Shown here piece after piece: positions 1 through 64,000 of a stretch of DNA of 64,000 nucleotides. Origin of the DNA: a virus; IMG/VR virus record IMGVR_UViG_3300027969_002424, positions 62,001 through 126,000 of that record. The stretch is one strand, 5' to 3'. The translations under genes were made by a program, and so were the position numbers. Each line of letters opens with the position of its first letter. The stretch's first letter is position 1. Under the pieces are notes generated by a model. It was not told where the DNA came from, did no database searches, and saw nothing but the letters and a program-made list of their open reading frames with translations.

Positions 1-700
1 ATGCTCCAATTACTTCTCCATCGAGTACAAAACCTTTCTTCAATAGCCTAGAATTTGTTTTCAACAATAAAGAATAATTAGTAGTAATCTGTTCTTCAAT
101 CAGTTTGAAATTTTCAAACTCTTTGCCATTGCGACTATAACATATAACTGCACATCCACCTGTATCATTTGGTGTTACTGTCATCAATACACGTACACCA
201 TCTAATTTAGGTTCAAGCCGTTTGATACCTTGCATCTCGGGTCTATCTTCACTAGTGGTTGCTAGTTGACAACCAAATATTGGTATCTCAAATTCAGTAC
301 CTTTGCATATTTTGTTAATTGTTTTTTCACTTATACCTGCACGAAGGTCTCTACGAATGATAGGTGCAACAAATCCATTCCATTCTTCACTATCAAATTT
401 CCATGCCATTTGATGTACTGCTGTAATTGCTGCATTACCTGACAATTCACGCAAACTTAATTTGTACAACAAATCGCCAAATTCATCCCAAGGATTAGGG
501 CAATGATTAACCCCTTTAGATTCTGGTACATCACGTACACCGAATGTTACATACGGATTATAACAGGCCTTTGCAAAGGTAAGGAAATTAATAGCACTTT
601 CATTGCCTAGGACACTTGCGTCTAACGCTTCTTTGATGACCTCTTCCTTATGAATTCGGCTATCACTTTCATTCAACTTAGATATCCAACTAACTGACAT
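1..700 (-). CDS. ATP-dependent DNA ligase, N-terminal part (T4 gp30-like)
   Basis: Joins nicks in duplex DNA during phage replication and repair. The 233 residues in the window contain the ligase motif I KLDGVR with the adenylated lysine at about residue 165, close to where T4 ligase has its own (about 159), and motif III FVLDGEVIG near residues 224-232. Upstream, LSGNAA (about 86) and RRDLRAGIS (about 116-124) match the T4-type N-terminal helical domain. The start at 700 has an AGGAGA ribosome site. The C-terminal half (motifs IV and V, OB domain) lies beyond position 1, so completeness cannot be judged. An AATAAATA late-type motif lies 27 bases upstream. Confidence 0.9.
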   Translation of the reverse strand, partial: MSVSWISKLNESDSRIHKEEVIKEALDASVLGNESAINFLTFAKACYNPYVTFGVRDVPESKGVNHCPNPWDEFGDLLYKLSLRELSGNAAITAVHQMAWKFDSEEWNGFVAPIIRRDLRAGISEKTINKICKGTEFEIPIFGCQLATTSEDRPEMQGIKRLEPKLDGVRVLMTVTPNDTGGCAVICYSRNGKEFENFKLIEEQITTNYSLLLKTNSRLLKKGFVLDGEVIGA

Positions 701-726
701 GGTTTCTCCTATATATACTCACATTA

Positions 727-734
727 TATTTATT
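727..734 (-). promoter_or_regulatory. Candidate T4-type late promoter motif (AATAAATA)
   Basis: An octamer like the T4 late promoter core lies 27 bases before the ligase start, between two genes. Alone it is weak evidence in AT-rich DNA; it gains weight from similar motifs at structural gene starts (33569, 34357, 57165, 57653). Confidence 0.3.
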
Positions 735-746
735 CAGAAATTGTTT

Positions 747-956
747 CTACGATTTTTTGTTAGTGACTGTTTCGGCTTTAATGCGACATTCATCTACTAC
801 TTCCTCAGGAATATCCTCATATTCATCTAGTTCAGAACATTTATATTCAATTATCACACTGTCTGGATCCTCAGGCGCCATGCATTCTGGATCAACTTTG
901 ATCCAGCACATTATTACTGCTACTCCTAGCACACCTATGATAACATTTTTAATCAT
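747..956 (-). CDS. Small single-pass membrane protein, acidic tail
   Basis: A 69-residue protein of unknown function. Residues 4-19 form a hydrophobic segment (VIIGVLGVAVIMCWI), followed by a strongly acidic region with four cysteines overall and a basic end. It is probably anchored in the inner membrane with the acidic part outside, or it is a secreted peptide with an uncleaved signal. The start codon overlaps the end of the upstream gene by 8 bases, so the two are probably translationally coupled. I do not recognise a family. Confidence 0.7.
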   Translation of the reverse strand: MIKNVIIGVLGVAVIMCWIKVDPECMAPEDPDSVIIEYKCSELDEYEDIPEEVVDECRIKAETVTNKKS

Positions 957-1302
957 TTGGCACCAAACTTAGTTTTTCTTCTTTTAAGATTCTGACCATT
1001 TGAATATTGCGTTCATCTTGTTCTTTGCGTTCACGCTTTTTGTCAAGGTTCCTATCAGTGTTCATGCGGTCGTATTCTCGTGCCCACAATACACCTTGCA
1101 TCCACTGACCAGCCCCTTCAAGTGAACCAGCAAACAATACTGCATCACGGGTATAGATGGGCAATGCGTCATTGTCTTTTGGGATTAATGCCACATTGTC
1201 ACCGTAACGGGCATCATGCTTATAGGGAGCCAACTTCATGCCCAGCAAGTCCGCCCGTTGTTCAATTGAACGAATTTGTGTGATTATGTTCCATCCACTC
1301 AT
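949..1302 (-). CDS. Hypothetical phage protein, charged C-terminal helix
   Basis: A 117-residue protein of unknown function. The N-terminal two thirds look globular (for example GDNVALIPKDNDALPIY and GQWMQGVLWAREYDRM). Residues 80-110 are rich in Arg, Lys and Glu and are probably a long helix. The gene lies between two others with a 1-base gap upstream and an 8-base overlap downstream, so it belongs to one small minus-strand operon. No catalytic motif is visible. Confidence 0.7.
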   Translation of the reverse strand: MSGWNIITQIRSIEQRADLLGMKLAPYKHDARYGDNVALIPKDNDALPIYTRDAVLFAGSLEGAGQWMQGVLWAREYDRMNTDRNLDKKRERKEQDERNIQMVRILKEEKLSLVPND

Positions 1303-1303
1303 A

Positions 1304-1663
1304 TTATGCCTTTAATTCTTCCCAGATTAATAGTTTTTCCATCATGTCAACAAACTTGGTTCTGCGGTTGTCAACATCATGCAACCAACATTCTACTAGT
1401 TTTTCATGTCCCCAACTATTTTTAGGAACTATTGGTTCAAGAGTCAACCATTGTACAATCTCATAGATAACATGCTTGTTAGCATAGTCTGCACTTCTAA
1501 CTGCACCGTATAGTTCGTTAGTAAGAATGCTCGTAAGGAACCCGCCCGGTTCCCAACCTCTGAGGAAATAATTATCCAATGCTTCCACAGTATGTTGAGG
1601 AATAGACAATTCGCCTAATAGGCGCTTAGTTTCTTCCCCGGGAAACAATGTTAGTTTAGCCAT
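1304..1663 (-). CDS. Hypothetical phage protein
   Basis: A 119-residue protein of unknown function. I chose the ATG at 1663, because an in-frame TTG at 1702 would overlap another small gene in a different frame. The protein contains GWEPGGFLTSILTNELYGAVRSAD, split here as GWEPGGFL and LTNELYGAVRSAD, and a Trp/His-rich middle. It reads as a compact helical protein. It is next to other small early-type genes near the DNA ligase, which suggests a role in early infection, but nothing in the sequence shows this directly. Confidence 0.7.
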   Translation of the reverse strand: MAKLTLFPGEETKRLLGELSIPQHTVEALDNYFLRGWEPGGFLTSILTNELYGAVRSADYANKHVIYEIVQWLTLEPIVPKNSWGHEKLVECWLHDVDNRRTKFVDMMEKLLIWEELKA

Positions 1664-1676
1664 GCTTACCAAAACA

Positions 1677-1808
1677 TTACTGATTAGCCTGCTCGTGTGC
1701 AACAGCTTTTATTTGATTCACACCACTATCTAGCATTCTAGCTATAGGTGCTACACCTGTAGTAGATACTACGATACCAACTACCGCGCCTAAAAGAAAA
1801 TTCATCAT
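1677..1808 (-). CDS. Tiny membrane protein (43 residues)
   Basis: The frame starts ATG ATG at 1808/1805 and encodes 43 residues. Residues 3-22 are hydrophobic (NFLLGAVVGIVVSTTGVAPI), and the rest is a short polar tail. The start is one base after the stop of the lipoprotein gene, and the end overlaps no functional motif of the next gene, whose ATG is at 1663. The unit is therefore lipoprotein, membrane peptide, then the 119-residue protein. Function unknown; small phage membrane peptides often act in lysis timing or superinfection exclusion, but this one shows no diagnostic motif. Confidence 0.6.
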   Translation of the reverse strand: MMNFLLGAVVGIVVSTTGVAPIARMLDSGVNQIKAVAHEQANQ

Positions 1809-1809
1809 G

Positions 1810-1932
1810 TTATTTGCTCCGAATCCATTCGCCTGCTTTAGTCAAGTCTGACCCAGCACCACTGACTGCACCACCAACAGTACCACATGCGGTAAGCATA
1901 CTTAACAAGAATGCAATAACAATAACTTTCAT
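1810..1932 (-). CDS. Entericidin-like small lipoprotein
   Basis: A 40-residue protein with a hydrophobic signal and a lipobox LTAC; Cys16 would be lipidated after cleavage by signal peptidase II. The mature part is Gly/Ala rich (GTVGGAVSGAGSDL) and ends in a short amphipathic stretch TKAGEWIRSK. This layout is that of the entericidin EcnA/EcnB family, small bacterial envelope lipoproteins tied to stress and lysis. The start has a GGAG ribosome site 7 bases upstream. A lipid-anchored peptide from a phage may affect the host envelope. The family match is by pattern only. Confidence 0.65.
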   Translation of the reverse strand: MKVIVIAFLLSMLTACGTVGGAVSGAGSDLTKAGEWIRSK

Positions 1933-1962
1933 ATTAACTCCAAAATGATTTGAATGCGAACA

Positions 1963-2607
1963 TTATACTACAGAAAGGACTTTTACCCTATTTAATTGGG
2001 TAACATTGTCACGGTGAACTTTGACAGTACCATAAAGGTCATACATCTTGCCCACTTCTAATGGTTGTTTGAATGCAAAGAATAGAACCTGATCATCACT
2101 AGTGATACCAGTGATGTAGTTTGTGTTCCAATTTTGCGAATAGAAAGATTTGAGTACCTCAATCGTAGGGGATACTTTGTTACCCACAACGCTAATGTAC
2201 CCGCCCTTAGCGAAACTGATACGCTGATCCACAGTCTGGCGTTTCATGCCGCGCTCGTAGCCTGAGGGCAAACTAGTGATTACTGCAAGGTCGTAATTGG
2301 TATCAATGATTTCACGATTGGCAAGTAGCATTGCAGTGTTGTCAAATTCAGACAACTTAATACCTTTAAGAATTTTGAATGTAAATCCTTGATAGAATTT
2401 GCGAACCAATTTACCTTGTTCACGATCCTCGTCGGTGATTTGAGTAGTGTCGGCAAGAAATTTTGTTACCAAATTGCGGTTTGTTTGCCCTGCAGGAGCA
2501 TCTTCACTAACCTTGATGTAGCCTTGATTCAATCGTTGTGCCTGGCAAGCAGCGGCCCAAACATCATCGGCAGCAAGATTGAGGGGTACAGGTTTTTTAT
2601 AAGCCAT
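1963..2607 (-). CDS. Hypothetical phage protein, 214 residues
   Basis: A soluble protein of unknown function. It has an Asp/Lys-rich middle and a C-terminal beta-rich segment (VGKMYDLYGTVKVHR followed by LNRVKVLSVV) that could be an OB-like or other small beta barrel, though this is only an impression. The start at 2607 has an AAGGAATAAAA leader identical to the one in front of the fibre gene at 32288. It is a single gene between the lipoprotein operon and the next hypothetical. No membrane segment or catalytic motif is visible. Confidence 0.7.
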   Translation of the reverse strand: MAYKKPVPLNLAADDVWAAACQAQRLNQGYIKVSEDAPAGQTNRNLVTKFLADTTQITDEDREQGKLVRKFYQGFTFKILKGIKLSEFDNTAMLLANREIIDTNYDLAVITSLPSGYERGMKRQTVDQRISFAKGGYISVVGNKVSPTIEVLKSFYSQNWNTNYITGITSDDQVLFFAFKQPLEVGKMYDLYGTVKVHRDNVTQLNRVKVLSVV

Positions 2608-2626
2608 TTTTATTCCTTAAACAGTT

Positions 2627-2962
2627 TTATACTTTACGAAACAGACGATAAGTAACACCCTGTGCAGTCTTGCACTTTTCAAAATCTTCGTTTGCATAGC
2701 AAGTTTCTAGCATTGTTAGGCCCTTGCGATCACGCACGGTGGGCTTCTCTACTTTGACGCTGATAAATGTTTTGCGAAATTCAATATAAACTCTATCAGC
2801 ACTATAGACCATTTCTAGGCCCAATTTGACTTGTTCAGCACGAATTTTTTGGATTTCAGTAAACAAAGAACTGTTCACTATACTACGCATTCTTGCATCA
2901 CGTTCAGCAAACCACGCAAAATTGCCAGCAGATTTGTGTTTAGTTTCTTTTTCAATCATCAT
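2627..2962 (-). CDS. Hypothetical phage protein, 111 residues
   Basis: A basic, soluble protein of unknown function. It begins with a polar stretch and contains FAWFAERDARMRSIVNSSLF, then beta-like segments (VYIEFRKTFISVKVE) and ends KTAQGVTYRLFRKV. It sits directly behind a consensus sigma-70 promoter (2995-3023) and has an ACGGAG ribosome site. Two ATGs (2962 and 2959) follow each other, and either could start it. The strong promoter suggests high early expression. Confidence 0.7.
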   Translation of the reverse strand: MMIEKETKHKSAGNFAWFAERDARMRSIVNSSLFTEIQKIRAEQVKLGLEMVYSADRVYIEFRKTFISVKVEKPTVRDRKGLTMLETCYANEDFEKCKTAQGVTYRLFRKV

Positions 2963-2994
2963 ATAAACTCCGTTTGTTGACTGTCTAAGATTGT

Positions 2995-3023
2995 ATTATA
3001 TACCCAAAACCATTTAATGTCAA
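2995..3023 (-). promoter_or_regulatory. Sigma-70 promoter, first copy of a 50-bp duplicate
   Basis: Reads TTGACA, 17 bases, TATAAT on the minus strand, both boxes perfect. The -35 overlaps the stop codon of the upstream gene. It drives the 111-residue gene at 2962. The surrounding 50 bases (2977-3026) recur at 3287-3336 with one mismatch. Confidence 0.9.
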
Positions 3024-3271
3024 CCGGGAAGATTCTCTCCAGTATCAGTGTCGATCTGTCCAGTGACAAAGGCAAAGCCTGTAGGAGTATCTGGGTAGTT
3101 GTAGAAGTGCTCACGGTTGTAAACTGCCGCATATCCATATGCCTCATCTTGGGCTGCTCCTAGATATACTTCACCTTCAACCGCGAACTCTCGCTCGCTT
3201 AGGACCTTGTAGAAATCGGGTCGGGCAGTCTCGGGATTGACCCGGTATACTTGAACATTCCAAACGATCAT
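3020..3271 (-). CDS. Hypothetical phage protein, 83 residues
   Basis: A small soluble acidic protein rich in Tyr and Glu (EVYLGAAQDEAYGYAAVYNREHFY). I chose ATG 3271 because GGAG lies 7 bases upstream; an in-frame TTG at 3283 overlaps that ribosome site. It follows the second copy of the duplicated promoter (3305-3333), so it and its neighbour at 2962 each have their own identical strong promoter. Function unknown. Confidence 0.7.
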   Translation of the reverse strand: MIVWNVQVYRVNPETARPDFYKVLSEREFAVEGEVYLGAAQDEAYGYAAVYNREHFYNYPDTPTGFAFVTGQIDTDTGENLPG

Positions 3272-3304
3272 AATTAACTCCAATAATTGACTGTCTAAGA
3301 TTGT

Positions 3305-3333
3305 ATTATATACCCAAAACCATTTATTGTCAA
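3305..3333 (-). promoter_or_regulatory. Sigma-70 promoter, second copy of a 50-bp duplicate
   Basis: TTGACA, 17 bases, TATAAT on the minus strand, in front of the 83-residue gene at 3271. The 50 bases 3287-3336 match 2977-3026 at 49 positions; the only difference lies next to the -35 box. Confidence 0.9.
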
Positions 3334-3337
3334 CCGT

Positions 3338-3592
3338 TTATTTCATTAGTAGGCCCATCAGAATTAGCTTTTCCAAGTGGTCTATCGCTTTATTAATGTT
3401 GTCAACTTGAGTTTGGGTATAATCTGTACTGCGAATTCTACGACCATTTACTTCAAGTTTGCTTAGTTCGGTCACCATAACTTGAATATTATCATACATC
3501 TTTTTCAAGTCTGGATTGTAACCCATGCGGTGTAGATCAGTCTTTAGTCTATCTGATACTTCTTGCCAATCTAGTGCTGTTTGGATTTTCAT
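3338..3592 (-). CDS. Hypothetical phage protein, 84 residues
   Basis: A small helical protein (MKIQTALDWQEVSDRLK at the start, then KKMYDNIQVMVTELSKLEV and a helix around VDNINKAIDHLEKLI). I chose ATG 3592, although the frame is open further upstream, because a perfect promoter lies just before it (-10 ending 7 bases from the A of ATG). The message is therefore probably leaderless, with no ribosome site. Function unknown; it could be a small DNA-binding or host-takeover protein, but no clear motif supports this. Confidence 0.7.
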   Translation of the reverse strand: MKIQTALDWQEVSDRLKTDLHRMGYNPDLKKMYDNIQVMVTELSKLEVNGRRIRSTDYTQTQVDNINKAIDHLEKLILMGLLMK

Positions 3593-3598
3593 ATTGTT

Positions 3599-3627
3599 AT
3601 TATAATACCTTTTGGTATTTATGTCAA
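3599..3627 (-). promoter_or_regulatory. Sigma-70 promoter with palindromic spacer, probably leaderless
   Basis: TTGACA, 17 bases, TATAAT on the minus strand. The spacer holds the inverted repeat ATACC-4-GGTAT (3605-3618), a possible operator. The ATG at 3592 begins 7 bases after the -10, where the transcript would normally start. Confidence 0.85.
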
Positions 3628-3641
3628 GGATGTTGTACAAA

Positions 3642-3649
3642 CATAAATA
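3642..3649 (+). promoter_or_regulatory. Candidate late promoter motif (CATAAATA)
   Basis: An octamer similar to T4 late promoters, on the plus strand, 5 bases before the proposed GTG start of the amidotransferase-like gene. That is too close to leave a leader if used, so its role is doubtful. Confidence 0.2.
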
Positions 3650-3654
3650 AGATT

Positions 3655-4299
3655 GTGAAACCCACAATCGCATTATTCTTGTACGACCCGAAATGCTCCG
3701 TCCAATCAGGAAACGGGATGATGAAGGCTTTAAGTGAGTATTATAACTTCAAAATCTTTAGTAAAAATAAGTTAGAATACGATTTCTTTGACGGGGTAGA
3801 TATGATTGCTGTTCCGGGAGGGATCGGGGATAGTGATACATTCAAACAACTTTTCAAAAACAACGGAAAACGAGTAAAAGATTTCATCCATGGTGGCGGT
3901 AGATACTTAGGTATCTGTATGGGTGCATATTGGGCAGGTAGTCATTACTTGAATGTACTAGATGATGTTGATGCGGTACAGTATATCAAACAACCTGGTA
4001 CTGATACACGTAGACCACATGCTAAAAACTTAGCAATAACATGGAAAGACGAACCCATGAACATGTTCTTCTATGATGGGTGTTCGCTAGTTGGCAATAG
4101 ACACAAATTCAGAACGGTCGCTACATACGCAAATGGTGATGCGATGGCTATCTATCAAAAACGCATAGGACTGATTGGTTGTCATCCTGAAAGTGAACAG
4201 TTTTGGTATGATAGCTACAGCTACATGAAGGGCAAGTGGCACGGCGGCGAGCAGCACGAATTGTTGTTAGATTTCACTAACGATTTAATGAATAGGTAA
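3655..4299 (+). CDS. Class I glutamine amidotransferase-like protein (BPL_N/DJ-1 type)
   Basis: A 214-residue protein of the glutamine amidotransferase fold. The nucleophile elbow GRYLGICMGAYWAG has Cys88, and GCHPESEQF supplies His177 and Glu179, completing a Cys-His-Glu triad. An earlier VPGGIGD loop (about 53-59) is the usual oxyanion region. The GICMGAYWAG form resembles the N-terminal domain of some biotin-protein-ligase proteins (BPL_N), whose activity is not well defined. I start it at GTG 3655; the frame is open to 3574 but that stretch overlaps the divergent promoter. It is one of only three plus-strand genes here. Substrate unknown; no synthase partner is visible. Confidence 0.75.
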   Translation: MKPTIALFLYDPKCSVQSGNGMMKALSEYYNFKIFSKNKLEYDFFDGVDMIAVPGGIGDSDTFKQLFKNNGKRVKDFIHGGGRYLGICMGAYWAGSHYLNVLDDVDAVQYIKQPGTDTRRPHAKNLAITWKDEPMNMFFYDGCSLVGNRHKFRTVATYANGDAMAIYQKRIGLIGCHPESEQFWYDSYSYMKGKWHGGEQHELLLDFTNDLMNR

Positions 4300-4303
4300 T
4301 ACC

Positions 4304-4600
4304 CTATTCTAGATCCTTGTCTCTGATCTTAAATCCTTCACCATTGTTCAATACACACGCCATAGTCTTGTCATATTGAACTACAGTCCAAGTGAGGGTC
4401 TCAGTATTGATCATCACAACGGTTTGAGTATCAGAGTATTTGCTATCTCCAACCCAGATTATTTTCTCTTTGGCCATCTTGGTTAGTGCCTCAAGAACAA
4501 ATTTAGTTTTTCCGCAAGTTAATTTTCTGTCATACTCTGCTAGTTGGGCAAATGAAATAGTGGTTGTTAGGCATAACAATGCCAATATTAGGTGACGCAT
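4304..4600 (-). CDS. Exported small protein
   Basis: A 98-residue protein with a clear signal peptide (MRHLILALLCLTTTISFAQ, cleavage likely after Ala18). The mature part is about 80 residues with two cysteines (in LTCGKTKFV and MACVLNN) that could form a disulfide in the periplasm. A strong GGGGG-containing ribosome site precedes the start. It is convergent with the amidotransferase-like gene; the two stop codons sit in a 7-base inverted repeat (GAATAGG/CCTATTC near 4290-4310). Function unknown. Confidence 0.75.
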   Translation of the reverse strand: MRHLILALLCLTTTISFAQLAEYDRKLTCGKTKFVLEALTKMAKEKIIWVGDSKYSDTQTVVMINTETLTWTVVQYDKTMACVLNNGEGFKIRDKDLE

Positions 4601-4621
4601 GGATTCCCCCTTTGTTGTCTG

Positions 4622-4629
4622 TATTTATT
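4622..4629 (-). promoter_or_regulatory. Candidate late promoter motif (AATAAATA)
   Basis: Lies 22 bases upstream of the exported-protein start on the minus strand. Same core as the motifs in front of structural genes; weak evidence on its own. Confidence 0.3.
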
Positions 4630-4636
4630 GTCATAA

Positions 4637-4658
4637 TAGTGAAATAAAAATTTCACTA
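4637..4658. promoter_or_regulatory. Perfect 9-bp inverted repeat, possible operator
   Basis: TAGTGAAAT, a 4-base A loop, ATTTCACTA. It lies in the 79-base divergent gap between the exported-protein gene and the plus-strand membrane-protein gene. The symmetry suits a dimeric regulator; as RNA it would form a short hairpin ahead of the membrane-protein gene. Confidence 0.4.
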
Positions 4659-4679
4659 AATAGTAAAATGGGGTAAACT

Positions 4680-5291
4680 ATGAAAGAAATACTAGAGACA
4701 TTAAGAGTGCAACGCTGGGACGATCATCGCTATTATCATCACAGCAGGATAAATCAATTTTTGCATTTAATTAGTGCATTATCATTCATAGTAGCATATG
4801 CTTATCTATTCATTGATCCCGTAATTAGTGCTTACATCGCGTGGTTTATCTCAATGACTACAAGACAAGCAGGACATTTCTTCTTTGAACCCAAAGATTA
4901 CGACACATACAATCAGGCCACACAAGATCATAAAGAGGCTATCAAGATTGGATACAATCTCAAACGCAAACGAGTATTGATCGCTTGCTGGTTGGCTGTG
5001 CCGTTGCTGGCATACTTTGATGCGGCATTGTTTAACTTTGTGATGCCAGACGCTGCACCAGACACACTAATAGATAGGATTGGTTGGGGTTGGTTATGGT
5101 TAGGATTAGCAGCAGTTGTGTTTAGAATGATACAACTTACTGCTATTCAAAGCCGCAAAGTAGCACTAGTATGGTGCTTAAAGATAATGACAGATCCATT
5201 CCATGATGCTGTCATCTATCGCAAGAGTCCATTATATCTGATGCGTGGGCAGTTGATTGATCCTGACTTGCGTCAAGATTATGAAGATTAA
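4680..5291 (+). CDS. Multi-pass membrane protein, possibly DUF962/Mpo1-like
   Basis: A 203-residue protein with at least four hydrophobic segments (about 28-45, 48-60, 98-118 and 136-158). The N-terminal part has histidine motifs YYHHSRINQFLHLIS and RQAGHFFFEP, which recall the His-containing motifs of the DUF962/Mpo1 family (yeast Mpo1 is a fatty-acid alpha-oxidation dioxygenase). The similarity is from memory and loose. The gene is convergent with the glycosyltransferase gene (4-base overlap), so a lipid-related role would fit the neighbourhood. GGGG precedes the ATG. Confidence 0.7.
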   Translation: MKEILETLRVQRWDDHRYYHHSRINQFLHLISALSFIVAYAYLFIDPVISAYIAWFISMTTRQAGHFFFEPKDYDTYNQATQDHKEAIKIGYNLKRKRVLIACWLAVPLLAYFDAALFNFVMPDAAPDTLIDRIGWGWLWLGLAAVVFRMIQLTAIQSRKVALVWCLKIMTDPFHDAVIYRKSPLYLMRGQLIDPDLRQDYED

Positions 5292-6286
5292 AGCGGAGTA
5301 AGATTGTCGCGGAATATCTTCCAGGCTCTCTCCCAACTCCAACGCTGGCTACCTTCTAATACTCTATCTCTATCTAATTGTAGGCAACCAGTTATAGCAT
5401 CAGCTAGGTTCTCATTCACAAATCCAGTGACACCTTGCTCAACAACATCTAATGGTCCTAGCACAGGGTATGCTGCTACAGGAGTGCCGCAGGCCATGGC
5501 TTCAATCATCACAATGCCAAATGTTTCCCACCGTGAAGGAAACACAAACACATCAGCATCAGCATAGCATTGTGCTAGAGCGAAGCCGGTCTTGAATCCT
5601 TTGAACTCCACATCAGGATATAGTTTTTCCAGTCTAGCACGATCCGGCCCGTCACCTACTAATACTTTGCGAGCACCAGGATAATCCAAACTGCAAAACG
5701 CATCCAGATTCTTTTCTATGCTGAGTCTGCACACACACAACAGCACAGGACCGGTGCCTCTGCTGCCGCGATAACCGGGATTAAATATGCTTCGGTCAAC
5801 GCCGCGGGTCCATGAGTTGATCTCGCCCCAGAAGCCATGTTCTTTCAGTTCCTTCACCATACTATCTGTAGTAGTCAATACACGACCACTATGTTTGTGA
5901 AACCATCTCACATATTTCCAAGTTATAGATTGTGGTATCCTTAGATACTTATGTAAGGCTTCAGGATACTTTGTATGATAAGCAGTATTATACCTACGAT
6001 AGTGCCGGTCAAGATAAAATCTAGCGTAGAGACCAAGAGGACCCTCTGTGGCGATGTGTATATAATCCGGAGCCACCGCCCTAATCTTCTCCCCAATCTT
6101 CCAGGGAATCGAAATTTTAACTTCACTGTAGCCTGGGCAATCAAAAAATAGGAACTCCATGGGAGTAAGGAAAACAACACGATAGTCGTCCAGAACCGCA
6201 CACGCCTCAATATTCTTATATGTAGTGACAACGCCATTTATTTGCTCTGGTAAGTTATCCGTTATTATCAGTATCGTCTTGATCAT
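5288..6286 (-). CDS. GT4-type glycosyltransferase, candidate Agt lipid glycosyltransferase
   Basis: A 332-residue retaining GT-B glycosyltransferase. The N-terminal domain has the acceptor loop EQINGVVTTY (14-23). The C-terminal domain has RLSIEKNL (187-194), GDGPDRARLE (211-220) and the EX7E nucleotide-sugar motif in ETFGIVMIE (254-262). Its start overlaps the metallophosphoesterase by 32 bases. In phosphate-starved bacteria a phospholipase C (PlcP) next to a glycosyltransferase of this family (Agt) turns phospholipids into glycolipids; the same order appears here, and PstS is one gene upstream. Alternatives are an alpha-mannosyl- or glucosyltransferase for another lipid or surface glycan. 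Family call firm, substrate inferred. Confidence 0.85.
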   Translation of the reverse strand: MIKTILIITDNLPEQINGVVTTYKNIEACAVLDDYRVVFLTPMEFLFFDCPGYSEVKISIPWKIGEKIRAVAPDYIHIATEGPLGLYARFYLDRHYRRYNTAYHTKYPEALHKYLRIPQSITWKYVRWFHKHSGRVLTTTDSMVKELKEHGFWGEINSWTRGVDRSIFNPGYRGSRGTGPVLLCVCRLSIEKNLDAFCSLDYPGARKVLVGDGPDRARLEKLYPDVEFKGFKTGFALAQCYADADVFVFPSRWETFGIVMIEAMACGTPVAAYPVLGPLDVVEQGVTGFVNENLADAITGCLQLDRDRVLEGSQRWSWERAWKIFRDNLTPL

Positions 6287-7028
6287 TTTCTCTAGTCCAT
6301 GTAACTATTTCCCACTTACCATCATGATGCTCTACCAATGCTGTGCATGACTCTACCCAGTCACCGTCGTTCATGTAAGTGATTCCATCTATATCTTTGA
6401 TTTCAGCATGGTGAATATGTCCACATATAACCCCATCAAAGCCTCGCTTCTTACAGTACTTAGCGAGGTTGTGTTCAAAGTGAAAAATAAAATCAACAGC
6501 TTTTTTCACACGCTGTTTCAAATACTGACTAAGACTCCAATAACCAAATCCCATCTTATGTCTTATCCAATTGAATCTGCTATTCCATGCTAGGATAGTA
6601 TCGTATGCATAATCTCCTAAGAAACTTATCCAAGGTGCTAGTCTAGTTATACCATCAAACAAATCTCCATGCACTACAAGATAATGCTTGCCATCTGCAC
6701 CTATATGTTCTATCTGATTGTGTATCTCAACGAGTCCAAAACTGAATCCATATGGAATCATCGGGCGTAGAAATTCATCGTGATTACCAGCAACATATAT
6801 AACTCTTGTTCCACGTTTAGCGTGACCAAGAACACGACGGACTACATTAGTGTGACTCTGCTTCCAACGCCATTTATTTTGTTGGATACGCCATGCATCA
6901 ATTATATCCCCTACTAGATATAGTGTATCGCATGAGTTATGCTTTAGAAAGTTGTTGAGTTTGTCAGCTTGACAATCTTTGGTTCCTAAATGCACATCAG
7001 AGATAAAAATTGATCTATATGTTTTCAT
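6255..7028 (-). CDS. PlcP-type metallophosphoesterase (candidate phospholipase C)
   Basis: A 257-residue calcineurin-like phosphoesterase. Metal ligands are visible in order: SDVHLG (Asp11, His13), VGDIIDAW (Asp41), GNHDEF (Asn82, His83), VVHGDLFDG (His120) and CGHIHHAEI (His204, His206). It would be annotated automatically as UDP-2,3-diacylglucosamine diphosphatase, but true LpxH carries GNRDF, whereas this has GNHDEF as in the COG2908 relatives that include PlcP. PlcP removes the phosphate head group of phospholipids to give diacylglycerol. It overlaps the glycosyltransferase and follows the pstS terminator with only a weak ribosome site. Family call firm; PlcP role inferred from context. 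Confidence 0.85.
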   Translation of the reverse strand: MKTYRSIFISDVHLGTKDCQADKLNNFLKHNSCDTLYLVGDIIDAWRIQQNKWRWKQSHTNVVRRVLGHAKRGTRVIYVAGNHDEFLRPMIPYGFSFGLVEIHNQIEHIGADGKHYLVVHGDLFDGITRLAPWISFLGDYAYDTILAWNSRFNWIRHKMGFGYWSLSQYLKQRVKKAVDFIFHFEHNLAKYCKKRGFDGVICGHIHHAEIKDIDGITYMNDGDWVESCTALVEHHDGKWEIVTWTRENDQDDTDNNG

Positions 7029-7040
7029 TATTATTATTCT

Positions 7041-7065
7041 AATAAAAAAGAGCCTTTCGGCTCTT
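7041..7065 (-). terminator. Rho-independent terminator after pstS
   Basis: On the minus strand AAGAGCC-GAAA-GGCTCTT followed by TTTTATT. It lies 45 bases after the pstS stop and only 13 before the plcP-like start, so the lipid pair is expressed by read-through or from an unseen promoter. Confidence 0.85.
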
Positions 7066-7110
7066 AGTGCTGGTTACGAGTTCCAGCCTCCTCTCTATCT
7101 TGAGGTCGGT

Positions 7111-8106
7111 TTAAAATAATCCTAGTTGTTTCCAATCAGAACGAATCTTAGCTTTGACTGCTGCCGGTAATGCAACATAGTCTAACTCATCTGCGGCTTT
7201 GTCGCCATTATTGAAAGCCCAATCAAAGAATGTTAGAGCAGTTTTAGATGCAGCAACATCACCTGGCTTTACATAAACAAGAATGAATGTAGCACCACTG
7301 ATAGGCCATGCTTCTTTGCCTGCTTGATTAGTCAATATCTGATAGTAACTCTTGTTCCAGTCAGCGTTAGCAGCGGCTGCTTTGAATGCATCTTCTGTAG
7401 GTGCTACCCAATTGCCTGCTGCATTCTGCACATTGACCCAGTTCATCTTGGCTTGTTTTACATAAGCATATTCAACATAGCCCAATGCCCCCGGAAGTTG
7501 GCGAACCATAGCAGAAACGCCTTCGTTACCCTTACCACCTGCTCCTGTTTTCCAACTAACAGCAGTGCCTTCACCGATTGTATCTTTGAACTCTTTGCTG
7601 ACTTTGCTCAAGTAGTTGGTCCAGATGAATGTTGTGCCACTTCCATCTGCACGGCGAACCACTGTGATAGCTTGATCGGGCAATGCTAGTGACGGGTTCA
7701 ATGATTTGATAGCAGCATCATCCCAACGGGTGATCTTGCCCAAGAAGATATCAGCCATGACTGCACCTGTCAAGCGTAGTTGTCCGGGCTCAATTCCTTT
7801 GAGGTTGATTACCGGAACAACTCCACCAATTGCTGTAGGAAACTGAAACAAGCCTGATGCTTGAAGTTTGTCATCGGTGAGTGGCATGTCACTTGCACCG
7901 AACGTGACGGTCTTTGCTTCAATCTGCTTGATGCCTGCGCCTGAACCAACTGATTGATAGTTGATCTTGATGTTGGTAGACTTGTTATATTCACTCGCCC
8001 ACTTTGCATATAACGGAGCCGGGAATGTTGCCCCGGCTCCTGTAATCTCTTGTGCTGATGCAGCGAATGCTATCACTGCCAATAATGTTGTAAACAGTTT
8101 TTTCAT
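7111..8106 (-). CDS. pstS: Phosphate-binding protein PstS
   Basis: The periplasmic phosphate receptor of the Pst ABC transporter. It has 331 residues with a signal peptide (MKKLFTTLLAVIAFAASAQ). Phosphate-binding segments are present: ITGAGATFPAPLYAKW near the mature start, GSGAGIKQ, FGASDMPL, RRADGSGTTFIW and GNEGVSAMV. I use ATG 8106 because AAGGAGA precedes it; an upstream in-frame start at 8130 has none. A PhoB-type box lies 32-49 bases upstream. No PstCAB genes are present, so the protein must load the host transporter. The sequence looks betaproteobacterial. Phage PstS is known from cyanophages; here it sits in a different host setting. Confidence 0.96.
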   Translation of the reverse strand: MKKLFTTLLAVIAFAASAQEITGAGATFPAPLYAKWASEYNKSTNIKINYQSVGSGAGIKQIEAKTVTFGASDMPLTDDKLQASGLFQFPTAIGGVVPVINLKGIEPGQLRLTGAVMADIFLGKITRWDDAAIKSLNPSLALPDQAITVVRRADGSGTTFIWTNYLSKVSKEFKDTIGEGTAVSWKTGAGGKGNEGVSAMVRQLPGALGYVEYAYVKQAKMNWVNVQNAAGNWVAPTEDAFKAAAANADWNKSYYQILTNQAGKEAWPISGATFILVYVKPGDVAASKTALTFFDWAFNNGDKAADELDYVALPAAVKAKIRSDWKQLGLF

Positions 8107-8137
8107 GTAATCTCCTTGTGTGTTACACAAATATTTA

Positions 8138-8155
8138 GTGACATAATTGTGACAG
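8138..8155 (-). promoter_or_regulatory. Pho box upstream of pstS
   Basis: On the minus strand CTGTCACAATTATGTCAC. It matches the Pho box consensus CTGTCATAAAACTGTCAC at 14 of 18 positions, including both TGTCA direct repeats at 11-base spacing. A weak -10 (TGTAAC) follows about 10 bases later, the usual arrangement for PhoB-activated promoters. Confidence 0.8.
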
Positions 8156-8170
8156 TAATATTACATCCAT

Positions 8171-8195
8171 AAGAAAAGGGCAACTAGTGCCCTTT
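8171..8195 (-). terminator. Rho-independent terminator after the porin gene
   Basis: On the minus strand AAAGGGCA-CTAGT-TGCCCTTT followed by TCTT. It lies 19 bases beyond the porin stop and just upstream of the Pho box, so pstS starts a fresh transcript. Confidence 0.8.
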
Positions 8196-8213
8196 GTTCT
8201 AATTTGAGTTAGA

Positions 8214-9113
8214 TTAGAAATTGAATTCTACGCCTACACCGTATTGATTAATATCAGTAGCAGCATCTAGGTAACTCCAACGAGCATTGAATGTCAATGC
8301 TTTGTTCATCGCATAGCTTACACCCAAACCACGACCGGTCACGCTAGTGTTAGTCTGACCATATGTACCTTGAACTGCAAAACGATCACCGATTGCTTGG
8401 CTGATACCAACGCTAGAACCTGTGGTGCTTACATTAGATACCTTGTCATCGCTATACATTCCGAACACTGTAGTTCCAGTACTAACCAATTTGTATTTCA
8501 CACCAACGATAGTGCTGAGACTGGTGCTGCTGTCATCATAACGAGCGACTGTAGCAGACATAGGTCCCAAAGTGTAGCTGATGCTACCAGTCTGAACATT
8601 AGTAGTTCCAGCAGTTTCGCTATTAGCCATCACATATTGTCCTGTGAAGCCAGCGATACTTGCTGTGTTCACGAACAAACCATTTTGCAAACGACTGCCT
8701 TGTGCAGAGTGAATGGTAGCGGCAATAGTGCCATACGCATTGTCAAATGCGTCATAGTTATCCAACACACGAACTACACTGTGCTTGTCACGACCCATGC
8801 CTAAAGAACCTAAATTATTGCTCAAGCTAAAGAGTGAAGTACGATCACCTAAAGTGGTAGCACTTGGTGCGTCCATTGCTACGCCAGTTTCGATGATAAC
8901 GGCAGCGGTGATTCCATCACCAACATCACTAGAGGCTTTTACACCTAAGCGGCTTGAGTCATTGGTCAACCGAGTGAGGGCACTAGCGGTACCAGCTGTG
9001 TATGATTCTTGATACTCACGTACTTTGCCATAGACGCTGACTTGGGGAGCGGTTTGTGCTAGCACAAAACCTGAGGCCAATGCTAGGGCCAAGAGTAAAG
9101 CATATTTCTTCAT
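8214..9113 (-). CDS. Gram-negative outer-membrane porin, short form
   Basis: A 299-residue protein with a signal peptide (MKKYALLLALALASGFVLA), a first strand QVSVYGKVREY, the characteristic SSRLGVKASSDVGDG turn, alternating beta strands, and a C-terminal strand ending VGVEFNF, where the terminal Phe is the BAM signal. It belongs to the betaproteobacterial trimeric porin family (Porin_4/Gram-negative porin), whose bacterial members are usually 330-390 residues, so loops are probably trimmed. It has its own sigma-70 promoter and terminator. It could admit phosphate or other solutes alongside PstS, or replace host porins and alter phage receptors. Ion selectivity cannot be read. Confidence 0.92.
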   Translation of the reverse strand: MKKYALLLALALASGFVLAQTAPQVSVYGKVREYQESYTAGTASALTRLTNDSSRLGVKASSDVGDGITAAVIIETGVAMDAPSATTLGDRTSLFSLSNNLGSLGMGRDKHSVVRVLDNYDAFDNAYGTIAATIHSAQGSRLQNGLFVNTASIAGFTGQYVMANSETAGTTNVQTGSISYTLGPMSATVARYDDSSTSLSTIVGVKYKLVSTGTTVFGMYSDDKVSNVSTTGSSVGISQAIGDRFAVQGTYGQTNTSVTGRGLGVSYAMNKALTFNARWSYLDAATDINQYGVGVEFNF

Positions 9114-9155
9114 ATTATATTTCCTTTAGTTTATAATAACCCTTCTGGGGTTAGA

Positions 9156-9184
9156 ATAATATTTAGTCCGACAAATCCTGTCAA
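9156..9184 (-). promoter_or_regulatory. Sigma-70 promoter of the porin gene
   Basis: TTGACA, 17 bases, TATTAT on the minus strand, 43 bases before the porin ATG. The leader contains a small hairpin AACCC-CAGAA-GGGTT and an AAAGGAAA ribosome site. Confidence 0.8.
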
Positions 9185-9246
9185 ATAAATTATGTATTCA
9201 AGCAAAGAGTATACACTGATTACGCAATGTATTCTACTTAATATGG

Positions 9247-9270
9247 AAAAAGACACCTAAGTGTCTTTTT
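9247..9270. terminator. Terminator after pqqA (symmetrical)
   Basis: AAAAAGACAC-CTAA-GTGTCTTTTT, a perfect 10-bp inverted repeat with T runs on both strands. It lies 16 bases after the pqqA stop and upstream of the porin promoter, isolating pqqA as its own unit. Confidence 0.9.
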
Positions 9271-9285
9271 TGGTTAATATGTGAA

Positions 9286-9360
9286 TTAACGATTAGCAAT
9301 ATACATGGTAATTTCAAAACCGAAACGCATATCGCTTGCTTGAGGGGTAGTCCATTTCAT
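9286..9360 (-). CDS. pqqA: PQQ precursor peptide PqqA
   Basis: A 24-codon gene, easily missed. The peptide begins MKWTTPQASDMRFG and ends FEITMYIANR. PqqA peptides follow the pattern W-x-x-P...D-x-R-x-G-[FL]-E-[VI]-T-x-Y...NR, in which the Glu and Tyr three residues apart are cross-linked by PqqE and cut out to make pyrroloquinoline quinone. Here they are Glu16 and Tyr20, in the correct register. A TAGGAGA ribosome site lies 6 bases upstream, and a strong terminator follows. No pqqB, C, D or E gene is in the window, so host enzymes would have to process it. PQQ is the cofactor of methanol and other alcohol dehydrogenases. Confidence 0.9.
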   Translation of the reverse strand: MKWTTPQASDMRFGFEITMYIANR

Positions 9361-9463
9361 AATTGTTCTCCTATATCAAATTGACATTGTATATATCGTT
9401 TATATGTGTTGCCATAACCTAAATAACATAGTGAAAAGTATGAATCTTTATTAGTGTTACTAC

Positions 9464-9489
9464 TAATAAGAAACCCGCCGAAGCGGGTT
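9464..9489 (-). terminator. Rho-independent terminator after ssrA
   Basis: On the minus strand AACCCGC-TTCG-GCGGGTT then TCTTATT. It lies just beyond the coding piece of the permuted tmRNA. Confidence 0.9.
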
Positions 9490-9491
9490 CT

Positions 9492-9785
9492 GGTTGTTTC
9501 TTTTATACAGTAAGTCCTACTGCACCTTAGCTTAAGCAGCTAAAGAATATAACTCATCGTTTGCAGTTATGAAATTTGCTTGATTAACGGTCATCGCCTA
9601 CCGTGTTGCCGTCTCTACTATCTACCTCTGTCGAAACCAGGGCAGGCCCGTCAGAAGCATACTCCTACAGATCGAAACTGATAAAGATAAGTGCGTACAC
9701 CTATCCGAGTGAGTATGCTTATGGTGGACCTGGCGGGAGTCGAACCCGCGTCCAGAAGTCCTTCGCTTTGAAGGGATTACAACAA
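9492..9785 (-). ncRNA. ssrA: tmRNA, circularly permuted two-piece form
   Basis: Rescues stalled ribosomes by trans-translation. In transcript order the acceptor piece comes first: a T-arm GCGGG-TTCGACT-CCCGC (9733-9749), the stem strand CAGGTCC (9726-9732) and an encoded ACCA ending at 9722. A spacer follows whose ends (9711-9720 and 9655-9664) form a perfect 10-bp stem. The coding piece then starts GGGCCTGCCCTGGTTTCGAC at 9649. Its GGGCCTG pairs with CAGGTCC over 7 bp and includes the G3:U70 pair recognised by AlaRS. P2 is also visible: CAGAGGT (9624-9630) with ACTTCTG (9753-9759). The tag reading frame ends at 9532 and most likely gives ANDELYSLAA (9532-9564). The outer ends of the transcript are approximate. 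Confidence 0.95.
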
Positions 9786-9798
9786 TAACTTCTATTTA

Positions 9799-9942
9799 TC
9801 ACCAAGTTTTCTTAGCGATCCAATGTTGGATTTCTTGCACCCGCCATGCTAGTCCCCAAGGCAGTGTGAAAAATATCTTCTCACCACTAGGAGTATACAT
9901 GGTCCGACCATCACTGTCAACCCCCATCAATCCTATAAACAT
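9799..9942 (-). CDS. Small hypothetical protein, 47 residues
   Basis: Begins MFIGLMGVDSDGRTMYT and ends in a Trp-rich stretch (LPWGLAWRVQEI, then HWIAKKTW). I chose ATG 9942 because GAGGAGA lies directly before it; the frame is open further upstream, but that part is occupied by the zinc-ribbon gene in another frame. It overlaps that gene by 10 bases and is followed at once by ssrA, so a single transcript could carry these small genes and the tmRNA precursor. Function unknown. Confidence 0.6.
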   Translation of the reverse strand: MFIGLMGVDSDGRTMYTPSGEKIFFTLPWGLAWRVQEIQHWIAKKTW

Positions 9943-10079
9943 ACGTTCTCCTCTGATAATTTGCCACAATGTGGACAATATAACTTCTTTGGTTTCCACG
10001 CTTCCATAGTAGCGATACTAAACCACCCTTTACACTCAGCACAAGTGAAATGATAGATGGTTTCTTTTTCTACATTCAT
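9933..10079 (-). CDS. Small zinc-ribbon protein, 48 residues
   Basis: The frame gives MNVEKETIYHFTCAECKGWF at the start and later YCPHCGKLSEEN. Two CxxC knuckles (Cys13/Cys16 and Cys35/Cys38) about 19 residues apart are a typical zinc ribbon. Proteins of this kind in phages often bind nucleic acid or RNA polymerase, but nothing here says which. Its ATG shares one base with the stop of the preceding membrane-protein gene (TGATG), and it overlaps the next gene by 10 bases, so all three are translationally coupled. Confidence 0.75.
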   Translation of the reverse strand: MNVEKETIYHFTCAECKGWFSIATMEAWKPKKLYCPHCGKLSEENVCL

Positions 10080-10270
10080 CAAACAAAACTTAGATGTCCA
10101 GTAGCATATAACACTGCCATCACTGGCCCTGCAATATGTTCACCAATCTCATACAATGCCCAGACAGTCAATGCGACCGCCCACCATGGATTAGTTTCGG
10201 CTTTGTGTCCTAACCACATGAAAAACTTTCCATGTAATTGTCCTATCTTGTTTGCGAATTTGACTATCAT
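10079..10270 (-). CDS. Small membrane-associated protein, 63 residues
   Basis: Starts MIVKFANKIGQLHGKFFMWLGH and has a hydrophobic segment from about 30 to 58 (WWAVALTVWALYE, then IAGPVMAVLYATG). I chose ATG 10270: it begins 7 bases after the -10 of a consensus promoter, so the message is probably leaderless. An alternative in-frame GTG at 10285 would lie inside the promoter. It starts the operon of two further small genes and possibly ssrA. Function unknown. Confidence 0.65.
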   Translation of the reverse strand: MIVKFANKIGQLHGKFFMWLGHKAETNPWWAVALTVWALYEIGEHIAGPVMAVLYATGHLSFV

Positions 10271-10276
10271 GTATTT

Positions 10277-10306
10277 ATTATACACTTTTAAATTCTAGTT
10301 TGTCAA
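10277..10306 (-). promoter_or_regulatory. Sigma-70 promoter of the small-gene/ssrA unit, probably leaderless
   Basis: TTGACA, 18 bases, TATAAT on the minus strand, inside the end of the upstream radical SAM gene. The first ATG is 7 bases after the -10, the same spacing as at 3599-3592. Confidence 0.8.
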
Positions 10307-12485
10307 ATTTAATGGGTGTATAATGTTTTGGAGATGTAGTATGTGAATTAGGAACAGCTACGTTATATCTTTCAGGATTTGCCCATGAACCAGTATCTTG
10401 CCATTTATGTTTAAATGAGAAATCAATTGTACTATTTAAATGTCTTTCTTCTGCAATTAACTCCATGAATTCTTCGTGATTTCTGCCACCGTCTCCCCAC
10501 TTTGGTTTAGCTAGTTTTCTAGCACGAATGGATGCATTAGATTGTTGTCTAGAATAATCTTGTGCAAAAAACGGAGATTTTGCCGATAAAGGATCTACTG
10601 GATCGATAATAGTGACCGGTTGTTGATAGTAATAATCAAAATCTGCTTCCCAATTACCTTCATCATCTATTGTAAAATTATGATTAGCCCAATAAGGGCC
10701 GGCATTTCTTTCACCAAATTCTATCATATCTAAATCTTGATCAAATTTAATTGTAGCAGTAAATCCTCCTCGTGTACGCCATAGTATTCTAAACAATGTA
10801 AATATTTCATTTACTAAACTATCAGCAAAGGGATTGATGTCAGGATGTATTATATTGTAATCAAAGTTTTCATATTCAATTTCTTTTTGCATTGTAGGAT
10901 CATCAAACACAATTTTATAATGATGCATTGGCAAATTACCACGCTGCGGGATTGAAACTGATTTTTCAGTTAACAAATGCTGCAAGAATACTGCAAATAC
11001 TTTCATCCTAACCATGACATGAAATTTAGAAAGTTTGAAATCTTTAGTTATCCATCCACCTGCATACTTGTGTGCTAGTAAATTAAACTTATCAGGATTT
11101 TGTCCAACAATAGTATCCATACCTAAACCAAATCCAAATCCAGCAGCAATATTAGCTATGTTGTTATTTCTATTACGCCATAAAAAAGTCATTGTATCTG
11201 CAAAATTTTGATATGATTCTGTTGGGAACCCTACTATCCAATTGGTAAAAGCATTTACTCCAGTTTTCTTCCCATCTATAAAGTTTTGTTCCATTTCAGC
11301 AATAGTAACACCTTTGTCAATATCATCTAGTACAGGCTGACTTCCAGACTCTATGCCATAGTTTAACATATGACAACCTGAATCAGCTAAATCTTGATAG
11401 AATGCTAAATCCATTCGTCCATCACATCTTGCATATCCAGTCCAATGAATTTTCATACCTTTAGCAATGACTCCTTTGCAGAAGGCTCTAAGTTCATTTA
11501 GATTTCCATTTACCAAACTATCAATAAACCAAACTATGTCAGTTCCTTTTTCATAGTATAATGTTTCTATTTCTTTTAGAATATCAGTAGCCATGCGTTG
11601 ACGATATTTCCAAAAATGTGTTTCTTCACAAAAGGTGCATTTTGCAGTACAACCTCTACTCAGTTCACTATTAACTCCATTTGGAAATTCATATTCATTG
11701 AAATCAAAATTAGAATAATCAGGCATAGGCAAGTCATTCAAATTTAATCTTTGTTCTTCAGGTTGTGCTAGCTTTTGAACCTTGTCGTGAATTATTCCGT
11801 TTTCAATTTCTTCTAAAATTTCTAAAAGAAGTAATTCACCTTCCCCATTGATAACATAATCAAACATATTATCATCTTCTCCACTCCAAGCATGTGGTTC
11901 TTGGCAAGGTCTAATATTAGGACCACCTACTAGTATTTTAATATTTGGCAATCTTTCTCTTAATTTTTTCACCATATACTTAACTGGTTCTGCATTTGTA
12001 TAGTACATAGTAAATCCTATAACGTCAGGAGGATTTTTAACAATCTGTTCTATGTATTTGTTTAATAAAATGCTCAGATGCGGATGTATATCACTATGGT
12101 AGTCTTTTGCTAACCATTTCCAATCTCTTGCGCCGTCCCACGGGTCGAAATCAATAAGTCCATCATTTCGCCATTTGTGAGATAAGTTATATGCCTTTAC
12201 ATTCAAATCAATACAATTAGATTCATATCCAGCGCCTTTTGCAACCGCAGACAGTCTTGCAAGATTGAACGGTGGAAACATTGGTGCCCATTCTGGACAA
12301 AGTATTAATAATAACTTTGTTTTTCTATACGCATAGTTGATATCAATAGTAGTTACATTTTTTTGAACTTTAGTTTTTGCATAAGGTGCAATAGCTTGCA
12401 ACATAGCCAGATGCTTAATATCAGCGTCAGGCTCTAGTGGTCTTGATTCCACTATCTTTTTTTTATATTGATATAATTCACTCAT
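10278..12485 (-). CDS. B12-binding radical SAM protein, 735 residues
   Basis: Residues about 55-230 form a cobalamin-binding-like Rossmann domain (KLLLILCPEWAPMFPPFN, then DVIGFTMYYTN and ILVGGPNIRP). The radical SAM motif RGCTAKCTFC gives Cys279, Cys283 and Cys286 for the [4Fe-4S] cluster. The core continues with DIVWFIDSLVNG and a GIESGSQ motif. A C-terminal region of about 250 residues is unassigned. Such proteins carry out methyl transfers or other radical changes on unreactive carbons. It starts 8 bases inside the end of the repeat-protein gene and is the last gene of the modification cluster. Substrate unknown. Confidence 0.9.
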   Translation of the reverse strand: MSELYQYKKKIVESRPLEPDADIKHLAMLQAIAPYAKTKVQKNVTTIDINYAYRKTKLLLILCPEWAPMFPPFNLARLSAVAKGAGYESNCIDLNVKAYNLSHKWRNDGLIDFDPWDGARDWKWLAKDYHSDIHPHLSILLNKYIEQIVKNPPDVIGFTMYYTNAEPVKYMVKKLRERLPNIKILVGGPNIRPCQEPHAWSGEDDNMFDYVINGEGELLLLEILEEIENGIIHDKVQKLAQPEEQRLNLNDLPMPDYSNFDFNEYEFPNGVNSELSRGCTAKCTFCEETHFWKYRQRMATDILKEIETLYYEKGTDIVWFIDSLVNGNLNELRAFCKGVIAKGMKIHWTGYARCDGRMDLAFYQDLADSGCHMLNYGIESGSQPVLDDIDKGVTIAEMEQNFIDGKKTGVNAFTNWIVGFPTESYQNFADTMTFLWRNRNNNIANIAAGFGFGLGMDTIVGQNPDKFNLLAHKYAGGWITKDFKLSKFHVMVRMKVFAVFLQHLLTEKSVSIPQRGNLPMHHYKIVFDDPTMQKEIEYENFDYNIIHPDINPFADSLVNEIFTLFRILWRTRGGFTATIKFDQDLDMIEFGERNAGPYWANHNFTIDDEGNWEADFDYYYQQPVTIIDPVDPLSAKSPFFAQDYSRQQSNASIRARKLAKPKWGDGGRNHEEFMELIAEERHLNSTIDFSFKHKWQDTGSWANPERYNVAVPNSHTTSPKHYTPIKFDKLEFKSV

Positions 12486-15400
12486 ATATATTTTTAAATT
12501 TTTCTTTTAACCAAACCCAATCATAGCTTAGTCGTAATTGTGTTAAGTCACCGTTGACTTGTTCATAATATTGTACAGCATGTTGGGCACCTTGTAAACT
12601 ATATTCGGCAAAGTCACCAATTGCTGTTGTTAGCCATGTATTTAATCGTATTTCATTTTCTTCCGTTTTGGATGCTTTTAACTTAATACATTCACGGAAA
12701 GCTGTACGCCATGCATCCCACTCACTACTGTTATACATACCAATACCACAATTAACAGGAACAACTTCATGCTCACTATCCATTGTAAAGTCTAACCCAG
12801 TACCAAAGTTCTCTAATGTAAGTTTTTTGTTGTTAGCAACGATAGCTTGATGACCATATACTAACCCGTTCACTGGATTGGTAGCATGAAATATATAGTG
12901 CTTAGGTATCTGTAATCTGTCCGGTTGCCAGTTAAAATCAAACTTTGCTGATACTTTTAATTTAGCGTTTACTAAAAAATACCATGGTGTATTGCTACTA
13001 TTTGCCGCAGCGTGTTGACTTTTTACACGACCATTTATACCGTCTATTCTAGTAATTTTGTTTGGTAATCCTTGTGTTATCTTTAATAGATGTTCGTAAT
13101 TTCTATCAGCACTAGTTTCACCGTTACTAAAGAACACAATGTCCAATGGGTTAGATTCTATAAGTTTATTATTCTTAATAATGTATGGATAATCGTATAA
13201 CTCTTTCTTTACATACTGTTTAGCTTCTTTTGGAACTATAATTCTTGTTCCACCTGTACTAGTAATAGTAATATTTTTAGTTTCATTGCTCCATAGATTC
13301 ATTGGTTCAACATCAACGGCATTGATGTTTTTATTATCTTCAGTCACAAACACAGCGTATGGAAAATTAAAATCAGTATTTACGCTAGAAGCATGTGTAT
13401 CATTTTCTGTAATAATGATTGGAGCCGGCAATCGGTTTACTCTTTGATGTTGATTATAGTTAATCTTCCCATACTCTTCCAAAGAGTTCATATTATCAAT
13501 CAATGTTCTAAGTTTATTAACATCAATTAAAAATGTGTCACCAAACTTTTGCCTATCGCTAGGAAATACATGTAAGTGTTCTTTAGCAAATGGGTCGCAA
13601 ATATAAGTAAAATCAAAATCTTTATAATCACATACTGTACTAGCTACCCACACATAATGTTCTTTTTTTACTGGGAGTTTATCTAGCATACTCTTAAAAG
13701 TATTCAAATAACTAGTTTCATACTTAATAATTAAGTTATTGATATTAGACAAGTCTTTATTGTCATGGTCGATATAAACTATATCATACAATACATTAGA
13801 CGCTTTGGCTTTTATAGTTTTAACAAAATTCAAGTTAGAAAGATGTTCAATAATTTTTATATATTTGGTATCTTGCGGGAATGTTTCTTTATTAACTAAG
13901 TAAGTGGTACCCCAATGACTCCACTGAGTGCCGAACACATGCACCATCTTCATTTGCCATGGGTTAGGATAATATTCAAAATCAAAATCAGTGTAATCTA
14001 ATTCACTATTGAGTATCCAACATAAATTACTGGTAGCACGATTGATGCAGCGATTTATTGTATCGACCCAACTGTTTAAATATCTTGTCTTTATTATATT
14101 TGGGAATCTAATCTTAAGTTTTTCAAATCTAGTTTGTGATTCAATATTACTTCTATCAACAAAGAACATATCAATTTTATTTTTTATTTGTTCTTCTACC
14201 CAATTAAACTCAGTATTTCCTCTGAGCCACATTACAGAGTTTACTAAAAAAGTTTGTGTTTTTGTGTTTTCACTTGAACCAAACACTTGAATATACTGTG
14301 ACTGCTCAATACTAGGTTTCCAATCAAAATTAAAATTAGTATAATCTATGTGAGGATTTAATGCCCAAAATATTTCGTCAGGATGTTGTTTAATCAAATC
14401 TTCTAATGAAGTGGTCAACAAATATTTAGGATAAGATTTTTCAATTTCAATTGGCTTTTCTAAAACTATTCTTTCCATATACACTGATTCACCAGTGTTA
14501 TCAGGGGTCAAATATCTAGGACCGTCATCCCTATCTAATATTGTACCAAATCTATAAACAAACGGTGGGCTGGTATCATCGGGATGCCAGCTGAAATCAA
14601 AGTTACTAACATCTATACCATCAGATACTTTCCAATTAACCATTGTAGCTAATCGCACAGATTTTATATCATCTATATATTTTATTTCAGTTGCATCTTC
14701 AACTACATATCTTGGGCCATTTGTTTTTTGATGTTGTGTTCCAAATTGGTATATGTATGGTTTTTCATTAGTGTTGGGGTGCCAGCTAAAATCAAACTGA
14801 CTAATATCAATAGTATTTGGAATGATCCAATTTGGTGATATTTCTGTGGTAACCACTGTTGCCCTTAAGGTGTCTATATATTTAATTTCAGATGCGCCTT
14901 CAACTTCATATCTCAATCCACCTGTACTTTGATGCTGTGTTCCAAATTCATATATTAATGGAGGGTCAGTATCATCAGGGTGCCATGAGTAATCAAAATT
15001 ATCAATAGGAAGAAGTTCTTTCCAGTTTTTTTTATTAGGCAATCTTTTTGCTTTTTGAACGCTTACATATTTTATTTCAGTGGCATTTTCAACTATATAT
15101 TTTGGTCCACCTGTCTTTTGATGTTGTGTACCAAATTGATATATGTATGGGGGTGCATCTGGGTGGGGAACCCATGTAAAATCAAAATTTTCTGTGTCTA
15201 TGTCAGACGGTATGCTCCAGTTATTTTTATTTGCTTTGGTACATGCTTTGATATCTTCTACGTAACTAAATTGTGTAGCATCTTTAACTACATATTTTGG
15301 ACCACCGCGGTTATTCCATATAGTAGCAAATTCGTAAATATATGGTGGACTAGTTGGATTAGGTCTCCAACTGAAATCAAACTTAGTAGCATCAATATTA

Positions 15401-16539
15401 TCAGGTATTTCCCAATTAGTTTGATCAGGCAATAATTCAACTTCATCGAACATATATTTTCGTTTAGTTGCCCCTGGACAATAATAAGCTAATACAGGTT
15501 CAACCGCTGCTTCATTCCACTTGCTGCCCCATACATACACAAACGGAGGTTCGGTATCATCTGGGTGCCATGAGTAATCAAAATTAGTTACTGGTAGTAT
15601 TTCTTTCCAGTTTTCCCTATTAGGCAATCTTTTTGCTTTTTGAATATCTATATATTTTATGTCTGTGGCATCTTTAACTATATACCTTGGCCCACCTGTC
15701 TTTTGCCATTGAGTACCAAATTCGTATATATATAGAGGACTAGTTGGATTAGGTCTCCAACTAAAATCAAATTCAGCAGTGTCAATGTTATCAGGTATTT
15801 CCCAATTAATTTTATTAGGCATCAAGTCTAATAAAGTATCAAGATATTTTCTGTTAGTTGCGTTAGGACAATAATAAGCTAATACAGGTTCAACCGCTGC
15901 TTCATTCCACTTGCTACCCCATACATACACAAACGGAGGTTCTCTCGGGTCAGGTCTCCATGACAAATCAAACTTAGACTTATCAATAGGTATTATTTCT
16001 TTAAAATTTTTGCTGGGTAATAATTCAACTACTTGATCCATATACTTACGATCAATATCATGCGAATAAGGAGCATGATATTCTAGTACTGGTTGTAATT
16101 CTACCGGATTCCATTTATTACCCCATACATATACATATGGAGGGCTAGATGGATCTGGATGCCAACTGAAATCAAATTTAGTTTCATCAACTAAATCTAG
16201 CAATACCCAATTGTCGTTTTTTTCGTTTTTTCTTTTTAGTGGATCAACATCAGCACGATATATAATTATTTCACTATATTGTTTAGGGCATAACCATGTG
16301 CCACTATCTTTTTGATGAAAGCTAGGCCATACATTGTTATGTTCTTCTGCCCAAACATCCTCATCGGGCAAGAATTCAAAGTCAAAATCCCAATCAAAAT
16401 TACGATAATCACAATGTTCGTTGATTATCCAAAAATGTTCCGTGGTACATTGATTTCTAGCATCTTCTATTGAAGTTGCAAATCTTTCTCTTGGGTGAAT
16501 ATTGGGTTTAGAGCCGTAATAAAAGACATCTCGTAGCAT
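12478..16539 (-). CDS. Giant repeat protein with glycosyltransferase-like C-terminal domain
   Basis: 1,353 residues. Between about 122 and 690 there are nine near-tandem repeats of 63-68 residues, each built around FDFSWxPdp..PPYIYxFGT or VWGSKWNEAAVEPVLAYYCP and ending ATEIKYID or RKYMD. Repeat starts are near 122, 190, 257, 320, 387, 452, 515, 582 and 647. More diverged copies occur near 48, 736, 870, 985 and 1225. The last 150 residues (INGLVYG-like NPVNGLVYGHQA, then EWDAWRTAFRECIKL) match the layout of the 317-residue protein at 28165-29118. It may be a processive or multivalent glycan-modifying enzyme or a large surface-binding protein. No signal peptide. Confidence 0.85.
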   Translation of the reverse strand: MLRDVFYYGSKPNIHPRERFATSIEDARNQCTTEHFWIINEHCDYRNFDWDFDFEFLPDEDVWAEEHNNVWPSFHQKDSGTWLCPKQYSEIIIYRADVDPLKRKNEKNDNWVLLDLVDETKFDFSWHPDPSSPPYVYVWGNKWNPVELQPVLEYHAPYSHDIDRKYMDQVVELLPSKNFKEIIPIDKSKFDLSWRPDPREPPFVYVWGSKWNEAAVEPVLAYYCPNATNRKYLDTLLDLMPNKINWEIPDNIDTAEFDFSWRPNPTSPLYIYEFGTQWQKTGGPRYIVKDATDIKYIDIQKAKRLPNRENWKEILPVTNFDYSWHPDDTEPPFVYVWGSKWNEAAVEPVLAYYCPGATKRKYMFDEVELLPDQTNWEIPDNIDATKFDFSWRPNPTSPPYIYEFATIWNNRGGPKYVVKDATQFSYVEDIKACTKANKNNWSIPSDIDTENFDFTWVPHPDAPPYIYQFGTQHQKTGGPKYIVENATEIKYVSVQKAKRLPNKKNWKELLPIDNFDYSWHPDDTDPPLIYEFGTQHQSTGGLRYEVEGASEIKYIDTLRATVVTTEISPNWIIPNTIDISQFDFSWHPNTNEKPYIYQFGTQHQKTNGPRYVVEDATEIKYIDDIKSVRLATMVNWKVSDGIDVSNFDFSWHPDDTSPPFVYRFGTILDRDDGPRYLTPDNTGESVYMERIVLEKPIEIEKSYPKYLLTTSLEDLIKQHPDEIFWALNPHIDYTNFNFDWKPSIEQSQYIQVFGSSENTKTQTFLVNSVMWLRGNTEFNWVEEQIKNKIDMFFVDRSNIESQTRFEKLKIRFPNIIKTRYLNSWVDTINRCINRATSNLCWILNSELDYTDFDFEYYPNPWQMKMVHVFGTQWSHWGTTYLVNKETFPQDTKYIKIIEHLSNLNFVKTIKAKASNVLYDIVYIDHDNKDLSNINNLIIKYETSYLNTFKSMLDKLPVKKEHYVWVASTVCDYKDFDFTYICDPFAKEHLHVFPSDRQKFGDTFLIDVNKLRTLIDNMNSLEEYGKINYNQHQRVNRLPAPIIITENDTHASSVNTDFNFPYAVFVTEDNKNINAVDVEPMNLWSNETKNITITSTGGTRIIVPKEAKQYVKKELYDYPYIIKNNKLIESNPLDIVFFSNGETSADRNYEHLLKITQGLPNKITRIDGINGRVKSQHAAANSSNTPWYFLVNAKLKVSAKFDFNWQPDRLQIPKHYIFHATNPVNGLVYGHQAIVANNKKLTLENFGTGLDFTMDSEHEVVPVNCGIGMYNSSEWDAWRTAFRECIKLKASKTEENEIRLNTWLTTAIGDFAEYSLQGAQHAVQYYEQVNGDLTQLRLSYDWVWLKEKFKNIYE
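14470..16176 (-). repeat. Array of about nine 190-200 bp coding repeats
   Basis: The DNA behind the tandem protein repeats. Two sub-types alternate irregularly, one ending in the FGTQ-QKTGGP version and one in the KWNEAAVEPV version. Some copies share long nearly identical stretches at the DNA level (for example near 15480-15545 and 15860-15930), which points to recent duplication or gene conversion. Confidence 0.85.
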
Positions 16540-16561
16540 CTTATATTTAAACAGTTACTGT

Positions 16562-17629
16562 TTATGTGAAATATTTTTCAATGTTTTTAGTTGTGCTATA
16601 ATCAGTTGACGAATGGAAATGCTGTTTGTTATGTTCTACAATTTCTTTTATATTAGTTTGCCATTCTATCCATTCTTCAGCTGGTTTAGAAATTAATCTT
16701 TGTATTTCTTTAAAGACTGCTATCAATCTTTCTTCATTATTTTCAATAGAATCATATGATTCATTAATGAATGGACTAAATGTTTTGTACCCTATTTTTC
16801 TCAGAACTTTTAATGTGTGGGGTCTACCTAACATAACAAAGGGATGCATACAACCTAAACATTTGAATGTTTTTTCAGTTATAAAAGTTGAATCAACTCC
16901 ATAATTTGGTTCAGTATAAAACAATGTCTCAGTTATTATACTGAAATAACTATCATCAAAATATTTTATGTCATCAGGTATAATATCAATTGGATTACTT
17001 CTATCTGTAGTGATATTAAGCCTTAAAGGAAATTTATTACGATTCTTTTTTATATTAACATATTCATCAGATAATATATCCCAATTGAGTCCTGGCCCTT
17101 CAAATGAATAATATCCTTTGTCTATGTAGGAATACATCAATTCTAATAAATCTAGTCTATGCTTTCTAGGCATTTTATTAAAACATAGAAATACTTTTTC
17201 TTTTTCTTTTATATTATATTCAACTGGCAAAGAACTTAATATTGAATAATTTAAACTAAACCAATGTGCGTTAACACATATTACTGAAATTTTGTTTTTC
17301 CAATTGTATTGTTTATATATTTTTTCATACACTTCTAGCCCATCTGATGCACCACATACATAAATTAAATCTTTAGAATCTATATTATTTTTTAGTAAAC
17401 TAGCAATATCTTGAATTTTTTGAAGCATCTGCAATACTATTCCTTCACCTATCAGATAAAATAAAAACTTAGTTTTTCCTTCTTTTTTTGCTTGTAGTAT
17501 GTCTTTTACAATTATTTCATTGCTAGTAGTAGGAAATGCGGTATGTAAGTGCGAATCAATAATATGTATATTATCTATATGATTTTGTAATTCTGGCCAT
17601 ATTTTTAGTAATAGCGTAGTAGGGGTCAT
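16562..17629 (-). CDS. Phage glycosyltransferase-like protein (GT-B/fucosyltransferase-type C-terminus)
   Basis: 355 residues. The C-terminal third holds a phrase found in GT10-like and related transferases: FITEKTFKCLGCMHPFVML (about 246-264), then LRKIGYKTFSPFINESYD. The same block is present in the 397-residue protein at 20786 (HLTEKVFKTIANKHPALLV, then LRELGYKTFSPWIDESYD), so the two are distant paralogues. In this fold the Glu-Lys pair contacts the sugar nucleotide. The start overlaps the stop of the sugar dehydrogenase by 4 bases (ATGA). Sugar and acceptor are unknown. Confidence 0.65.
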   Translation of the reverse strand: MTPTTLLLKIWPELQNHIDNIHIIDSHLHTAFPTTSNEIIVKDILQAKKEGKTKFLFYLIGEGIVLQMLQKIQDIASLLKNNIDSKDLIYVCGASDGLEVYEKIYKQYNWKNKISVICVNAHWFSLNYSILSSLPVEYNIKEKEKVFLCFNKMPRKHRLDLLELMYSYIDKGYYSFEGPGLNWDILSDEYVNIKKNRNKFPLRLNITTDRSNPIDIIPDDIKYFDDSYFSIITETLFYTEPNYGVDSTFITEKTFKCLGCMHPFVMLGRPHTLKVLRKIGYKTFSPFINESYDSIENNEERLIAVFKEIQRLISKPAEEWIEWQTNIKEIVEHNKQHFHSSTDYSTTKNIEKYFT

Positions 17630-18822
17630 TTAAATTTCCTAGTATTACCATAATGCTTAACTACATGTCCTAACGTTGGAAGCATTTCGCGCCATGGATC
17701 AATAAAAGTATAAATTCGTTTTGTTTCTTTTTCCCAATCAATATCTCTTACCCATTGCTCCCAGTAACCAATTAAGTACACCTCTGTACTATCTGTTTTT
17801 AAATCTAGATCACCGGTATTAACATCATAGTAGTTAACTATTCCGCCGTACTGTTCTATATAATGTCCTACTAACATACTACCACTTCCGTTAGTATACG
17901 GCACACTAGGCTTATATGCTTTTCCTATAATAGTAACATTCTTGCCGTACTGTAAACATTTTTTAGCCATGCGATCTGCTTGTACTTCTCGTGCTTTCAT
18001 TATAGCATCAAATAAGTCATACCCTAAATCTAATCTATCGGCTAGATAACGCAATGCAATATTATCCCTTGGATGACATGCACCACCATCTCCCATGCCA
18101 GCTTTCATGTATGCAGGCCCAGTGATTCTATGTGTACTTTTTGATAATGCGTTAGTTACAACATCTACATTAATATTGCCATTTGTTTCAGCAACATCTT
18201 GTATCATATTAACTAATGCAACTTTTGTAGATATAAACGTATTATAGAAAATTTTAATAGACTCGGCTTCATCCCATGTTCCTACTTCATACCTAGGATC
18301 ATTCTCTATAAACACTTTGTAGAACTCAATCAATTCTTTTGCGTCTCCAGTAATACTACCATCATCAGTGCCAATAATAACCATTTCAGGATTTACCATA
18401 TCCCACTTAGTAGTACCCATAGCTATAAGATATGGGTTGTAAATAAATCTAGCATTAGTGATACAAGGTTCTAATATATTACGAACTGTCCCCGGTAACA
18501 CTGTACTAATCAATACAACTAATTGGTTTTTATTTACATACTTATTAACTTCCAATAAGATGTTAGTAACTATAGAATAGTCAAAATCTTTATTAGGCAA
18601 ATGACTAGTTGGAGTCTCGCCGCCATATATGGGGTCATGCGCGGTGGGTGCTGCAATAAAGATAATATCTCTACCTTGTACTGCTTCTTCAATTGTTTTT
18701 TTCATAGGAAAAGCAGGATTTCTGTTCTCTACATCATAACCTACTACATCATAATGTTGTGCCATAACTTCAGCACACTCTTGCCCTAATTTACCTACCC
18801 CAATCATTGATACTGTTGTCAC
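17626..18822 (-). CDS. UDP-glucose/GDP-mannose 6-dehydrogenase family protein
   Basis: 398 residues. The N-terminal NAD site is MIGVGKLGQECAEVM (GxGxxG-like, 6-20), followed by FIAAPTAHD. The central NTFISTKVALVNMIQD has Lys200 and Asn205, and the catalytic cysteine is Cys249 in GMGDGGACHPRDN, equivalent to GGxCxPKD in UGD. The C-terminal domain has VTIIGKAYKP (GxaYKp). It oxidises a nucleotide sugar to a uronic acid. GTG start with AAGGAAA upstream. It shares an operon with glycosyltransferase-like genes, so it probably supplies a uronic acid donor for the glycan made by this cluster. Confidence 0.9.
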   Translation of the reverse strand: MTTVSMIGVGKLGQECAEVMAQHYDVVGYDVENRNPAFPMKKTIEEAVQGRDIIFIAAPTAHDPIYGGETPTSHLPNKDFDYSIVTNILLEVNKYVNKNQLVVLISTVLPGTVRNILEPCITNARFIYNPYLIAMGTTKWDMVNPEMVIIGTDDGSITGDAKELIEFYKVFIENDPRYEVGTWDEAESIKIFYNTFISTKVALVNMIQDVAETNGNINVDVVTNALSKSTHRITGPAYMKAGMGDGGACHPRDNIALRYLADRLDLGYDLFDAIMKAREVQADRMAKKCLQYGKNVTIIGKAYKPSVPYTNGSGSMLVGHYIEQYGGIVNYYDVNTGDLDLKTDSTEVYLIGYWEQWVRDIDWEKETKRIYTFIDPWREMLPTLGHVVKHYGNTRKFK

Positions 18823-18871
18823 AAAATTTCCTTATTTAATATAATGGTTAAAATTATTTAGTAAATAATAG

Positions 18872-20794
18872 ATGAAGAAAAAGAAAATTAGTTTCGTACA
18901 ACCCAATTTTCAGCAAGGACCCAAAGAGTTTAATGCTTATTATTTGCCATATTCAGCCGGGGTGATTTTAAGTTACGCATTGAATGATGAAAAAATCAAA
19001 GAATCTTGGAAATTACATCACTTAGTATGGCGCAGGGAACCTATTGATGAATTAGCATTAAAACTCAGCACCAGTGACCTAGTAGCATTCTCGACTTATG
19101 TCTGGAACCATCGTTACAATTATAAATTAGCACATATGATAAAGGTGCTTAATTCAAAGTGTTTAATTGTTTTTGGTGGACCAGAACCTGCTATTGAAGA
19201 TACTAAACTGTTTGAGAAAGAACCGTTTATGGATTTAGTAATCAAGATGGAAGGAGAAGTGACATTCAAGCGTATATTAGAAGATTTTGATTCGGACTAT
19301 ACGCACATACCTGGATTGTTAATTAACTCTCCTAATGGAATGATTAATACCGGAGATCCTAACCGCATAAATGAGTTAGATGAGATTCCTAGTCCATACT
19401 TGACAGGTATATTTGATAAAATAATTTCAGAAAATCCTAACATAATATGGAACGCTACACTAGAAACAAATCGCGGTTGTCCCTATGCATGTACATTTTG
19501 TGACTGGGGAAGTCTTACCTATAACAAAGTAAAGAAGTTTGATATGCAAAGGGTATATGATGAATTAGATTGGATTGGAGAACATTGTGGATTCGTCACT
19601 ATCACCGATGCTAACTTTGGAATGTTTGTAGAGCGTGACAATGCTATTGTAGATAAATTAATTGAAGTGCAAAAGAAGTGGGACAATTTAAAAAGTTTCT
19701 CAATGACATGGGCAAAAAATCAAAAGAATGAAGTAGTTGATATTGTCAAAAAACTAATAACTGAATCTCCTAATTTTGGGCAAGGACTTACCGTTAGCGT
19801 ACAGAGCATGGATCAAGATGTACTAGAAAACATAAAACGCAGGAATCTTGACCAACACAAGATTGACGAAATCTTTGCACTATGTGATAAGAATAATATA
19901 CCAGTATATACAGAATTGATATTAGGTTTACCCGGTGAGACAGTAGAATCATGGAAAAATGCTTTCTGGAAAATATTCCGTGCGGGCAATCATAATGGAA
20001 TTAACATTCTACAATGTCAATTACTAGAAAATGCTGAGATGAATTTATTGCAGAAAAAACTATACAAGTTAGAATCAGTTGCTGTATATGATTATATGAG
20101 TGGTAGTTACGGTGACAAAGATTTAAATGAAAGCATTGATGTAGTAGTATCAACAAAAACTATACCGCATGAATTAATGTTAGATACTCTAGTATGGTCT
20201 AGTTTTATACAAACATTTCATATCAATGGGTTGACAACGTACATAGCTAGATACTTAGCTAAACAAGATATAGACTATTCTGTGTTCTATGAAAATTTAT
20301 ATGAATGGATTAAAAAAGATTCATGGTTTAGATTACAATTCGCAGATACACGCAGTTATTTTGCTAACTGGATGACCAATGGTAGAATCGATCACCCTAA
20401 GATTGGTAACATTGAAGTATTTGGGTGGAACCTTATGCACAGAACTACTCTGTACATGGTCAAAGACAAAATGATTAATTATGTATTTGAATCATTAGAT
20501 GAATTTTTGCGAGAAACTTATAATATTGAATCTCCTGTTAGAGAACAACTATTACAATTCCAAAGAAACTATGTTATTGATTACAGAGACCTAGGTGCTC
20601 TGCCACGATATCAAAGTTTTGATTATGATTTTTTAGGATATATTCAAGACAACAGTAATATAAAAAATAGTGCAATTTATAAATTTGACACTACTGAAGA
20701 TAAAGATATGAGCCAAGACCGTTTCTTAGAAAATATGTATTTTGGTAGAAAAAGAAACTTTGGAAAAACTATTATTTCTCGTGCATCAGTTTAG
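18872..20794 (+). CDS. B12-binding radical SAM protein, 640 residues
   Basis: The only plus-strand gene in the modification cluster. The cobalamin-binding-like N-terminal domain (about 1-170) has KISFVQPNFQQGP, DLVAFSTYVWNHRYN and LIVFGGPEPAIED. The radical SAM motif RGCPYACTFCDWG gives Cys203, Cys207 and Cys210. Further core motifs are FVTITDANFGM, LTVSVQSMDQDVL and ELILGLPGETVESW. A C-terminal region of about 200 residues is unassigned. It differs from the 735-residue B12 protein in length and C-terminus, so it is not a recent copy. The 49-base gap to the divergent dehydrogenase gene must contain promoters for both. Confidence 0.9.
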   Translation: MKKKKISFVQPNFQQGPKEFNAYYLPYSAGVILSYALNDEKIKESWKLHHLVWRREPIDELALKLSTSDLVAFSTYVWNHRYNYKLAHMIKVLNSKCLIVFGGPEPAIEDTKLFEKEPFMDLVIKMEGEVTFKRILEDFDSDYTHIPGLLINSPNGMINTGDPNRINELDEIPSPYLTGIFDKIISENPNIIWNATLETNRGCPYACTFCDWGSLTYNKVKKFDMQRVYDELDWIGEHCGFVTITDANFGMFVERDNAIVDKLIEVQKKWDNLKSFSMTWAKNQKNEVVDIVKKLITESPNFGQGLTVSVQSMDQDVLENIKRRNLDQHKIDEIFALCDKNNIPVYTELILGLPGETVESWKNAFWKIFRAGNHNGINILQCQLLENAEMNLLQKKLYKLESVAVYDYMSGSYGDKDLNESIDVVVSTKTIPHELMLDTLVWSSFIQTFHINGLTTYIARYLAKQDIDYSVFYENLYEWIKKDSWFRLQFADTRSYFANWMTNGRIDHPKIGNIEVFGWNLMHRTTLYMVKDKMINYVFESLDEFLRETYNIESPVREQLLQFQRNYVIDYRDLGALPRYQSFDYDFLGYIQDNSNIKNSAIYKFDTTEDKDMSQDRFLENMYFGRKRNFGKTIISRASV

Positions 20795-21979
20795 TTGAGT
20801 TAAGAATGTAGTTTGATTTAATAACACTTTTTGATTATATTCACAGATTGGTTTAACGTTATTTAAGAATTCTGATAACTCATTGGGTTTCAATTCGCAC
20901 AATCTTTTAATTTCTGCTACTACCTTTAACATCCTTTTAGAGTCATTTAATTCTAAATCATAACTTTCGTCTATCCATGGGGAGAATGTTTTGTATCCTA
21001 ACTCTCTTAATTTAATCAAAGAATGGGGAGGAGATACTAACAATGCCGGGTGTTTATTTGCTATAGTTTTAAAAACTTTTTCAGTTAAATGCCTACCAAA
21101 CCCATGGTAACTAACACTTGGTGATCCATCTTCAAACGTATCACTGGTATAATAATTAGTCTCAGACACTACACTAAAATAAGTATTTTCATATAGGTAA
21201 TCAGTAGAGGAATCTAGTATTGCTCGATTTGTAACTAAATCGTTTGTATCGATATACAAATTTGGCATGTTTAATATCTGTTGTTCGTTATTCTTCAAAA
21301 GATTAACTATCTCAGGAGTATTTGCGTGACAGCTTAACATACTACTCCAAACAGTTTGCCATGATCTGTTGTCATCACTTGATGCCATGCTAACATACCC
21401 TTTGTCTAGCAAGTTATTAGCATACAATAAACTAACCAGCACTGGGCGATGCAATCTCCATCTTCTATTAAAGTTGATAAATTTTTTATTGTATACTTTA
21501 TCTTTTAGTGTGTTTAGTTCAGTATATCCATCTACAGACATTATCAATTGTTTGTTAGATTTTATGTCAAACTCCATTATGCGTGTCCATACACATTTCA
21601 TTTCTTCTACATTATACAATTTGCTAAATTTTCTAATTTCAAATAATATATCTGCGGACTCTGACATTAAAATAATTTGACTAGGTGGTAGTTTAGCTGT
21701 TACAATCAATCCTTCATATACACCTTGAACAACATTGTGAAATGATTCATGGCTATTATTTACAACTAATTTAATTTCTCTATTTCTTATTCGTTGTATG
21801 TCTCTTGCAGGAATTAAATCTTCAATCGGAAACATTTGAAAAACTGACATATGTTTAAATTCATAGTAGTAGTAATCACTATCTACAAAATTCAAGTGCT
21901 GCCACCATACTGACCCACTACGCAATTCTTTAATACTATCAAGATAGTAAAATGCATTGGTGTTTAACATCATTCCCAT
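20786..21979 (-). CDS. Phage glycosyltransferase-like protein, paralogue of the 16562 gene
   Basis: 397 residues. The C-terminal block HLTEKVFKTIANKHPALLV (about 300-318), then LRELGYKTFSPWIDESYD, matches the 355-residue protein at 16562. The N-terminal half is dissimilar, as expected if acceptor domains diverged while the sugar-nucleotide domain stayed. The end overlaps the convergent radical SAM gene by 9 bases. It starts 1 base after the stop of the radical SAM operon upstream, so it is probably co-transcribed with it. Confidence 0.65.
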   Translation of the reverse strand: MGMMLNTNAFYYLDSIKELRSGSVWWQHLNFVDSDYYYYEFKHMSVFQMFPIEDLIPARDIQRIRNREIKLVVNNSHESFHNVVQGVYEGLIVTAKLPPSQIILMSESADILFEIRKFSKLYNVEEMKCVWTRIMEFDIKSNKQLIMSVDGYTELNTLKDKVYNKKFINFNRRWRLHRPVLVSLLYANNLLDKGYVSMASSDDNRSWQTVWSSMLSCHANTPEIVNLLKNNEQQILNMPNLYIDTNDLVTNRAILDSSTDYLYENTYFSVVSETNYYTSDTFEDGSPSVSYHGFGRHLTEKVFKTIANKHPALLVSPPHSLIKLRELGYKTFSPWIDESYDLELNDSKRMLKVVAEIKRLCELKPNELSEFLNNVKPICEYNQKVLLNQTTFLTQLN

Positions 21980-21980
21980 A

Positions 21981-23225
21981 TTATATCCAATAATCTTTCA
22001 TATACGGTATATAATCAAATATATTTCTATTACGATGCTTATCTAATGACGTAACAAATTTTTGCATTTCTAACCACTTATTGATTCGCAACTCGCTATC
22101 AACTTGTTTGTTTATTACAGTATTAAGTATGTTATTAATTGCCGAAGTGTACTTATCTCCTAAATTGCGTTCAGCAGATAATTGAATTACTCGTTGTAGA
22201 GTATCTTTAGCTTTCTCTTTCATCTCATTTGGCATGTATATAGGATCAAAATAGTCAGGGTTATTAACACATTGTATGTGCGGGAGACTTTTTAATATGC
22301 TTGAATTAGTTTCAATCTGAGTTTCCCACCAATCAATTAAAGTATCCAATGTGAGCAGGTTCAATGAGATTACAGTATGACTTAATCCAATATGGTAATT
22401 GCCATGCTGTTTAGCAATTTCTTTTAAATTATCTAACTGTGATGTTACCTTATTCCAACTGAAGGGGTATCTAATATATTCATTAATAGGACCTACTCCA
22501 TCTACACTAATAGTAATATGCTTAGTACTAAAGTGACTCCACAACTCTAACAATTCATCTGAGACTCCAGTCAAATTAGTTACATATCCTAATGTTATAT
22601 TTTTTGCTCTACCTTGGTCAATCAATCGTTTTAATAAAAATATATGTGGTTCATTGATTGTAGGTTCGCCGCCTAAAAACTGTATAGCACTAAGGTTAGG
22701 TAAGTTATCAATCAAGTTAGGTATATTTTCTTCAGTAAACCAGTTTGGAGTAATCCAATCCATTTTTTCACCAGTGATAATCTCTTGTTCTTTTTTCCAA
22801 AGTGAACTAGCAGATTCATTACACATTAAACATGCACTATTACATTTATTACCCACTGTTATATCTAATAAAAATATATTAGATAAGTCAGGTATAGTAG
22901 CAGTAGCAGTATGAAGATTTTTATTTAATCTAGATTCCACACTATCTAACGTATTATTGAATATTTGTCTGGTACTAGCTTGTCCATGCTGTTCTCTAGT
23001 ACGACACATGTTACATATAGGATCCCATTTACCATCTAGTAGTTTTGTTCTTAGCGATACTAACTCATCATTGTTAAACCATTTTACTACATTATTATCA
23101 TAGTTCTTTAGTTGATGCCGTGTTTGCCCGGGCCAAAAATAAGTATCTACTGCACAACAAGGTCTTATGGTTCCGTCGTATCCAAAACTTATAGAATTTG
23201 ATGCTAGCGCACAATACAGTGACAT
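21981..23225 (-). CDS. Radical SAM protein with N-terminal twitch domain (array member 5)
   Basis: 414 residues. The order is reversed compared with ordinary SPASM enzymes: first a cysteine region (GTIRPCC at 23-24, then ICNMC at 71-74) that would hold an auxiliary iron-sulfur cluster, then the radical SAM motif GNKCNSACLMC (Cys128, Cys132, Cys135), then LGGEPT (GGEP motif) and SVDGVGPINEYIRYPF. This is the N-twitch radical SAM layout. It is the last of five consecutive radical SAM genes. The start carries an AGGAAATTTAA leader. Confidence 0.9.
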   Translation of the reverse strand: MSLYCALASNSISFGYDGTIRPCCAVDTYFWPGQTRHQLKNYDNNVVKWFNNDELVSLRTKLLDGKWDPICNMCRTREQHGQASTRQIFNNTLDSVESRLNKNLHTATATIPDLSNIFLLDITVGNKCNSACLMCNESASSLWKKEQEIITGEKMDWITPNWFTEENIPNLIDNLPNLSAIQFLGGEPTINEPHIFLLKRLIDQGRAKNITLGYVTNLTGVSDELLELWSHFSTKHITISVDGVGPINEYIRYPFSWNKVTSQLDNLKEIAKQHGNYHIGLSHTVISLNLLTLDTLIDWWETQIETNSSILKSLPHIQCVNNPDYFDPIYMPNEMKEKAKDTLQRVIQLSAERNLGDKYTSAINNILNTVINKQVDSELRINKWLEMQKFVTSLDKHRNRNIFDYIPYMKDYWI

Positions 23226-24197
23226 TTAAATTTCCTTTGTAATAAGTATATCGGTTCCGCATGTACATTGCTGCTTTTTACATATCACTGGTTCTGCTAC
23301 TGTAGTAACAGTATCATATATATTACCCAATGAAGGGCCTTGCCCACAACTTGCAGCAGTTATATGTCCAGTACTATTTATAAACAAACTTTCATCAACA
23401 TAGCATTTCCATCCTGAAAAGAAATTTTTACGTTCTGCCACCAGTCTATTACCGTTCAACGGTTGCTCTGTTTCAGACTCATATACTTCTTTGCTTGCAG
23501 TTCGCCATTTACTTCCATTTGGCTTACTAATTTTAGTTTGTGATTCAAATGTATGTGTCTCAAAGAATTCATACATTCTAGGTTCACTGTATTTCCATGG
23601 ACCCACATTGACACTAATGTCATCAAACAATGGCACCCATTCTAAATTATAATTTTGTAAAATAGATTTTACTCTTTCCCCAAACTCAACAACTTCATCA
23701 AATCTATTTTCTTGCATCATCATTCTACAGCATAGATAATTTACCTTATCTTGTAAAAAAATCAAGTTGTCTAAGTACCTAGGAGTATTTGCAAAATCAA
23801 TATGATAGCTAGCTACAACGTCATGGAACAAGTGATAATTCTCTTTCCACCAGTTAGTGCTAGTACTCAAATTAGTATTGATTGCAATTTGCGGGTCATC
23901 TAGTCGTTCTTTTAACCATTTAATCAATGGTAATAAATGAGGCCAAACAGTAGGCTCTCCCCCACTAAAGAAGAATTTAAATCCTTTATATCCCCTAGCT
24001 TCTTGTGCAGTTAAAATTATGTTTAAATTGTCTACTATCTTATCAAAATCTTTTGGCTCATTCTTCTTAGGATTTTTGCCTGCCCAGTTACCAGGATTGC
24101 AATAACTACATTTAAAATTACAGAAGTCACTTACTTGCCAGGTTATATTGATATACGGAGTTTCTACCGGTCTTATCGCTATCAATTTATCATTCAT
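23226..24197 (-). CDS. Radical SAM protein with C-terminal cysteines (array member 4)
   Basis: 323 residues, the shortest of the five and the only one with conventional order. The motif DFCNFKCSYCNPG near the start gives Cys26, Cys30 and Cys33. FFSGGEPTVWP follows. The C-terminal part has GHITAASCGQG and KKQQCTCG, an auxiliary-cluster-like cysteine set. It is adjacent to its neighbours with a 4-base overlap upstream and no gap downstream. CNPGNWAG after the cluster motif is also seen in a similar form (CHPKYSTSF) in array member 1. Confidence 0.9.
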   Translation of the reverse strand: MNDKLIAIRPVETPYINITWQVSDFCNFKCSYCNPGNWAGKNPKKNEPKDFDKIVDNLNIILTAQEARGYKGFKFFFSGGEPTVWPHLLPLIKWLKERLDDPQIAINTNLSTSTNWWKENYHLFHDVVASYHIDFANTPRYLDNLIFLQDKVNYLCCRMMMQENRFDEVVEFGERVKSILQNYNLEWVPLFDDISVNVGPWKYSEPRMYEFFETHTFESQTKISKPNGSKWRTASKEVYESETEQPLNGNRLVAERKNFFSGWKCYVDESLFINSTGHITAASCGQGPSLGNIYDTVTTVAEPVICKKQQCTCGTDILITKEI

Positions 24198-25555
24198 ATG
24201 ATATCCTTAAACAATTCAGTACCTTTCAAATTACGATGCTTGTCATTAAACTCAATAAAATGTTTTAATCTGTCACTCAACTCGCTATTGTATGGAGAAT
24301 TTAATACTGAATCTTTATACGCATTAAAAGTATGGTCATCAACTACAAATCTATTTGGGGCGTCATTGTAATATTTTCTATAATTCATTGATTGTTTGGT
24401 AACTATTTCAATATATTCTTCTCTAATGTTTTTAGGAATAGCGTTCAATGAAAGAAATTCAGGTGCAGATAAAGTTATAGGCCACCACGTTATGTGTTTA
24501 TCATGTTTAGAAGATAGCAAATACAACATACTCCAAATTGACATAACATGCTTAAAATTCATAGCTTGTAGTACAGTATAGCATTTTATCTTCCAACCTG
24601 GTCGAGTTGATGCTAACTCAACTGCTTTATCTACGTTTTCTCTAACTTTGGCAAAGTCACTAGGATACCTAATATATTCACCTACTTCACCAACCCCGTC
24701 AATACTCATCTGTATTTCAACGTTTTTAAATTTTTCTAACTTACTATAGAATGATTGATTCCAAGTTGTCATATTACTAGTAAATTCTATTTGGCAGTCT
24801 GTGTTATTTGCTTCCAATAACATTTCAAACATTTTGTAATTAGCTTTAATTAAGGTAGGTTCACCGCCGGTAGTATATAATCTACGCAAAGTAGGAGCCA
24901 TCTTTTTAAAATTGTTGTAAAATATTTCAGTTTCAAACCAATCACGAACATCAGTCTCATTAACTATTTGTTGTTCTGTTTTCCACTTTGACTTTAACCA
25001 ACTTAATTTTGGATTATCTAAATAATTTTTATCTAAATATTCTGTTCTTTCTTGATGTATCAAAGAACTACTCATGCCCCAACAACTAACACATTGTAAG
25101 TTACATTGATTGCCTAATCTAAGTTCCAGGCTAACAGGTAATTGTGGTACTGATTGTTTTTCTAAATTTGCATCTAAATAATTAGATAACAATTTATCTT
25201 TTTGTATATATGACAACCACATTGCATTTTGACCCATTCTAGGACTATGTCCTGATAGTTTTTCTATTTTGTAGCAATCTTGACAATCAGGAGCACCTTC
25301 TCCTTTTATTTTTCTTTCTCTAACATATTGCATATAAATGCTGTCCCATATTTCATCAATGTCATGGTATCCTAAATTGTAAGATTTAGCATTTTTATCT
25401 GAGACAAAGGTATCTAAAGGAATACTACAGCATAGTTTTATATTACCGTTTGGGTTAGTGTTTAAATTTAACCATGGCAAAGTACAAAATTTATCTACAC
25501 TTTTAATAGCCCAATCAAGTTTTTTAGTAACTGGTGCAGTTTCTAATTCATTCAT
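24194..25555 (-). CDS. Radical SAM protein with N-terminal twitch domain (array member 3)
   Basis: 453 residues. N-terminal cysteines lie in KFCTLPWLN (24), IKLCCSIP (42-43) and PDCQDCYKI (91, 94); the radical SAM motif GNQCNLQCVSCWG gives Cys151, Cys155 and Cys158. TTGGEPTLIKANY and MSIDGVGEVGEYIRYP follow. The phrase DGVG..EYIRYP is shared with array members 1 and 5 in variant forms, so these are paralogues. The start codon is coupled to the upstream stop through a duplicated 20-base segment (see 25544). Confidence 0.9.
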   Translation of the reverse strand: MNELETAPVTKKLDWAIKSVDKFCTLPWLNLNTNPNGNIKLCCSIPLDTFVSDKNAKSYNLGYHDIDEIWDSIYMQYVRERKIKGEGAPDCQDCYKIEKLSGHSPRMGQNAMWLSYIQKDKLLSNYLDANLEKQSVPQLPVSLELRLGNQCNLQCVSCWGMSSSLIHQERTEYLDKNYLDNPKLSWLKSKWKTEQQIVNETDVRDWFETEIFYNNFKKMAPTLRRLYTTGGEPTLIKANYKMFEMLLEANNTDCQIEFTSNMTTWNQSFYSKLEKFKNVEIQMSIDGVGEVGEYIRYPSDFAKVRENVDKAVELASTRPGWKIKCYTVLQAMNFKHVMSIWSMLYLLSSKHDKHITWWPITLSAPEFLSLNAIPKNIREEYIEIVTKQSMNYRKYYNDAPNRFVVDDHTFNAYKDSVLNSPYNSELSDRLKHFIEFNDKHRNLKGTELFKDII

Positions 25556-25589
25556 AATATTTTTAATTCATTCATAATATTTTTAATTC
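25544..25589 (-). repeat. 20-base tandem duplication at a gene junction
   Basis: Two exact 20-base copies (25544-25563 and 25564-25583) plus 6 bases of a third. The unit carries the stop/start junction TTATGAATG. The duplication leaves a complete 7-codon frame MNELKIL (25552-25575) between the two radical SAM genes. Its start overlaps the upstream stop and its stop overlaps the downstream start, so coupling is kept. Confidence 0.9.
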
Positions 25590-26774
25590 CGGATAAATTT
25601 CTATAAATTTTTCATTTCTAACTTCATCAATGACTGTTATTTGTTTTTTAAATTCAGATAACAGATTAGTATGATCTACACTATCCATATAACTTACTAT
25701 TCCTTTTACATCATGTATGATGTTGTCTTTTGCATTATTCTTAACTAACCAATCACAATATTCTTCATACAGTTGTCTAATTTTTTCTTTCTCATCTTCT
25801 GGTAAAATAGTAATTGAAAAGTATCTTGGATGTGTCAAAATATTTATTCGTATGTTATTGATGTCCAATAATCCTTCTTCTACCCATGATTTATGAAACT
25901 CAAACAAACTATGCACACTAAAGATACCTACAGTAGGGGTGATTTCGAAATAAACATCTGGACAAAGCATTATCATTTGTTGTCTGTTTAGTACTATGTC
26001 ATCCCAGTTAGTTCCTTTCCTAGCATATTCAGCTATCTTGCCGTGCGTATCTAAACTAGCAGCGACACGAACATCTTTGAACTTTTTCCAATAATCAAGT
26101 ATAGACTTGTCCTTGTAACGGAAATTACTAAAGTTAGTTGTATATCTTAACTTGATATGTGTAAGACCTTTTGACAACCAGTAATCTAGTATCTCATAAT
26201 GTTGGGGAGTTATCAATGCTTCGCCTCCGGCAAAATACACTTCTTCTATCGTATCTAAATGCGGCATTAAATCATTCATAAAGTTAGGATTAGATTTTAA
26301 ATCAATGAATTTCTTTGTTACTGATTCTGGGTGCAATTTTACTTGATCATCATACCAACTGCTACTCAAGCTAGGACCGCATGTCCTGCATTTCATGTTG
26401 CATAAATTACTGAATCTAATATCTAAGTATCTCATTTTAAAGTCATCAATGCTACCATCTTCTTTAGTTTCAGTTAAGTAAGGTAAATGATTTTTAAAAC
26501 TTTGTAAACTGTTTTTACGCAACGTCCAACTGTCTGCGGTATCTTCTAACTCATAACACCGTGAACATGCTGTAGGTTTTTCTCCATTAAGCATTTGTTT
26601 TCGTATGGTTTTATAGTTGGTATTGTTCATCAAATCATTAAGAGATTCTTTATGAACATTCCCAAATACTTCTTTAGTATCACTCATGCAACATGGAAAC
26701 GCATCGCCGTTAGGCCATATGTGTGTATGTATCCATGGCATCAAACAAATAACATTTTGATCAATATTTTTCAT
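25572..26774 (-). CDS. Radical SAM protein with N-terminal twitch domain (array member 2)
   Basis: 400 residues. N-terminal cysteines lie in VICLMPW (10), AFPCCMSD (28-29) and TACSRCYEL (70, 73); the radical SAM motif SNLCNMKCRTCGP gives Cys125, Cys129 and Cys132. FAGGEALITPQ (GGE motif) and SLDTHGKIAEYARKG follow. The segment CLMPWIHTHIWPNGDAFPCC is the same as the LPWLN..PNGNIKLCC region in member 3, showing common origin. Only the 7-codon bridging frame separates it from member 3. Confidence 0.9.
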   Translation of the reverse strand: MKNIDQNVICLMPWIHTHIWPNGDAFPCCMSDTKEVFGNVHKESLNDLMNNTNYKTIRKQMLNGEKPTACSRCYELEDTADSWTLRKNSLQSFKNHLPYLTETKEDGSIDDFKMRYLDIRFSNLCNMKCRTCGPSLSSSWYDDQVKLHPESVTKKFIDLKSNPNFMNDLMPHLDTIEEVYFAGGEALITPQHYEILDYWLSKGLTHIKLRYTTNFSNFRYKDKSILDYWKKFKDVRVAASLDTHGKIAEYARKGTNWDDIVLNRQQMIMLCPDVYFEITPTVGIFSVHSLFEFHKSWVEEGLLDINNIRINILTHPRYFSITILPEDEKEKIRQLYEEYCDWLVKNNAKDNIIHDVKGIVSYMDSVDHTNLLSEFKKQITVIDEVRNEKFIEIYPELKIL

Positions 26775-28171
26775 AATGGATTAAGTTGGTTGGTAGATTG
26801 GCACAATCTATAAAAATCTAACATTTCAGGAAATATAGCTAACATATCAGTCTCCCTGCGTTCATCTAATTCGTTGAACCAATTATAGAAATCTCTACGT
26901 CCTTCTATTAATTTGTTTTCTGGATAAACTGTCTCTGCCATATAATCTACTACACGTTTAAACTTTTCATATTCAACCGTAGTAAATTTATTGCTAGCAT
27001 TATCATCTACGTTTTCTTCCATGAACTTCAATGCATCGTGCATATAAGGCATAAATTTATCTTTAGGCAATATGTTCATATCGTATTGAATTGGTTCACG
27101 CAGATATGGGGTATCAAATCTAATACGATGACTTTTTGTATCTTCATACCAATTATATTGCTGACGCCATTCTAAGAATTTAGCCAAATACTCTTTAAAC
27201 GTAGTTACACTAAAGATATTAAACGTAATCATAAATGTGATTGGGCTATCTGTGCGTTGTAAGTATGCGTGAAAATTCTTTTCCCACAATTCTAAGTCTA
27301 GTCCAGTACGAATATATTCGGCACGAGGTCCCCAGGTGTCTAGACTAGTGAACAACTTAAATGCACGGATTTTTCCATCGTCACACAACTGTTTAACATT
27401 GTCACTTAGTTTCTCAACCAGACTTGTTTTAGTACCTAGGTTACTGTTGATATTTAACTCTAACCATGGCATAGGTTGATTGTCAATCTCTTTCAATAAC
27501 TTCCATGTACTAGTGTGCATTGTAGGTTCGCCACCTGTTACACGCATGATATTCAATGTCTTACGTAATTCAGGCCACCATTTCCAAAATGCGTCAACGT
27601 ATGGATTTTCTTCTTCACGCTGATATAGTTTCATCCAATCAATATCGCAACGATGATTCTTAACTGTAGTAACAGGACCGTTATTTTTTATTTCATTGTA
27701 AAAACTAGTAGAGTACTTCGGATGACAATATCCGCATTTGAAATTACACTCATTACCAAAATTAATCTCTATGTATTCCGGGTTAATGTTTTGATCCCAT
27801 GGACCTTCTACTGTTTGTTTATAGCGTTCTTCGTTGAATATTGAAGCATTACGAATGTGCCTGTCACTAATATAGTCAGGGCCCATTGCTTCAATGTTCC
27901 AGCAATATTGACATCCAGTTGGCTTACTACCTTCAAGCATTTCTTTACGCTCAAGTTTCTTATGCATTGTATTATGCAATGCTGATGGGTTATCAGCTAA
28001 TTCACTTAAGGGAATTTTGTGTGGTTTGGGATGATAGCAACTATGTGTCTCACCTGATTGCAAGTACATAGTTACATGGTGCCACTTAGCTAAACAAAAA
28101 GAAGGGGTGGTTTCATTCGCAATCTTAATCTTAATGTCTTGAATTCTTTGGTGTTCACTACTCATCACCAT
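26771..28171 (-). CDS. Radical SAM protein with N-terminal twitch-like domain (array member 1)
   Basis: 466 residues, the longest of the five. N-terminal cysteines lie in SFCLAKWHH (26), THSCYHPKP (45) and TGCQYCWNI (87, 90); the first site has one Cys where the others have a CC pair. The radical SAM motif GNECNFKCGYCHP gives Cys142, Cys146 and Cys149. RVTGGEPTMHTS and SLDTWGPRAEYIRTG follow. It starts the array and overlaps the GT-like gene upstream by 7 bases. Confidence 0.9.
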   Translation of the reverse strand: MVMSSEHQRIQDIKIKIANETTPSFCLAKWHHVTMYLQSGETHSCYHPKPHKIPLSELADNPSALHNTMHKKLERKEMLEGSKPTGCQYCWNIEAMGPDYISDRHIRNASIFNEERYKQTVEGPWDQNINPEYIEINFGNECNFKCGYCHPKYSTSFYNEIKNNGPVTTVKNHRCDIDWMKLYQREEENPYVDAFWKWWPELRKTLNIMRVTGGEPTMHTSTWKLLKEIDNQPMPWLELNINSNLGTKTSLVEKLSDNVKQLCDDGKIRAFKLFTSLDTWGPRAEYIRTGLDLELWEKNFHAYLQRTDSPITFMITFNIFSVTTFKEYLAKFLEWRQQYNWYEDTKSHRIRFDTPYLREPIQYDMNILPKDKFMPYMHDALKFMEENVDDNASNKFTTVEYEKFKRVVDYMAETVYPENKLIEGRRDFYNWFNELDERRETDMLAIFPEMLDFYRLCQSTNQLNPL

Positions 28172-29118
28172 CCTTCAATCTTGCGAATAACATCCATTTC
28201 AGTTACTAATGGCCCCAGATTACGAAAATCTGCTTTATAATGTCTCTTAAAGAATTTGCTTTGTCCTCTATCTAGTGTACACATTGGCAATCCAAGTTTG
28301 TCATGTAATCCTGCACCTAATAGTGTTGCTTCACGCTCTGGATCTCTATTATATTCTTGTTCTTCCCACATTGTTATATAGTTGTCAAACCATTGAACAC
28401 TGGTGTGGTCCCAATCAGTTAACATGGTCATGTATGTTCCAAGTCTTGCCCCGTAAATAGCCCACATCCCATTCTCAACATCAGCACCTACATTGTGCCA
28501 TATGGTTAAGTTGTTTAGATTGCGACTAGCAACTGTTTCTTTGAAAGTATTAATATCAGGCTTTGCTCCTTTGTCTAAACACATCTTGACTCCTTCACGG
28601 AATCCAGCACGCCATGCTTGAAATGGTGTATAGTTAGGGTAAGTAGTAGAGTAACAATCATACATTGCCCAGTATAGGTTATCTTTGCTGTCTAAACAAA
28701 AGTCAGCAATACGTGATACATCACCGTCAGTTTGATGCTCATGTGTTTTCATTTCACGCACATAAGTTTTTGTCCAGCTACTCATACCGCCATTGCCGTA
28801 ACGTAATCCATTTATACTATTAACTGCTTTCCAACGGAACTGTGCTTTCTGAAACTTTTCATCTTTGCTAGTGAAGTCTAATTGAATGTTGAAGAAACTT
28901 TCTTCTGGCATGTTGTCACCATCAATCAATATGAATCGTTCAGTATCACTAGCCTCACCTGCTGCTTTGTGTGCGGCATCACTACCTTTGACTCCGTCAA
29001 CTCTTTTAGCCCATGGGACCATATTCTTAATCTTAAGCCAAAATTCTTCTTTCTGTGGTTCATCATAGCTTAAGTAGATACAATCTAAATCAGCTACATC
29101 AACAATATCATAACTCAT
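28165..29118 (-). CDS. Glycosyltransferase-like protein sharing a domain with the giant repeat protein
   Basis: 317 residues. The N-terminal half has FILIDGDNMPEESFF (a D-x-D type acid cluster), then NSINGLRYGNGG. The C-terminal half has FQAWRAGFREGVKMC and later GMWAIYGARLGTYMTMLTDW. The same elements in the same order occur at the C-terminus of the 1,353-residue protein. I read this as a GT-A-like phage transferase because of DGDN. It is part of the operon, with overlaps at both ends. Confidence 0.65.
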   Translation of the reverse strand: MSYDIVDVADLDCIYLSYDEPQKEEFWLKIKNMVPWAKRVDGVKGSDAAHKAAGEASDTERFILIDGDNMPEESFFNIQLDFTSKDEKFQKAQFRWKAVNSINGLRYGNGGMSSWTKTYVREMKTHEHQTDGDVSRIADFCLDSKDNLYWAMYDCYSTTYPNYTPFQAWRAGFREGVKMCLDKGAKPDINTFKETVASRNLNNLTIWHNVGADVENGMWAIYGARLGTYMTMLTDWDHTSVQWFDNYITMWEEQEYNRDPEREATLLGAGLHDKLGLPMCTLDRGQSKFFKRHYKADFRNLGPLVTEMDVIRKIEGW

Positions 29119-29449
29119 ATGTTTTTAATTTCCATTTAGTATGAGGATCAGTTGATTCAACTATAATGCTTACATCATCAATACTACAAGCAATGCCTTC
29201 TAATTCATTTGGCATCAGTTTATGAACCACTGCTTCTGCTTTGAATCTTGAAACTTTACCATCAATTACTCTAACATCAGGTCTGGCTTCAACAAAGGTC
29301 ATTGCATCTATAACAATATAGTTACCTTCTACTGACTTGTCTCCAGTATAGCATATTACTTTACCATGCTCATCATAATATAATCTAAACTCAGGTGGTT
29401 CCAATTTAGGCGCTTCCCAAATTATTACATAGTCTTTTTCTTCATTCAT
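29108..29449 (-). CDS. Hypothetical phage protein, 113 residues
   Basis: A small acidic beta-rich protein. It begins with WEAPKLEPPEFRLYYDEHGKV, split as WEAPKLEPPEF and RLYYDEHGKVICYTGD, and ends KWKLKTYEL. No cysteine cluster or membrane segment. It lies between a GT-like gene and a GT-A gene with short overlaps on both sides (11 and 4 bases). It might be an accessory subunit or a virion component; nothing shows which. Confidence 0.7.
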   Translation of the reverse strand: MNEEKDYVIIWEAPKLEPPEFRLYYDEHGKVICYTGDKSVEGNYIVIDAMTFVEARPDVRVIDGKVSRFKAEAVVHKLMPNELEGIACSIDDVSIIVESTDPHTKWKLKTYEL

Positions 29450-30186
29450 AGTACTATCTTATCACAAAAATTCTTCACATGATAGTGAAATGGATACTGC
29501 TGTGGCACAGTCTGTACTCTAATTTGATTAGGTAAGCATTCATATATAAAAGTATCTGTCCAATTTTCAGTTGGAGTTCCATTGATATATTGTTTCATGT
29601 GAACCATACTCATTTCAGTAAATGTAGGCAATGTAGTTTTTTCTACTCCCATGATATGACATGCTAATGCATAAACCCAATCAGTACTTGCTAATTCATC
29701 TGGATTACACTTCAATATTTTTTTATATTCTTCCCAGTTATTGAATATTTCTTTTACTAAATCAAAGAATTTACTTGCTGTATCTGATTTCTTGAAATAA
29801 GTTATAGCATTATATACGTCTGGCAATTTATTATCATCGATGAATCTACGATAGAATCGGATATCTGATATTTCTTGTTTAAAGTTTCTGATTGTATTTG
29901 ACACTACAATATCTCTGTCTTTTAGTACATCCCACCAGTGTTCAATGTTGCGTGGGATGTACATATCAGCTTCTAATTTGATTGTATAGACATACGGGCT
30001 TGCTTCATACACTTGCCAATCATTTGCAAAGCCACCCAAATTACCGTGAGGTAACATATCAGTTGTAATAATAGTTACATTGGCATCGGGCATTACTCTG
30101 AGTATGCTTTTCTGTAGTGTTTTGGCACAATTAGTATAGCTAATTTTCTCAGTATCCTGTGCCATTATTACAAAACCTTTATTCAC
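29446..30186 (-). CDS. GT-A type glycosyltransferase-like protein
   Basis: 246 residues. A beta-strand and nucleotide region (VTIITTDMLPHG, 37-48) precedes YTIKLEADMYIP, where Glu72 and Asp74 sit where GT-A enzymes carry the metal-binding DxD motif. A region with STDWVYALACHIMG follows, and a C-terminal His-rich end. The same design, with DTD, occurs in the 268-residue neighbour, so they are paralogues. It probably transfers a sugar from a nucleotide donor. The E-x-D variant could weaken metal binding. Confidence 0.65.
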   Translation of the reverse strand: MNKGFVIMAQDTEKISYTNCAKTLQKSILRVMPDANVTIITTDMLPHGNLGGFANDWQVYEASPYVYTIKLEADMYIPRNIEHWWDVLKDRDIVVSNTIRNFKQEISDIRFYRRFIDDNKLPDVYNAITYFKKSDTASKFFDLVKEIFNNWEEYKKILKCNPDELASTDWVYALACHIMGVEKTTLPTFTEMSMVHMKQYINGTPTENWTDTFIYECLPNQIRVQTVPQQYPFHYHVKNFCDKIVL

Positions 30187-30985
30187 TTATCAACTCCATA
30201 AAGTTTTCTTTGTTCATAACATGAAAGTCCATATCTTTTATGGTAATGTATTCTTTTCGAATCTTTCCTCTATTCCAACTGTCAAACATTATAGTATACT
30301 CAGTGTTAAATTCATTGTCATTGTTTTTATATACACTAGTATTTTTACCAACATGCATCAGATTCCATGGGATAACATCTTCGATTGGAGTAGTATGTCC
30401 ATTGACAATTCTAGTAGCCAATGTTAATGCATAGTCATTGCGGAAAGTAACAGATATAAACCCGTGAATACTTGCATAATGTTCAAAGTTATTTTGAATC
30501 ATTTCTAAACTATTGAATATTTGTTCTGCTCTTTTTGTTTTCTTAAAGGTAACTACAGTAGCCCACAATGTATTAAAACTGTATACACTTAACATTTCTT
30601 GCACCGCGTTTGGATGCATCAAAAAACTTGTAGTGTCGTGGCAGCAAAAGTCAGTTGGTAATTCGAAGGTCTTTAGTAACTTATCTGAATTTACCATGTA
30701 ATCAGTATCTAGCAAGATAGTTTCATCATATGGACTAAATTGATATGCACGGTACCTGCCTTTATTGTACCATGGTCCCCAATCTCTTTTGTTGGATTTA
30801 TCAGCAGGAGCCATAACAATGTTATCAAATTGATATGATTGTTTAACTGGCAGTGATTCACTATCTGTTATTAAGGTAACAGGAATATCCAAAAAGTGAT
30901 TTATGCGTTTAGCAGTTGACACTGCCATCTCATAGTAATTATATTTTGGACTGTTGAATGCAAATAATAATGCGCCTCTAGTCAT
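30179..30985 (-). CDS. GT-A type glycosyltransferase-like protein
   Basis: 268 residues. It opens with a Rossmann-like start (RGALLFAFNSPKYNYYEMA), then VTLITDSESL and ETILLDTDYMVNS, where Asp93 and Asp95 form the DxD metal site. WATVVTFKKTKRAE and NDYALTLATRIVNG follow. Overlaps of 8 and 4 bases join it to its neighbours. Best guess is a GT8-like hexosyltransferase; donor and acceptor unknown. Confidence 0.7.
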   Translation of the reverse strand: MTRGALLFAFNSPKYNYYEMAVSTAKRINHFLDIPVTLITDSESLPVKQSYQFDNIVMAPADKSNKRDWGPWYNKGRYRAYQFSPYDETILLDTDYMVNSDKLLKTFELPTDFCCHDTTSFLMHPNAVQEMLSVYSFNTLWATVVTFKKTKRAEQIFNSLEMIQNNFEHYASIHGFISVTFRNDYALTLATRIVNGHTTPIEDVIPWNLMHVGKNTSVYKNNDNEFNTEYTIMFDSWNRGKIRKEYITIKDMDFHVMNKENFMELISE

Positions 30986-31287
30986 CTTTTCTTCTCAAGT
31001 TCAATCCATTCATTATACCAAATTTCCATAACGTTTGCATACGTGACAGAAAGTTTATGTAGCAAGTCAATTCTATTAACTTTGACTGGGTTATTGAAAG
31101 TATCAATTAAAATTATATAATTATCAGTGGATGAGTTTAAAAAGTTGATGGTTTCTAAATTGGCTCGCCAAAGTCCAGACTGATCAGCTACGATAAACTT
31201 ACTATCGTACTTGTCTTTTAGATATGATTTGGCTGAATTATGATTGAAGCGGGCTTTAGCTTCACTTATTAATGTGGTTGTATCCAT
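30982..31287 (-). CDS. Conserved-looking phage protein, 101 residues
   Basis: Begins DTTTLISEAKARFNHNSAK, then LKDKYDSKFIVADQSGLWRA and TDNYIILIDTFNNPVKV, and ends in a Trp-rich helix (MEIWYNEWIELEKK). It lies first in the modification operon and directly after the fibre genes. I recall similar small proteins beside tail-fibre genes in other large phages, which suggests a virion or fibre-assembly role, but I cannot name it. AGGAG precedes the start. Confidence 0.7.
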   Translation of the reverse strand: MDTTTLISEAKARFNHNSAKSYLKDKYDSKFIVADQSGLWRANLETINFLNSSTDNYIILIDTFNNPVKVNRIDLLHKLSVTYANVMEIWYNEWIELEKKR

Positions 31288-31334
31288 GTGTACTCCTAAG
31301 AGTATTTAGATAGATACAACTATGATGTGAAAAA

Positions 31335-32288
31335 TTATGCGCCAGTTACAGAACCGGCTATAGTAATAGTTCCCCAACTATTTGCCAAATATGTAGTTTC
31401 AGGTGCTACAGCGGTTACTGTGGTGCTAGAACCAGTTCCTACTGTCAATCCATCTGGAATTTCATCCCAAACTGTATAAATCGTAATTACACTTCCTGTA
31501 TCTCCGTTGACACCTTGTGTTCCATTGCTTTTAGCAATAACACGTATAAAAGTACTTAAATATCCTGCTGGGCCAGTTGATGCCAATTGTGTAAATACAT
31601 TAGCGTTGCTTGTAGTTAACGCAAAATAACCGTTGTTTGGCAATGTAGTTGGTGCATTTCCTCCGCCACCTATTTTAGTTATTCCGGTAAATGAAACACT
31701 GGATATAGTGATAGTACCAGTTGACGGTGCGCTTAATACGACCGTACCTATATTGCTAGCTAAATTATTAAACAACAAATTAATGCCGGCTGTGCTATTA
31801 GCATGAGCGCATGTTACTTTTAGTTGCCCACCGGAATTAAAGAAATATCTTGCGGCATTGCCATTTGCAAAAGTTACAGTATGAGTAAAAGTAGCTGCTG
31901 CTGTCCATGTAGTACCAAGAGTTGCTGTATTAGCAACAGTAGAACCTTGTGTAGCTGCATTTAATCTAGGTGCGTAAATAGTTGTCAAGTTTGTAGGTAT
32001 AGCAGACAAGTAAGTTATTGTGTTACCGGCTGCCGGTGCAGTAACCGTAGTAATTGAAGTACCCTGATGTGATGCAGAATTTGCTGTTTTATTAACTAAA
32101 TTAGCCCAATCTGCTGCGTAAACTTGAGTACCGACTGTTACATTTCCTAAAGCAGTTTGTCCGTACCCAGCAGTTGTTCCACCAGTGGCCCAAACTGTGT
32201 TTAGTGCTCCATTAGAAGTAACTGGATTGCCACCTACCAATGCATTATAATCCGCTGCTGCTATGTTTCCGTATTGTGCGTAAGCCAT
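31335..32288 (-). CDS. Virion structural protein, probable fibre
   Basis: 317 residues, rich in Thr, Ala, Gly, Asn and Ser, with almost no Lys or Cys, typical of phage fibre or whisker proteins. N-terminal YGNIAAADYNALVGG and TQVYAADWANLVN look like a short duplicated motif (about 6-20 and 57-66). The C-terminal half alternates beta-like strands. The start has the same AAGGAATAAAAATGGCTTA leader as the gene at 2607. It lies beside the G2-type fibre gene. Confidence 0.75.
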   Translation of the reverse strand: MAYAQYGNIAAADYNALVGGNPVTSNGALNTVWATGGTTAGYGQTALGNVTVGTQVYAADWANLVNKTANSASHQGTSITTVTAPAAGNTITYLSAIPTNLTTIYAPRLNAATQGSTVANTATLGTTWTAAATFTHTVTFANGNAARYFFNSGGQLKVTCAHANSTAGINLLFNNLASNIGTVVLSAPSTGTITISSVSFTGITKIGGGGNAPTTLPNNGYFALTTSNANVFTQLASTGPAGYLSTFIRVIAKSNGTQGVNGDTGSVITIYTVWDEIPDGLTVGTGSSTTVTAVAPETTYLANSWGTITIAGSVTGA

Positions 32289-32297
32289 TTTTATTCC

Positions 32298-33545
32298 TTA
32301 TCTTGATACAGTAACAATTGCTAATACTGTTCCAATACTTGAATCAGTTTTGTTTTCTAATGAACGACCAATAACATTGAATGCAGTTGCTTCACCCAAT
32401 TTAGCTGCTCGTGCAATGCCTTCACCTGCACTAACTAAACGATCATTCTTTTTAACTATGCCTTTAACTTTAACCTGCACACGACCTGTCATTGCGACCG
32501 GCGGATGAGTAGTATCATCGCCTGCACCTGAATTCATCAAGTAAGCAGCAGTATTTGAGATTACTCCAAAGATATCTTCACTAAGTTCATACTTAACACT
32601 AGTAATTTCTTTTTCCCCGCCCAACTCCACTACCGTGCCTGCATCATAATACGCATCAGCTTCAAATCGTTCTGCCAAGTCAGCGTATGTTGCTTGTAAT
32701 CTACTACCGGTCGTCAATGTCCAGTTACCAGTTAGTTGTCCTGCTACTGTATTTCCACCAGTTGTTATGTTTGCTGTCGTTACGCTTGAAGGAGCAATAA
32801 CTCCAGTGAATTGACTAACTGAGTTAGCTCCAGTTAGATAATCAGATACATTAGCGTTGTTATATGTACCTGCGAAACTAATTGCAACCCCATTCGCATA
32901 CATGTATCTATCTGTCTTAATACCATATGTGTTGCCGTTGTTATTAATTACAATATTGCCGGCATTTACATAAAGTCCAGTGCCTGCTATGGTATTAGCA
33001 GTACCCGTGCCGTTTAAAGTCCACGTTCCAGTAATATTACCACCAGTACCTGCTGCACCTGTTGTAATATTTGCCGTGTTTAGTGTACCAATGTTACCAG
33101 TAGTTACATTAGCATTAGCAATTGTTGCGTTTGCAGTTACAGTAGCTAACCTCACTGTTATTGTGTCTCCAACTAATGCATTAGTTGCTGTAATATTATT
33201 TGCTACTATGTTTCCAGTGACCGTTACTGCACCAAAAGTAGTTGTTCCACCACTAGCAGTTGAAGTTAATGCTAACCAGCTACTAGCTGTAGTTGTTCCG
33301 TCTGCCGGGCAGACGTACATTGTGTTACTGTTCGTATTCCACCATAGTTGACCAGCCAATGGGTTAGCCGGCGGGCTAGCATTGGCATAATTTTCTAGTT
33401 GGTGAACAAAGTTTGTATCCACGTACTGACCGTACCCTGCATAGTTCCTGCCTGGTAATGACAATGAAGTACTGCTCGTATTGATAGTACCATCGGCGAT
33501 GGTCGTCAGTACTTGACCATTACTCTTTACTATTGTATATGCCAT
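32298..33545 (-). CDS. Tail fibre protein with peptidase G2-like C-terminal domain
   Basis: 415 residues. The N-terminal end has NPLAGQLWWNTNSNTMYV, a phrase common in phage fibre proteins. A long Asn/Thr/Gly-rich middle (about 90-280) has irregular repeats (NITTGAAGTGGNITG and similar). The last 130 residues begin YADLAERFEADAYYDAGTVVELGG and run to the end; this is the chaperone or autoprocessing-type domain often called peptidase G2/IMC that helps fibres fold as trimers. A GATAAATA motif lies 24-31 bases upstream. Confidence 0.85.
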   Translation of the reverse strand: MAYTIVKSNGQVLTTIADGTINTSSTSLSLPGRNYAGYGQYVDTNFVHQLENYANASPPANPLAGQLWWNTNSNTMYVCPADGTTTASSWLALTSTASGGTTTFGAVTVTGNIVANNITATNALVGDTITVRLATVTANATIANANVTTGNIGTLNTANITTGAAGTGGNITGTWTLNGTGTANTIAGTGLYVNAGNIVINNNGNTYGIKTDRYMYANGVAISFAGTYNNANVSDYLTGANSVSQFTGVIAPSSVTTANITTGGNTVAGQLTGNWTLTTGSRLQATYADLAERFEADAYYDAGTVVELGGEKEITSVKYELSEDIFGVISNTAAYLMNSGAGDDTTHPPVAMTGRVQVKVKGIVKKNDRLVSAGEGIARAAKLGEATAFNVIGRSLENKTDSSIGTVLAIVTVSR

Positions 33546-33568
33546 GCTGAAATTGCTCCGTTATCTGT

Positions 33569-33576
33569 TATTTATC
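33569..33576 (-). promoter_or_regulatory. Candidate T4-type late promoter (GATAAATA)
   Basis: Lies in the 31-base gap between two structural genes, directly after the upstream stop, and 24 bases before the fibre start. Same core as 34357 and 57165. Confidence 0.5.
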
Positions 33577-34197
33577 TTAAATTGTTACCAAGTTTGTCAA
33601 ACTTTGAATTCGTACTGTATAATCAATCTGAATCTGTCTGTTTAAACTCTTTTGCACTGGGTGAAATATTACGTGTGTCAATAATCTAGTAAGAATATTT
33701 CCATTAACGTCAGTACCATTATTTCCAAGTAATCCCAATTCGTCAAAAACATAGGAACTATCAGTTTGGGTACTATTATCAAATGCAGCTTGCCCCGCAG
33801 GCTCGCCATAATCTAATAAACATTGTACTAATATATCAGTGTAAACTTTGCCCGTTGTGTGATTTACTGTCATTTTATTACGTGTAGGATCCAAGTTAAA
33901 AACGCTAGTATCATCTACGATTTTAGCGTAAGTTTGATTGTATAATGCAGCATTTTGACCAGTGACATTTGGCGGAAGATAGGTGATAATTCCAGTGTCT
34001 GAAACGCTAGCGCCGCCGTTACCAAACGCCATTTCATATATTTCTCCAAATCCACGACTGCTTAAAGTATCAGCAATTGCTATAGACATGTTTTCGTAAT
34101 TAATAGCATTTTTCTTATCTACGAATATTTCCCCGTTGTTTGGGTCATAGATTTTCAAAAATCCTTCTATTTTGTATGTTAGTGTTATTGCTGACAT
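33577..34197 (-). CDS. Virion structural protein, 206 residues
   Basis: Begins SAITLTYKIEGFLKIYDPNNGEIFVDKKNAI, a start shared in style with phage baseplate or neck proteins, then a globular part with EMAFGNGGASVSDTGIITYLPP and a C-terminal IDYTVRIQSLTN. It lies between the giant wedge protein and the fibre gene, where T4-like phages keep baseplate connector genes (gp8-gp10 region). The start shares one base with the stop of the 51-residue gene. Exact T4 counterpart not recognised. Confidence 0.75.
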   Translation of the reverse strand: MSAITLTYKIEGFLKIYDPNNGEIFVDKKNAINYENMSIAIADTLSSRGFGEIYEMAFGNGGASVSDTGIITYLPPNVTGQNAALYNQTYAKIVDDTSVFNLDPTRNKMTVNHTTGKVYTDILVQCLLDYGEPAGQAAFDNSTQTDSSYVFDELGLLGNNGTDVNGNILTRLLTHVIFHPVQKSLNRQIQIDYTVRIQSLTNLVTI

Positions 34198-34352
34198 TAA
34201 TTATCGCCTCTTATTTGTACTAATACTTCTTTAGTATTAGGATCCGTTATCTTTACGCTGGAAGAAAAGTAAAATCCACCGTGTTCATTGGGTTTACTTT
34301 CCTGTCTTTCCGACGGTTGGTTTTCCTTATTTTCTTCTATTTTTTCGTTCAT
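34197..34352 (-). CDS. Small structural-region protein, 51 residues
   Basis: A polar N-terminal half (MNEKIEENKENQPSERQESK) and a beta-like end HGGFYFSSSVKITDPNTKEVL then QIRGDN. The last part resembles the start of the next protein (IYDPNNGEIFV). The ATG is 5 bases after a GATAAATA motif. Stop and start overlap by one base with the 206-residue gene. Function unknown, probably virion or assembly. Confidence 0.7.
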   Translation of the reverse strand: MNEKIEENKENQPSERQESKPNEHGGFYFSSSVKITDPNTKEVLVQIRGDN

Positions 34353-34356
34353 ATAT

Positions 34357-34364
34357 TATTTATC
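34357..34364 (-). promoter_or_regulatory. Candidate T4-type late promoter (GATAAATA)
   Basis: Lies in the 13-base gap between the giant gene and the 51-residue gene. A transcript from it would start close to the ATG. Confidence 0.45.
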
Positions 34365-34365
34365 T

Positions 34366-37300
34366 TTAAGTTATATCCGTTCTTAAGAAATTTGCACCTT
34401 GGGTGTACGCAATCTGCAATGGGTCTCCATCTTCTGTATTATAGATTCCCGGGATTGGATTCCATGTAGCGGAATACAATACATCTGACATTCTGTTATT
34501 AGGAATCAAGCCAAACGCTTCAGAATATACCGGAATGTATGCTTGCATTCCGGTTCCGTTTGCTCCCCTAGTCAATTGAGAGACTGTATTTGCAACTAAA
34601 TCACACTCATTAAATCCAATTTGTTCCCCGTTGATATACAACAATCTACCTTCAACAGTAGTAATAGTTAATGAATCTCCCACTGAAACTCCAATTGGTT
34701 GAATTTGTAATATCGGGGCAGTATCTTCTATGACTATTGCAAAGTTAGCACCACCTAAGAACAACCCAGTAGTATTGTTATATACTTGAATATGACATAT
34801 AACATTCTTATTAGAAATTAAACCAATGTTAAATGTTCCATCAACTAACGCAGGAGCAGTTACAGTTTGAATTATGGAATCTGTCACTCTAGTAACATCA
34901 TTTAAGTAAATTATGTCTTGCAAGATTTCTAACGGAGATACTAACCAAGTTCTAGTTTGATGATTAGCGCGGTAAACTGATGCATCTCCCTGCTGAGATA
35001 CATTTAATAAATATGTTTCTTCATTGGGTGATGCAGTTGGCATCATACTTGTAATAATAACTTCATCACTAGTTTGTATATTTGATAGAATACTTAAATT
35101 ATTGTATGAATTTAATCTTAATGAACTTGATGGTACTCTATATCCATTGATAGTTACCCACAATCTATCTACATTAACTTGTTCATATTGAGTTACGTAA
35201 ATAGAACCAGAAGCATCTACTAACTGAACTTCTTCTTGGTACGGGAATGGAGTTTCGCTAATAGTAAATTCTTGCAATCCATTAGCAGTTCCTGTACCTG
35301 TGCCGGTGCCTGTAGCGACAAACGTGCCAAGAGTTACAGGAGTACCAACATATCCAATAGCATTCCAATTAGTTGTACCTAAACTTGTAATTTCATATTC
35401 ATTACCTATAATGAAATTGCCAGCTGATATTTCAGGTCTAACTGCAAATATATAATATTTGTGTTTGGCTAAAATATTACCTAAGATATTTGTCTCCGAT
35501 GGTGCTGGGTATTTAGTAAAGTATACAGGTGTATTTGATATCAAAATGTCAGTACTAGCTACTGTTATTCTATTTCCATTATCATCAGTTGCAGTTGCGA
35601 CTGTATCGTGTATTGTAAATACTCCATCTATCCAAATGTAACCTCCACTAACATATGTAGAGATTGTAGTTACTGGATAATTAACTGCATATAATGCCGG
35701 ATTATATGGTTCTGTATACAATTCATATTGTGTAGTTGACATTGGCCTAACATAATATAGATTATTGTTTAATTGCACTGACCCAATTACTCCATCAATA
35801 CGAACTAACGAATTTAATATAAAGTTTGGTGTTATGCTAGTAGTCACTGTTACTGCACTAAAGCCACCTGCATAACCTGTTAAAACAGTAGCGACTGCCC
35901 CGGTCGTAACTGTAGGTGACGCACTTAATTCGTCTTGTATTGTGAAAGCATATGCCGCATTAGGATTAGTTGTTATTGCACTAACGGTATAGTTAGTTCC
36001 AATAGTACTGATGCCATTTATTGTAGTTAGCACAGCAGTTCCACTACCTGAACCTATTGCGTTAGCGGTAAATATGCCTCCAACTACTGGATATCCTGAT
36101 AACCAATTGTAGCTAGATGCAATTGATTGCCAATCTGTATTACCTAAACTAGTTATGCAATATTGGGTACTTGATATAAATGATCCAGCATTTATATTAG
36201 CAGTTTTAAATTGTATAGATTGTCCAACAGTTAAATTAAGTGAAGGATCTGCCGTACTTATTAATGAATTTGCTAATTTTGCTGTACCATTACCAGACCC
36301 CACAGTAGCAGCGGTAAACAAGCTACCTACTGCATATGTTACTCCGGTTGTTCCTGCTACAGTATTCCAATTTGTAGTAGTACCTAATGAGACAATTATA
36401 TATTGTTTAGTTGTAGTAAATGAACCTGCATTGACAACCGTAGCTGACCCGGCTTGTGTACTAGTAATACCAATAATAGCTGTAGTAGGGGTTATGACGT
36501 TATTAACATTTATTATAGGAGCTACGGTATAGCTTGATGTAAGTTCAGAAGTACTAAAATATTGACGTTCTGTTAAATTATATGACGTAACAGATATATT
36601 GTCATTGACATTGGGTGGAGTATCAAACAATATCGAATCATTATCTGCACTAATAGTATATGTTGACAATGATTGTCTTAGTCCGTTGATTTCTACAATA
36701 GCGTTAGTTGGGTTATCTTCCCCTACAAAATAATCTAATGCGAAAGAATCAGTAGAACCGTCACCAATGAATAATTGTGTTTGTGGTAAAGTATACCCAT
36801 ATTGTGTAGGAACTGTCTGCCCCAAGAATGAGTATACTAAGTAATCTACTGTATTATCATAATTAGCTGCAAAAATTATTGCAGCAGTAATACCATTGGT
36901 AGAAATTCCAATTGAATAATCATTTGATATAAACTCTGCGCTGCCTGTTGCATTTGTTAATTGGAATACAGGTCCACTAACAGTTTCAGAAATAGTAAAT
37001 TCATTAGAATCATATATTGATTTAATATAATATGTTTGATGATGAACAATTCCACCAAATATTGTCTCACTAAAAACTATAGGAGTATTTACAATTAGTC
37101 CGCTTGTAGTAATTGTTGTTATGGTATTAGTTGAAGATTTGGTTCTTAATACAGTAGCAGTATAACCTAATACTAATAAATTACCATTATGATATACTGC
37201 TGGTGGACTCCATGCTGCTCCTAATCCAGTTTGTATAATAGCATCCATAAGCCCAGATGCAGTAGATAAGAAGAATATTGTTCCGGCTGTACCAGTAGAT

Positions 37301-40300
37301 GAATTATAAGTATCTGATATTGTAATTCTATTAGTTGTATAGCCAATAGATTTTACATAGTACGTTTGATCTTCAACTATATTTCCAAACACAGCCCCAC
37401 TAAAAGTTATAGCACCGTTTAGAACAAAATCATCTACACTATCACACTGTATAGTATTATTAATTCCGTTTGTTGATAACGCATACGCGGTGACGGGAGA
37501 AGTTGTTGGTTTTATTAAACCAGAACCTTGATAGATACCTGCACTATAATTTGCATTTACATCTATTTCACTAAACCCGGTAACTTCGTTATACTTAATA
37601 GGATCAGCTTCAGTATTTGATTTTACTAATTGATCTCCATTACCTACTTCATAAACATCTATTCTCAAATTATCATGTATAGTAGATGATACATACGTTA
37701 TAGGATTAGATAGAATTACAATCTTGTTTATCCAATCTATTGTATAATCAGAACCTAATATCATTGTGGTACTTAGTTCAGTGGTATAATCTATCATAAA
37801 CACACTAATTTGAATTGGAACATTTACTGCATTAATAAAGCTATATTGAGTCTGTGTGCCTGACGTTGGTGCTATTTCTAATGATACTACATTATAACCA
37901 ATATTTTGATATATTGTTTGATCCCAGTTTGTTCCCGGTCTAGTATTTACAATCATAGTAATGTTATCAGAAACTACTCCTGCAACTAATTCTTCAGGAC
38001 CGTACCCTTCAGTAAATGAATCACCCTGCACATTATAGATTGGGGCAGGAGTATTAACATAATTATCAAGCGTCCAAGTAGTACTATTAGTACTACGTAA
38101 CATAGTATTATTATATCCTATTACAATTAATAATCCTGAAACATTGTCAGAAACACTACTCTGTAGATTTTCTGTAACATTAGATGTTTGTTGTGTCCAA
38201 GTAATACCATTTGTTGGAGCAGTAAGTATAACACCGTTATCACCCACTGCTATAAATGTACTTAAGTATGTACTCCATGTGACATTATTTAAATTGGTAG
38301 CTACTGGTGAAGTTTGTGGGAACCATGTTGTACCATTAAAACTAGTGTATATAACTCCATTGTCACCTACTATCACAATAGTTTGACTATTACCCGCGAT
38401 GCTGTTTAATGAAAAACTAGTAGCAGTAAATGGAACTTGCGTCCATGTAAATCCATCAGCACTAGAGTATATTATTCCATAGTTTGTAGGAGCAACTGTT
38501 CCGCTAGATGCTGCTTGTCCTAACCCAACTGCAATAAAGCCTGTGAATCCTGCAGTACTTACATACGCAACACCATTAAATTCATTAGTAAATCCATTAG
38601 TAAATGTAAATGTTTCATCCCATGTATAAGGTACATTGTCATTAGGTTGTGTTACTGAAGTAATAATACTACTTCCAACTGCTACAGTAGCTGAAGCAAT
38701 ACTAGAATTTGTTACACAATTTAATGTTACTCCAGAAGAAGCTAATAATATTGGATCAGTTGAGTTATATAATGCGGTTGCGTCCCAATTGATACCATCA
38801 TCACTTACTAATATAGGTGTTGCAGTATTATTTGAAGAAAGAATAAATTTTCCTGAAGTTCCGCCGGTATATATTATAGAAGTTACATTGATTGGAGTAT
38901 TTGATAACTTATTGATAGTCCAATTAGACAATGTACTTGTATTAATTGAAGAATAATCACTAGAGTTTGATGCTATGAAATATGTTGAATCTTTGACTGC
39001 AATAGACTGTCCATTAAGTCCAACTGGATAGAATGTTTGATCTGTTAATATTGTATTTAAAGTATATTCATCTGCCGGTGCAAATGCATTGCCTAAATAA
39101 GTACTGTTTGGATATGTTATTCCATTTACCAATTGAGCAAGGTCTTTACCTGGCATATTAACAGTAGGTTGATAGTAACCTATAATTCTGTCTAATGCAT
39201 TTAAGTTTCTATTATCAGGTGACAATAATTCCCATTTACCAATAATAAATTCATTATCATTATTACTAACAACACATTGATATACTCTATTGTTAAATTT
39301 AACTATACTAGGAGTAAAGTAGAATGGTTCCGGCAACAACGCATAGTCACCTGATGAAGCCATTGTCATTGATCCGGTTGCGTCTGTTAATTGTACCAAT
39401 GAACTTAACAATGCAGGTAATGTAGATATTCTTACTGTAGTTGAAGTTGGTTTATCATATATATAATATGTAAGACCTAACGATATGCCACCAAATACTG
39501 TTTCGGTAAATACAACTGGTTCATTAACATTGAAACTAGCAGAACTCGTTACTGTAATTCTGTCAGATGCTGCTACAGTTTCTGTTGCAGTAGTAGATGT
39601 TATTCCTGAATATGAGAAATTTTGTCCGCTAACTGGTGCAGTCAATTCTGGATTAGAATATACTGCAACTTGATTTGATGATATTACTTCAAGATAATAT
39701 TGTTCAACCACGCCTGCAGGGGTACCAACACATACTGCTGATGTGATTCCGCCAATTGAGTCGATGGTCAATGCGGTCAACGTCAAATCGTTTGCTGGAC
39801 TTATTCCACCAATACTAGAACCTGCTATTGTAACTGTATTGTCAACCGCATATCCTTGCCCTGCACTAGTAATTACTATTCTATATCCACCTAATATATA
39901 GCTTACATCAAAGTTAGGGTCAGTAACGACTTCTTGTACTAATTGTACTTGGGTTTCTAACACATAGTGTGTACCGGAACCAGTGGTAGTAGTTTTGATT
40001 GTTGTTCCACCTACTACATATACTAAATTAAATGTGTTTCCAGATTTATTAGCAACATAGTAAGTAGTATATACATTGAACGGCGCAGGAAGAGTTCCTG
40101 TACTGCTAAGAACAACCGCTGTTCCATTTGGGAACGCTGAACCATTTGCTACTGTAATAGTAGCAGCCGTTGGGGTAGATGAATCAGTAATTGTTGCTGC
40201 TTGAGTAGAATTTAATAAACTAGTTCCTACAGTTATATACCCTTCACCACTTAATGTCATTAGTCCGCTATCAGTAGTTACATTATATACTGATCCAAAT

Positions 40301-43300
40301 AATTGATCTTCTGATATAGTAAATCTACCTGTATCCGCCGGAGGACTACTGTCTATAGAGAACACATAGTATACCAAATTCAATGACACTCCGCCTATTG
40401 ATGTACCAGTAAAGTATATTGGCATACCAACATACAATACATCAGTTAAGTTAGGATTTAAACTCAACGGTGCAGTTAACCAATTTGTACTACTTGTAGT
40501 ATCTGTTACTGTCAATGCGGTAGTGCCGGTACCTGTTACTGTGTATGGTCCACCGGTCGTAGTTAATCCGCCTATGTCGTTCCCTACATTAAATTTAAGC
40601 CCATTATATATGTTAGTTAGTCCACCGCTAAAAGTAGAGATACAAATTCTGTTTACGGTTGCTAAAGTAGCTGATATACTTCTAGTTAATAGATTAGAAA
40701 TAGTGCCTGACAATCCACTATATTGTTGTGAAGTTTGATATAAGGTAAATTGTTGACCTGTAATTTGACCAGGACTTACTGGCAAGTTAACATTCAATGT
40801 CATTGAACCAGATCCATCTGTAAGCTGTACTGCAAGGTCTTGACTATTGAGCATACAAGAACCGGTAGCGGTAGTTAGTGTTACTGCTTCACCGTTTACA
40901 GAAGTTGATACAGAGAAAGAGGTTCCATTTGTAAATTTCTCTCTTACATAGTAAGTTGCACCTGCAACTATATTACCAAATGTAGTACCTGTGAATATGA
41001 TAGGTTCATTTATGGTTAATCCTTGTGTAGTTTCGCACGTTATAGAATTGTTGCTACTTGAAGTTGCAGTAACTTCAAACATCACCGGTAACTCATTGGT
41101 AGCAGACATTGTAAATGTTTCTAAATCAATTACTGTCAATACGTAATATATTTTGTTTTCTACAATATTACCAAATGTTTCATTATTTCCTGCGCTATTA
41201 GTCACAAAGAATAAAGGCATTGTTGTATAAAAACCAATTGTACCATTTTGCCCAGTTGGTGTTAGTAAGACTGTTACATTATTTGTTGTCCTAGTAGTAG
41301 CAACTGCATTTCTTAATCCAGTATAGTTAATGGTAAGTATCGCTTGATTTACTAATTGACCAACATATAAAATTAACCCTGCTGTAACAATTGTAGCTGT
41401 ATTCTGAACAAAAACTGCGCCTGGTACACCATCAATACCTACTGTATCAGAAATAGTAAAGCCGGTGTCTTCCAATAACGCAGCAGTACCTGTACCACTA
41501 GCCACAAATTTTGATATAACAACATCACCAACAGCATAAGTAACACCAACTGTATCGGCTACACTATTCCAATCAGTGTCGCCTAATACAGTAATTACAT
41601 AGTTATATCCTATATCAAGATTAGAAGAAGAGGTACTATTTGCATTTGGTAATTGTACCAATGATTTTACGTAGTAAGTTGTACTATCAACTAGAGATGT
41701 ACCAATTGTAGAACCTACAAACTTAACTGGCATTCCAATATAGAAACCAATTGTAGAACCAATGTCACCAGCTACTGCTGCTCCACCGGAACTAGGGTTG
41801 ATTCTTATTGCATTTTGATACGCAACCGTAGAATAACTTGATCCGTATGTTTGTACTGTATTTCTAGTTCTAGATGACCAGGTCAATGTCTGTTGATTTT
41901 CTGCATCTAGTATTTCAAAAGTTGCGCCGGCCGCACTTGCTAATATAGAATCTATAGAAGGATATTCTTCATATAATTTTATAGACGATGATGATATTTG
42001 ATTACTATTGTGTAAATCACCTGCATAAAAAGAACCATATAATCCCCCAGGCGCCCAATCAATTACTTGACTAGTATAAGTTGTTCTATCAAATCTCAAT
42101 GTTATCACATTTTCTCTTATTGGCATTGAATTTAATATGCAATACCCAATTGCACCTATACTAAAATTTTGAGTTCCTGTACCACTATTACCAAACACTA
42201 CTCTATTATGATCTTGTATTGCTTCTTGGTACATAGTGTAGAGAGCAAATACAGGTGATGGAGTAATTTCTAACAGATTTACATAGTATTGTTGCCCTTC
42301 AATTAATCCTTCTATTGTTGTTGAATTAGAACCTACTGAGTATACTATTACATCACCGGTTTGTAAATCATATGCTGTGTTTATATTAATGGTATTGTCT
42401 AATACATTAACTTGACTACTATCAATTGATAAAATATAAGCAGGATCAATTACAATGTTAGGCAAGACAGCATATCCAGAACCTGGATTAATTACTTCAA
42501 CCCCAATAACAGTGCCTAAACTCATTATAGCTTGTAGTTGAGCAGGGACTCTTGGTTCAGGGTATATTGTAGTATCAACGTATGCAGTAATCTGAGGAGG
42601 ATTTATATAGTTTCTACCTGTGTTAAGAATAATCACAGGAGGAAGATCCATAAAAATATATTCACCCGGCAAGTGTTGAGTTATAGTCGTACCATTCATT
42701 CCCCTTGTCAACCCAGTCAATTGGTTGTTTAACAAATCTTTTCCACTATAGCCTATTTGTTCTTCACCAATTGTTATAGTTCCATTAATAGGGAATCCAT
42801 TAACATTGCCAACATAACAATATGATGTATTCAATGAAAGATATGAATCTAATACACTAATTTGAAAATCTTTTTGTCCAATGTATGATTGAGTTTCATC
42901 TACGAAAACGCCAATACTTAATCCATAATTGTTATACCATTCTGTATATGCATTACTATCCCATATTGAACTTGTAGGTGGATATTGATATACACTATCA
43001 CCTCCGTTATAAACTAATTGAGGGGAGACAAACTCACCAATGTTTGCATTCCATTGTGCCGGTAAGTCAAAGTCTGTAATGTCGCCTTCAAATACATCTG
43101 TGCGGGTATACTTGAATAAGAATTCTTTTATAACTACATGATAAGGCTTAACTTCGTTCAAGTATCCTTCTAAAAATAATTGATTGTCAGAGCGAAATAC
43201 TTCAATTGGAACTAATTCACGAATAGTATGAGAAACATCTAAAAATGATGTTTTATTTAACCAAGTTAAGTAATTTTGACTTTCAATTGTTTCACTTTGA

Positions 43301-46300
43301 ATATATTCAAATAATAATATTAAACTTTTGTTTCTAAAAATTAATAATTCATTTGTATAGATTTCTTCATTTAACGCACGAACTATGTAACGTGTTTCAG
43401 TTGACGGGTATGAATCGAAAGGAGTAGTATCAAAGAAGTTATCTCCAAACCCTAATCTAGCACTAGGATAATCCCATAGTACAGATGAAAATTCTATTGT
43501 GCCGTTATCTAACCCTATTCTTGTCCACAATCCGTCTGCGCCATATATGTATGTTTCTCCGTTGCCAGAACCATTAGATATTACTTTTACAATTGTTCCT
43601 GCTGCTACTTCTAATGTGGACAAATCTGCATATAGAGGAACTTGTATTGATGCTTTAGTAGCATCATTGTACCCAGTTGCCCACCAATTTATATAATACC
43701 AATATTGTGTAGTGTCAAATGCTTCCCCGGTTTCTGTTAAGAAAACTGGGTTCCTAATTTCTGCGATTGGGAATTGAGCAAGTACCGTATTAGCATACTG
43801 TAGGTAATTCTTTAACGCACCAAATCTATCATAAAAGAAACCTTGTCTTGGTCTAGATAGTACGCCGGTTTGTACTGCTTTTGGCAACAATGGGTCCGGT
43901 ACTACACCACCTGCATTATCAACACCACACATACTATCTAGCATTCTATTGTACAGTCCAATTGGTTGATCAATACCAACTGCACCACGATACTGATATC
44001 CAGCACCAGATCCCGGTGTTCCTGATAAAAAGTCATCAGCGTAATTAGCACGAATTAAACTATATTGATTATGTGGAACATCGTTGTTGGATCCTGTTGC
44101 ATAACCAATATTTAGAACCGTGTCATTTGCGTTAATATATGCAAATGCATTGTATAATGCATAAACACTTGGTAACAATGGTGCAAAATAAGTTATACCA
44201 GTTGCTTGTGGTTGTATTATATAATATTCTAATACGGTATCAGATAATGTTTTACCTAATTTTTCAAATATTATATTTGTATTTCTTGCCCAGAAATAAT
44301 AGATAGGGGCAATCAACCCTTCAGCATTTATTACGCCGCCTACTGAATAATTATCTATGTTGTACGGGACTCCTGGGCCTGTATACTGTGACGGAGGTAC
44401 ATTGCTGCTAATCCATGAATATACAGCTACATCACTACCTGGGAATACACGACCCCACCATTGGCTATTGTATGAAACATCATTTTGATGATAGTTCATA
44501 AATCTAGTATTTGAAGTATCGAACCACAACTGCCCCACTTTATCACTTGACCATACGATACCACCTTGTGTATCTGCTGGGCTGTTATATCCCGCAGGAT
44601 CATTATTTGATGTGATATCGATATTCTCTGCTACTGCTCCTAGTAATTTTCCTTGCAATGGGTCAATATAATCTAGATTTTCTAATGTGTTATTAGTTAA
44701 TGCACTAAACAATTGAATATTGAATATTCCATTAACGTCAACGACCGGGGCAGAACTTCTGTATACAGCCCAATCTGGCGTACTACTTTGACTTACATAA
44801 GTAATAACTTGCCCATTGTATCCTGTGTTAGGAACAAAATTAGGAGTACCAATTGTTACATGATTACTATTAAAATCTAATGCTGTTCCATAATATGGTT
44901 GAGTGCCATAGTCTAAGTCCTTAGAATTAGTACTTTGTGCATAAACAAAGTTGCCTGGATTATCTATGTTTTCATTGTATGCTGACAAATAATCAAACAT
45001 ATAAACAGCGCCTGCATTAGTGAATACATCTATCCACTGAGTAGCATTATTGTCAAAGACTGTATCATTGTCTAATTCATCGTCAGTAAAATCAAATGTA
45101 GTTGAAGTATAACGTGCACCAACCGGAGCGCTTGCGATAAACGAACCACTGTAGGATTTATCAAATTTTACTACGGTTCCAAATTGAGTTCTACCGTCTA
45201 AATGTGGACACATTATCTTTTGTGTTTGTGTATATATTGTAATACCAATTTCACTTAACGTAGCGTTATCAACCACTGACAATGATAATTTGTTTCCAGC
45301 TGTTCCAATTGTAGTATCAACTAATGATATTACTAATTTACCATTAAGTGTAGTTGCATACACATTTGGTATTGAAACAATGTTTATACTTGTAGCAGCA
45401 GAAGTAGCATCACCAATTGGCAATATTACATTGAATCCATTAATTAAAATATTTCTAGGTGCTGTGATAGTGCAAGTAGTATCACCAACAATCATTCCAT
45501 ATTTTTCACCAGCATTAGTATATCTATGTACTGCACCTTCGTAATTTTTATCACTCAGTTCGTACGGGGCACCAATCAATATTTCATTTGCATATCTATT
45601 AACATCTACACTAGTACCAAATTCTACACCAACTCTTGGTGTTTCTTCGTTAGTTAGTGTTTGTGTTAACACAAAATTGCTACCACTGATATTAATTAAG
45701 TCACCTGCATTTATTGTAGGTGATTGTGAACTATAAACATACAATGAAGAACCAGTTACTGCATATGTATTATCATCTAGTGATGTTCCATTAACTGACA
45801 CAAACAAAGGAGTAGTTTGTACAGTAACTGTCATACTACCAGACGCGGTTATTAAGTCAATAGGTGCAGTTGCATCACGAGTCAACGCAATTCTAAATGT
45901 AGTACTTGTTGGTTTATCATAAACATAATAAACCGTATCCGCAGCTATTGCACCTGCTGATATCAATGTACCAGAAAATACTACAGGATCGTTTACACTA
46001 AACCCTGCGCTACTACTGACAGTAATTCTATCAGTTGTGCTATCTGTAGCAGTTGCAGTTTGTGATACCGTAGTTGGAGTCCAGGCTAAAGGAATTACTA
46101 TTGGTATAAACGGTTGATTGCTAGTTCTTGAAATTGTATTCTGAACAGTTCTAGAGAACACATAAGTATAACCATAGTTAGCAGTGTTTACATCATAATC
46201 TTTATACGGAGTACCTACTACAACGGTATCACCGTAGTAATCAGTTGCAATAGAGTACCCAAACGTATCCCCACTGACTAATCCAGCTACAGTAATTCTA

Positions 46301-49300
46301 GTAGAATATTCGTATAAATCTGTTAATGCAGATTTGCGATAAACATAAACATAATTATTGTCTATGTCAGAAATATATAACCAAATTTGATCACCTGACA
46401 ATGCAGTTGAAGTTCCCCATGTAGTAACACCAACTGGTGCTGCAATAGTTTGATATAAATCTAATGTGTTAGATAAAGTGGTGTTTATTAACTGATAAAT
46501 GTAAACATTAGGCGAACCAGTTGGTTCTGAAATCACAAACAAATCGTCAATATATGTTATGTTAGACCCAAATGAAGCACCATGGGTCAAAGTTTGAATT
46601 GAACTGTAAGAGTTTGAATCAGAATAATATCTATATCTATTAACTGTTCCAGCACCACTGTCACCAATTAAATATCCTAATGTGTCTGTATATGCAACTG
46701 CACTACCAAAATTATTGCTACTTAATTCAGTAATCTCATTGGTATATTGATAGTTTAAACTCTTGCGATAAACTGCCCAGCTACCATCATTGTTAGTGTC
46801 TACCCATACTTTTAATTTATTAAATTCATTGTCTAATAAAGGTAAGTTTATGATTTCTGGTGCAGTAGCTACGCGCTGATTCTGCATTCTGAAACCAACG
46901 CCTTGTCCAGTTAAACTAGTTATGTTAGGGTCAAGTGAGAGATTAATGATTACTCTATTTGTATCTACCACTGCTGCAACGATATAATAATTATCAATTG
47001 CAACATCAAAATTAACAATTGCAAAAACTTGATATACTGTTAAGTTATGTGCTTGATTAAATCTTATTGTTACTGTGCCATTCAAATTATTTTGTGCTGC
47101 AATCACCGAACCTAGACTAGCTGGAGTATATACTTTCCAATCTGATAGATAGTTAGCTAACCAAGCATAATCACGTACATAGAACTCAGTTATTGGTATT
47201 GTTGTTCCAACTGAGTTTTGTGCTGTTGACAATCCAGAGTAATAGTAACTAGCCATTTTAACATCATCGTAATTAACATATCCTGCCGTAGGATACAACT
47301 CAGATGGGTATGTATTAGCTATAGTAGGTAATATATCAACGTCAGTTATTGGACGACCATAATTGAATACGCTATATATAGGCACTTGCTGTTGTACGCC
47401 ATTTATAGCAATACCATTAGTTAATCCTACAATACTAGGGTTACCAGTTAATTCCGTTTGGTTCAATTTGAATTGAATGAAGTTATTATTTAATACTCCT
47501 CCAAACTCACCTGACTTGATAGCCCAATTTTCATATAACTCATAATCAATGCCACCTTGCGCTAGTGTTGCACCTTTAAATGCACTTGCTGCATTTAATG
47601 TACCTTTATCTTTTATCATATTTTTATAAACATTGACTTGAGTGATATCAGTCAAATCAGCCAATGCCATATAATCTCTTGGGCGATATCCAATTAAACT
47701 AAAACTTAATAGGTCAGCATCATTTTCTAAATTAGCCCTATTCACATCATAGTACAATGTACTTTCGTATGAACGAGTTTGACTATTAGGTAATAATCCT
47801 TTTTGTATTTGATCGTAATCTGTTTGCAACCATTCTTGCTCATCAAACGTTTCTTTTGCTTGAACAATAGTTATAGCAGTCCAATATCTATTTTTATATT
47901 TTACAATTGAACCCTGAGTGTATTTTACTTCTCTGGTCCACTCTTGAATGTTATCTTGATTAAGGATGAATCCATATGCATCTACTGTTCCGTTCCATTC
48001 AGCAGTTTTTGTACCACGCACAGTGATACGATTTTGACGCAAACCTGTAACTAAATTGTAGATCACATCATTGAATAATGTTAAGTTATTGAATACGATG
48101 CCATGTTCAATATTGCTGATGTTAAATTGACCATATGATATAGTATCACCGTCGTTTAATGCTGTTACTGTAAATGCAGTACCGTCACGAACAACAGACA
48201 TGTCTGTGCCTGATATAGGATATAGATTCTGATTTAATATAAAATTAAATTGTTGCAATGTTAATGGTTGAACAATAGAACTTTCTTTGTTTATTGAAAG
48301 TATTTTTGCTGCAGGATTTATAGAAGTTATACTACCAACTGCCCATCCAGTCTGTGCCCAATATAAGAATTCAGCAATCATCTGATTCCAATTGATTGGA
48401 ATACCATTTTCTATCTCATCAAATACAACACCTTTTTGTATTAGATATTCGCCGTAGCTAACTAAAAATTGTGATACTTGTTGAACCGTGTAAAATTCAG
48501 TTCCATATGGAACTGTTACTGTTCTATCATAGAAGTCAGTTGCTACTCTTACAGTAAGGTTGTCAACAGTGATAGTTTCAACTGCTGGATTTGGTTTAGG
48601 TGCTAATACTTTGAAGTATGCATTAGTCTGACTATTTCCAAATACTTTATATCCACGATCAGTAACTTGTACTATTACACCACTATAAACTATTCTATCA
48701 AACGGTTGATTTTCGTATAATAATACTTGATAGCTTTCATCAGGAATTAATAATGAACTATTATTACTGTTGGCAGAACTCTTTTCAACATAGAACTTTA
48801 ACAAATTCTTATCGCTAAAACCAGCTAAACGATATACTAAACGAACATCTAAATTATTTAACAAGGTAGTTATGTTTGTAGTTGCATCAACTCCAACTTG
48901 TTTTTCATAATCAACAATCCAGTTGATATAACTGGTTGCAGGAGTACCTGAACCATATATTGGTATATCACTTATAATCAAATGATTTATGTTGTTTACT
49001 AAGAATTGATTGAATTCAGCATTGTATTTGTAATTGTCAACATCTACTCCTAAATTAAAGAAGTCTGCTGGCTTAGTTACTGCTAGTATACGCATCAAAT
49101 CAAATGGCCAAGTACTACTTCTACGGTAGCTAAACTCTGCGGGCCCTACATCACCTACGACCCAATCACGTTGAAATGCATTTTCATCATATGCCCCTAC
49201 AATAGAAATTAGTGGTGATACTAAATTTCCATTGCTATCAACTGGGATAATTTTTAATAAATCAGGACGAGCATAATTAGGTTTTATATAAGAATTACCG

Positions 49301-52300
49301 TTATTCCAAACTAATCCTTCAGCTAAATCTTCCCAAAGAACTAAGTTATCACTAGTGTATGGTGCTGCACCATATCTAGTTTCCCACCATGTTGGTTTAT
49401 TAGCAATGCCTAACATTTCCCATGGTGTTTGATCTGGGGTTGAAGTATCGTAATAGTACAGATATAAACCTCTAAAATATCCTTGCTCAATTGGCTGGCG
49501 ATTTATCTTGTTGCCACTGTCAACATAGTTATAACTAAATTGATTATTCTTATTGTAAAACTGTGTCTTGTAATCTATTCTATTTTGCCCTACCCAATTT
49601 AAGAAAGATTCACTATATATTTGTAAAAATTCATCGTAAGTATAACCTGTTTCTCTAAAGAATCCAGGTATTATTACACCTTCATATGAACCAGCCGGGA
49701 CTGTTTCACTTAATTTTAAATTATTATAAACACGGGTTTCATATTCAAGTAACACTTGGTCTCTGAAGTCAACTAATTTACCTGTACCAGGATTATAATT
49801 TCCATATAATTTAGTAAAAGAACCGTCATGTCCTACAATGAAATATGTTTCTGGATTATATGCTGTATCTAATACTACCGCAGGTACCGTTGCAGGATAT
49901 AATCCTAATTTAGTAGGAGTATTTGGTGCATAGCTACCATATGTTTGATTATATTCGTTTACTGTAATTTTGTCATTAGGTTGTAAATCAGTAGTGACAG
50001 TTAGTGTAGGACTATCTATACTAATAGTATAATCAATTCCTTTAATTAATTGAGTTTGTTTTTCGTTACGAGTAAGATATACCAAAACTCCATTATAATT
50101 TGCTGTAGTAAAATTATATATTTGACTCAATGGGTATATACTAGTATCTAATGAATTAGCAAAAGAATATGTATTAGTAACATATGGTGCTTTTGCTGGA
50201 ATCATGTCACTCCAGAAAAACGGTTGTTCATTATTACGTGCCGCATTCATTTGAATGATTGCGTTATCTAGCATTTGAGCAGGGGTTAACATTGTGCTAT
50301 AGCTAGAATTATTAATTGTATCAATTAATAGATTTTTAAAAGTAATATACTGTCTGCTATTGTATAATAGTGCATCAATTACATCATGTGTTTGGTTTCG
50401 TAAAAATACCCCAGGCAATACAAGCGAAGCACTATTCTGTATTATTCTATTACCCCATGGTACTAAATTACCTAAATCACGATAATTATTTGCCCCAAAT
50501 ACTTCACCGGTTGTATTTGGATTGTTAAAGAAGATGCTTTGATATTGTCCACGAATGTCGCCAATGTTAGCAGTAGTTATATCTTCATTGAATGGATTGT
50601 TATTCAAATTATCAGGGATTTGATAATATGCTGTATTACTTACTTGATCACTTAATACTAAAATTTGTATTACTGTTTCTACTGCATCAAAATTAAGAGG
50701 AATATTAACTGTGGTAGTAGTATTGGTAGTTGTTACCGTGTAATCAGTATTAGGTATATAACGATTATTAATGTACACTTGTACAGTAGGCCAATTAGTT
50801 TTTGTAGAACTCATCGGAGAAACATCACATGTAAATGTGTACACCGGAGCAACTATCGTCCAATCAAATTCAAATATTTGATATTGAACACTAGGAGAGA
50901 CTGCGGTTTGCCAACCTAATGATCTCACATAGTTAATACGGTCAGTGTAATTATATACATATCCGGTGTTAACTTTTTGTGTTATTGCCGTAGTGCCATT
51001 GACGTAATTAAAAGTATCTAAATTTAAAGAAACATCAAAACTAACATCCCCAATATTGTCTATTGAACTATAACGTATTGGGAAACCTAAATATATATCA
51101 TCAGTTCCTGAACCTATTCCATATCTAAACAATGTTGAACCAGTGAATGACGTACTAGTATATACTAGAGGGTCACTAAAACTTATACCGTTTTCATCAA
51201 ATATATCAAACTTTGGTGGTTGATTTACAGTTGTCTTTTGTTGTCCTGCATACCAATTGTTCCCGTCAAAATAAAAATCTTTACCTATGTTATTGTATCC
51301 GCGATATACAGCAGTTTGCTCATCGGGTAATACTAATCCATCTTCAGCTTCAAATAAAGTAATTACTGGAACACCATATGGTGTAGTAGTTGAAAATCTT
51401 GCTATATAGATTTTATTTCTTATGTTTGCTGTTGTGTCAACTGAAAATACTACTCTAGCACCGTCAAAAAGTGCATAGTTATCTAATGGAGTATCTGCTG
51501 TAACTACAGACGCAATTGAGGTCCCATCTATTATAGATTGACTATACCAGGTAACCGTTATAATTGTGTTTGAGCCCACGACTGAAACATCACTAACTAA
51601 AGTAATAGAAGGCAATACACCAATCGTATCTGTTATATATTGATTGACTTCAAATAACCCAGACACCCCGGTTGTAGGAACAGTTATAGTGGTAGAATAC
51701 GGGTATATAGAAGTAGTCATTGTACCACTAGCGGTGGTAAGAATAACAGATTCTCCGCCTTTTAAAGTAGATACAGTTATTAAATTACTAGCAATATCAG
51801 TAATATAATAAGTAGTTCCGGATATTATTCCACCAAAAACAGTGCCGCCAAAACTTATAGTATCATTCACATGCAACGTAGCGGTACTACTCAATAAAAT
51901 TTGATTGGTTACTGCATACGTTGTAGTTGCTGTTATACTAGTAATCGGACCAGAGACAGGTGCTATTATTGCATCGTATGTTGTCCAACCTGCTACATCT
52001 GGATAGTATCCACTCTGTCCTGCTACATAGGTAAATGCGTCAGTTGTTCTAGTATCAAAAAAATCTACCGGACTTTTTCCTACTGAACCAGAATCAAATA
52101 ATTTTAAGTTAGGATAAAATTCAATTATTGGTCTTTTTGCTTTATTAGAATCAGTAGTATATTCTGTTATTAGTGCAGGAGTGTTGTTGTATGCAGCAGT
52201 AGCATTAATAACATCTATGTGAAACCAACGATTACTTCTTGACCATGCATTTCTATTAACTGAATTTCTAGCAATGGTTATGTAATCTGGATTTATAGGA

Positions 52301-53745
52301 ACATATAAACTAGAATCATAGTTTCCAACATCCCATGCGGTTGTGTCCCACGGTGTGTATTCACCAGAGGCAAATAACCCAGGTGATACTAAATTAGTTA
52401 CTGTTAGTAACTCTATGTTAGTTCCAACACCTTCTACATAGTATTCTGTATTGTTATACGTGTTAGGGAAAATATTTCCTTGGAATATAACTTTTAACCC
52501 GTTAGTGAACACTACTCCATTTGGAGAAGTATATTGTTTTTTACCTAATATGTCTGTTATAACATTAATTTGACTTGTGCTATTATTCTCAACTAGTTTA
52601 ATAATACCTACTCTAGTAGAAATAGTATCATCTTGATAATACAACGTATCTAATATTGGACTATTGTATGGTTCTAATTGTATGTAACCTAAATTATTTC
52701 TATAGAAAAGTCTATTAATCCATTGAGTGCCATATAATGCTATTATTTGCTGTTCGTTTGGAATAGCATCACCTAGTGTCAATGATATGACTGGATTATT
52801 GGTTGCGCCAGTTAGTGTGATTTGATAGAAATTAGTTTCTGTGCCTAAATCATTTTCGCCGGTATTATAAAACATTAGCGTCAATCCATCTAATGATGTT
52901 ATTCCGTCAATGCCACCTATATCATTTACATATGCTCCGTTAACTTGACTATACGGAAGTGTAGAAACAACACCTACTGTATTGTCTCCAGAAAAAATAT
53001 AATCAGCTAGTGCATTTTTTTGCGGAACATTAAATGTAATCGTTCCATCTGATATCCCGTTATTAGTAACTCCGTATACATCACGGGTTTGAAGATTAGT
53101 TTGTGTTGGACTATAGCCAGTGACACCCGGTGCGCCTTGTATCCAAAAATTAGTATTTTGATTAACAACAAATGTATAAGTTCCGCCACGGATTAAGGTT
53201 AGTGTTGGGTTAGCTTCTGCATCAGCTAATGATTCAGATGTTATTACATAATCAGCGGGTTCTGATGCAACTACATAAGTAGCTTGAGTATATACTGCGC
53301 TAGGTTGTACTGTGACACGTTCGGGTCCGGTTGGCAGCCAGTAATATTGATTATAGTTTATTATTTTATCTAAATCAGTAAAAGAATCCCATGAATAAAA
53401 CTGACTACTAAACAATCTACTATTGTCATATGTTATTCCGCCACGTAATGTTAGTGCATCTATTATACCCGGATAACTAATAAAATCTTTTGCAGTAGTA
53501 TCATTTTCTTTTAAGAAAACAACACCTGGATCTAATTGATAATCAGTTCTAGTTTTAGTTGGTTCAGTAACATAATAGTCATTGGCATTAACACCATATC
53601 CAAATTTACTACCAATGTAACCCTCAATTCTTTCAATATTGGGCTGTGCAACTAGCTGGTCCAATGTTGCTGCTAAAAATTGAGCATTGGTGGTAGTTTT
53701 GAATATTTCTGGTAGAAAATCTAGTGTTCTAATTCTTGTTGCCAT
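34366..53745 (-). CDS. Giant baseplate/fibre protein, 6,459 residues (gp7 position)
   Basis: The largest gene in the window, 19.4 kb. The N-terminus (RTLDFLPEIFKTTTNAQFL, then QPNIERIEGYIGSKFG) is that of a family of very large phage baseplate proteins occupying the gp7 position behind gp6. At least nine copies of a module built on VVFTGTxFGGI..xTYYVxxI..TxFTIS..LTxATGSMT are scattered (for example near 51.8, 45.9, 40.9, 39.4, 37.4, 37.0 and 35.4 kb). Four copies of Y.ITSLGTTDWNSIA..VTYAVG..FTA.G.GSGTGTA occur near 41.5 and 35.3-36.4 kb. Two propeller-like zones are visible, FG-GAP-like at about residues 2335-2730 and YCF48-like at about 4950-5230. It probably spans the baseplate periphery and binds cell surfaces. 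Confidence 0.85.
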   Translation of the reverse strand: MATRIRTLDFLPEIFKTTTNAQFLAATLDQLVAQPNIERIEGYIGSKFGYGVNANDYYVTEPTKTRTDYQLDPGVVFLKENDTTAKDFISYPGIIDALTLRGGITYDNSRLFSSQFYSWDSFTDLDKIINYNQYYWLPTGPERVTVQPSAVYTQATYVVASEPADYVITSESLADAEANPTLTLIRGGTYTFVVNQNTNFWIQGAPGVTGYSPTQTNLQTRDVYGVTNNGISDGTITFNVPQKNALADYIFSGDNTVGVVSTLPYSQVNGAYVNDIGGIDGITSLDGLTLMFYNTGENDLGTETNFYQITLTGATNNPVISLTLGDAIPNEQQIIALYGTQWINRLFYRNNLGYIQLEPYNSPILDTLYYQDDTISTRVGIIKLVENNSTSQINVITDILGKKQYTSPNGVVFTNGLKVIFQGNIFPNTYNNTEYYVEGVGTNIELLTVTNLVSPGLFASGEYTPWDTTAWDVGNYDSSLYVPINPDYITIARNSVNRNAWSRSNRWFHIDVINATAAYNNTPALITEYTTDSNKAKRPIIEFYPNLKLFDSGSVGKSPVDFFDTRTTDAFTYVAGQSGYYPDVAGWTTYDAIIAPVSGPITSITATTTYAVTNQILLSSTATLHVNDTISFGGTVFGGIISGTTYYITDIASNLITVSTLKGGESVILTTASGTMTTSIYPYSTTITVPTTGVSGLFEVNQYITDTIGVLPSITLVSDVSVVGSNTIITVTWYSQSIIDGTSIASVVTADTPLDNYALFDGARVVFSVDTTANIRNKIYIARFSTTTPYGVPVITLFEAEDGLVLPDEQTAVYRGYNNIGKDFYFDGNNWYAGQQKTTVNQPPKFDIFDENGISFSDPLVYTSTSFTGSTLFRYGIGSGTDDIYLGFPIRYSSIDNIGDVSFDVSLNLDTFNYVNGTTAITQKVNTGYVYNYTDRINYVRSLGWQTAVSPSVQYQIFEFDWTIVAPVYTFTCDVSPMSSTKTNWPTVQVYINNRYIPNTDYTVTTTNTTTTVNIPLNFDAVETVIQILVLSDQVSNTAYYQIPDNLNNNPFNEDITTANIGDIRGQYQSIFFNNPNTTGEVFGANNYRDLGNLVPWGNRIIQNSASLVLPGVFLRNQTHDVIDALLYNSRQYITFKNLLIDTINNSSYSTMLTPAQMLDNAIIQMNAARNNEQPFFWSDMIPAKAPYVTNTYSFANSLDTSIYPLSQIYNFTTANYNGVLVYLTRNEKQTQLIKGIDYTISIDSPTLTVTTDLQPNDKITVNEYNQTYGSYAPNTPTKLGLYPATVPAVVLDTAYNPETYFIVGHDGSFTKLYGNYNPGTGKLVDFRDQVLLEYETRVYNNLKLSETVPAGSYEGVIIPGFFRETGYTYDEFLQIYSESFLNWVGQNRIDYKTQFYNKNNQFSYNYVDSGNKINRQPIEQGYFRGLYLYYYDTSTPDQTPWEMLGIANKPTWWETRYGAAPYTSDNLVLWEDLAEGLVWNNGNSYIKPNYARPDLLKIIPVDSNGNLVSPLISIVGAYDENAFQRDWVVGDVGPAEFSYRRSSTWPFDLMRILAVTKPADFFNLGVDVDNYKYNAEFNQFLVNNINHLIISDIPIYGSGTPATSYINWIVDYEKQVGVDATTNITTLLNNLDVRLVYRLAGFSDKNLLKFYVEKSSANSNNSSLLIPDESYQVLLYENQPFDRIVYSGVIVQVTDRGYKVFGNSQTNAYFKVLAPKPNPAVETITVDNLTVRVATDFYDRTVTVPYGTEFYTVQQVSQFLVSYGEYLIQKGVVFDEIENGIPINWNQMIAEFLYWAQTGWAVGSITSINPAAKILSINKESSIVQPLTLQQFNFILNQNLYPISGTDMSVVRDGTAFTVTALNDGDTISYGQFNISNIEHGIVFNNLTLFNDVIYNLVTGLRQNRITVRGTKTAEWNGTVDAYGFILNQDNIQEWTREVKYTQGSIVKYKNRYWTAITIVQAKETFDEQEWLQTDYDQIQKGLLPNSQTRSYESTLYYDVNRANLENDADLLSFSLIGYRPRDYMALADLTDITQVNVYKNMIKDKGTLNAASAFKGATLAQGGIDYELYENWAIKSGEFGGVLNNNFIQFKLNQTELTGNPSIVGLTNGIAINGVQQQVPIYSVFNYGRPITDVDILPTIANTYPSELYPTAGYVNYDDVKMASYYYSGLSTAQNSVGTTIPITEFYVRDYAWLANYLSDWKVYTPASLGSVIAAQNNLNGTVTIRFNQAHNLTVYQVFAIVNFDVAIDNYYIVAAVVDTNRVIINLSLDPNITSLTGQGVGFRMQNQRVATAPEIINLPLLDNEFNKLKVWVDTNNDGSWAVYRKSLNYQYTNEITELSSNNFGSAVAYTDTLGYLIGDSGAGTVNRYRYYSDSNSYSSIQTLTHGASFGSNITYIDDLFVISEPTGSPNVYIYQLINTTLSNTLDLYQTIAAPVGVTTWGTSTALSGDQIWLYISDIDNNYVYVYRKSALTDLYEYSTRITVAGLVSGDTFGYSIATDYYGDTVVVGTPYKDYDVNTANYGYTYVFSRTVQNTISRTSNQPFIPIVIPLAWTPTTVSQTATATDSTTDRITVSSSAGFSVNDPVVFSGTLISAGAIAADTVYYVYDKPTSTTFRIALTRDATAPIDLITASGSMTVTVQTTPLFVSVNGTSLDDNTYAVTGSSLYVYSSQSPTINAGDLINISGSNFVLTQTLTNEETPRVGVEFGTSVDVNRYANEILIGAPYELSDKNYEGAVHRYTNAGEKYGMIVGDTTCTITAPRNILINGFNVILPIGDATSAATSINIVSIPNVYATTLNGKLVISLVDTTIGTAGNKLSLSVVDNATLSEIGITIYTQTQKIMCPHLDGRTQFGTVVKFDKSYSGSFIASAPVGARYTSTTFDFTDDELDNDTVFDNNATQWIDVFTNAGAVYMFDYLSAYNENIDNPGNFVYAQSTNSKDLDYGTQPYYGTALDFNSNHVTIGTPNFVPNTGYNGQVITYVSQSSTPDWAVYRSSAPVVDVNGIFNIQLFSALTNNTLENLDYIDPLQGKLLGAVAENIDITSNNDPAGYNSPADTQGGIVWSSDKVGQLWFDTSNTRFMNYHQNDVSYNSQWWGRVFPGSDVAVYSWISSNVPPSQYTGPGVPYNIDNYSVGGVINAEGLIAPIYYFWARNTNIIFEKLGKTLSDTVLEYYIIQPQATGITYFAPLLPSVYALYNAFAYINANDTVLNIGYATGSNNDVPHNQYSLIRANYADDFLSGTPGSGAGYQYRGAVGIDQPIGLYNRMLDSMCGVDNAGGVVPDPLLPKAVQTGVLSRPRQGFFYDRFGALKNYLQYANTVLAQFPIAEIRNPVFLTETGEAFDTTQYWYYINWWATGYNDATKASIQVPLYADLSTLEVAAGTIVKVISNGSGNGETYIYGADGLWTRIGLDNGTIEFSSVLWDYPSARLGFGDNFFDTTPFDSYPSTETRYIVRALNEEIYTNELLIFRNKSLILLFEYIQSETIESQNYLTWLNKTSFLDVSHTIRELVPIEVFRSDNQLFLEGYLNEVKPYHVVIKEFLFKYTRTDVFEGDITDFDLPAQWNANIGEFVSPQLVYNGGDSVYQYPPTSSIWDSNAYTEWYNNYGLSIGVFVDETQSYIGQKDFQISVLDSYLSLNTSYCYVGNVNGFPINGTITIGEEQIGYSGKDLLNNQLTGLTRGMNGTTITQHLPGEYIFMDLPPVIILNTGRNYINPPQITAYVDTTIYPEPRVPAQLQAIMSLGTVIGVEVINPGSGYAVLPNIVIDPAYILSIDSSQVNVLDNTININTAYDLQTGDVIVYSVGSNSTTIEGLIEGQQYYVNLLEITPSPVFALYTMYQEAIQDHNRVVFGNSGTGTQNFSIGAIGYCILNSMPIRENVITLRFDRTTYTSQVIDWAPGGLYGSFYAGDLHNSNQISSSSIKLYEEYPSIDSILASAAGATFEILDAENQQTLTWSSRTRNTVQTYGSSYSTVAYQNAIRINPSSGGAAVAGDIGSTIGFYIGMPVKFVGSTIGTSLVDSTTYYVKSLVQLPNANSTSSSNLDIGYNYVITVLGDTDWNSVADTVGVTYAVGDVVISKFVASGTGTAALLEDTGFTISDTVGIDGVPGAVFVQNTATIVTAGLILYVGQLVNQAILTINYTGLRNAVATTRTTNNVTVLLTPTGQNGTIGFYTTMPLFFVTNSAGNNETFGNIVENKIYYVLTVIDLETFTMSATNELPVMFEVTATSSSNNSITCETTQGLTINEPIIFTGTTFGNIVAGATYYVREKFTNGTSFSVSTSVNGEAVTLTTATGSCMLNSQDLAVQLTDGSGSMTLNVNLPVSPGQITGQQFTLYQTSQQYSGLSGTISNLLTRSISATLATVNRICISTFSGGLTNIYNGLKFNVGNDIGGLTTTGGPYTVTGTGTTALTVTDTTSSTNWLTAPLSLNPNLTDVLYVGMPIYFTGTSIGGVSLNLVYYVFSIDSSPPADTGRFTISEDQLFGSVYNVTTDSGLMTLSGEGYITVGTSLLNSTQAATITDSSTPTAATITVANGSAFPNGTAVVLSSTGTLPAPFNVYTTYYVANKSGNTFNLVYVVGGTTIKTTTTGSGTHYVLETQVQLVQEVVTDPNFDVSYILGGYRIVITSAGQGYAVDNTVTIAGSSIGGISPANDLTLTALTIDSIGGITSAVCVGTPAGVVEQYYLEVISSNQVAVYSNPELTAPVSGQNFSYSGITSTTATETVAASDRITVTSSASFNVNEPVVFTETVFGGISLGLTYYIYDKPTSTTVRISTLPALLSSLVQLTDATGSMTMASSGDYALLPEPFYFTPSIVKFNNRVYQCVVSNNDNEFIIGKWELLSPDNRNLNALDRIIGYYQPTVNMPGKDLAQLVNGITYPNSTYLGNAFAPADEYTLNTILTDQTFYPVGLNGQSIAVKDSTYFIASNSSDYSSINTSTLSNWTINKLSNTPINVTSIIYTGGTSGKFILSSNNTATPILVSDDGINWDATALYNSTDPILLASSGVTLNCVTNSSIASATVAVGSSIITSVTQPNDNVPYTWDETFTFTNGFTNEFNGVAYVSTAGFTGFIAVGLGQAASSGTVAPTNYGIIYSSADGFTWTQVPFTATSFSLNSIAGNSQTIVIVGDNGVIYTSFNGTTWFPQTSPVATNLNNVTWSTYLSTFIAVGDNGVILTAPTNGITWTQQTSNVTENLQSSVSDNVSGLLIVIGYNNTMLRSTNSTTWTLDNYVNTPAPIYNVQGDSFTEGYGPEELVAGVVSDNITMIVNTRPGTNWDQTIYQNIGYNVVSLEIAPTSGTQTQYSFINAVNVPIQISVFMIDYTTELSTTMILGSDYTIDWINKIVILSNPITYVSSTIHDNLRIDVYEVGNGDQLVKSNTEADPIKYNEVTGFSEIDVNANYSAGIYQGSGLIKPTTSPVTAYALSTNGINNTIQCDSVDDFVLNGAITFSGAVFGNIVEDQTYYVKSIGYTTNRITISDTYNSSTGTAGTIFFLSTASGLMDAIIQTGLGAAWSPPAVYHNGNLLVLGYTATVLRTKSSTNTITTITTSGLIVNTPIVFSETIFGGIVHHQTYYIKSIYDSNEFTISETVSGPVFQLTNATGSAEFISNDYSIGISTNGITAAIIFAANYDNTVDYLVYSFLGQTVPTQYGYTLPQTQLFIGDGSTDSFALDYFVGEDNPTNAIVEINGLRQSLSTYTISADNDSILFDTPPNVNDNISVTSYNLTERQYFSTSELTSSYTVAPIINVNNVITPTTAIIGITSTQAGSATVVNAGSFTTTKQYIIVSLGTTTNWNTVAGTTGVTYAVGSLFTAATVGSGNGTAKLANSLISTADPSLNLTVGQSIQFKTANINAGSFISSTQYCITSLGNTDWQSIASSYNWLSGYPVVGGIFTANAIGSGSGTAVLTTINGISTIGTNYTVSAITTNPNAAYAFTIQDELSASPTVTTGAVATVLTGYAGGFSAVTVTTSITPNFILNSLVRIDGVIGSVQLNNNLYYVRPMSTTQYELYTEPYNPALYAVNYPVTTISTYVSGGYIWIDGVFTIHDTVATATDDNGNRITVASTDILISNTPVYFTKYPAPSETNILGNILAKHKYYIFAVRPEISAGNFIIGNEYEITSLGTTNWNAIGYVGTPVTLGTFVATGTGTGTGTANGLQEFTISETPFPYQEEVQLVDASGSIYVTQYEQVNVDRLWVTINGYRVPSSSLRLNSYNNLSILSNIQTSDEVIITSMMPTASPNEETYLLNVSQQGDASVYRANHQTRTWLVSPLEILQDIIYLNDVTRVTDSIIQTVTAPALVDGTFNIGLISNKNVICHIQVYNNTTGLFLGGANFAIVIEDTAPILQIQPIGVSVGDSLTITTVEGRLLYINGEQIGFNECDLVANTVSQLTRGANGTGMQAYIPVYSEAFGLIPNNRMSDVLYSATWNPIPGIYNTEDGDPLQIAYTQGANFLRTDIT

Positions 53746-53772
53746 TTTAAAAATCTTTTAGTTATATATTAC

Positions 53773-56700
53773 TTATGCTATCTGTAATTCGGCGGGTGTC
53801 AAAGCCGCAATGACAAGTACATCATTTGAAGTCGCTGCATTTACAAAAATTTCGTAAGGCAAACATTTAATCTCATACAAATCTCCAAATTTCATTGTTG
53901 GATCATTGGGTACTAATACACATGAACTAACATACTCTCCAATTTGATTATGTATGTACGCACTTAATTCACTAAAGTAAAAAGTATCTCCAAAGTCCCA
54001 ATTGTTAATATTAAAGTAATTATTCATGGCGGTCAAAGTTGCACTACGAATTTCACTATCACTCGCATTCGTTGCAGAATTTTTAATTACTTTAATTGTT
54101 CCTCTTAATGCGGCTGCTGCTTTAGCACCAAATAATGGTTTAAACACTACACTGTTTATAATAGTATTATCAGTCAACATTTTATAATCTTGTACTTTAC
54201 TATACTCAGTAGTTAAATCATTAATAGTTGGTTTAGTTGGCATAGGCACAGTACCAGTAGTATCTTGTATCCAATTTTGATATTCAGTATAATATGCTTG
54301 TGTTACCACGTATAAATCAATAATATTAGTGGTTGCAGGGTCAATGCGTGTAGTGTTATTACTGTTATGACGATATTGGAATTGCAATCCTTGACGCCCT
54401 GGTTTCATACTATATTGTGGTTGCTCAACTAAAGTATAGTACGGAGTAGTTATTGTTGGATCTTGTACAGTTATGTAAAATACATTATCTGTATAAGCAT
54501 AGAACAATTGTCCTTCTGAATAATCATATTTTACAACATCTATATCTGTTGCAGTTGCATATTGATATGAAACAGTAGTGCTTGAAATTAATTCTGTTCT
54601 AGTTAGATTGATAGCATCCTGTATTTCTTCAAAAAAAGTGTATATTCCAATATTAGTATTTCCAGTTACATATCCGGTAACATCATAAAAGAAATCTGGA
54701 TTGTCTACTACCGTTCTATTATTAACATCAATACTAGCAACTTGAACTTCAAAATCATTTATATAACCATCACTTTCAACTGTTTGACCAATGATACTAC
54801 TACTAACTGCTTTAGCCAAAGGATAATTTGAATTTGGTTGTGTATTAGTAGCGAGAATGTTTATAAAGTCTTGCAATATTAGTCCAGAAAAAGGATCATA
54901 TACTAATTTACCAGCTTCATATGTAAATCTAGTATCAGCTACACTACCAAAGTAATAATTCAATGATTTATAAGTAACCGTATATCTATTGTATCCAGTG
55001 CTAGTAAATTTAACAAAATATCCAGTTTGTGACGTAGGGTCTACACTCCATCTATCTTGTGCAATAGTTAACGAATTATCAAATACTAAAGTAAAATTTT
55101 GTTGTAGTTCTAATCTAATGATACATTCATTGGTTACTGTATTAGGTAACGTATTTTGAAACGCTGGAATTACAGTGGTGATAATTGCACCTGTAGGAAT
55201 ATAGTTGTTTAATGTAATTGGACCGGTACCATTGGCAAATTGTCCTAATCCATTATTATATCCATCACCTATAACATTTAATACAGTTGTCCAAATAGAT
55301 GTTATATTAGATGGACCAGCAACACCGTATACTAATCTATTATTACTATCGAAATAGTAACTATCGGGTGCTATAAATTTTATCAATGCACCTTTGGTTA
55401 AATACTTTAAGTTGTATGTTGAATATGTGCCGGCTGGAATTGGAGTATCATTTCCGTTTATCAAATCATAAAAATAACCAGTCGAACTATTAGCATCTAC
55501 TGTGCTAGTATGCCAATATATTAAATCATCATCAGAACTTATAGTAGTACTGTACCTAGGATAGTTCTGAACATAATATTGCAGTGACTTATTATCACCC
55601 AATATATTAGACAACGTATCGTTTAAGAAGGTTTGTATATCACTAAGATTAGTAATGTTTAGTAATGCATACCCATCAGTATCATCTAACCAAATGCCAC
55701 CGTCATTTGCATAACTGTTAGTACTACTATATTTTCCAGTTGGGTCAAGTAAATCTAAATTTTTACTTACACCCACACTACTACGATTAATCGCTTTACT
55801 TTTAATAATTGAACTGTACAGAGTATACGGAAAGTTATTGTAATCTTCTCCATTAACCATACGATTTTGTGTATAGTAACGACTTGGCGCTCTTTGTTTG
55901 ATATCAGCTAATGTTTCTCTAGCCTGTGCGTTTGTGACAGGGGTTTGCAAAGATAAACCAATTGTCAATGTCTCTACACGACCAACTCTACTAACATAAT
56001 TCATTGTAACAGTAAGATTTTGAATTTGTGTAGGTTGAATAGTATAGGTCAATGCATTGCCTGCACGAACATATGCTCTAAAGTTACCAACTGGAATTTC
56101 ACTAAACACCCCATCACCAAAAACATAACTCACTTGGTCATTGAATCTACTGTTTACAGAATAAATTTGTCTAACACTATTTTGTGTTTGTAGATATGCA
56201 TTTGCATAGATGTTATCTACTTTAATCCAAAGACCAAACGTACCATTTGTTTGACTTATTTGATATAGCCATGTGTCAGTATTATTAACACCTTGTATAG
56301 ACCCAATATCAAGCACTTGATTAGCTATTTGATTTTGATATGCAAAATCAAAATTTTGTAATGACCCTTGCTTGAAGTAAAAGAAAAATCCTGTGTTTGG
56401 ACTACCGTAACCTAATTTATCGTTACGATACAACATATTAAATTGACTGGTAGGTGCAGGAGGAATTTCATATACATAATCTTCACCTACTGTACTGACA
56501 CTACACAATTCAAAATTCATGTTCATCCCGTTAACTGTGGTAGAAAATGGTACAACAGGACTAGTTCCAGCTGGAATTTGTAATGTATATTCGTCTGTTT
56601 TTACTCCGAGAATTTGTGCAGAGTTTGCAGGAAGGCCCACACGTTGTGTGTTTACCAATGCTGCATTAATAATTGTATTATATTGTTCTAACCAATTTGG

Positions 56701-57147
56701 GTTAGCCGGGTCGTTCCACAATATAGGAATATTAGCTAGGTTAAATCCATTCAAATCAGTAAGATTTTGAGTAGTACGAACACTAGTTACTTTCAAGTAA
56801 CCTTCTGCTGTTAAATTTCGTTTAGGCGTATAGCTTACAAGATTAGCTAATTTGATAACACTGTCTCTGCGTTCAGCAGTATCAATAAAGTTTTCACGGG
56901 TATTTAAGTCGTTGCGGAAAGCAAGACCTTGGCCCATAAACGCCATAACGTCAAGCAATGCAATAAATTCTGAACTCTCAATATAATCATTGAACGTTTC
57001 AGGATAGTATATACGTAGATAATCTATGAAACTTTTACGTAATGTTTCATAGTCATAACTACGGAAATCTGCCTGTTGGAAAGTCTGATAAATGGTTTTC
57101 CAGTCATTTACCCCAAATATTGCTGATTGTCTTGAACTTGTAGCCAT
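53773..57147 (-). CDS. Baseplate wedge protein gp6-like
   Basis: 1,124 residues. The N-terminal 130 residues are recognisable as T4 gp6 type: FRSYDYETLRKSFIDYLRIYYPE, ESSEFIALLDVMAFMGQGLAFRNDLNTRENFI, and LANLVSYTPKRN (quoted in parts). gp6 forms the iris that connects baseplate wedges. T4 gp6 is 660 residues, so this one has a large extra region, mostly beta-rich, from about 550 on; the Tyr/Thr/Asn-rich C-terminal half resembles that of large marine and freshwater myophages. The start is 18 bases from a GATAAATA motif. Confidence 0.9.
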   Translation of the reverse strand: MATSSRQSAIFGVNDWKTIYQTFQQADFRSYDYETLRKSFIDYLRIYYPETFNDYIESSEFIALLDVMAFMGQGLAFRNDLNTRENFIDTAERRDSVIKLANLVSYTPKRNLTAEGYLKVTSVRTTQNLTDLNGFNLANIPILWNDPANPNWLEQYNTIINAALVNTQRVGLPANSAQILGVKTDEYTLQIPAGTSPVVPFSTTVNGMNMNFELCSVSTVGEDYVYEIPPAPTSQFNMLYRNDKLGYGSPNTGFFFYFKQGSLQNFDFAYQNQIANQVLDIGSIQGVNNTDTWLYQISQTNGTFGLWIKVDNIYANAYLQTQNSVRQIYSVNSRFNDQVSYVFGDGVFSEIPVGNFRAYVRAGNALTYTIQPTQIQNLTVTMNYVSRVGRVETLTIGLSLQTPVTNAQARETLADIKQRAPSRYYTQNRMVNGEDYNNFPYTLYSSIIKSKAINRSSVGVSKNLDLLDPTGKYSSTNSYANDGGIWLDDTDGYALLNITNLSDIQTFLNDTLSNILGDNKSLQYYVQNYPRYSTTISSDDDLIYWHTSTVDANSSTGYFYDLINGNDTPIPAGTYSTYNLKYLTKGALIKFIAPDSYYFDSNNRLVYGVAGPSNITSIWTTVLNVIGDGYNNGLGQFANGTGPITLNNYIPTGAIITTVIPAFQNTLPNTVTNECIIRLELQQNFTLVFDNSLTIAQDRWSVDPTSQTGYFVKFTSTGYNRYTVTYKSLNYYFGSVADTRFTYEAGKLVYDPFSGLILQDFINILATNTQPNSNYPLAKAVSSSIIGQTVESDGYINDFEVQVASIDVNNRTVVDNPDFFYDVTGYVTGNTNIGIYTFFEEIQDAINLTRTELISSTTVSYQYATATDIDVVKYDYSEGQLFYAYTDNVFYITVQDPTITTPYYTLVEQPQYSMKPGRQGLQFQYRHNSNNTTRIDPATTNIIDLYVVTQAYYTEYQNWIQDTTGTVPMPTKPTINDLTTEYSKVQDYKMLTDNTIINSVVFKPLFGAKAAAALRGTIKVIKNSATNASDSEIRSATLTAMNNYFNINNWDFGDTFYFSELSAYIHNQIGEYVSSCVLVPNDPTMKFGDLYEIKCLPYEIFVNAATSNDVLVIAALTPAELQIA

Positions 57148-57164
57148 AAGTATTCTCTTTTAAG

Positions 57165-57172
57165 TATTTATC
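57165..57172 (-). promoter_or_regulatory. Candidate T4-type late promoter (GATAAATA)
   Basis: Lies in the 51-base gap between gp25 and gp6, 18 bases before the gp6-like ATG. The best placed of the late-type motifs. Confidence 0.5.
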
Positions 57173-57198
57173 ATACTTGAAAACATGGGTTTTTTAGG

Positions 57199-57648
57199 TT
57201 ACTGAATAGAAGCAGTATTGGTAGCATTATTAAAAAATACGTTTAATAACTGCGCTTGATTGAAGGGAGATACTGCTAATTCTAATTCTAACAATATTCC
57301 GTTTTCTTGCGGGAAGGCTCTGACTGAATTCAATATTAATCTTGGATCTAATCCAGCTACCCTGCGTATTTCAGTTTCTAATTGAAACTGTACATCTGCT
57401 GTATTTGGCTCAAAAACAAAGGACCAAAGCGTGGTTCCATACCCTGGTTGTCCTACTTTTTGACCTTGCGATATATTCAACGCATTTACAAAATCTTGTA
57501 GTACTAATGGAACATCCACTAACATAAATTTATTTCCAATATTTACTGGATCGATTAGTGAACCGGTACCTCCCGCTGGACCAGTAGGTAAATTAGTTGA
57601 CCTAGGTTCGTTTGCTGTTATGGTACTGAATCCGACGTATGAGGGCAT
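57199..57648 (-). CDS. Baseplate wedge protein gp25-like
   Basis: 149 residues, the usual gp25 size (T4 gp25 is 132). It has the family features: an N-terminal strand, VPLVLQDFVNALNISQGQKVGQPGYGTTLWSF (quoted as VLQDFVNALN, QPGYGTTLW), then QLETEIRRVAGLDPRL, and a C-terminal beta end LLELELAVSPFNQ. gp25 is the conserved part that couples wedge and tail sheath. Its place before gp6 is the normal T4-like order. Confidence 0.92.
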   Translation of the reverse strand: MPSYVGFSTITANEPRSTNLPTGPAGGTGSLIDPVNIGNKFMLVDVPLVLQDFVNALNISQGQKVGQPGYGTTLWSFVFEPNTADVQFQLETEIRRVAGLDPRLILNSVRAFPQENGILLELELAVSPFNQAQLLNVFFNNATNTASIQ

Positions 57649-57652
57649 GATG

Positions 57653-57660
57653 TATTTATG
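57653..57660 (-). promoter_or_regulatory. Candidate T4-type late promoter (CATAAATA)
   Basis: Lies between the spike gene and gp25, 4 bases before the gp25 ATG. Too close for a normal leader, so perhaps leaderless or fortuitous. Confidence 0.3.
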
Positions 57661-60600
57661 TTATGTTGGCGCTGGTTCGCCGGTAATTAAAGTATATTGT
57701 TTTCTTTGCAATTCTACTATTTTCTTATCTAACTCATCTAAATCTTGTTGTGCTGCAACAGATGCCCCTTCAAGTACCGCAATTTCTAGATCACCTTGTG
57801 GTAATTTTTGTTTAGCTTCTGATGCTTTATATTTTGCTTTTGTAGAAACTTTAAATACATCCCAACGTTTTTCTTTTAAATCTGCTATTTCTTTTATTAC
57901 GGCTTCTTGTTCTGCTATAGATGCACTGTCTGAATTAATTTTATTTGACATTGGTGGCATACCAGAGAAGTTTGGCCTTGGAATTTTATTGCTACCCAAC
58001 ATTGAATTAATCTGAGAAGTTAATTGACTTCTATCAACTGTTCCTGTTGCAACAGTTGGTAATTTAACTGGGGAAGAACCGCCTGAATTCATGGCATTAA
58101 CACTAGCAGTTAAGGATGCGGCCGCAGACGGTGGTAATCCGCTAGTAGCTAACGCAGATAATGGCACTTTTTTTGTTTTTTCTATGTTTTGTGTTATTGC
58201 TGTACTCTCTGAACTTATAGTAGACACATCAGTATTAACTGTGTTGCTCAATCGTCCCGCAGATAATGAGGCGACCGTACTAGCAGCGGCTGCTGGTTTT
58301 GGTATGTTATTCATTGCAACGGCAGAAGCATTTCTAATTACTGCTCCCCATGGGGCAAGCCCGGGAATTGAACTTACTGAATTTACTGCTATGTTTCCAA
58401 TAGTTTTAACATTCACTGGTGTTCCGGTTGCAACAGCACCAATCGTTACTGCTGCAATAGCAGACAATCCACCAGGCAATGCTCCTACTCCACTACCCCC
58501 GCCATTTCTTCTATTAGTTGGACTTCCGGCACTAAGTGCTGCATTGAGACTTGATGTAACCAATGCACTTACTTGGCCTTGAGTTACTTTCTTTCCAGTT
58601 GCAACAGAAGTAGTTAATCCTATGCTCTGTGCTATCAATGATGCTGTTGCTGAATTTATTTTCTTTCCACCATTAGCTGCACCAATTTGTGCTACTGAGC
58701 CAACTAATCCATTAATTTGACCTTGAGTAATGCTTTTCCCACTAGCTAGTGTTTGTGATAATCCTATACTTTGAGTTATTAATGAATTAGGAAGACCGTT
58801 TTTGCCTTGAGTGCTGTTTACTGCTCCAACAATTGCACCAATCTGACCAGCACTAAGATTTTTACCACTAGATAATGTTTGACCTATGCCAATACTTGCT
58901 CCTATCAATGATGCTGATTGTTTTGCAGCAGTGCTTGTTCCGCCCGTCGCTGCTCCTATTGAACTAACTAATGAACCAATTTGACCTTGACTTAGATTTT
59001 TTCCACTAGTCAATGTTTGTGATATTCCAATTCCTTGTTTTAATAATCCGGCAGTAGCACCACTAATTGTGCTATTCTTTCCGCCACTTGCTAATGCAGT
59101 AACAGTTGACATTAACAATGCACTAGTCTGCGGACTCATTCCACTAGCAACTTTTTTTGCAGCGTTTAAGCTAGATGTTGCTGCATTTGTGCCGGGCATT
59201 GTTTGTAATGCTGCTACTTGTGACGCGGGCAATGCTGCAATTTCTTCTGCTACCGCTTGTTCTTCTGAATTTTTTGCTGCTATAGCTGTTAAGTTTTGTG
59301 GAACGTTTGCTTGTAAAGGTTTAAACGATTTTGTTATTGCACCAAATGCTGATGCTGCAAGACTTTTTACTGATGCAACTGCACCAGCACCTCCATTTTT
59401 AGCAGCTGGTCCTAATCCAGCGAGTGAAGTAGAGATTGAACTTAATCCGCCCGCATTTGTTGAAAGATTTGATGCAAAATTACCTGACGCAATTGCAGAT
59501 GCTACATTACCGCCTGCCCCTTTCAATGAATCAGCTAGTCCACCGGGTGCTGAAGGTAAGGTGATATCAGAAGTTACTCCTCTTGCTGCATCAGCTAACG
59601 CACCTAAACCAGATGAACCTAATGCTGATGCGGCACCTGAAGTAGTAACGCCTGATGCAGTTTTAATAAAATCAACAGTTGGTGCTACGCCAACTGTCGC
59701 AGCAGCGTTTACTACACCTGCAATTGCGCCAGGTGCTTCTTTGCCCGTAATGACTCCTGCAGTAGTTAATGCCGTTTGTGCTTGTTGCAGTGTTGCAGCT
59801 TTAGCAACTACTTGCGCCCCTGTATTTTGTACAAACGCATTAAGATTTTCTGCACCGGGTTTACCAGTAAACATACTATCTGGCATTGCAGTTGACACAT
59901 CTACTCCACCTTGCACCAAACTTGTAGCTAATGCAGCAGACCCCGGTTTAATAACCATAGCTGCTTCCATTTGTTGTGGAGTCATTGCTAGTTTTCCTAC
60001 TGCTGCATTAGTTTCACCTGCTGCATCCGCTATAACTCCTGTACCAGATGCAACCACTTCTGGTGCTACTTCTGATGCGTTTACTGCTGCTGCACTAACC
60101 ATTGCACTAGAGACATTTGTATCTAAACTTTCACTTACGGCTGGTATAGGAGGAACCGTAGAAGTTAACGCTGCATTAGTTGTGACTTCTGGCGTAGCTG
60201 CGGTTGTCTGATTAGCATTTTCAAGTGCAGGACTTTCTTGTGCAGGAAGACTATCTGCTGGTGAAGATGATACGCTTACATCTACACCTTGCCCTGCATT
60301 AGCCCATGGCATGTGTGCAGGCGCTCTAGTAACAATTGTTTTTAACAATGCAGGCGCTGCTGCAAATCCTACTTTAGGATCATTTAATGTATCAGTATGT
60401 GCTATTTGTGTTATTAGTGGTACTTCATTTGGTGTTACTGAAGTAGAACCAGTGTTAAGATTAATCTTACTACCATTAACAAACATAGTTCCACCACTAG
60501 CATATGACCCTTCGCCGGATCCAAACATACTCATTGAACCGTTAACTTTAATAGTATACGTTCCTAATACATATCCACTAAAATTACTACCTGCTCTCCA

Positions 60601-61695
60601 TCCAATATTGGTAGCAGCGTTTATGTTTATGTTGTCGGCTGCTATGTTTAAATCTTTTTTAGCATTAATGTTTATATTATTGTCTGCATGTAAATTCAAA
60701 TCACCTTGTGTTCTAACATTGACGCTATTCATTGCATATACATCAACTGTACCTTCTGTGCCTAACTCAATATAACTTTGCCCATTGCTATGAATAATCT
60801 GTAATGTTTGCCCATCGTCACTCATCAATATCTGATGACCTTGAATTGTTCTAATTCGTACTAATTGGTCTTTGCCATATATGTCACCATCGTCCATGAC
60901 AATGCTATGTCCGCCACGGCGTGATATAACTTGTAATGCTTCTAATGAGCCTTCACTACCTTTTTCTAGTACATCTTCATCTCTATAACCACCTTGGTAG
61001 ATTGGTCTTCCTGGTGTGCTAATTCCCCAGCCAACTCGTGACGGACTTTCACGCAATGCGCTACTGCTTATTGGACCTCTGATTGGATCTCTAAGTAAGC
61101 CTTGTTGTTGATAAATTCCGGCTGCATAGCTATGAATAGGTCTTGCTTCATTTAAGAAATTTTCACTATCAGTTATGCTTTTATTATTTGTGTTTAGATT
61201 AGAAACAGGCAACTTAGGTGCGCCGCCTGTTTGTGCTGCTTCACCTGCGTTTGGTACAATATGGTCAGACGATCCAATGGCAGGAATCATTTGTAATAGT
61301 TCTGGTTCTAGTATTCCACCTATATAGTATCCGTAATTTGAATCGCCATTTATAAAAATACAAACTACTGTGCTACCAAGGTCAGGTGGACTAAACCACA
61401 TGCCATATGAACTTGGATTTGTTTCATAAGTACCGTAATCTGTCGAATCACTTCCTGCTACTGCGGGAGTACTGCCAAAGAAAGGACTCATGTAATTTAC
61501 AGTAGTCCAATTTGAATCATCATTGGGATCTGAACCACCAAAATCTTCTATATAAACATCTATCCTGCCAGCATGAGTATTATCAATATTATTTTTAACT
61601 ATTCCAAGCACAGGCAAATTACGCAGTACGCCGCCGCCTGCGTCTGGTTTGCTTCTTTTGTTTTGTCCTTTGGGACTAAAATTATTCTCTGCCAT
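57661..61695 (-). CDS. Baseplate spike protein, gp5-like without lysozyme domain
   Basis: 1,344 residues. An N-terminal OB-fold (about 25-130; LPVLGIVKNNIDNTHAGRID, then WFSPPDLGSTVVCIFINGD) is that of gp5/VgrG spikes. Around 320-370 lie beta-helix-type repeats (GDLNLHADNNINI, DLNIAADNININA). I see no gp5 lysozyme domain. From about 480 on it is a very long Ala/Ser/Gly-rich tail with four copies of a 46-residue repeat (LIAQSIGLTTSVATGKKVTQGQVSALV type) between about 58.54 and 59.06 kb. A C-terminal coiled-coil-like stretch ends it. The tail is unlike T4 gp5 and may be a scaffold or length-setting element. Confidence 0.85.
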   Translation of the reverse strand: MAENNFSPKGQNKRSKPDAGGGVLRNLPVLGIVKNNIDNTHAGRIDVYIEDFGGSDPNDDSNWTTVNYMSPFFGSTPAVAGSDSTDYGTYETNPSSYGMWFSPPDLGSTVVCIFINGDSNYGYYIGGILEPELLQMIPAIGSSDHIVPNAGEAAQTGGAPKLPVSNLNTNNKSITDSENFLNEARPIHSYAAGIYQQQGLLRDPIRGPISSSALRESPSRVGWGISTPGRPIYQGGYRDEDVLEKGSEGSLEALQVISRRGGHSIVMDDGDIYGKDQLVRIRTIQGHQILMSDDGQTLQIIHSNGQSYIELGTEGTVDVYAMNSVNVRTQGDLNLHADNNININAKKDLNIAADNININAATNIGWRAGSNFSGYVLGTYTIKVNGSMSMFGSGEGSYASGGTMFVNGSKINLNTGSTSVTPNEVPLITQIAHTDTLNDPKVGFAAAPALLKTIVTRAPAHMPWANAGQGVDVSVSSSPADSLPAQESPALENANQTTAATPEVTTNAALTSTVPPIPAVSESLDTNVSSAMVSAAAVNASEVAPEVVASGTGVIADAAGETNAAVGKLAMTPQQMEAAMVIKPGSAALATSLVQGGVDVSTAMPDSMFTGKPGAENLNAFVQNTGAQVVAKAATLQQAQTALTTAGVITGKEAPGAIAGVVNAAATVGVAPTVDFIKTASGVTTSGAASALGSSGLGALADAARGVTSDITLPSAPGGLADSLKGAGGNVASAIASGNFASNLSTNAGGLSSISTSLAGLGPAAKNGGAGAVASVKSLAASAFGAITKSFKPLQANVPQNLTAIAAKNSEEQAVAEEIAALPASQVAALQTMPGTNAATSSLNAAKKVASGMSPQTSALLMSTVTALASGGKNSTISGATAGLLKQGIGISQTLTSGKNLSQGQIGSLVSSIGAATGGTSTAAKQSASLIGASIGIGQTLSSGKNLSAGQIGAIVGAVNSTQGKNGLPNSLITQSIGLSQTLASGKSITQGQINGLVGSVAQIGAANGGKKINSATASLIAQSIGLTTSVATGKKVTQGQVSALVTSSLNAALSAGSPTNRRNGGGSGVGALPGGLSAIAAVTIGAVATGTPVNVKTIGNIAVNSVSSIPGLAPWGAVIRNASAVAMNNIPKPAAAASTVASLSAGRLSNTVNTDVSTISSESTAITQNIEKTKKVPLSALATSGLPPSAAASLTASVNAMNSGGSSPVKLPTVATGTVDRSQLTSQINSMLGSNKIPRPNFSGMPPMSNKINSDSASIAEQEAVIKEIADLKEKRWDVFKVSTKAKYKASEAKQKLPQGDLEIAVLEGASVAAQQDLDELDKKIVELQRKQYTLITGEPAPT

Positions 61696-61710
61696 AGTAA
61701 TTATTTAATA

Positions 61711-64000
61711 TTAACGTCTTTGTCTAGGATTTATATTCCCAGCATCATCATTTTGTACACCTTGTTTGTTAAGTTTTGTTTGATCTTGCACTGGTTTTCT
61801 TTCTACAAATATTAAATTATCTTCGTCCCATTTAAGTTTTCTTACTTTACCTGCTTCAGTTGTTTTTTCTGCGGTAGCAACATTTTTAACGGTTGTTCCT
61901 TGTCCTGTGGACGTAGGTGCAGTGCCAGTAGAAACTCCTCCGCGTTTAACATTGCCACCCGGAGTGTACTTTGGTACAGAAGGTGTCGTATTACCTGTTC
62001 TAGTTTTTGTCTGATTAGCTTTAGCTGCACTAGTTGTCGCTGCTGTTCCAGTACCTGAATTAGTAGGTTGAAAGACTGGCACAGTTTTTACTTGATTGAA
62101 TGCAGCAAAAGGAGATTCAGCTTCTTTACTCTGTTCAATTGGATCATCTGCAAATATACCTGGAACTCCAGTTAAATCTTGCAAGAAAGTTCCTTTATTA
62201 AATTTACTTACCACTTTTATTAACATTATTGAGACACCGCCGCCTCGCTCATTAATTTTTGTTTGTATATATTTTGGATGAGGATATATATTTATAGACT
62301 GATTAATGTCCATTGTCCCGGTATCATTATTATAATCTTTGGGTTCTTTGAAATTGATTTCAATAAATACTTGCCCGCCGTTTGCACTTACCGTATACCC
62401 ATCAGTTCCATAATATTCATCATACAAATCATTTATACTACTAGCTGCTGGTTGCATTAAAAAGTCAGGATCACCTAATATAGTTATGTTAGTTTCAGCC
62501 CAAGCTGCCGGATCATATAAACTAGATATATATGAATTTTGTGTTTCCATATTATAATTAGGTCTACCTTGTCTTGCTTGTCCAGTTGGTTGTCCAACTG
62601 CCACCGGGAAAGAAAATCCGTTACCGGATGCAGACGGAGAAATTCCAGCACCATCAAGTACTACATTATAAAATGCATTATTAAATGTTTGCTCAAATTT
62701 AATTACTTCAGTATTCAATCCAGTGAACCAATACTCATACCTTTTATGTGGTCCATAGTATGGAGTAGTTACATCAGAATATGCGCCAACTGAAACAGGT
62801 GTGCTATATGGTTGAATGATAAATTTAGTTTTAAAAACAAAATCATTCTGTTTTTTATCCCACGCTTTGACTACTACTTCAGCACTAATTGTATACCATT
62901 TAATGCTCACAGTTTTATTTGAATTGTCAATTACATCAGATGACTCTTGCTTAGATCCAGTATTATCAAGTCGTGATTTTTTTATGATATTCAATGCATC
63001 TTCTAGGTATGCACTTTGTTTAATTATTTCGTCTACTGCTTGAATGATAGGTATGCCTGTGCCAACACTAATTGTTTTTAAATTATTGTTTGGTTTTGCT
63101 CCTGTTTGTGCAGTTACTGCATTAGATTGTTCAGTTGAGGTAGCTGTAGTACTTGTGGGAGTTCTTCTTTTGTCTCTATCTGCTTGACTTAAAAGTGATG
63201 CTTTTGCTATTAAATCTTTTGCTTCACCTAAAAATTCAATATCCCATTCGTTAGCATATTCTATTTCTTTATTATCTAAACGTGTTTGTTGTTCTTTATT
63301 TAAAGTAGATAATAATCCCCATGCTCCTTGTGTAGCATCAGTTCCTGCATGAGCACCATTGGCACCACCTGCTTTAGAAACACCGTTTTGATTTCCTCCA
63401 ATCAATGCATCATATACAGTACTACCAGTTATACTAGCACCTGACCAAACTATACCTTTTTTAGTATCAAATGCTTCAGAGCCAGGAATTGATTTAGCTT
63501 CACAATTGTACACAACTGATTGTCCACCAAGCCTAAAATCCATTTTTGATATTATAATATCATAATATCTTTCATATAATCCAATACCAGTGCCTCCCAT
63601 ATCTTGAAGTTTACTAGGATCAATTACATTTCCTTGATTATCGTACCCCAAAAATCTTATCCCTAAAATATAAAACTGTCTAACTGGGTTTGAAGTATCA
63701 CCGTAACCCGGGGTTGGACACATTTGTTTTAATTGATCTTGCGCTCGTTTTAATCTTGATATAAAAGAAAACCCATATGGTTCAGTTATTTTAAAAGTTA
63801 TGTCTGTTACATTTGTGGCACTTTGTGTTTCTTTTCCAGTGATAGCCTGTGTTATCACCAAATCATCTATGTAAAAATCTACATCGAATCCCGGAGCACG
63901 TTCATTTGGTCCGCTATTATTAACTCCGCCACTTTGTGCAATTAGATATGCTGCTCCTCTTTTTACTGTTTGAACACTAGACGGGGCAGGTGGAGAACTA
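61711..64000 (-). CDS. Baseplate hub protein, N-terminus outside the window
   Basis: The frame stays open past the window end, so the gene is longer than the 760-odd residues seen. In the first visible part are PSSVQTVKRGAAYLIAQSGG and APGFDVDFYIDDLVITQ, a phrase typical of myophage hub proteins. Further on are FKITEPYGFSFISRLKRAQDQ and YILGIRFLGYD. The last 130 residues are low-complexity Thr/Gly/Lys. Placed before spike, gp25 and gp6 it belongs to the central hub (gp26/gp27-like). It ends 15 bases before the spike start. Confidence 0.8.
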   Translation of the reverse strand, partial: SSPPAPSSVQTVKRGAAYLIAQSGGVNNSGPNERAPGFDVDFYIDDLVITQAITGKETQSATNVTDITFKITEPYGFSFISRLKRAQDQLKQMCPTPGYGDTSNPVRQFYILGIRFLGYDNQGNVIDPSKLQDMGGTGIGLYERYYDIIISKMDFRLGGQSVVYNCEAKSIPGSEAFDTKKGIVWSGASITGSTVYDALIGGNQNGVSKAGGANGAHAGTDATQGAWGLLSTLNKEQQTRLDNKEIEYANEWDIEFLGEAKDLIAKASLLSQADRDKRRTPTSTTATSTEQSNAVTAQTGAKPNNNLKTISVGTGIPIIQAVDEIIKQSAYLEDALNIIKKSRLDNTGSKQESSDVIDNSNKTVSIKWYTISAEVVVKAWDKKQNDFVFKTKFIIQPYSTPVSVGAYSDVTTPYYGPHKRYEYWFTGLNTEVIKFEQTFNNAFYNVVLDGAGISPSASGNGFSFPVAVGQPTGQARQGRPNYNMETQNSYISSLYDPAAWAETNITILGDPDFLMQPAASSINDLYDEYYGTDGYTVSANGGQVFIEINFKEPKDYNNDTGTMDINQSINIYPHPKYIQTKINERGGGVSIMLIKVVSKFNKGTFLQDLTGVPGIFADDPIEQSKEAESPFAAFNQVKTVPVFQPTNSGTGTAATTSAAKANQTKTRTGNTTPSVPKYTPGGNVKRGGVSTGTAPTSTGQGTTVKNVATAEKTTEAGKVRKLKWDEDNLIFVERKPVQDQTKLNKQGVQNDDAGNINPRQRR

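Follow-up and report, generated by a model that had tools for sequence, protein, structure and literature searches.

The presence of pqqA in phages is, as such, already known. VP_266, a virus of methylotrophs from Lake Baikal, was reported in 2020 to encode PqqA together with a methanol dehydrogenase, and is the published precedent for a virus-encoded PqqA as an auxiliary metabolic gene (PMC7678222); pqqA, pqqD and pqqE of viruses also appear in a list from reservoir sediments published in 2026. In a methylotroph, five copies of pqqA are found, three of them stand-alone (PMC9851590); these chromosomal copies lie apart from pqqBCDE and serve enzymes made elsewhere. A further comparison is offered by nine records of cultured methylophages (P19250A, Venkman, MEP301, MEP401, MEP402 and four of Melnitz), with genomes of 35-44 kb or 141 kb, where a stand-alone pqqA with ATG and ribosome site is found in each copy examined; in the records this gene is unannotated or lies under a 'hypothetical protein', and in those of Melnitz a hypothetical gene is annotated at its place on the opposite strand. 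No mention of it is made in the isolation papers of Melnitz, MEP301 and Venkman.

The window analyzed here is a stretch of 64,000 nucleotides, corresponding to bases 62001-126000 of a viral record of 211,612 bases, and it contains a pqqA gene that resembles those described above in being viral, as in VP_266, and stand-alone, as in the methylophages and in the methylotroph chromosome. Unlike VP_266, the record has no methanol dehydrogenase; differently from the cultured methylophages, the genome is of the jumbo type. The gene is read on the minus strand, from the ATG at 9360 to the TAA ending at 9286, and its reverse complement is translated to MKWTTPQASDMRFGFEITMYIANR; the plus strand of the same interval is not the gene. 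The sequence-only reading had correctly indicated the 24 codons and the spacing of Glu16 and Tyr20, leaving the strand unstated, and the search that it proposed against the family models gave clear results: the peptide scores 38.4 bits with PF08042 (E 5e-10, cut-off 21.1) and 38.1 bits with TIGR02107 (cut-off 20). The cut-offs of both curated models are thus exceeded nearly twofold, which assigns the peptide to the PqqA family; no match was found in PHROGs. It shares with the family the length, the core GFEITMY and the E-x-x-x-Y spacing (Glu16-Ile-Thr-Met-Tyr20), Glu16 and Tyr20 being the residues that PqqE would cross-link; it differs in being encoded by a phage, in a record where PqqD and PqqE are not found. 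The only PF08042 match in the 211,612 bases is this gene, and its presence in the window is confirmed.

Expression signals are also present (Table 1). The ribosome site, which had been judged good from the sequence, is an AGGAG motif 7 nt before the ATG; a possible promoter is found further upstream, and it is only a weak candidate because promoter-like sites occur in the region in about the number expected by chance.

Table 1. Coordinates of pqqA and of the surrounding features in the window; the last line refers to a locus of another virus record
Feature	Position	Strand	Remarks
pqqA	9286..9360	-	24 codons and stop, MKWTTPQASDMRFGFEITMYIANR; PF08042 and TIGR02107 above cut-off
Shine-Dalgarno AGGAG	9368..9372	-	from sequence; ATG 7 nt downstream
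Possible promoter ATGGCA-18-TACAAT	9386..9415	-	weak, 9/12 matches
Hairpin with T run, 3' of pqqA	9247..9271	-	equivalent directly after tmRNA in G003, which lacks pqqA
Terminator-like hairpin between tmRNA and pqqA	9471..9490	-	
tmRNA gene, permuted betaproteobacterial type, tag ANDELYSLAA	9467..9837	-	RF01850 (beta_tmRNA) 155.6 bits, RF04321 (permuted tmRNA) 148.4 bits
Porin-like outer membrane protein, downstream of pqqA	8214..9113	-	right edge of conserved synteny
Block of about 219 bases (pqqA and leader) absent from G003	9271..9489	-	edges ambiguous by a few bases
Methanol dehydrogenase and formate dehydrogenase alpha	L492 (G038 32000-48700) 1990-6784		

The surrounding genes are of phage type. 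Among the products encoded in the window are two baseplate wedge subunits (one matched with 856.9 bits), a hub protein of the baseplate and structural proteins of the virion; in tblastn searches the baseplate protein shares about 33% identity with its counterparts in jumbo phages such as Phosso, Atu_ph07, Munch and BF. On this gene content, pqqA lies in the genome of a jumbo tailed phage, of which the 211,612-base record may be a fragment, since 6,189 of its bases are matched at 100% in a longer contig, of 303,057 bases. An open frame of 6,459 residues adjoins the tail and baseplate genes (34366-53745, minus strand), and the stretch of it that was tested has no match in PHROGs. Close to pqqA, next to the porin-like gene, a PstS-like phosphate-binding protein is encoded (PBP_like_2, 131.6 bits; 7111-8130, minus strand). 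The porin-like protein has no Pfam match, so that its name derives from inspection of its sequence; homologs with 51-68% identity are found at the corresponding position in relatives, whether or not these carry pqqA.

Bacterial contamination or misassembly of the viral record was considered as an explanation, as there is a record where it seems to apply: in the one named Acinetobacter phage MD-2021a (L008, CAKLQF020000010.1), pqqA lies next to a whole pqqBCDE operon. This phage-named record, which also holds a polyphosphate kinase, is probably bacterial DNA. For the window, however, this explanation has a negligible probability and was rejected, being contradicted by the syntenic relatives: the two contigs of 231 and 303 kb (L455 and L456) match the 6,189 bases including pqqA at 100%, the flanks are syntenic with those of phage relatives without pqqA, and complete genomes of cultured phages carry the gene as well. 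The conserved flanks and the structural genes together indicate that a host-type metabolic gene lies inside phage DNA.

The history of the site can be partly read from these relatives. In L464, which is a diverged relative with a porin-like protein 68% identical, pqqA is found at the same site, with four of its 75 bases changed, corresponding to two silent codons and one replacement (S9N). The frame with its Glu and Tyr is therefore kept in related phages, identical in L455 and L456 and with a single residue changed in L464. On the other hand, G003, whose baseplate protein is 82% identical to that of the window, shows the same order of genes (the neighbor corresponding to 10079-10270, tmRNA, hairpin, porin-like gene) around a clean empty site: the tail of the tmRNA runs directly into the hairpin, with flanks that can be aligned left and right of it. 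This vacancy may reflect either a gain in the lineage of the window or a loss in that of G003. G003 and G007, the closest long relatives, have no pqqA, which indicates that the gene is dispensable in this phage group; in L468 and L469 the flanking genes are kept and other genes are found in its place. Thus, pqqA is a discrete, optional unit at this site in this group. The comparison also modifies the proposal that the gene has its own terminator: a hairpin with a T run does follow pqqA, but it is not pqqA's own in origin. Since in G003 the hairpin ends the tmRNA directly, it either predates pqqA at this place or serves both, and it seems better described as a terminator of the tmRNA locus.

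The distribution of viral pqqA is wider than annotation suggests. A tblastn search with the window peptide gave 12 matches among 50,697 phage records, and a second query returned the same 12: nine are the methylophage records mentioned above, one is an environmental podovirus and two resemble a bacterial pqq operon. Further viral copies were sought with two degenerate DNA patterns, each of which matched at least 120 viral stretches, a lower bound for both scans that lies below the true number. An ATG and a purine-rich ribosome motif are present in 142 of the 142 viral copies scored, the motif being found in 10% of random 15-mers. Over 100 distinct sequences, pN/pS is 0.19 for all codons and 0.36 for the codons that the patterns do not fix. 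No variation is seen at Trp, Pro, Arg, Gly, Glu, Thr and Tyr among the viral copies sampled, partly by construction, because the patterns fix much of the core together with the extraction filter, which demanded Tyr or Phe at the Tyr position; the low pN/pS outside the pattern is no artefact of this kind. In L012, L036 and L050, pqqA is found in or beside long tRNA arrays, with 28 tRNA genes in L012 and 24 in L036.

These data bear on the possibility that pqqA is a functionless passenger or relic, acquired by chance beside the tmRNA gene. Its patchy presence among close relatives would be in agreement with this, as would the small size and low cost of the gene. Nevertheless, the start codon, the ribosome site and the low pN/pS across many copies, the same site and frame in the diverged L464, and the occurrence in several unlike phages at differing sites all make this explanation very improbable.

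Partner enzymes for PQQ synthesis were not found with the viral copies searched for them. In model searches, PqqE above cut-off is found in none of 44 virus records with pqqA, as compared with 25 of 27 bacterial genomes with pqqA. Queries from the Acinetobacter operon for PqqB-E gave no tblastn match in the viral loci with pqqA, while 24 to 39 of 119 bacterial loci were matched in the same search; PqqB and PqqC were covered by tblastn in the window and in the other fetched loci. The 211,612-base record, possibly a fragment, contains no PqqD or PqqE, and a complete PQQ pathway is not found there. Several radical SAM proteins are encoded in the window, i.e. one at 10278-12485 and, clustered at 21981-28171, four or more with a twitch domain (all on the minus strand); they were considered as PqqE candidates and discarded, since the first is of the B12-binding type and the four examined in the cluster match N_Twi_rSAM (NF033640). 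The earlier statement that the phage carries the substrate peptide alone is borne out as regards PqqD, PqqE and methanol dehydrogenase, which are all missing from the record.

Membership in the PqqA family, a conserved frame with start and ribosome site, the location in a phage and the absence of PqqD and PqqE from the record are the observed facts; they are best accounted for by a functional phage copy of pqqA, acting as an auxiliary metabolic gene that feeds host PQQ synthesis during infection, and we regard this as the likely explanation. The PqqA made by the phage would be cross-linked at Glu16 and Tyr20 by PqqD and PqqE of the host and finished by other host enzymes. One peptide would be consumed for each PQQ, while the enzymes would turn over many times; given this stoichiometric use, the peptide should be the first component to run short when host gene expression declines, so that the phage would need to bring the peptide alone. 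The product would keep periplasmic quinoprotein dehydrogenases, acting on methanol or on other alcohols or sugars, passing electrons to cytochrome c, and this oxidation would supply energy and carbon for phage production. That a phage pqqA would raise PQQ is consistent with work on Gluconobacter, for which overexpression of pqqA is cited among the single-gene changes altering PQQ (PMC7936290), and a cell extract is cited as having made PQQ from added PqqA with 70-80% conversion (PMC9851590). In engineered strains, pqqAB gives an increase of 29% and pqqABCDE an eightfold one (PMC7936290); PQQ in these strains thus depends also on other genes, and the peptide need not be limiting.

The same lack of enzymes would be expected if the peptide were a decoy, occupying PqqD/PqqE or PqqB and lowering or redirecting the synthesis of PQQ by the host, since host PqqA would then meet a competitor for these enzymes. 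However, Glu and Tyr, which a decoy could lose freely, are retained with the whole core as in host peptides; moreover, the PqqA of P19250A has the same sequence as the most frequent cellular peptide in the sample. A decoy is therefore very improbable, and supply of a functional precursor is preferred.

Genes found close to pqqA in other phages agree with a function in C1 oxidation or in another oxidation by quinoproteins. In L131, a T4-like contig of 45 kb with a T4-type helicase, UvsX, DNA polymerase and tail assembly chaperone, a di-haem cytochrome c, pqqA and a NAD formate dehydrogenase (635.6 bits, cut-off 329) lie in a row on one strand (5474-7488, minus). In G038, which has phage genes for ribonucleotide reductase and DNA ligase and a tail fibre match, a methanol dehydrogenase followed by the formate dehydrogenase alpha subunit (608 and 885 bits, above cut-off) is found a few kb from pqqA; methanol dehydrogenase is present in one of the 43 other virus records with pqqA. 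A small cytochrome c comes immediately after pqqA in L464 (4473-4781, plus strand) and is encoded near it in L113 (2820-3137, plus strand); a search for cytochrome c in the 211,612-base record gave none. A general statistical link between cytochrome c and pqqA is not supported, as L414, where pqqA is not detected, also has a cytochrome c. In the jumbo-phage contig L058 a protein similar to S-adenosylhomocysteine hydrolase is encoded near pqqA (1900-3186, plus strand), named by looking at its sequence.

The type of tmRNA suggests that the host of the window phage is probably a betaproteobacterium; a beta-type tmRNA occurs also in four other loci with pqqA (L036, L068, L074, L107), in the records G029, G031 and G032, and in several relatives. 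Searches with the tmRNA gave best matches of only 76-80% over about 106 bases, with short pieces in named genomes, too little for placing the host more finely than among the betaproteobacteria. The sequence-only reading had mentioned phages of marine methylotrophs, and cultured methylophages do indeed carry pqqA; for the window phage, a marine or methylotrophic host is a possibility. An alternative that keeps the same peptide and chemistry is that the host is a non-methylotrophic betaproteobacterium, using PQQ for another quinoprotein such as an alcohol, aldehyde or sugar dehydrogenase. It would agree with a tmRNA of general betaproteobacterial type, with the absence of methanol dehydrogenase from the record and with the nearest cellular peptides, which show two to three differences over 22 residues and belong mainly to MAGs of Comamonadaceae and other Burkholderiales, not to Methylophilaceae. 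Conversely, Methylophilales or Methylophilaceae are the hosts on record for every phage isolate with pqqA, the viral partners adjoining pqqA, where present, are C1 enzymes, and a peptide of 24 residues is too short to name a host firmly; we thus consider this alternative as plausible but with clearly less than an even chance.

Overall, the interpretation first proposed for the locus, i.e. a phage copy of pqqA supplying the precursor to host enzymes, is supported. In the searchable literature we did not find described the stand-alone precursor as the usual viral form and its generality, the unannotated pqqA of cultured methylophages, a pqqA beside a permuted tmRNA in a jumbo phage, or the empty site. 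Precursor-only supply may be a general and overlooked strategy, in which unlike groups of methylotroph phages independently took pqqA alone, this being the single consumed component of PQQ synthesis, and some added cytochrome c and formate dehydrogenase; we incline slightly towards this broader proposal. Owing to its very small size, the gene went unnoticed in all of the cultured methylophage records found, and the link between methylophages and quinoprotein oxidation is consequently under-reported. As cultured phage-host pairs with pqqA exist (Venkman, Melnitz, MEP301, P19250A), the idea is directly testable. The products of auxiliary metabolic genes are mostly enzymes; in this case the substrate peptide would come from the phage and the enzymes from the host. 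This suggests that cofactor synthesis in infected cells is limited by the supply of its precursor, and it looks like a common, overlooked way for such viruses to sustain the energy supply of their hosts.
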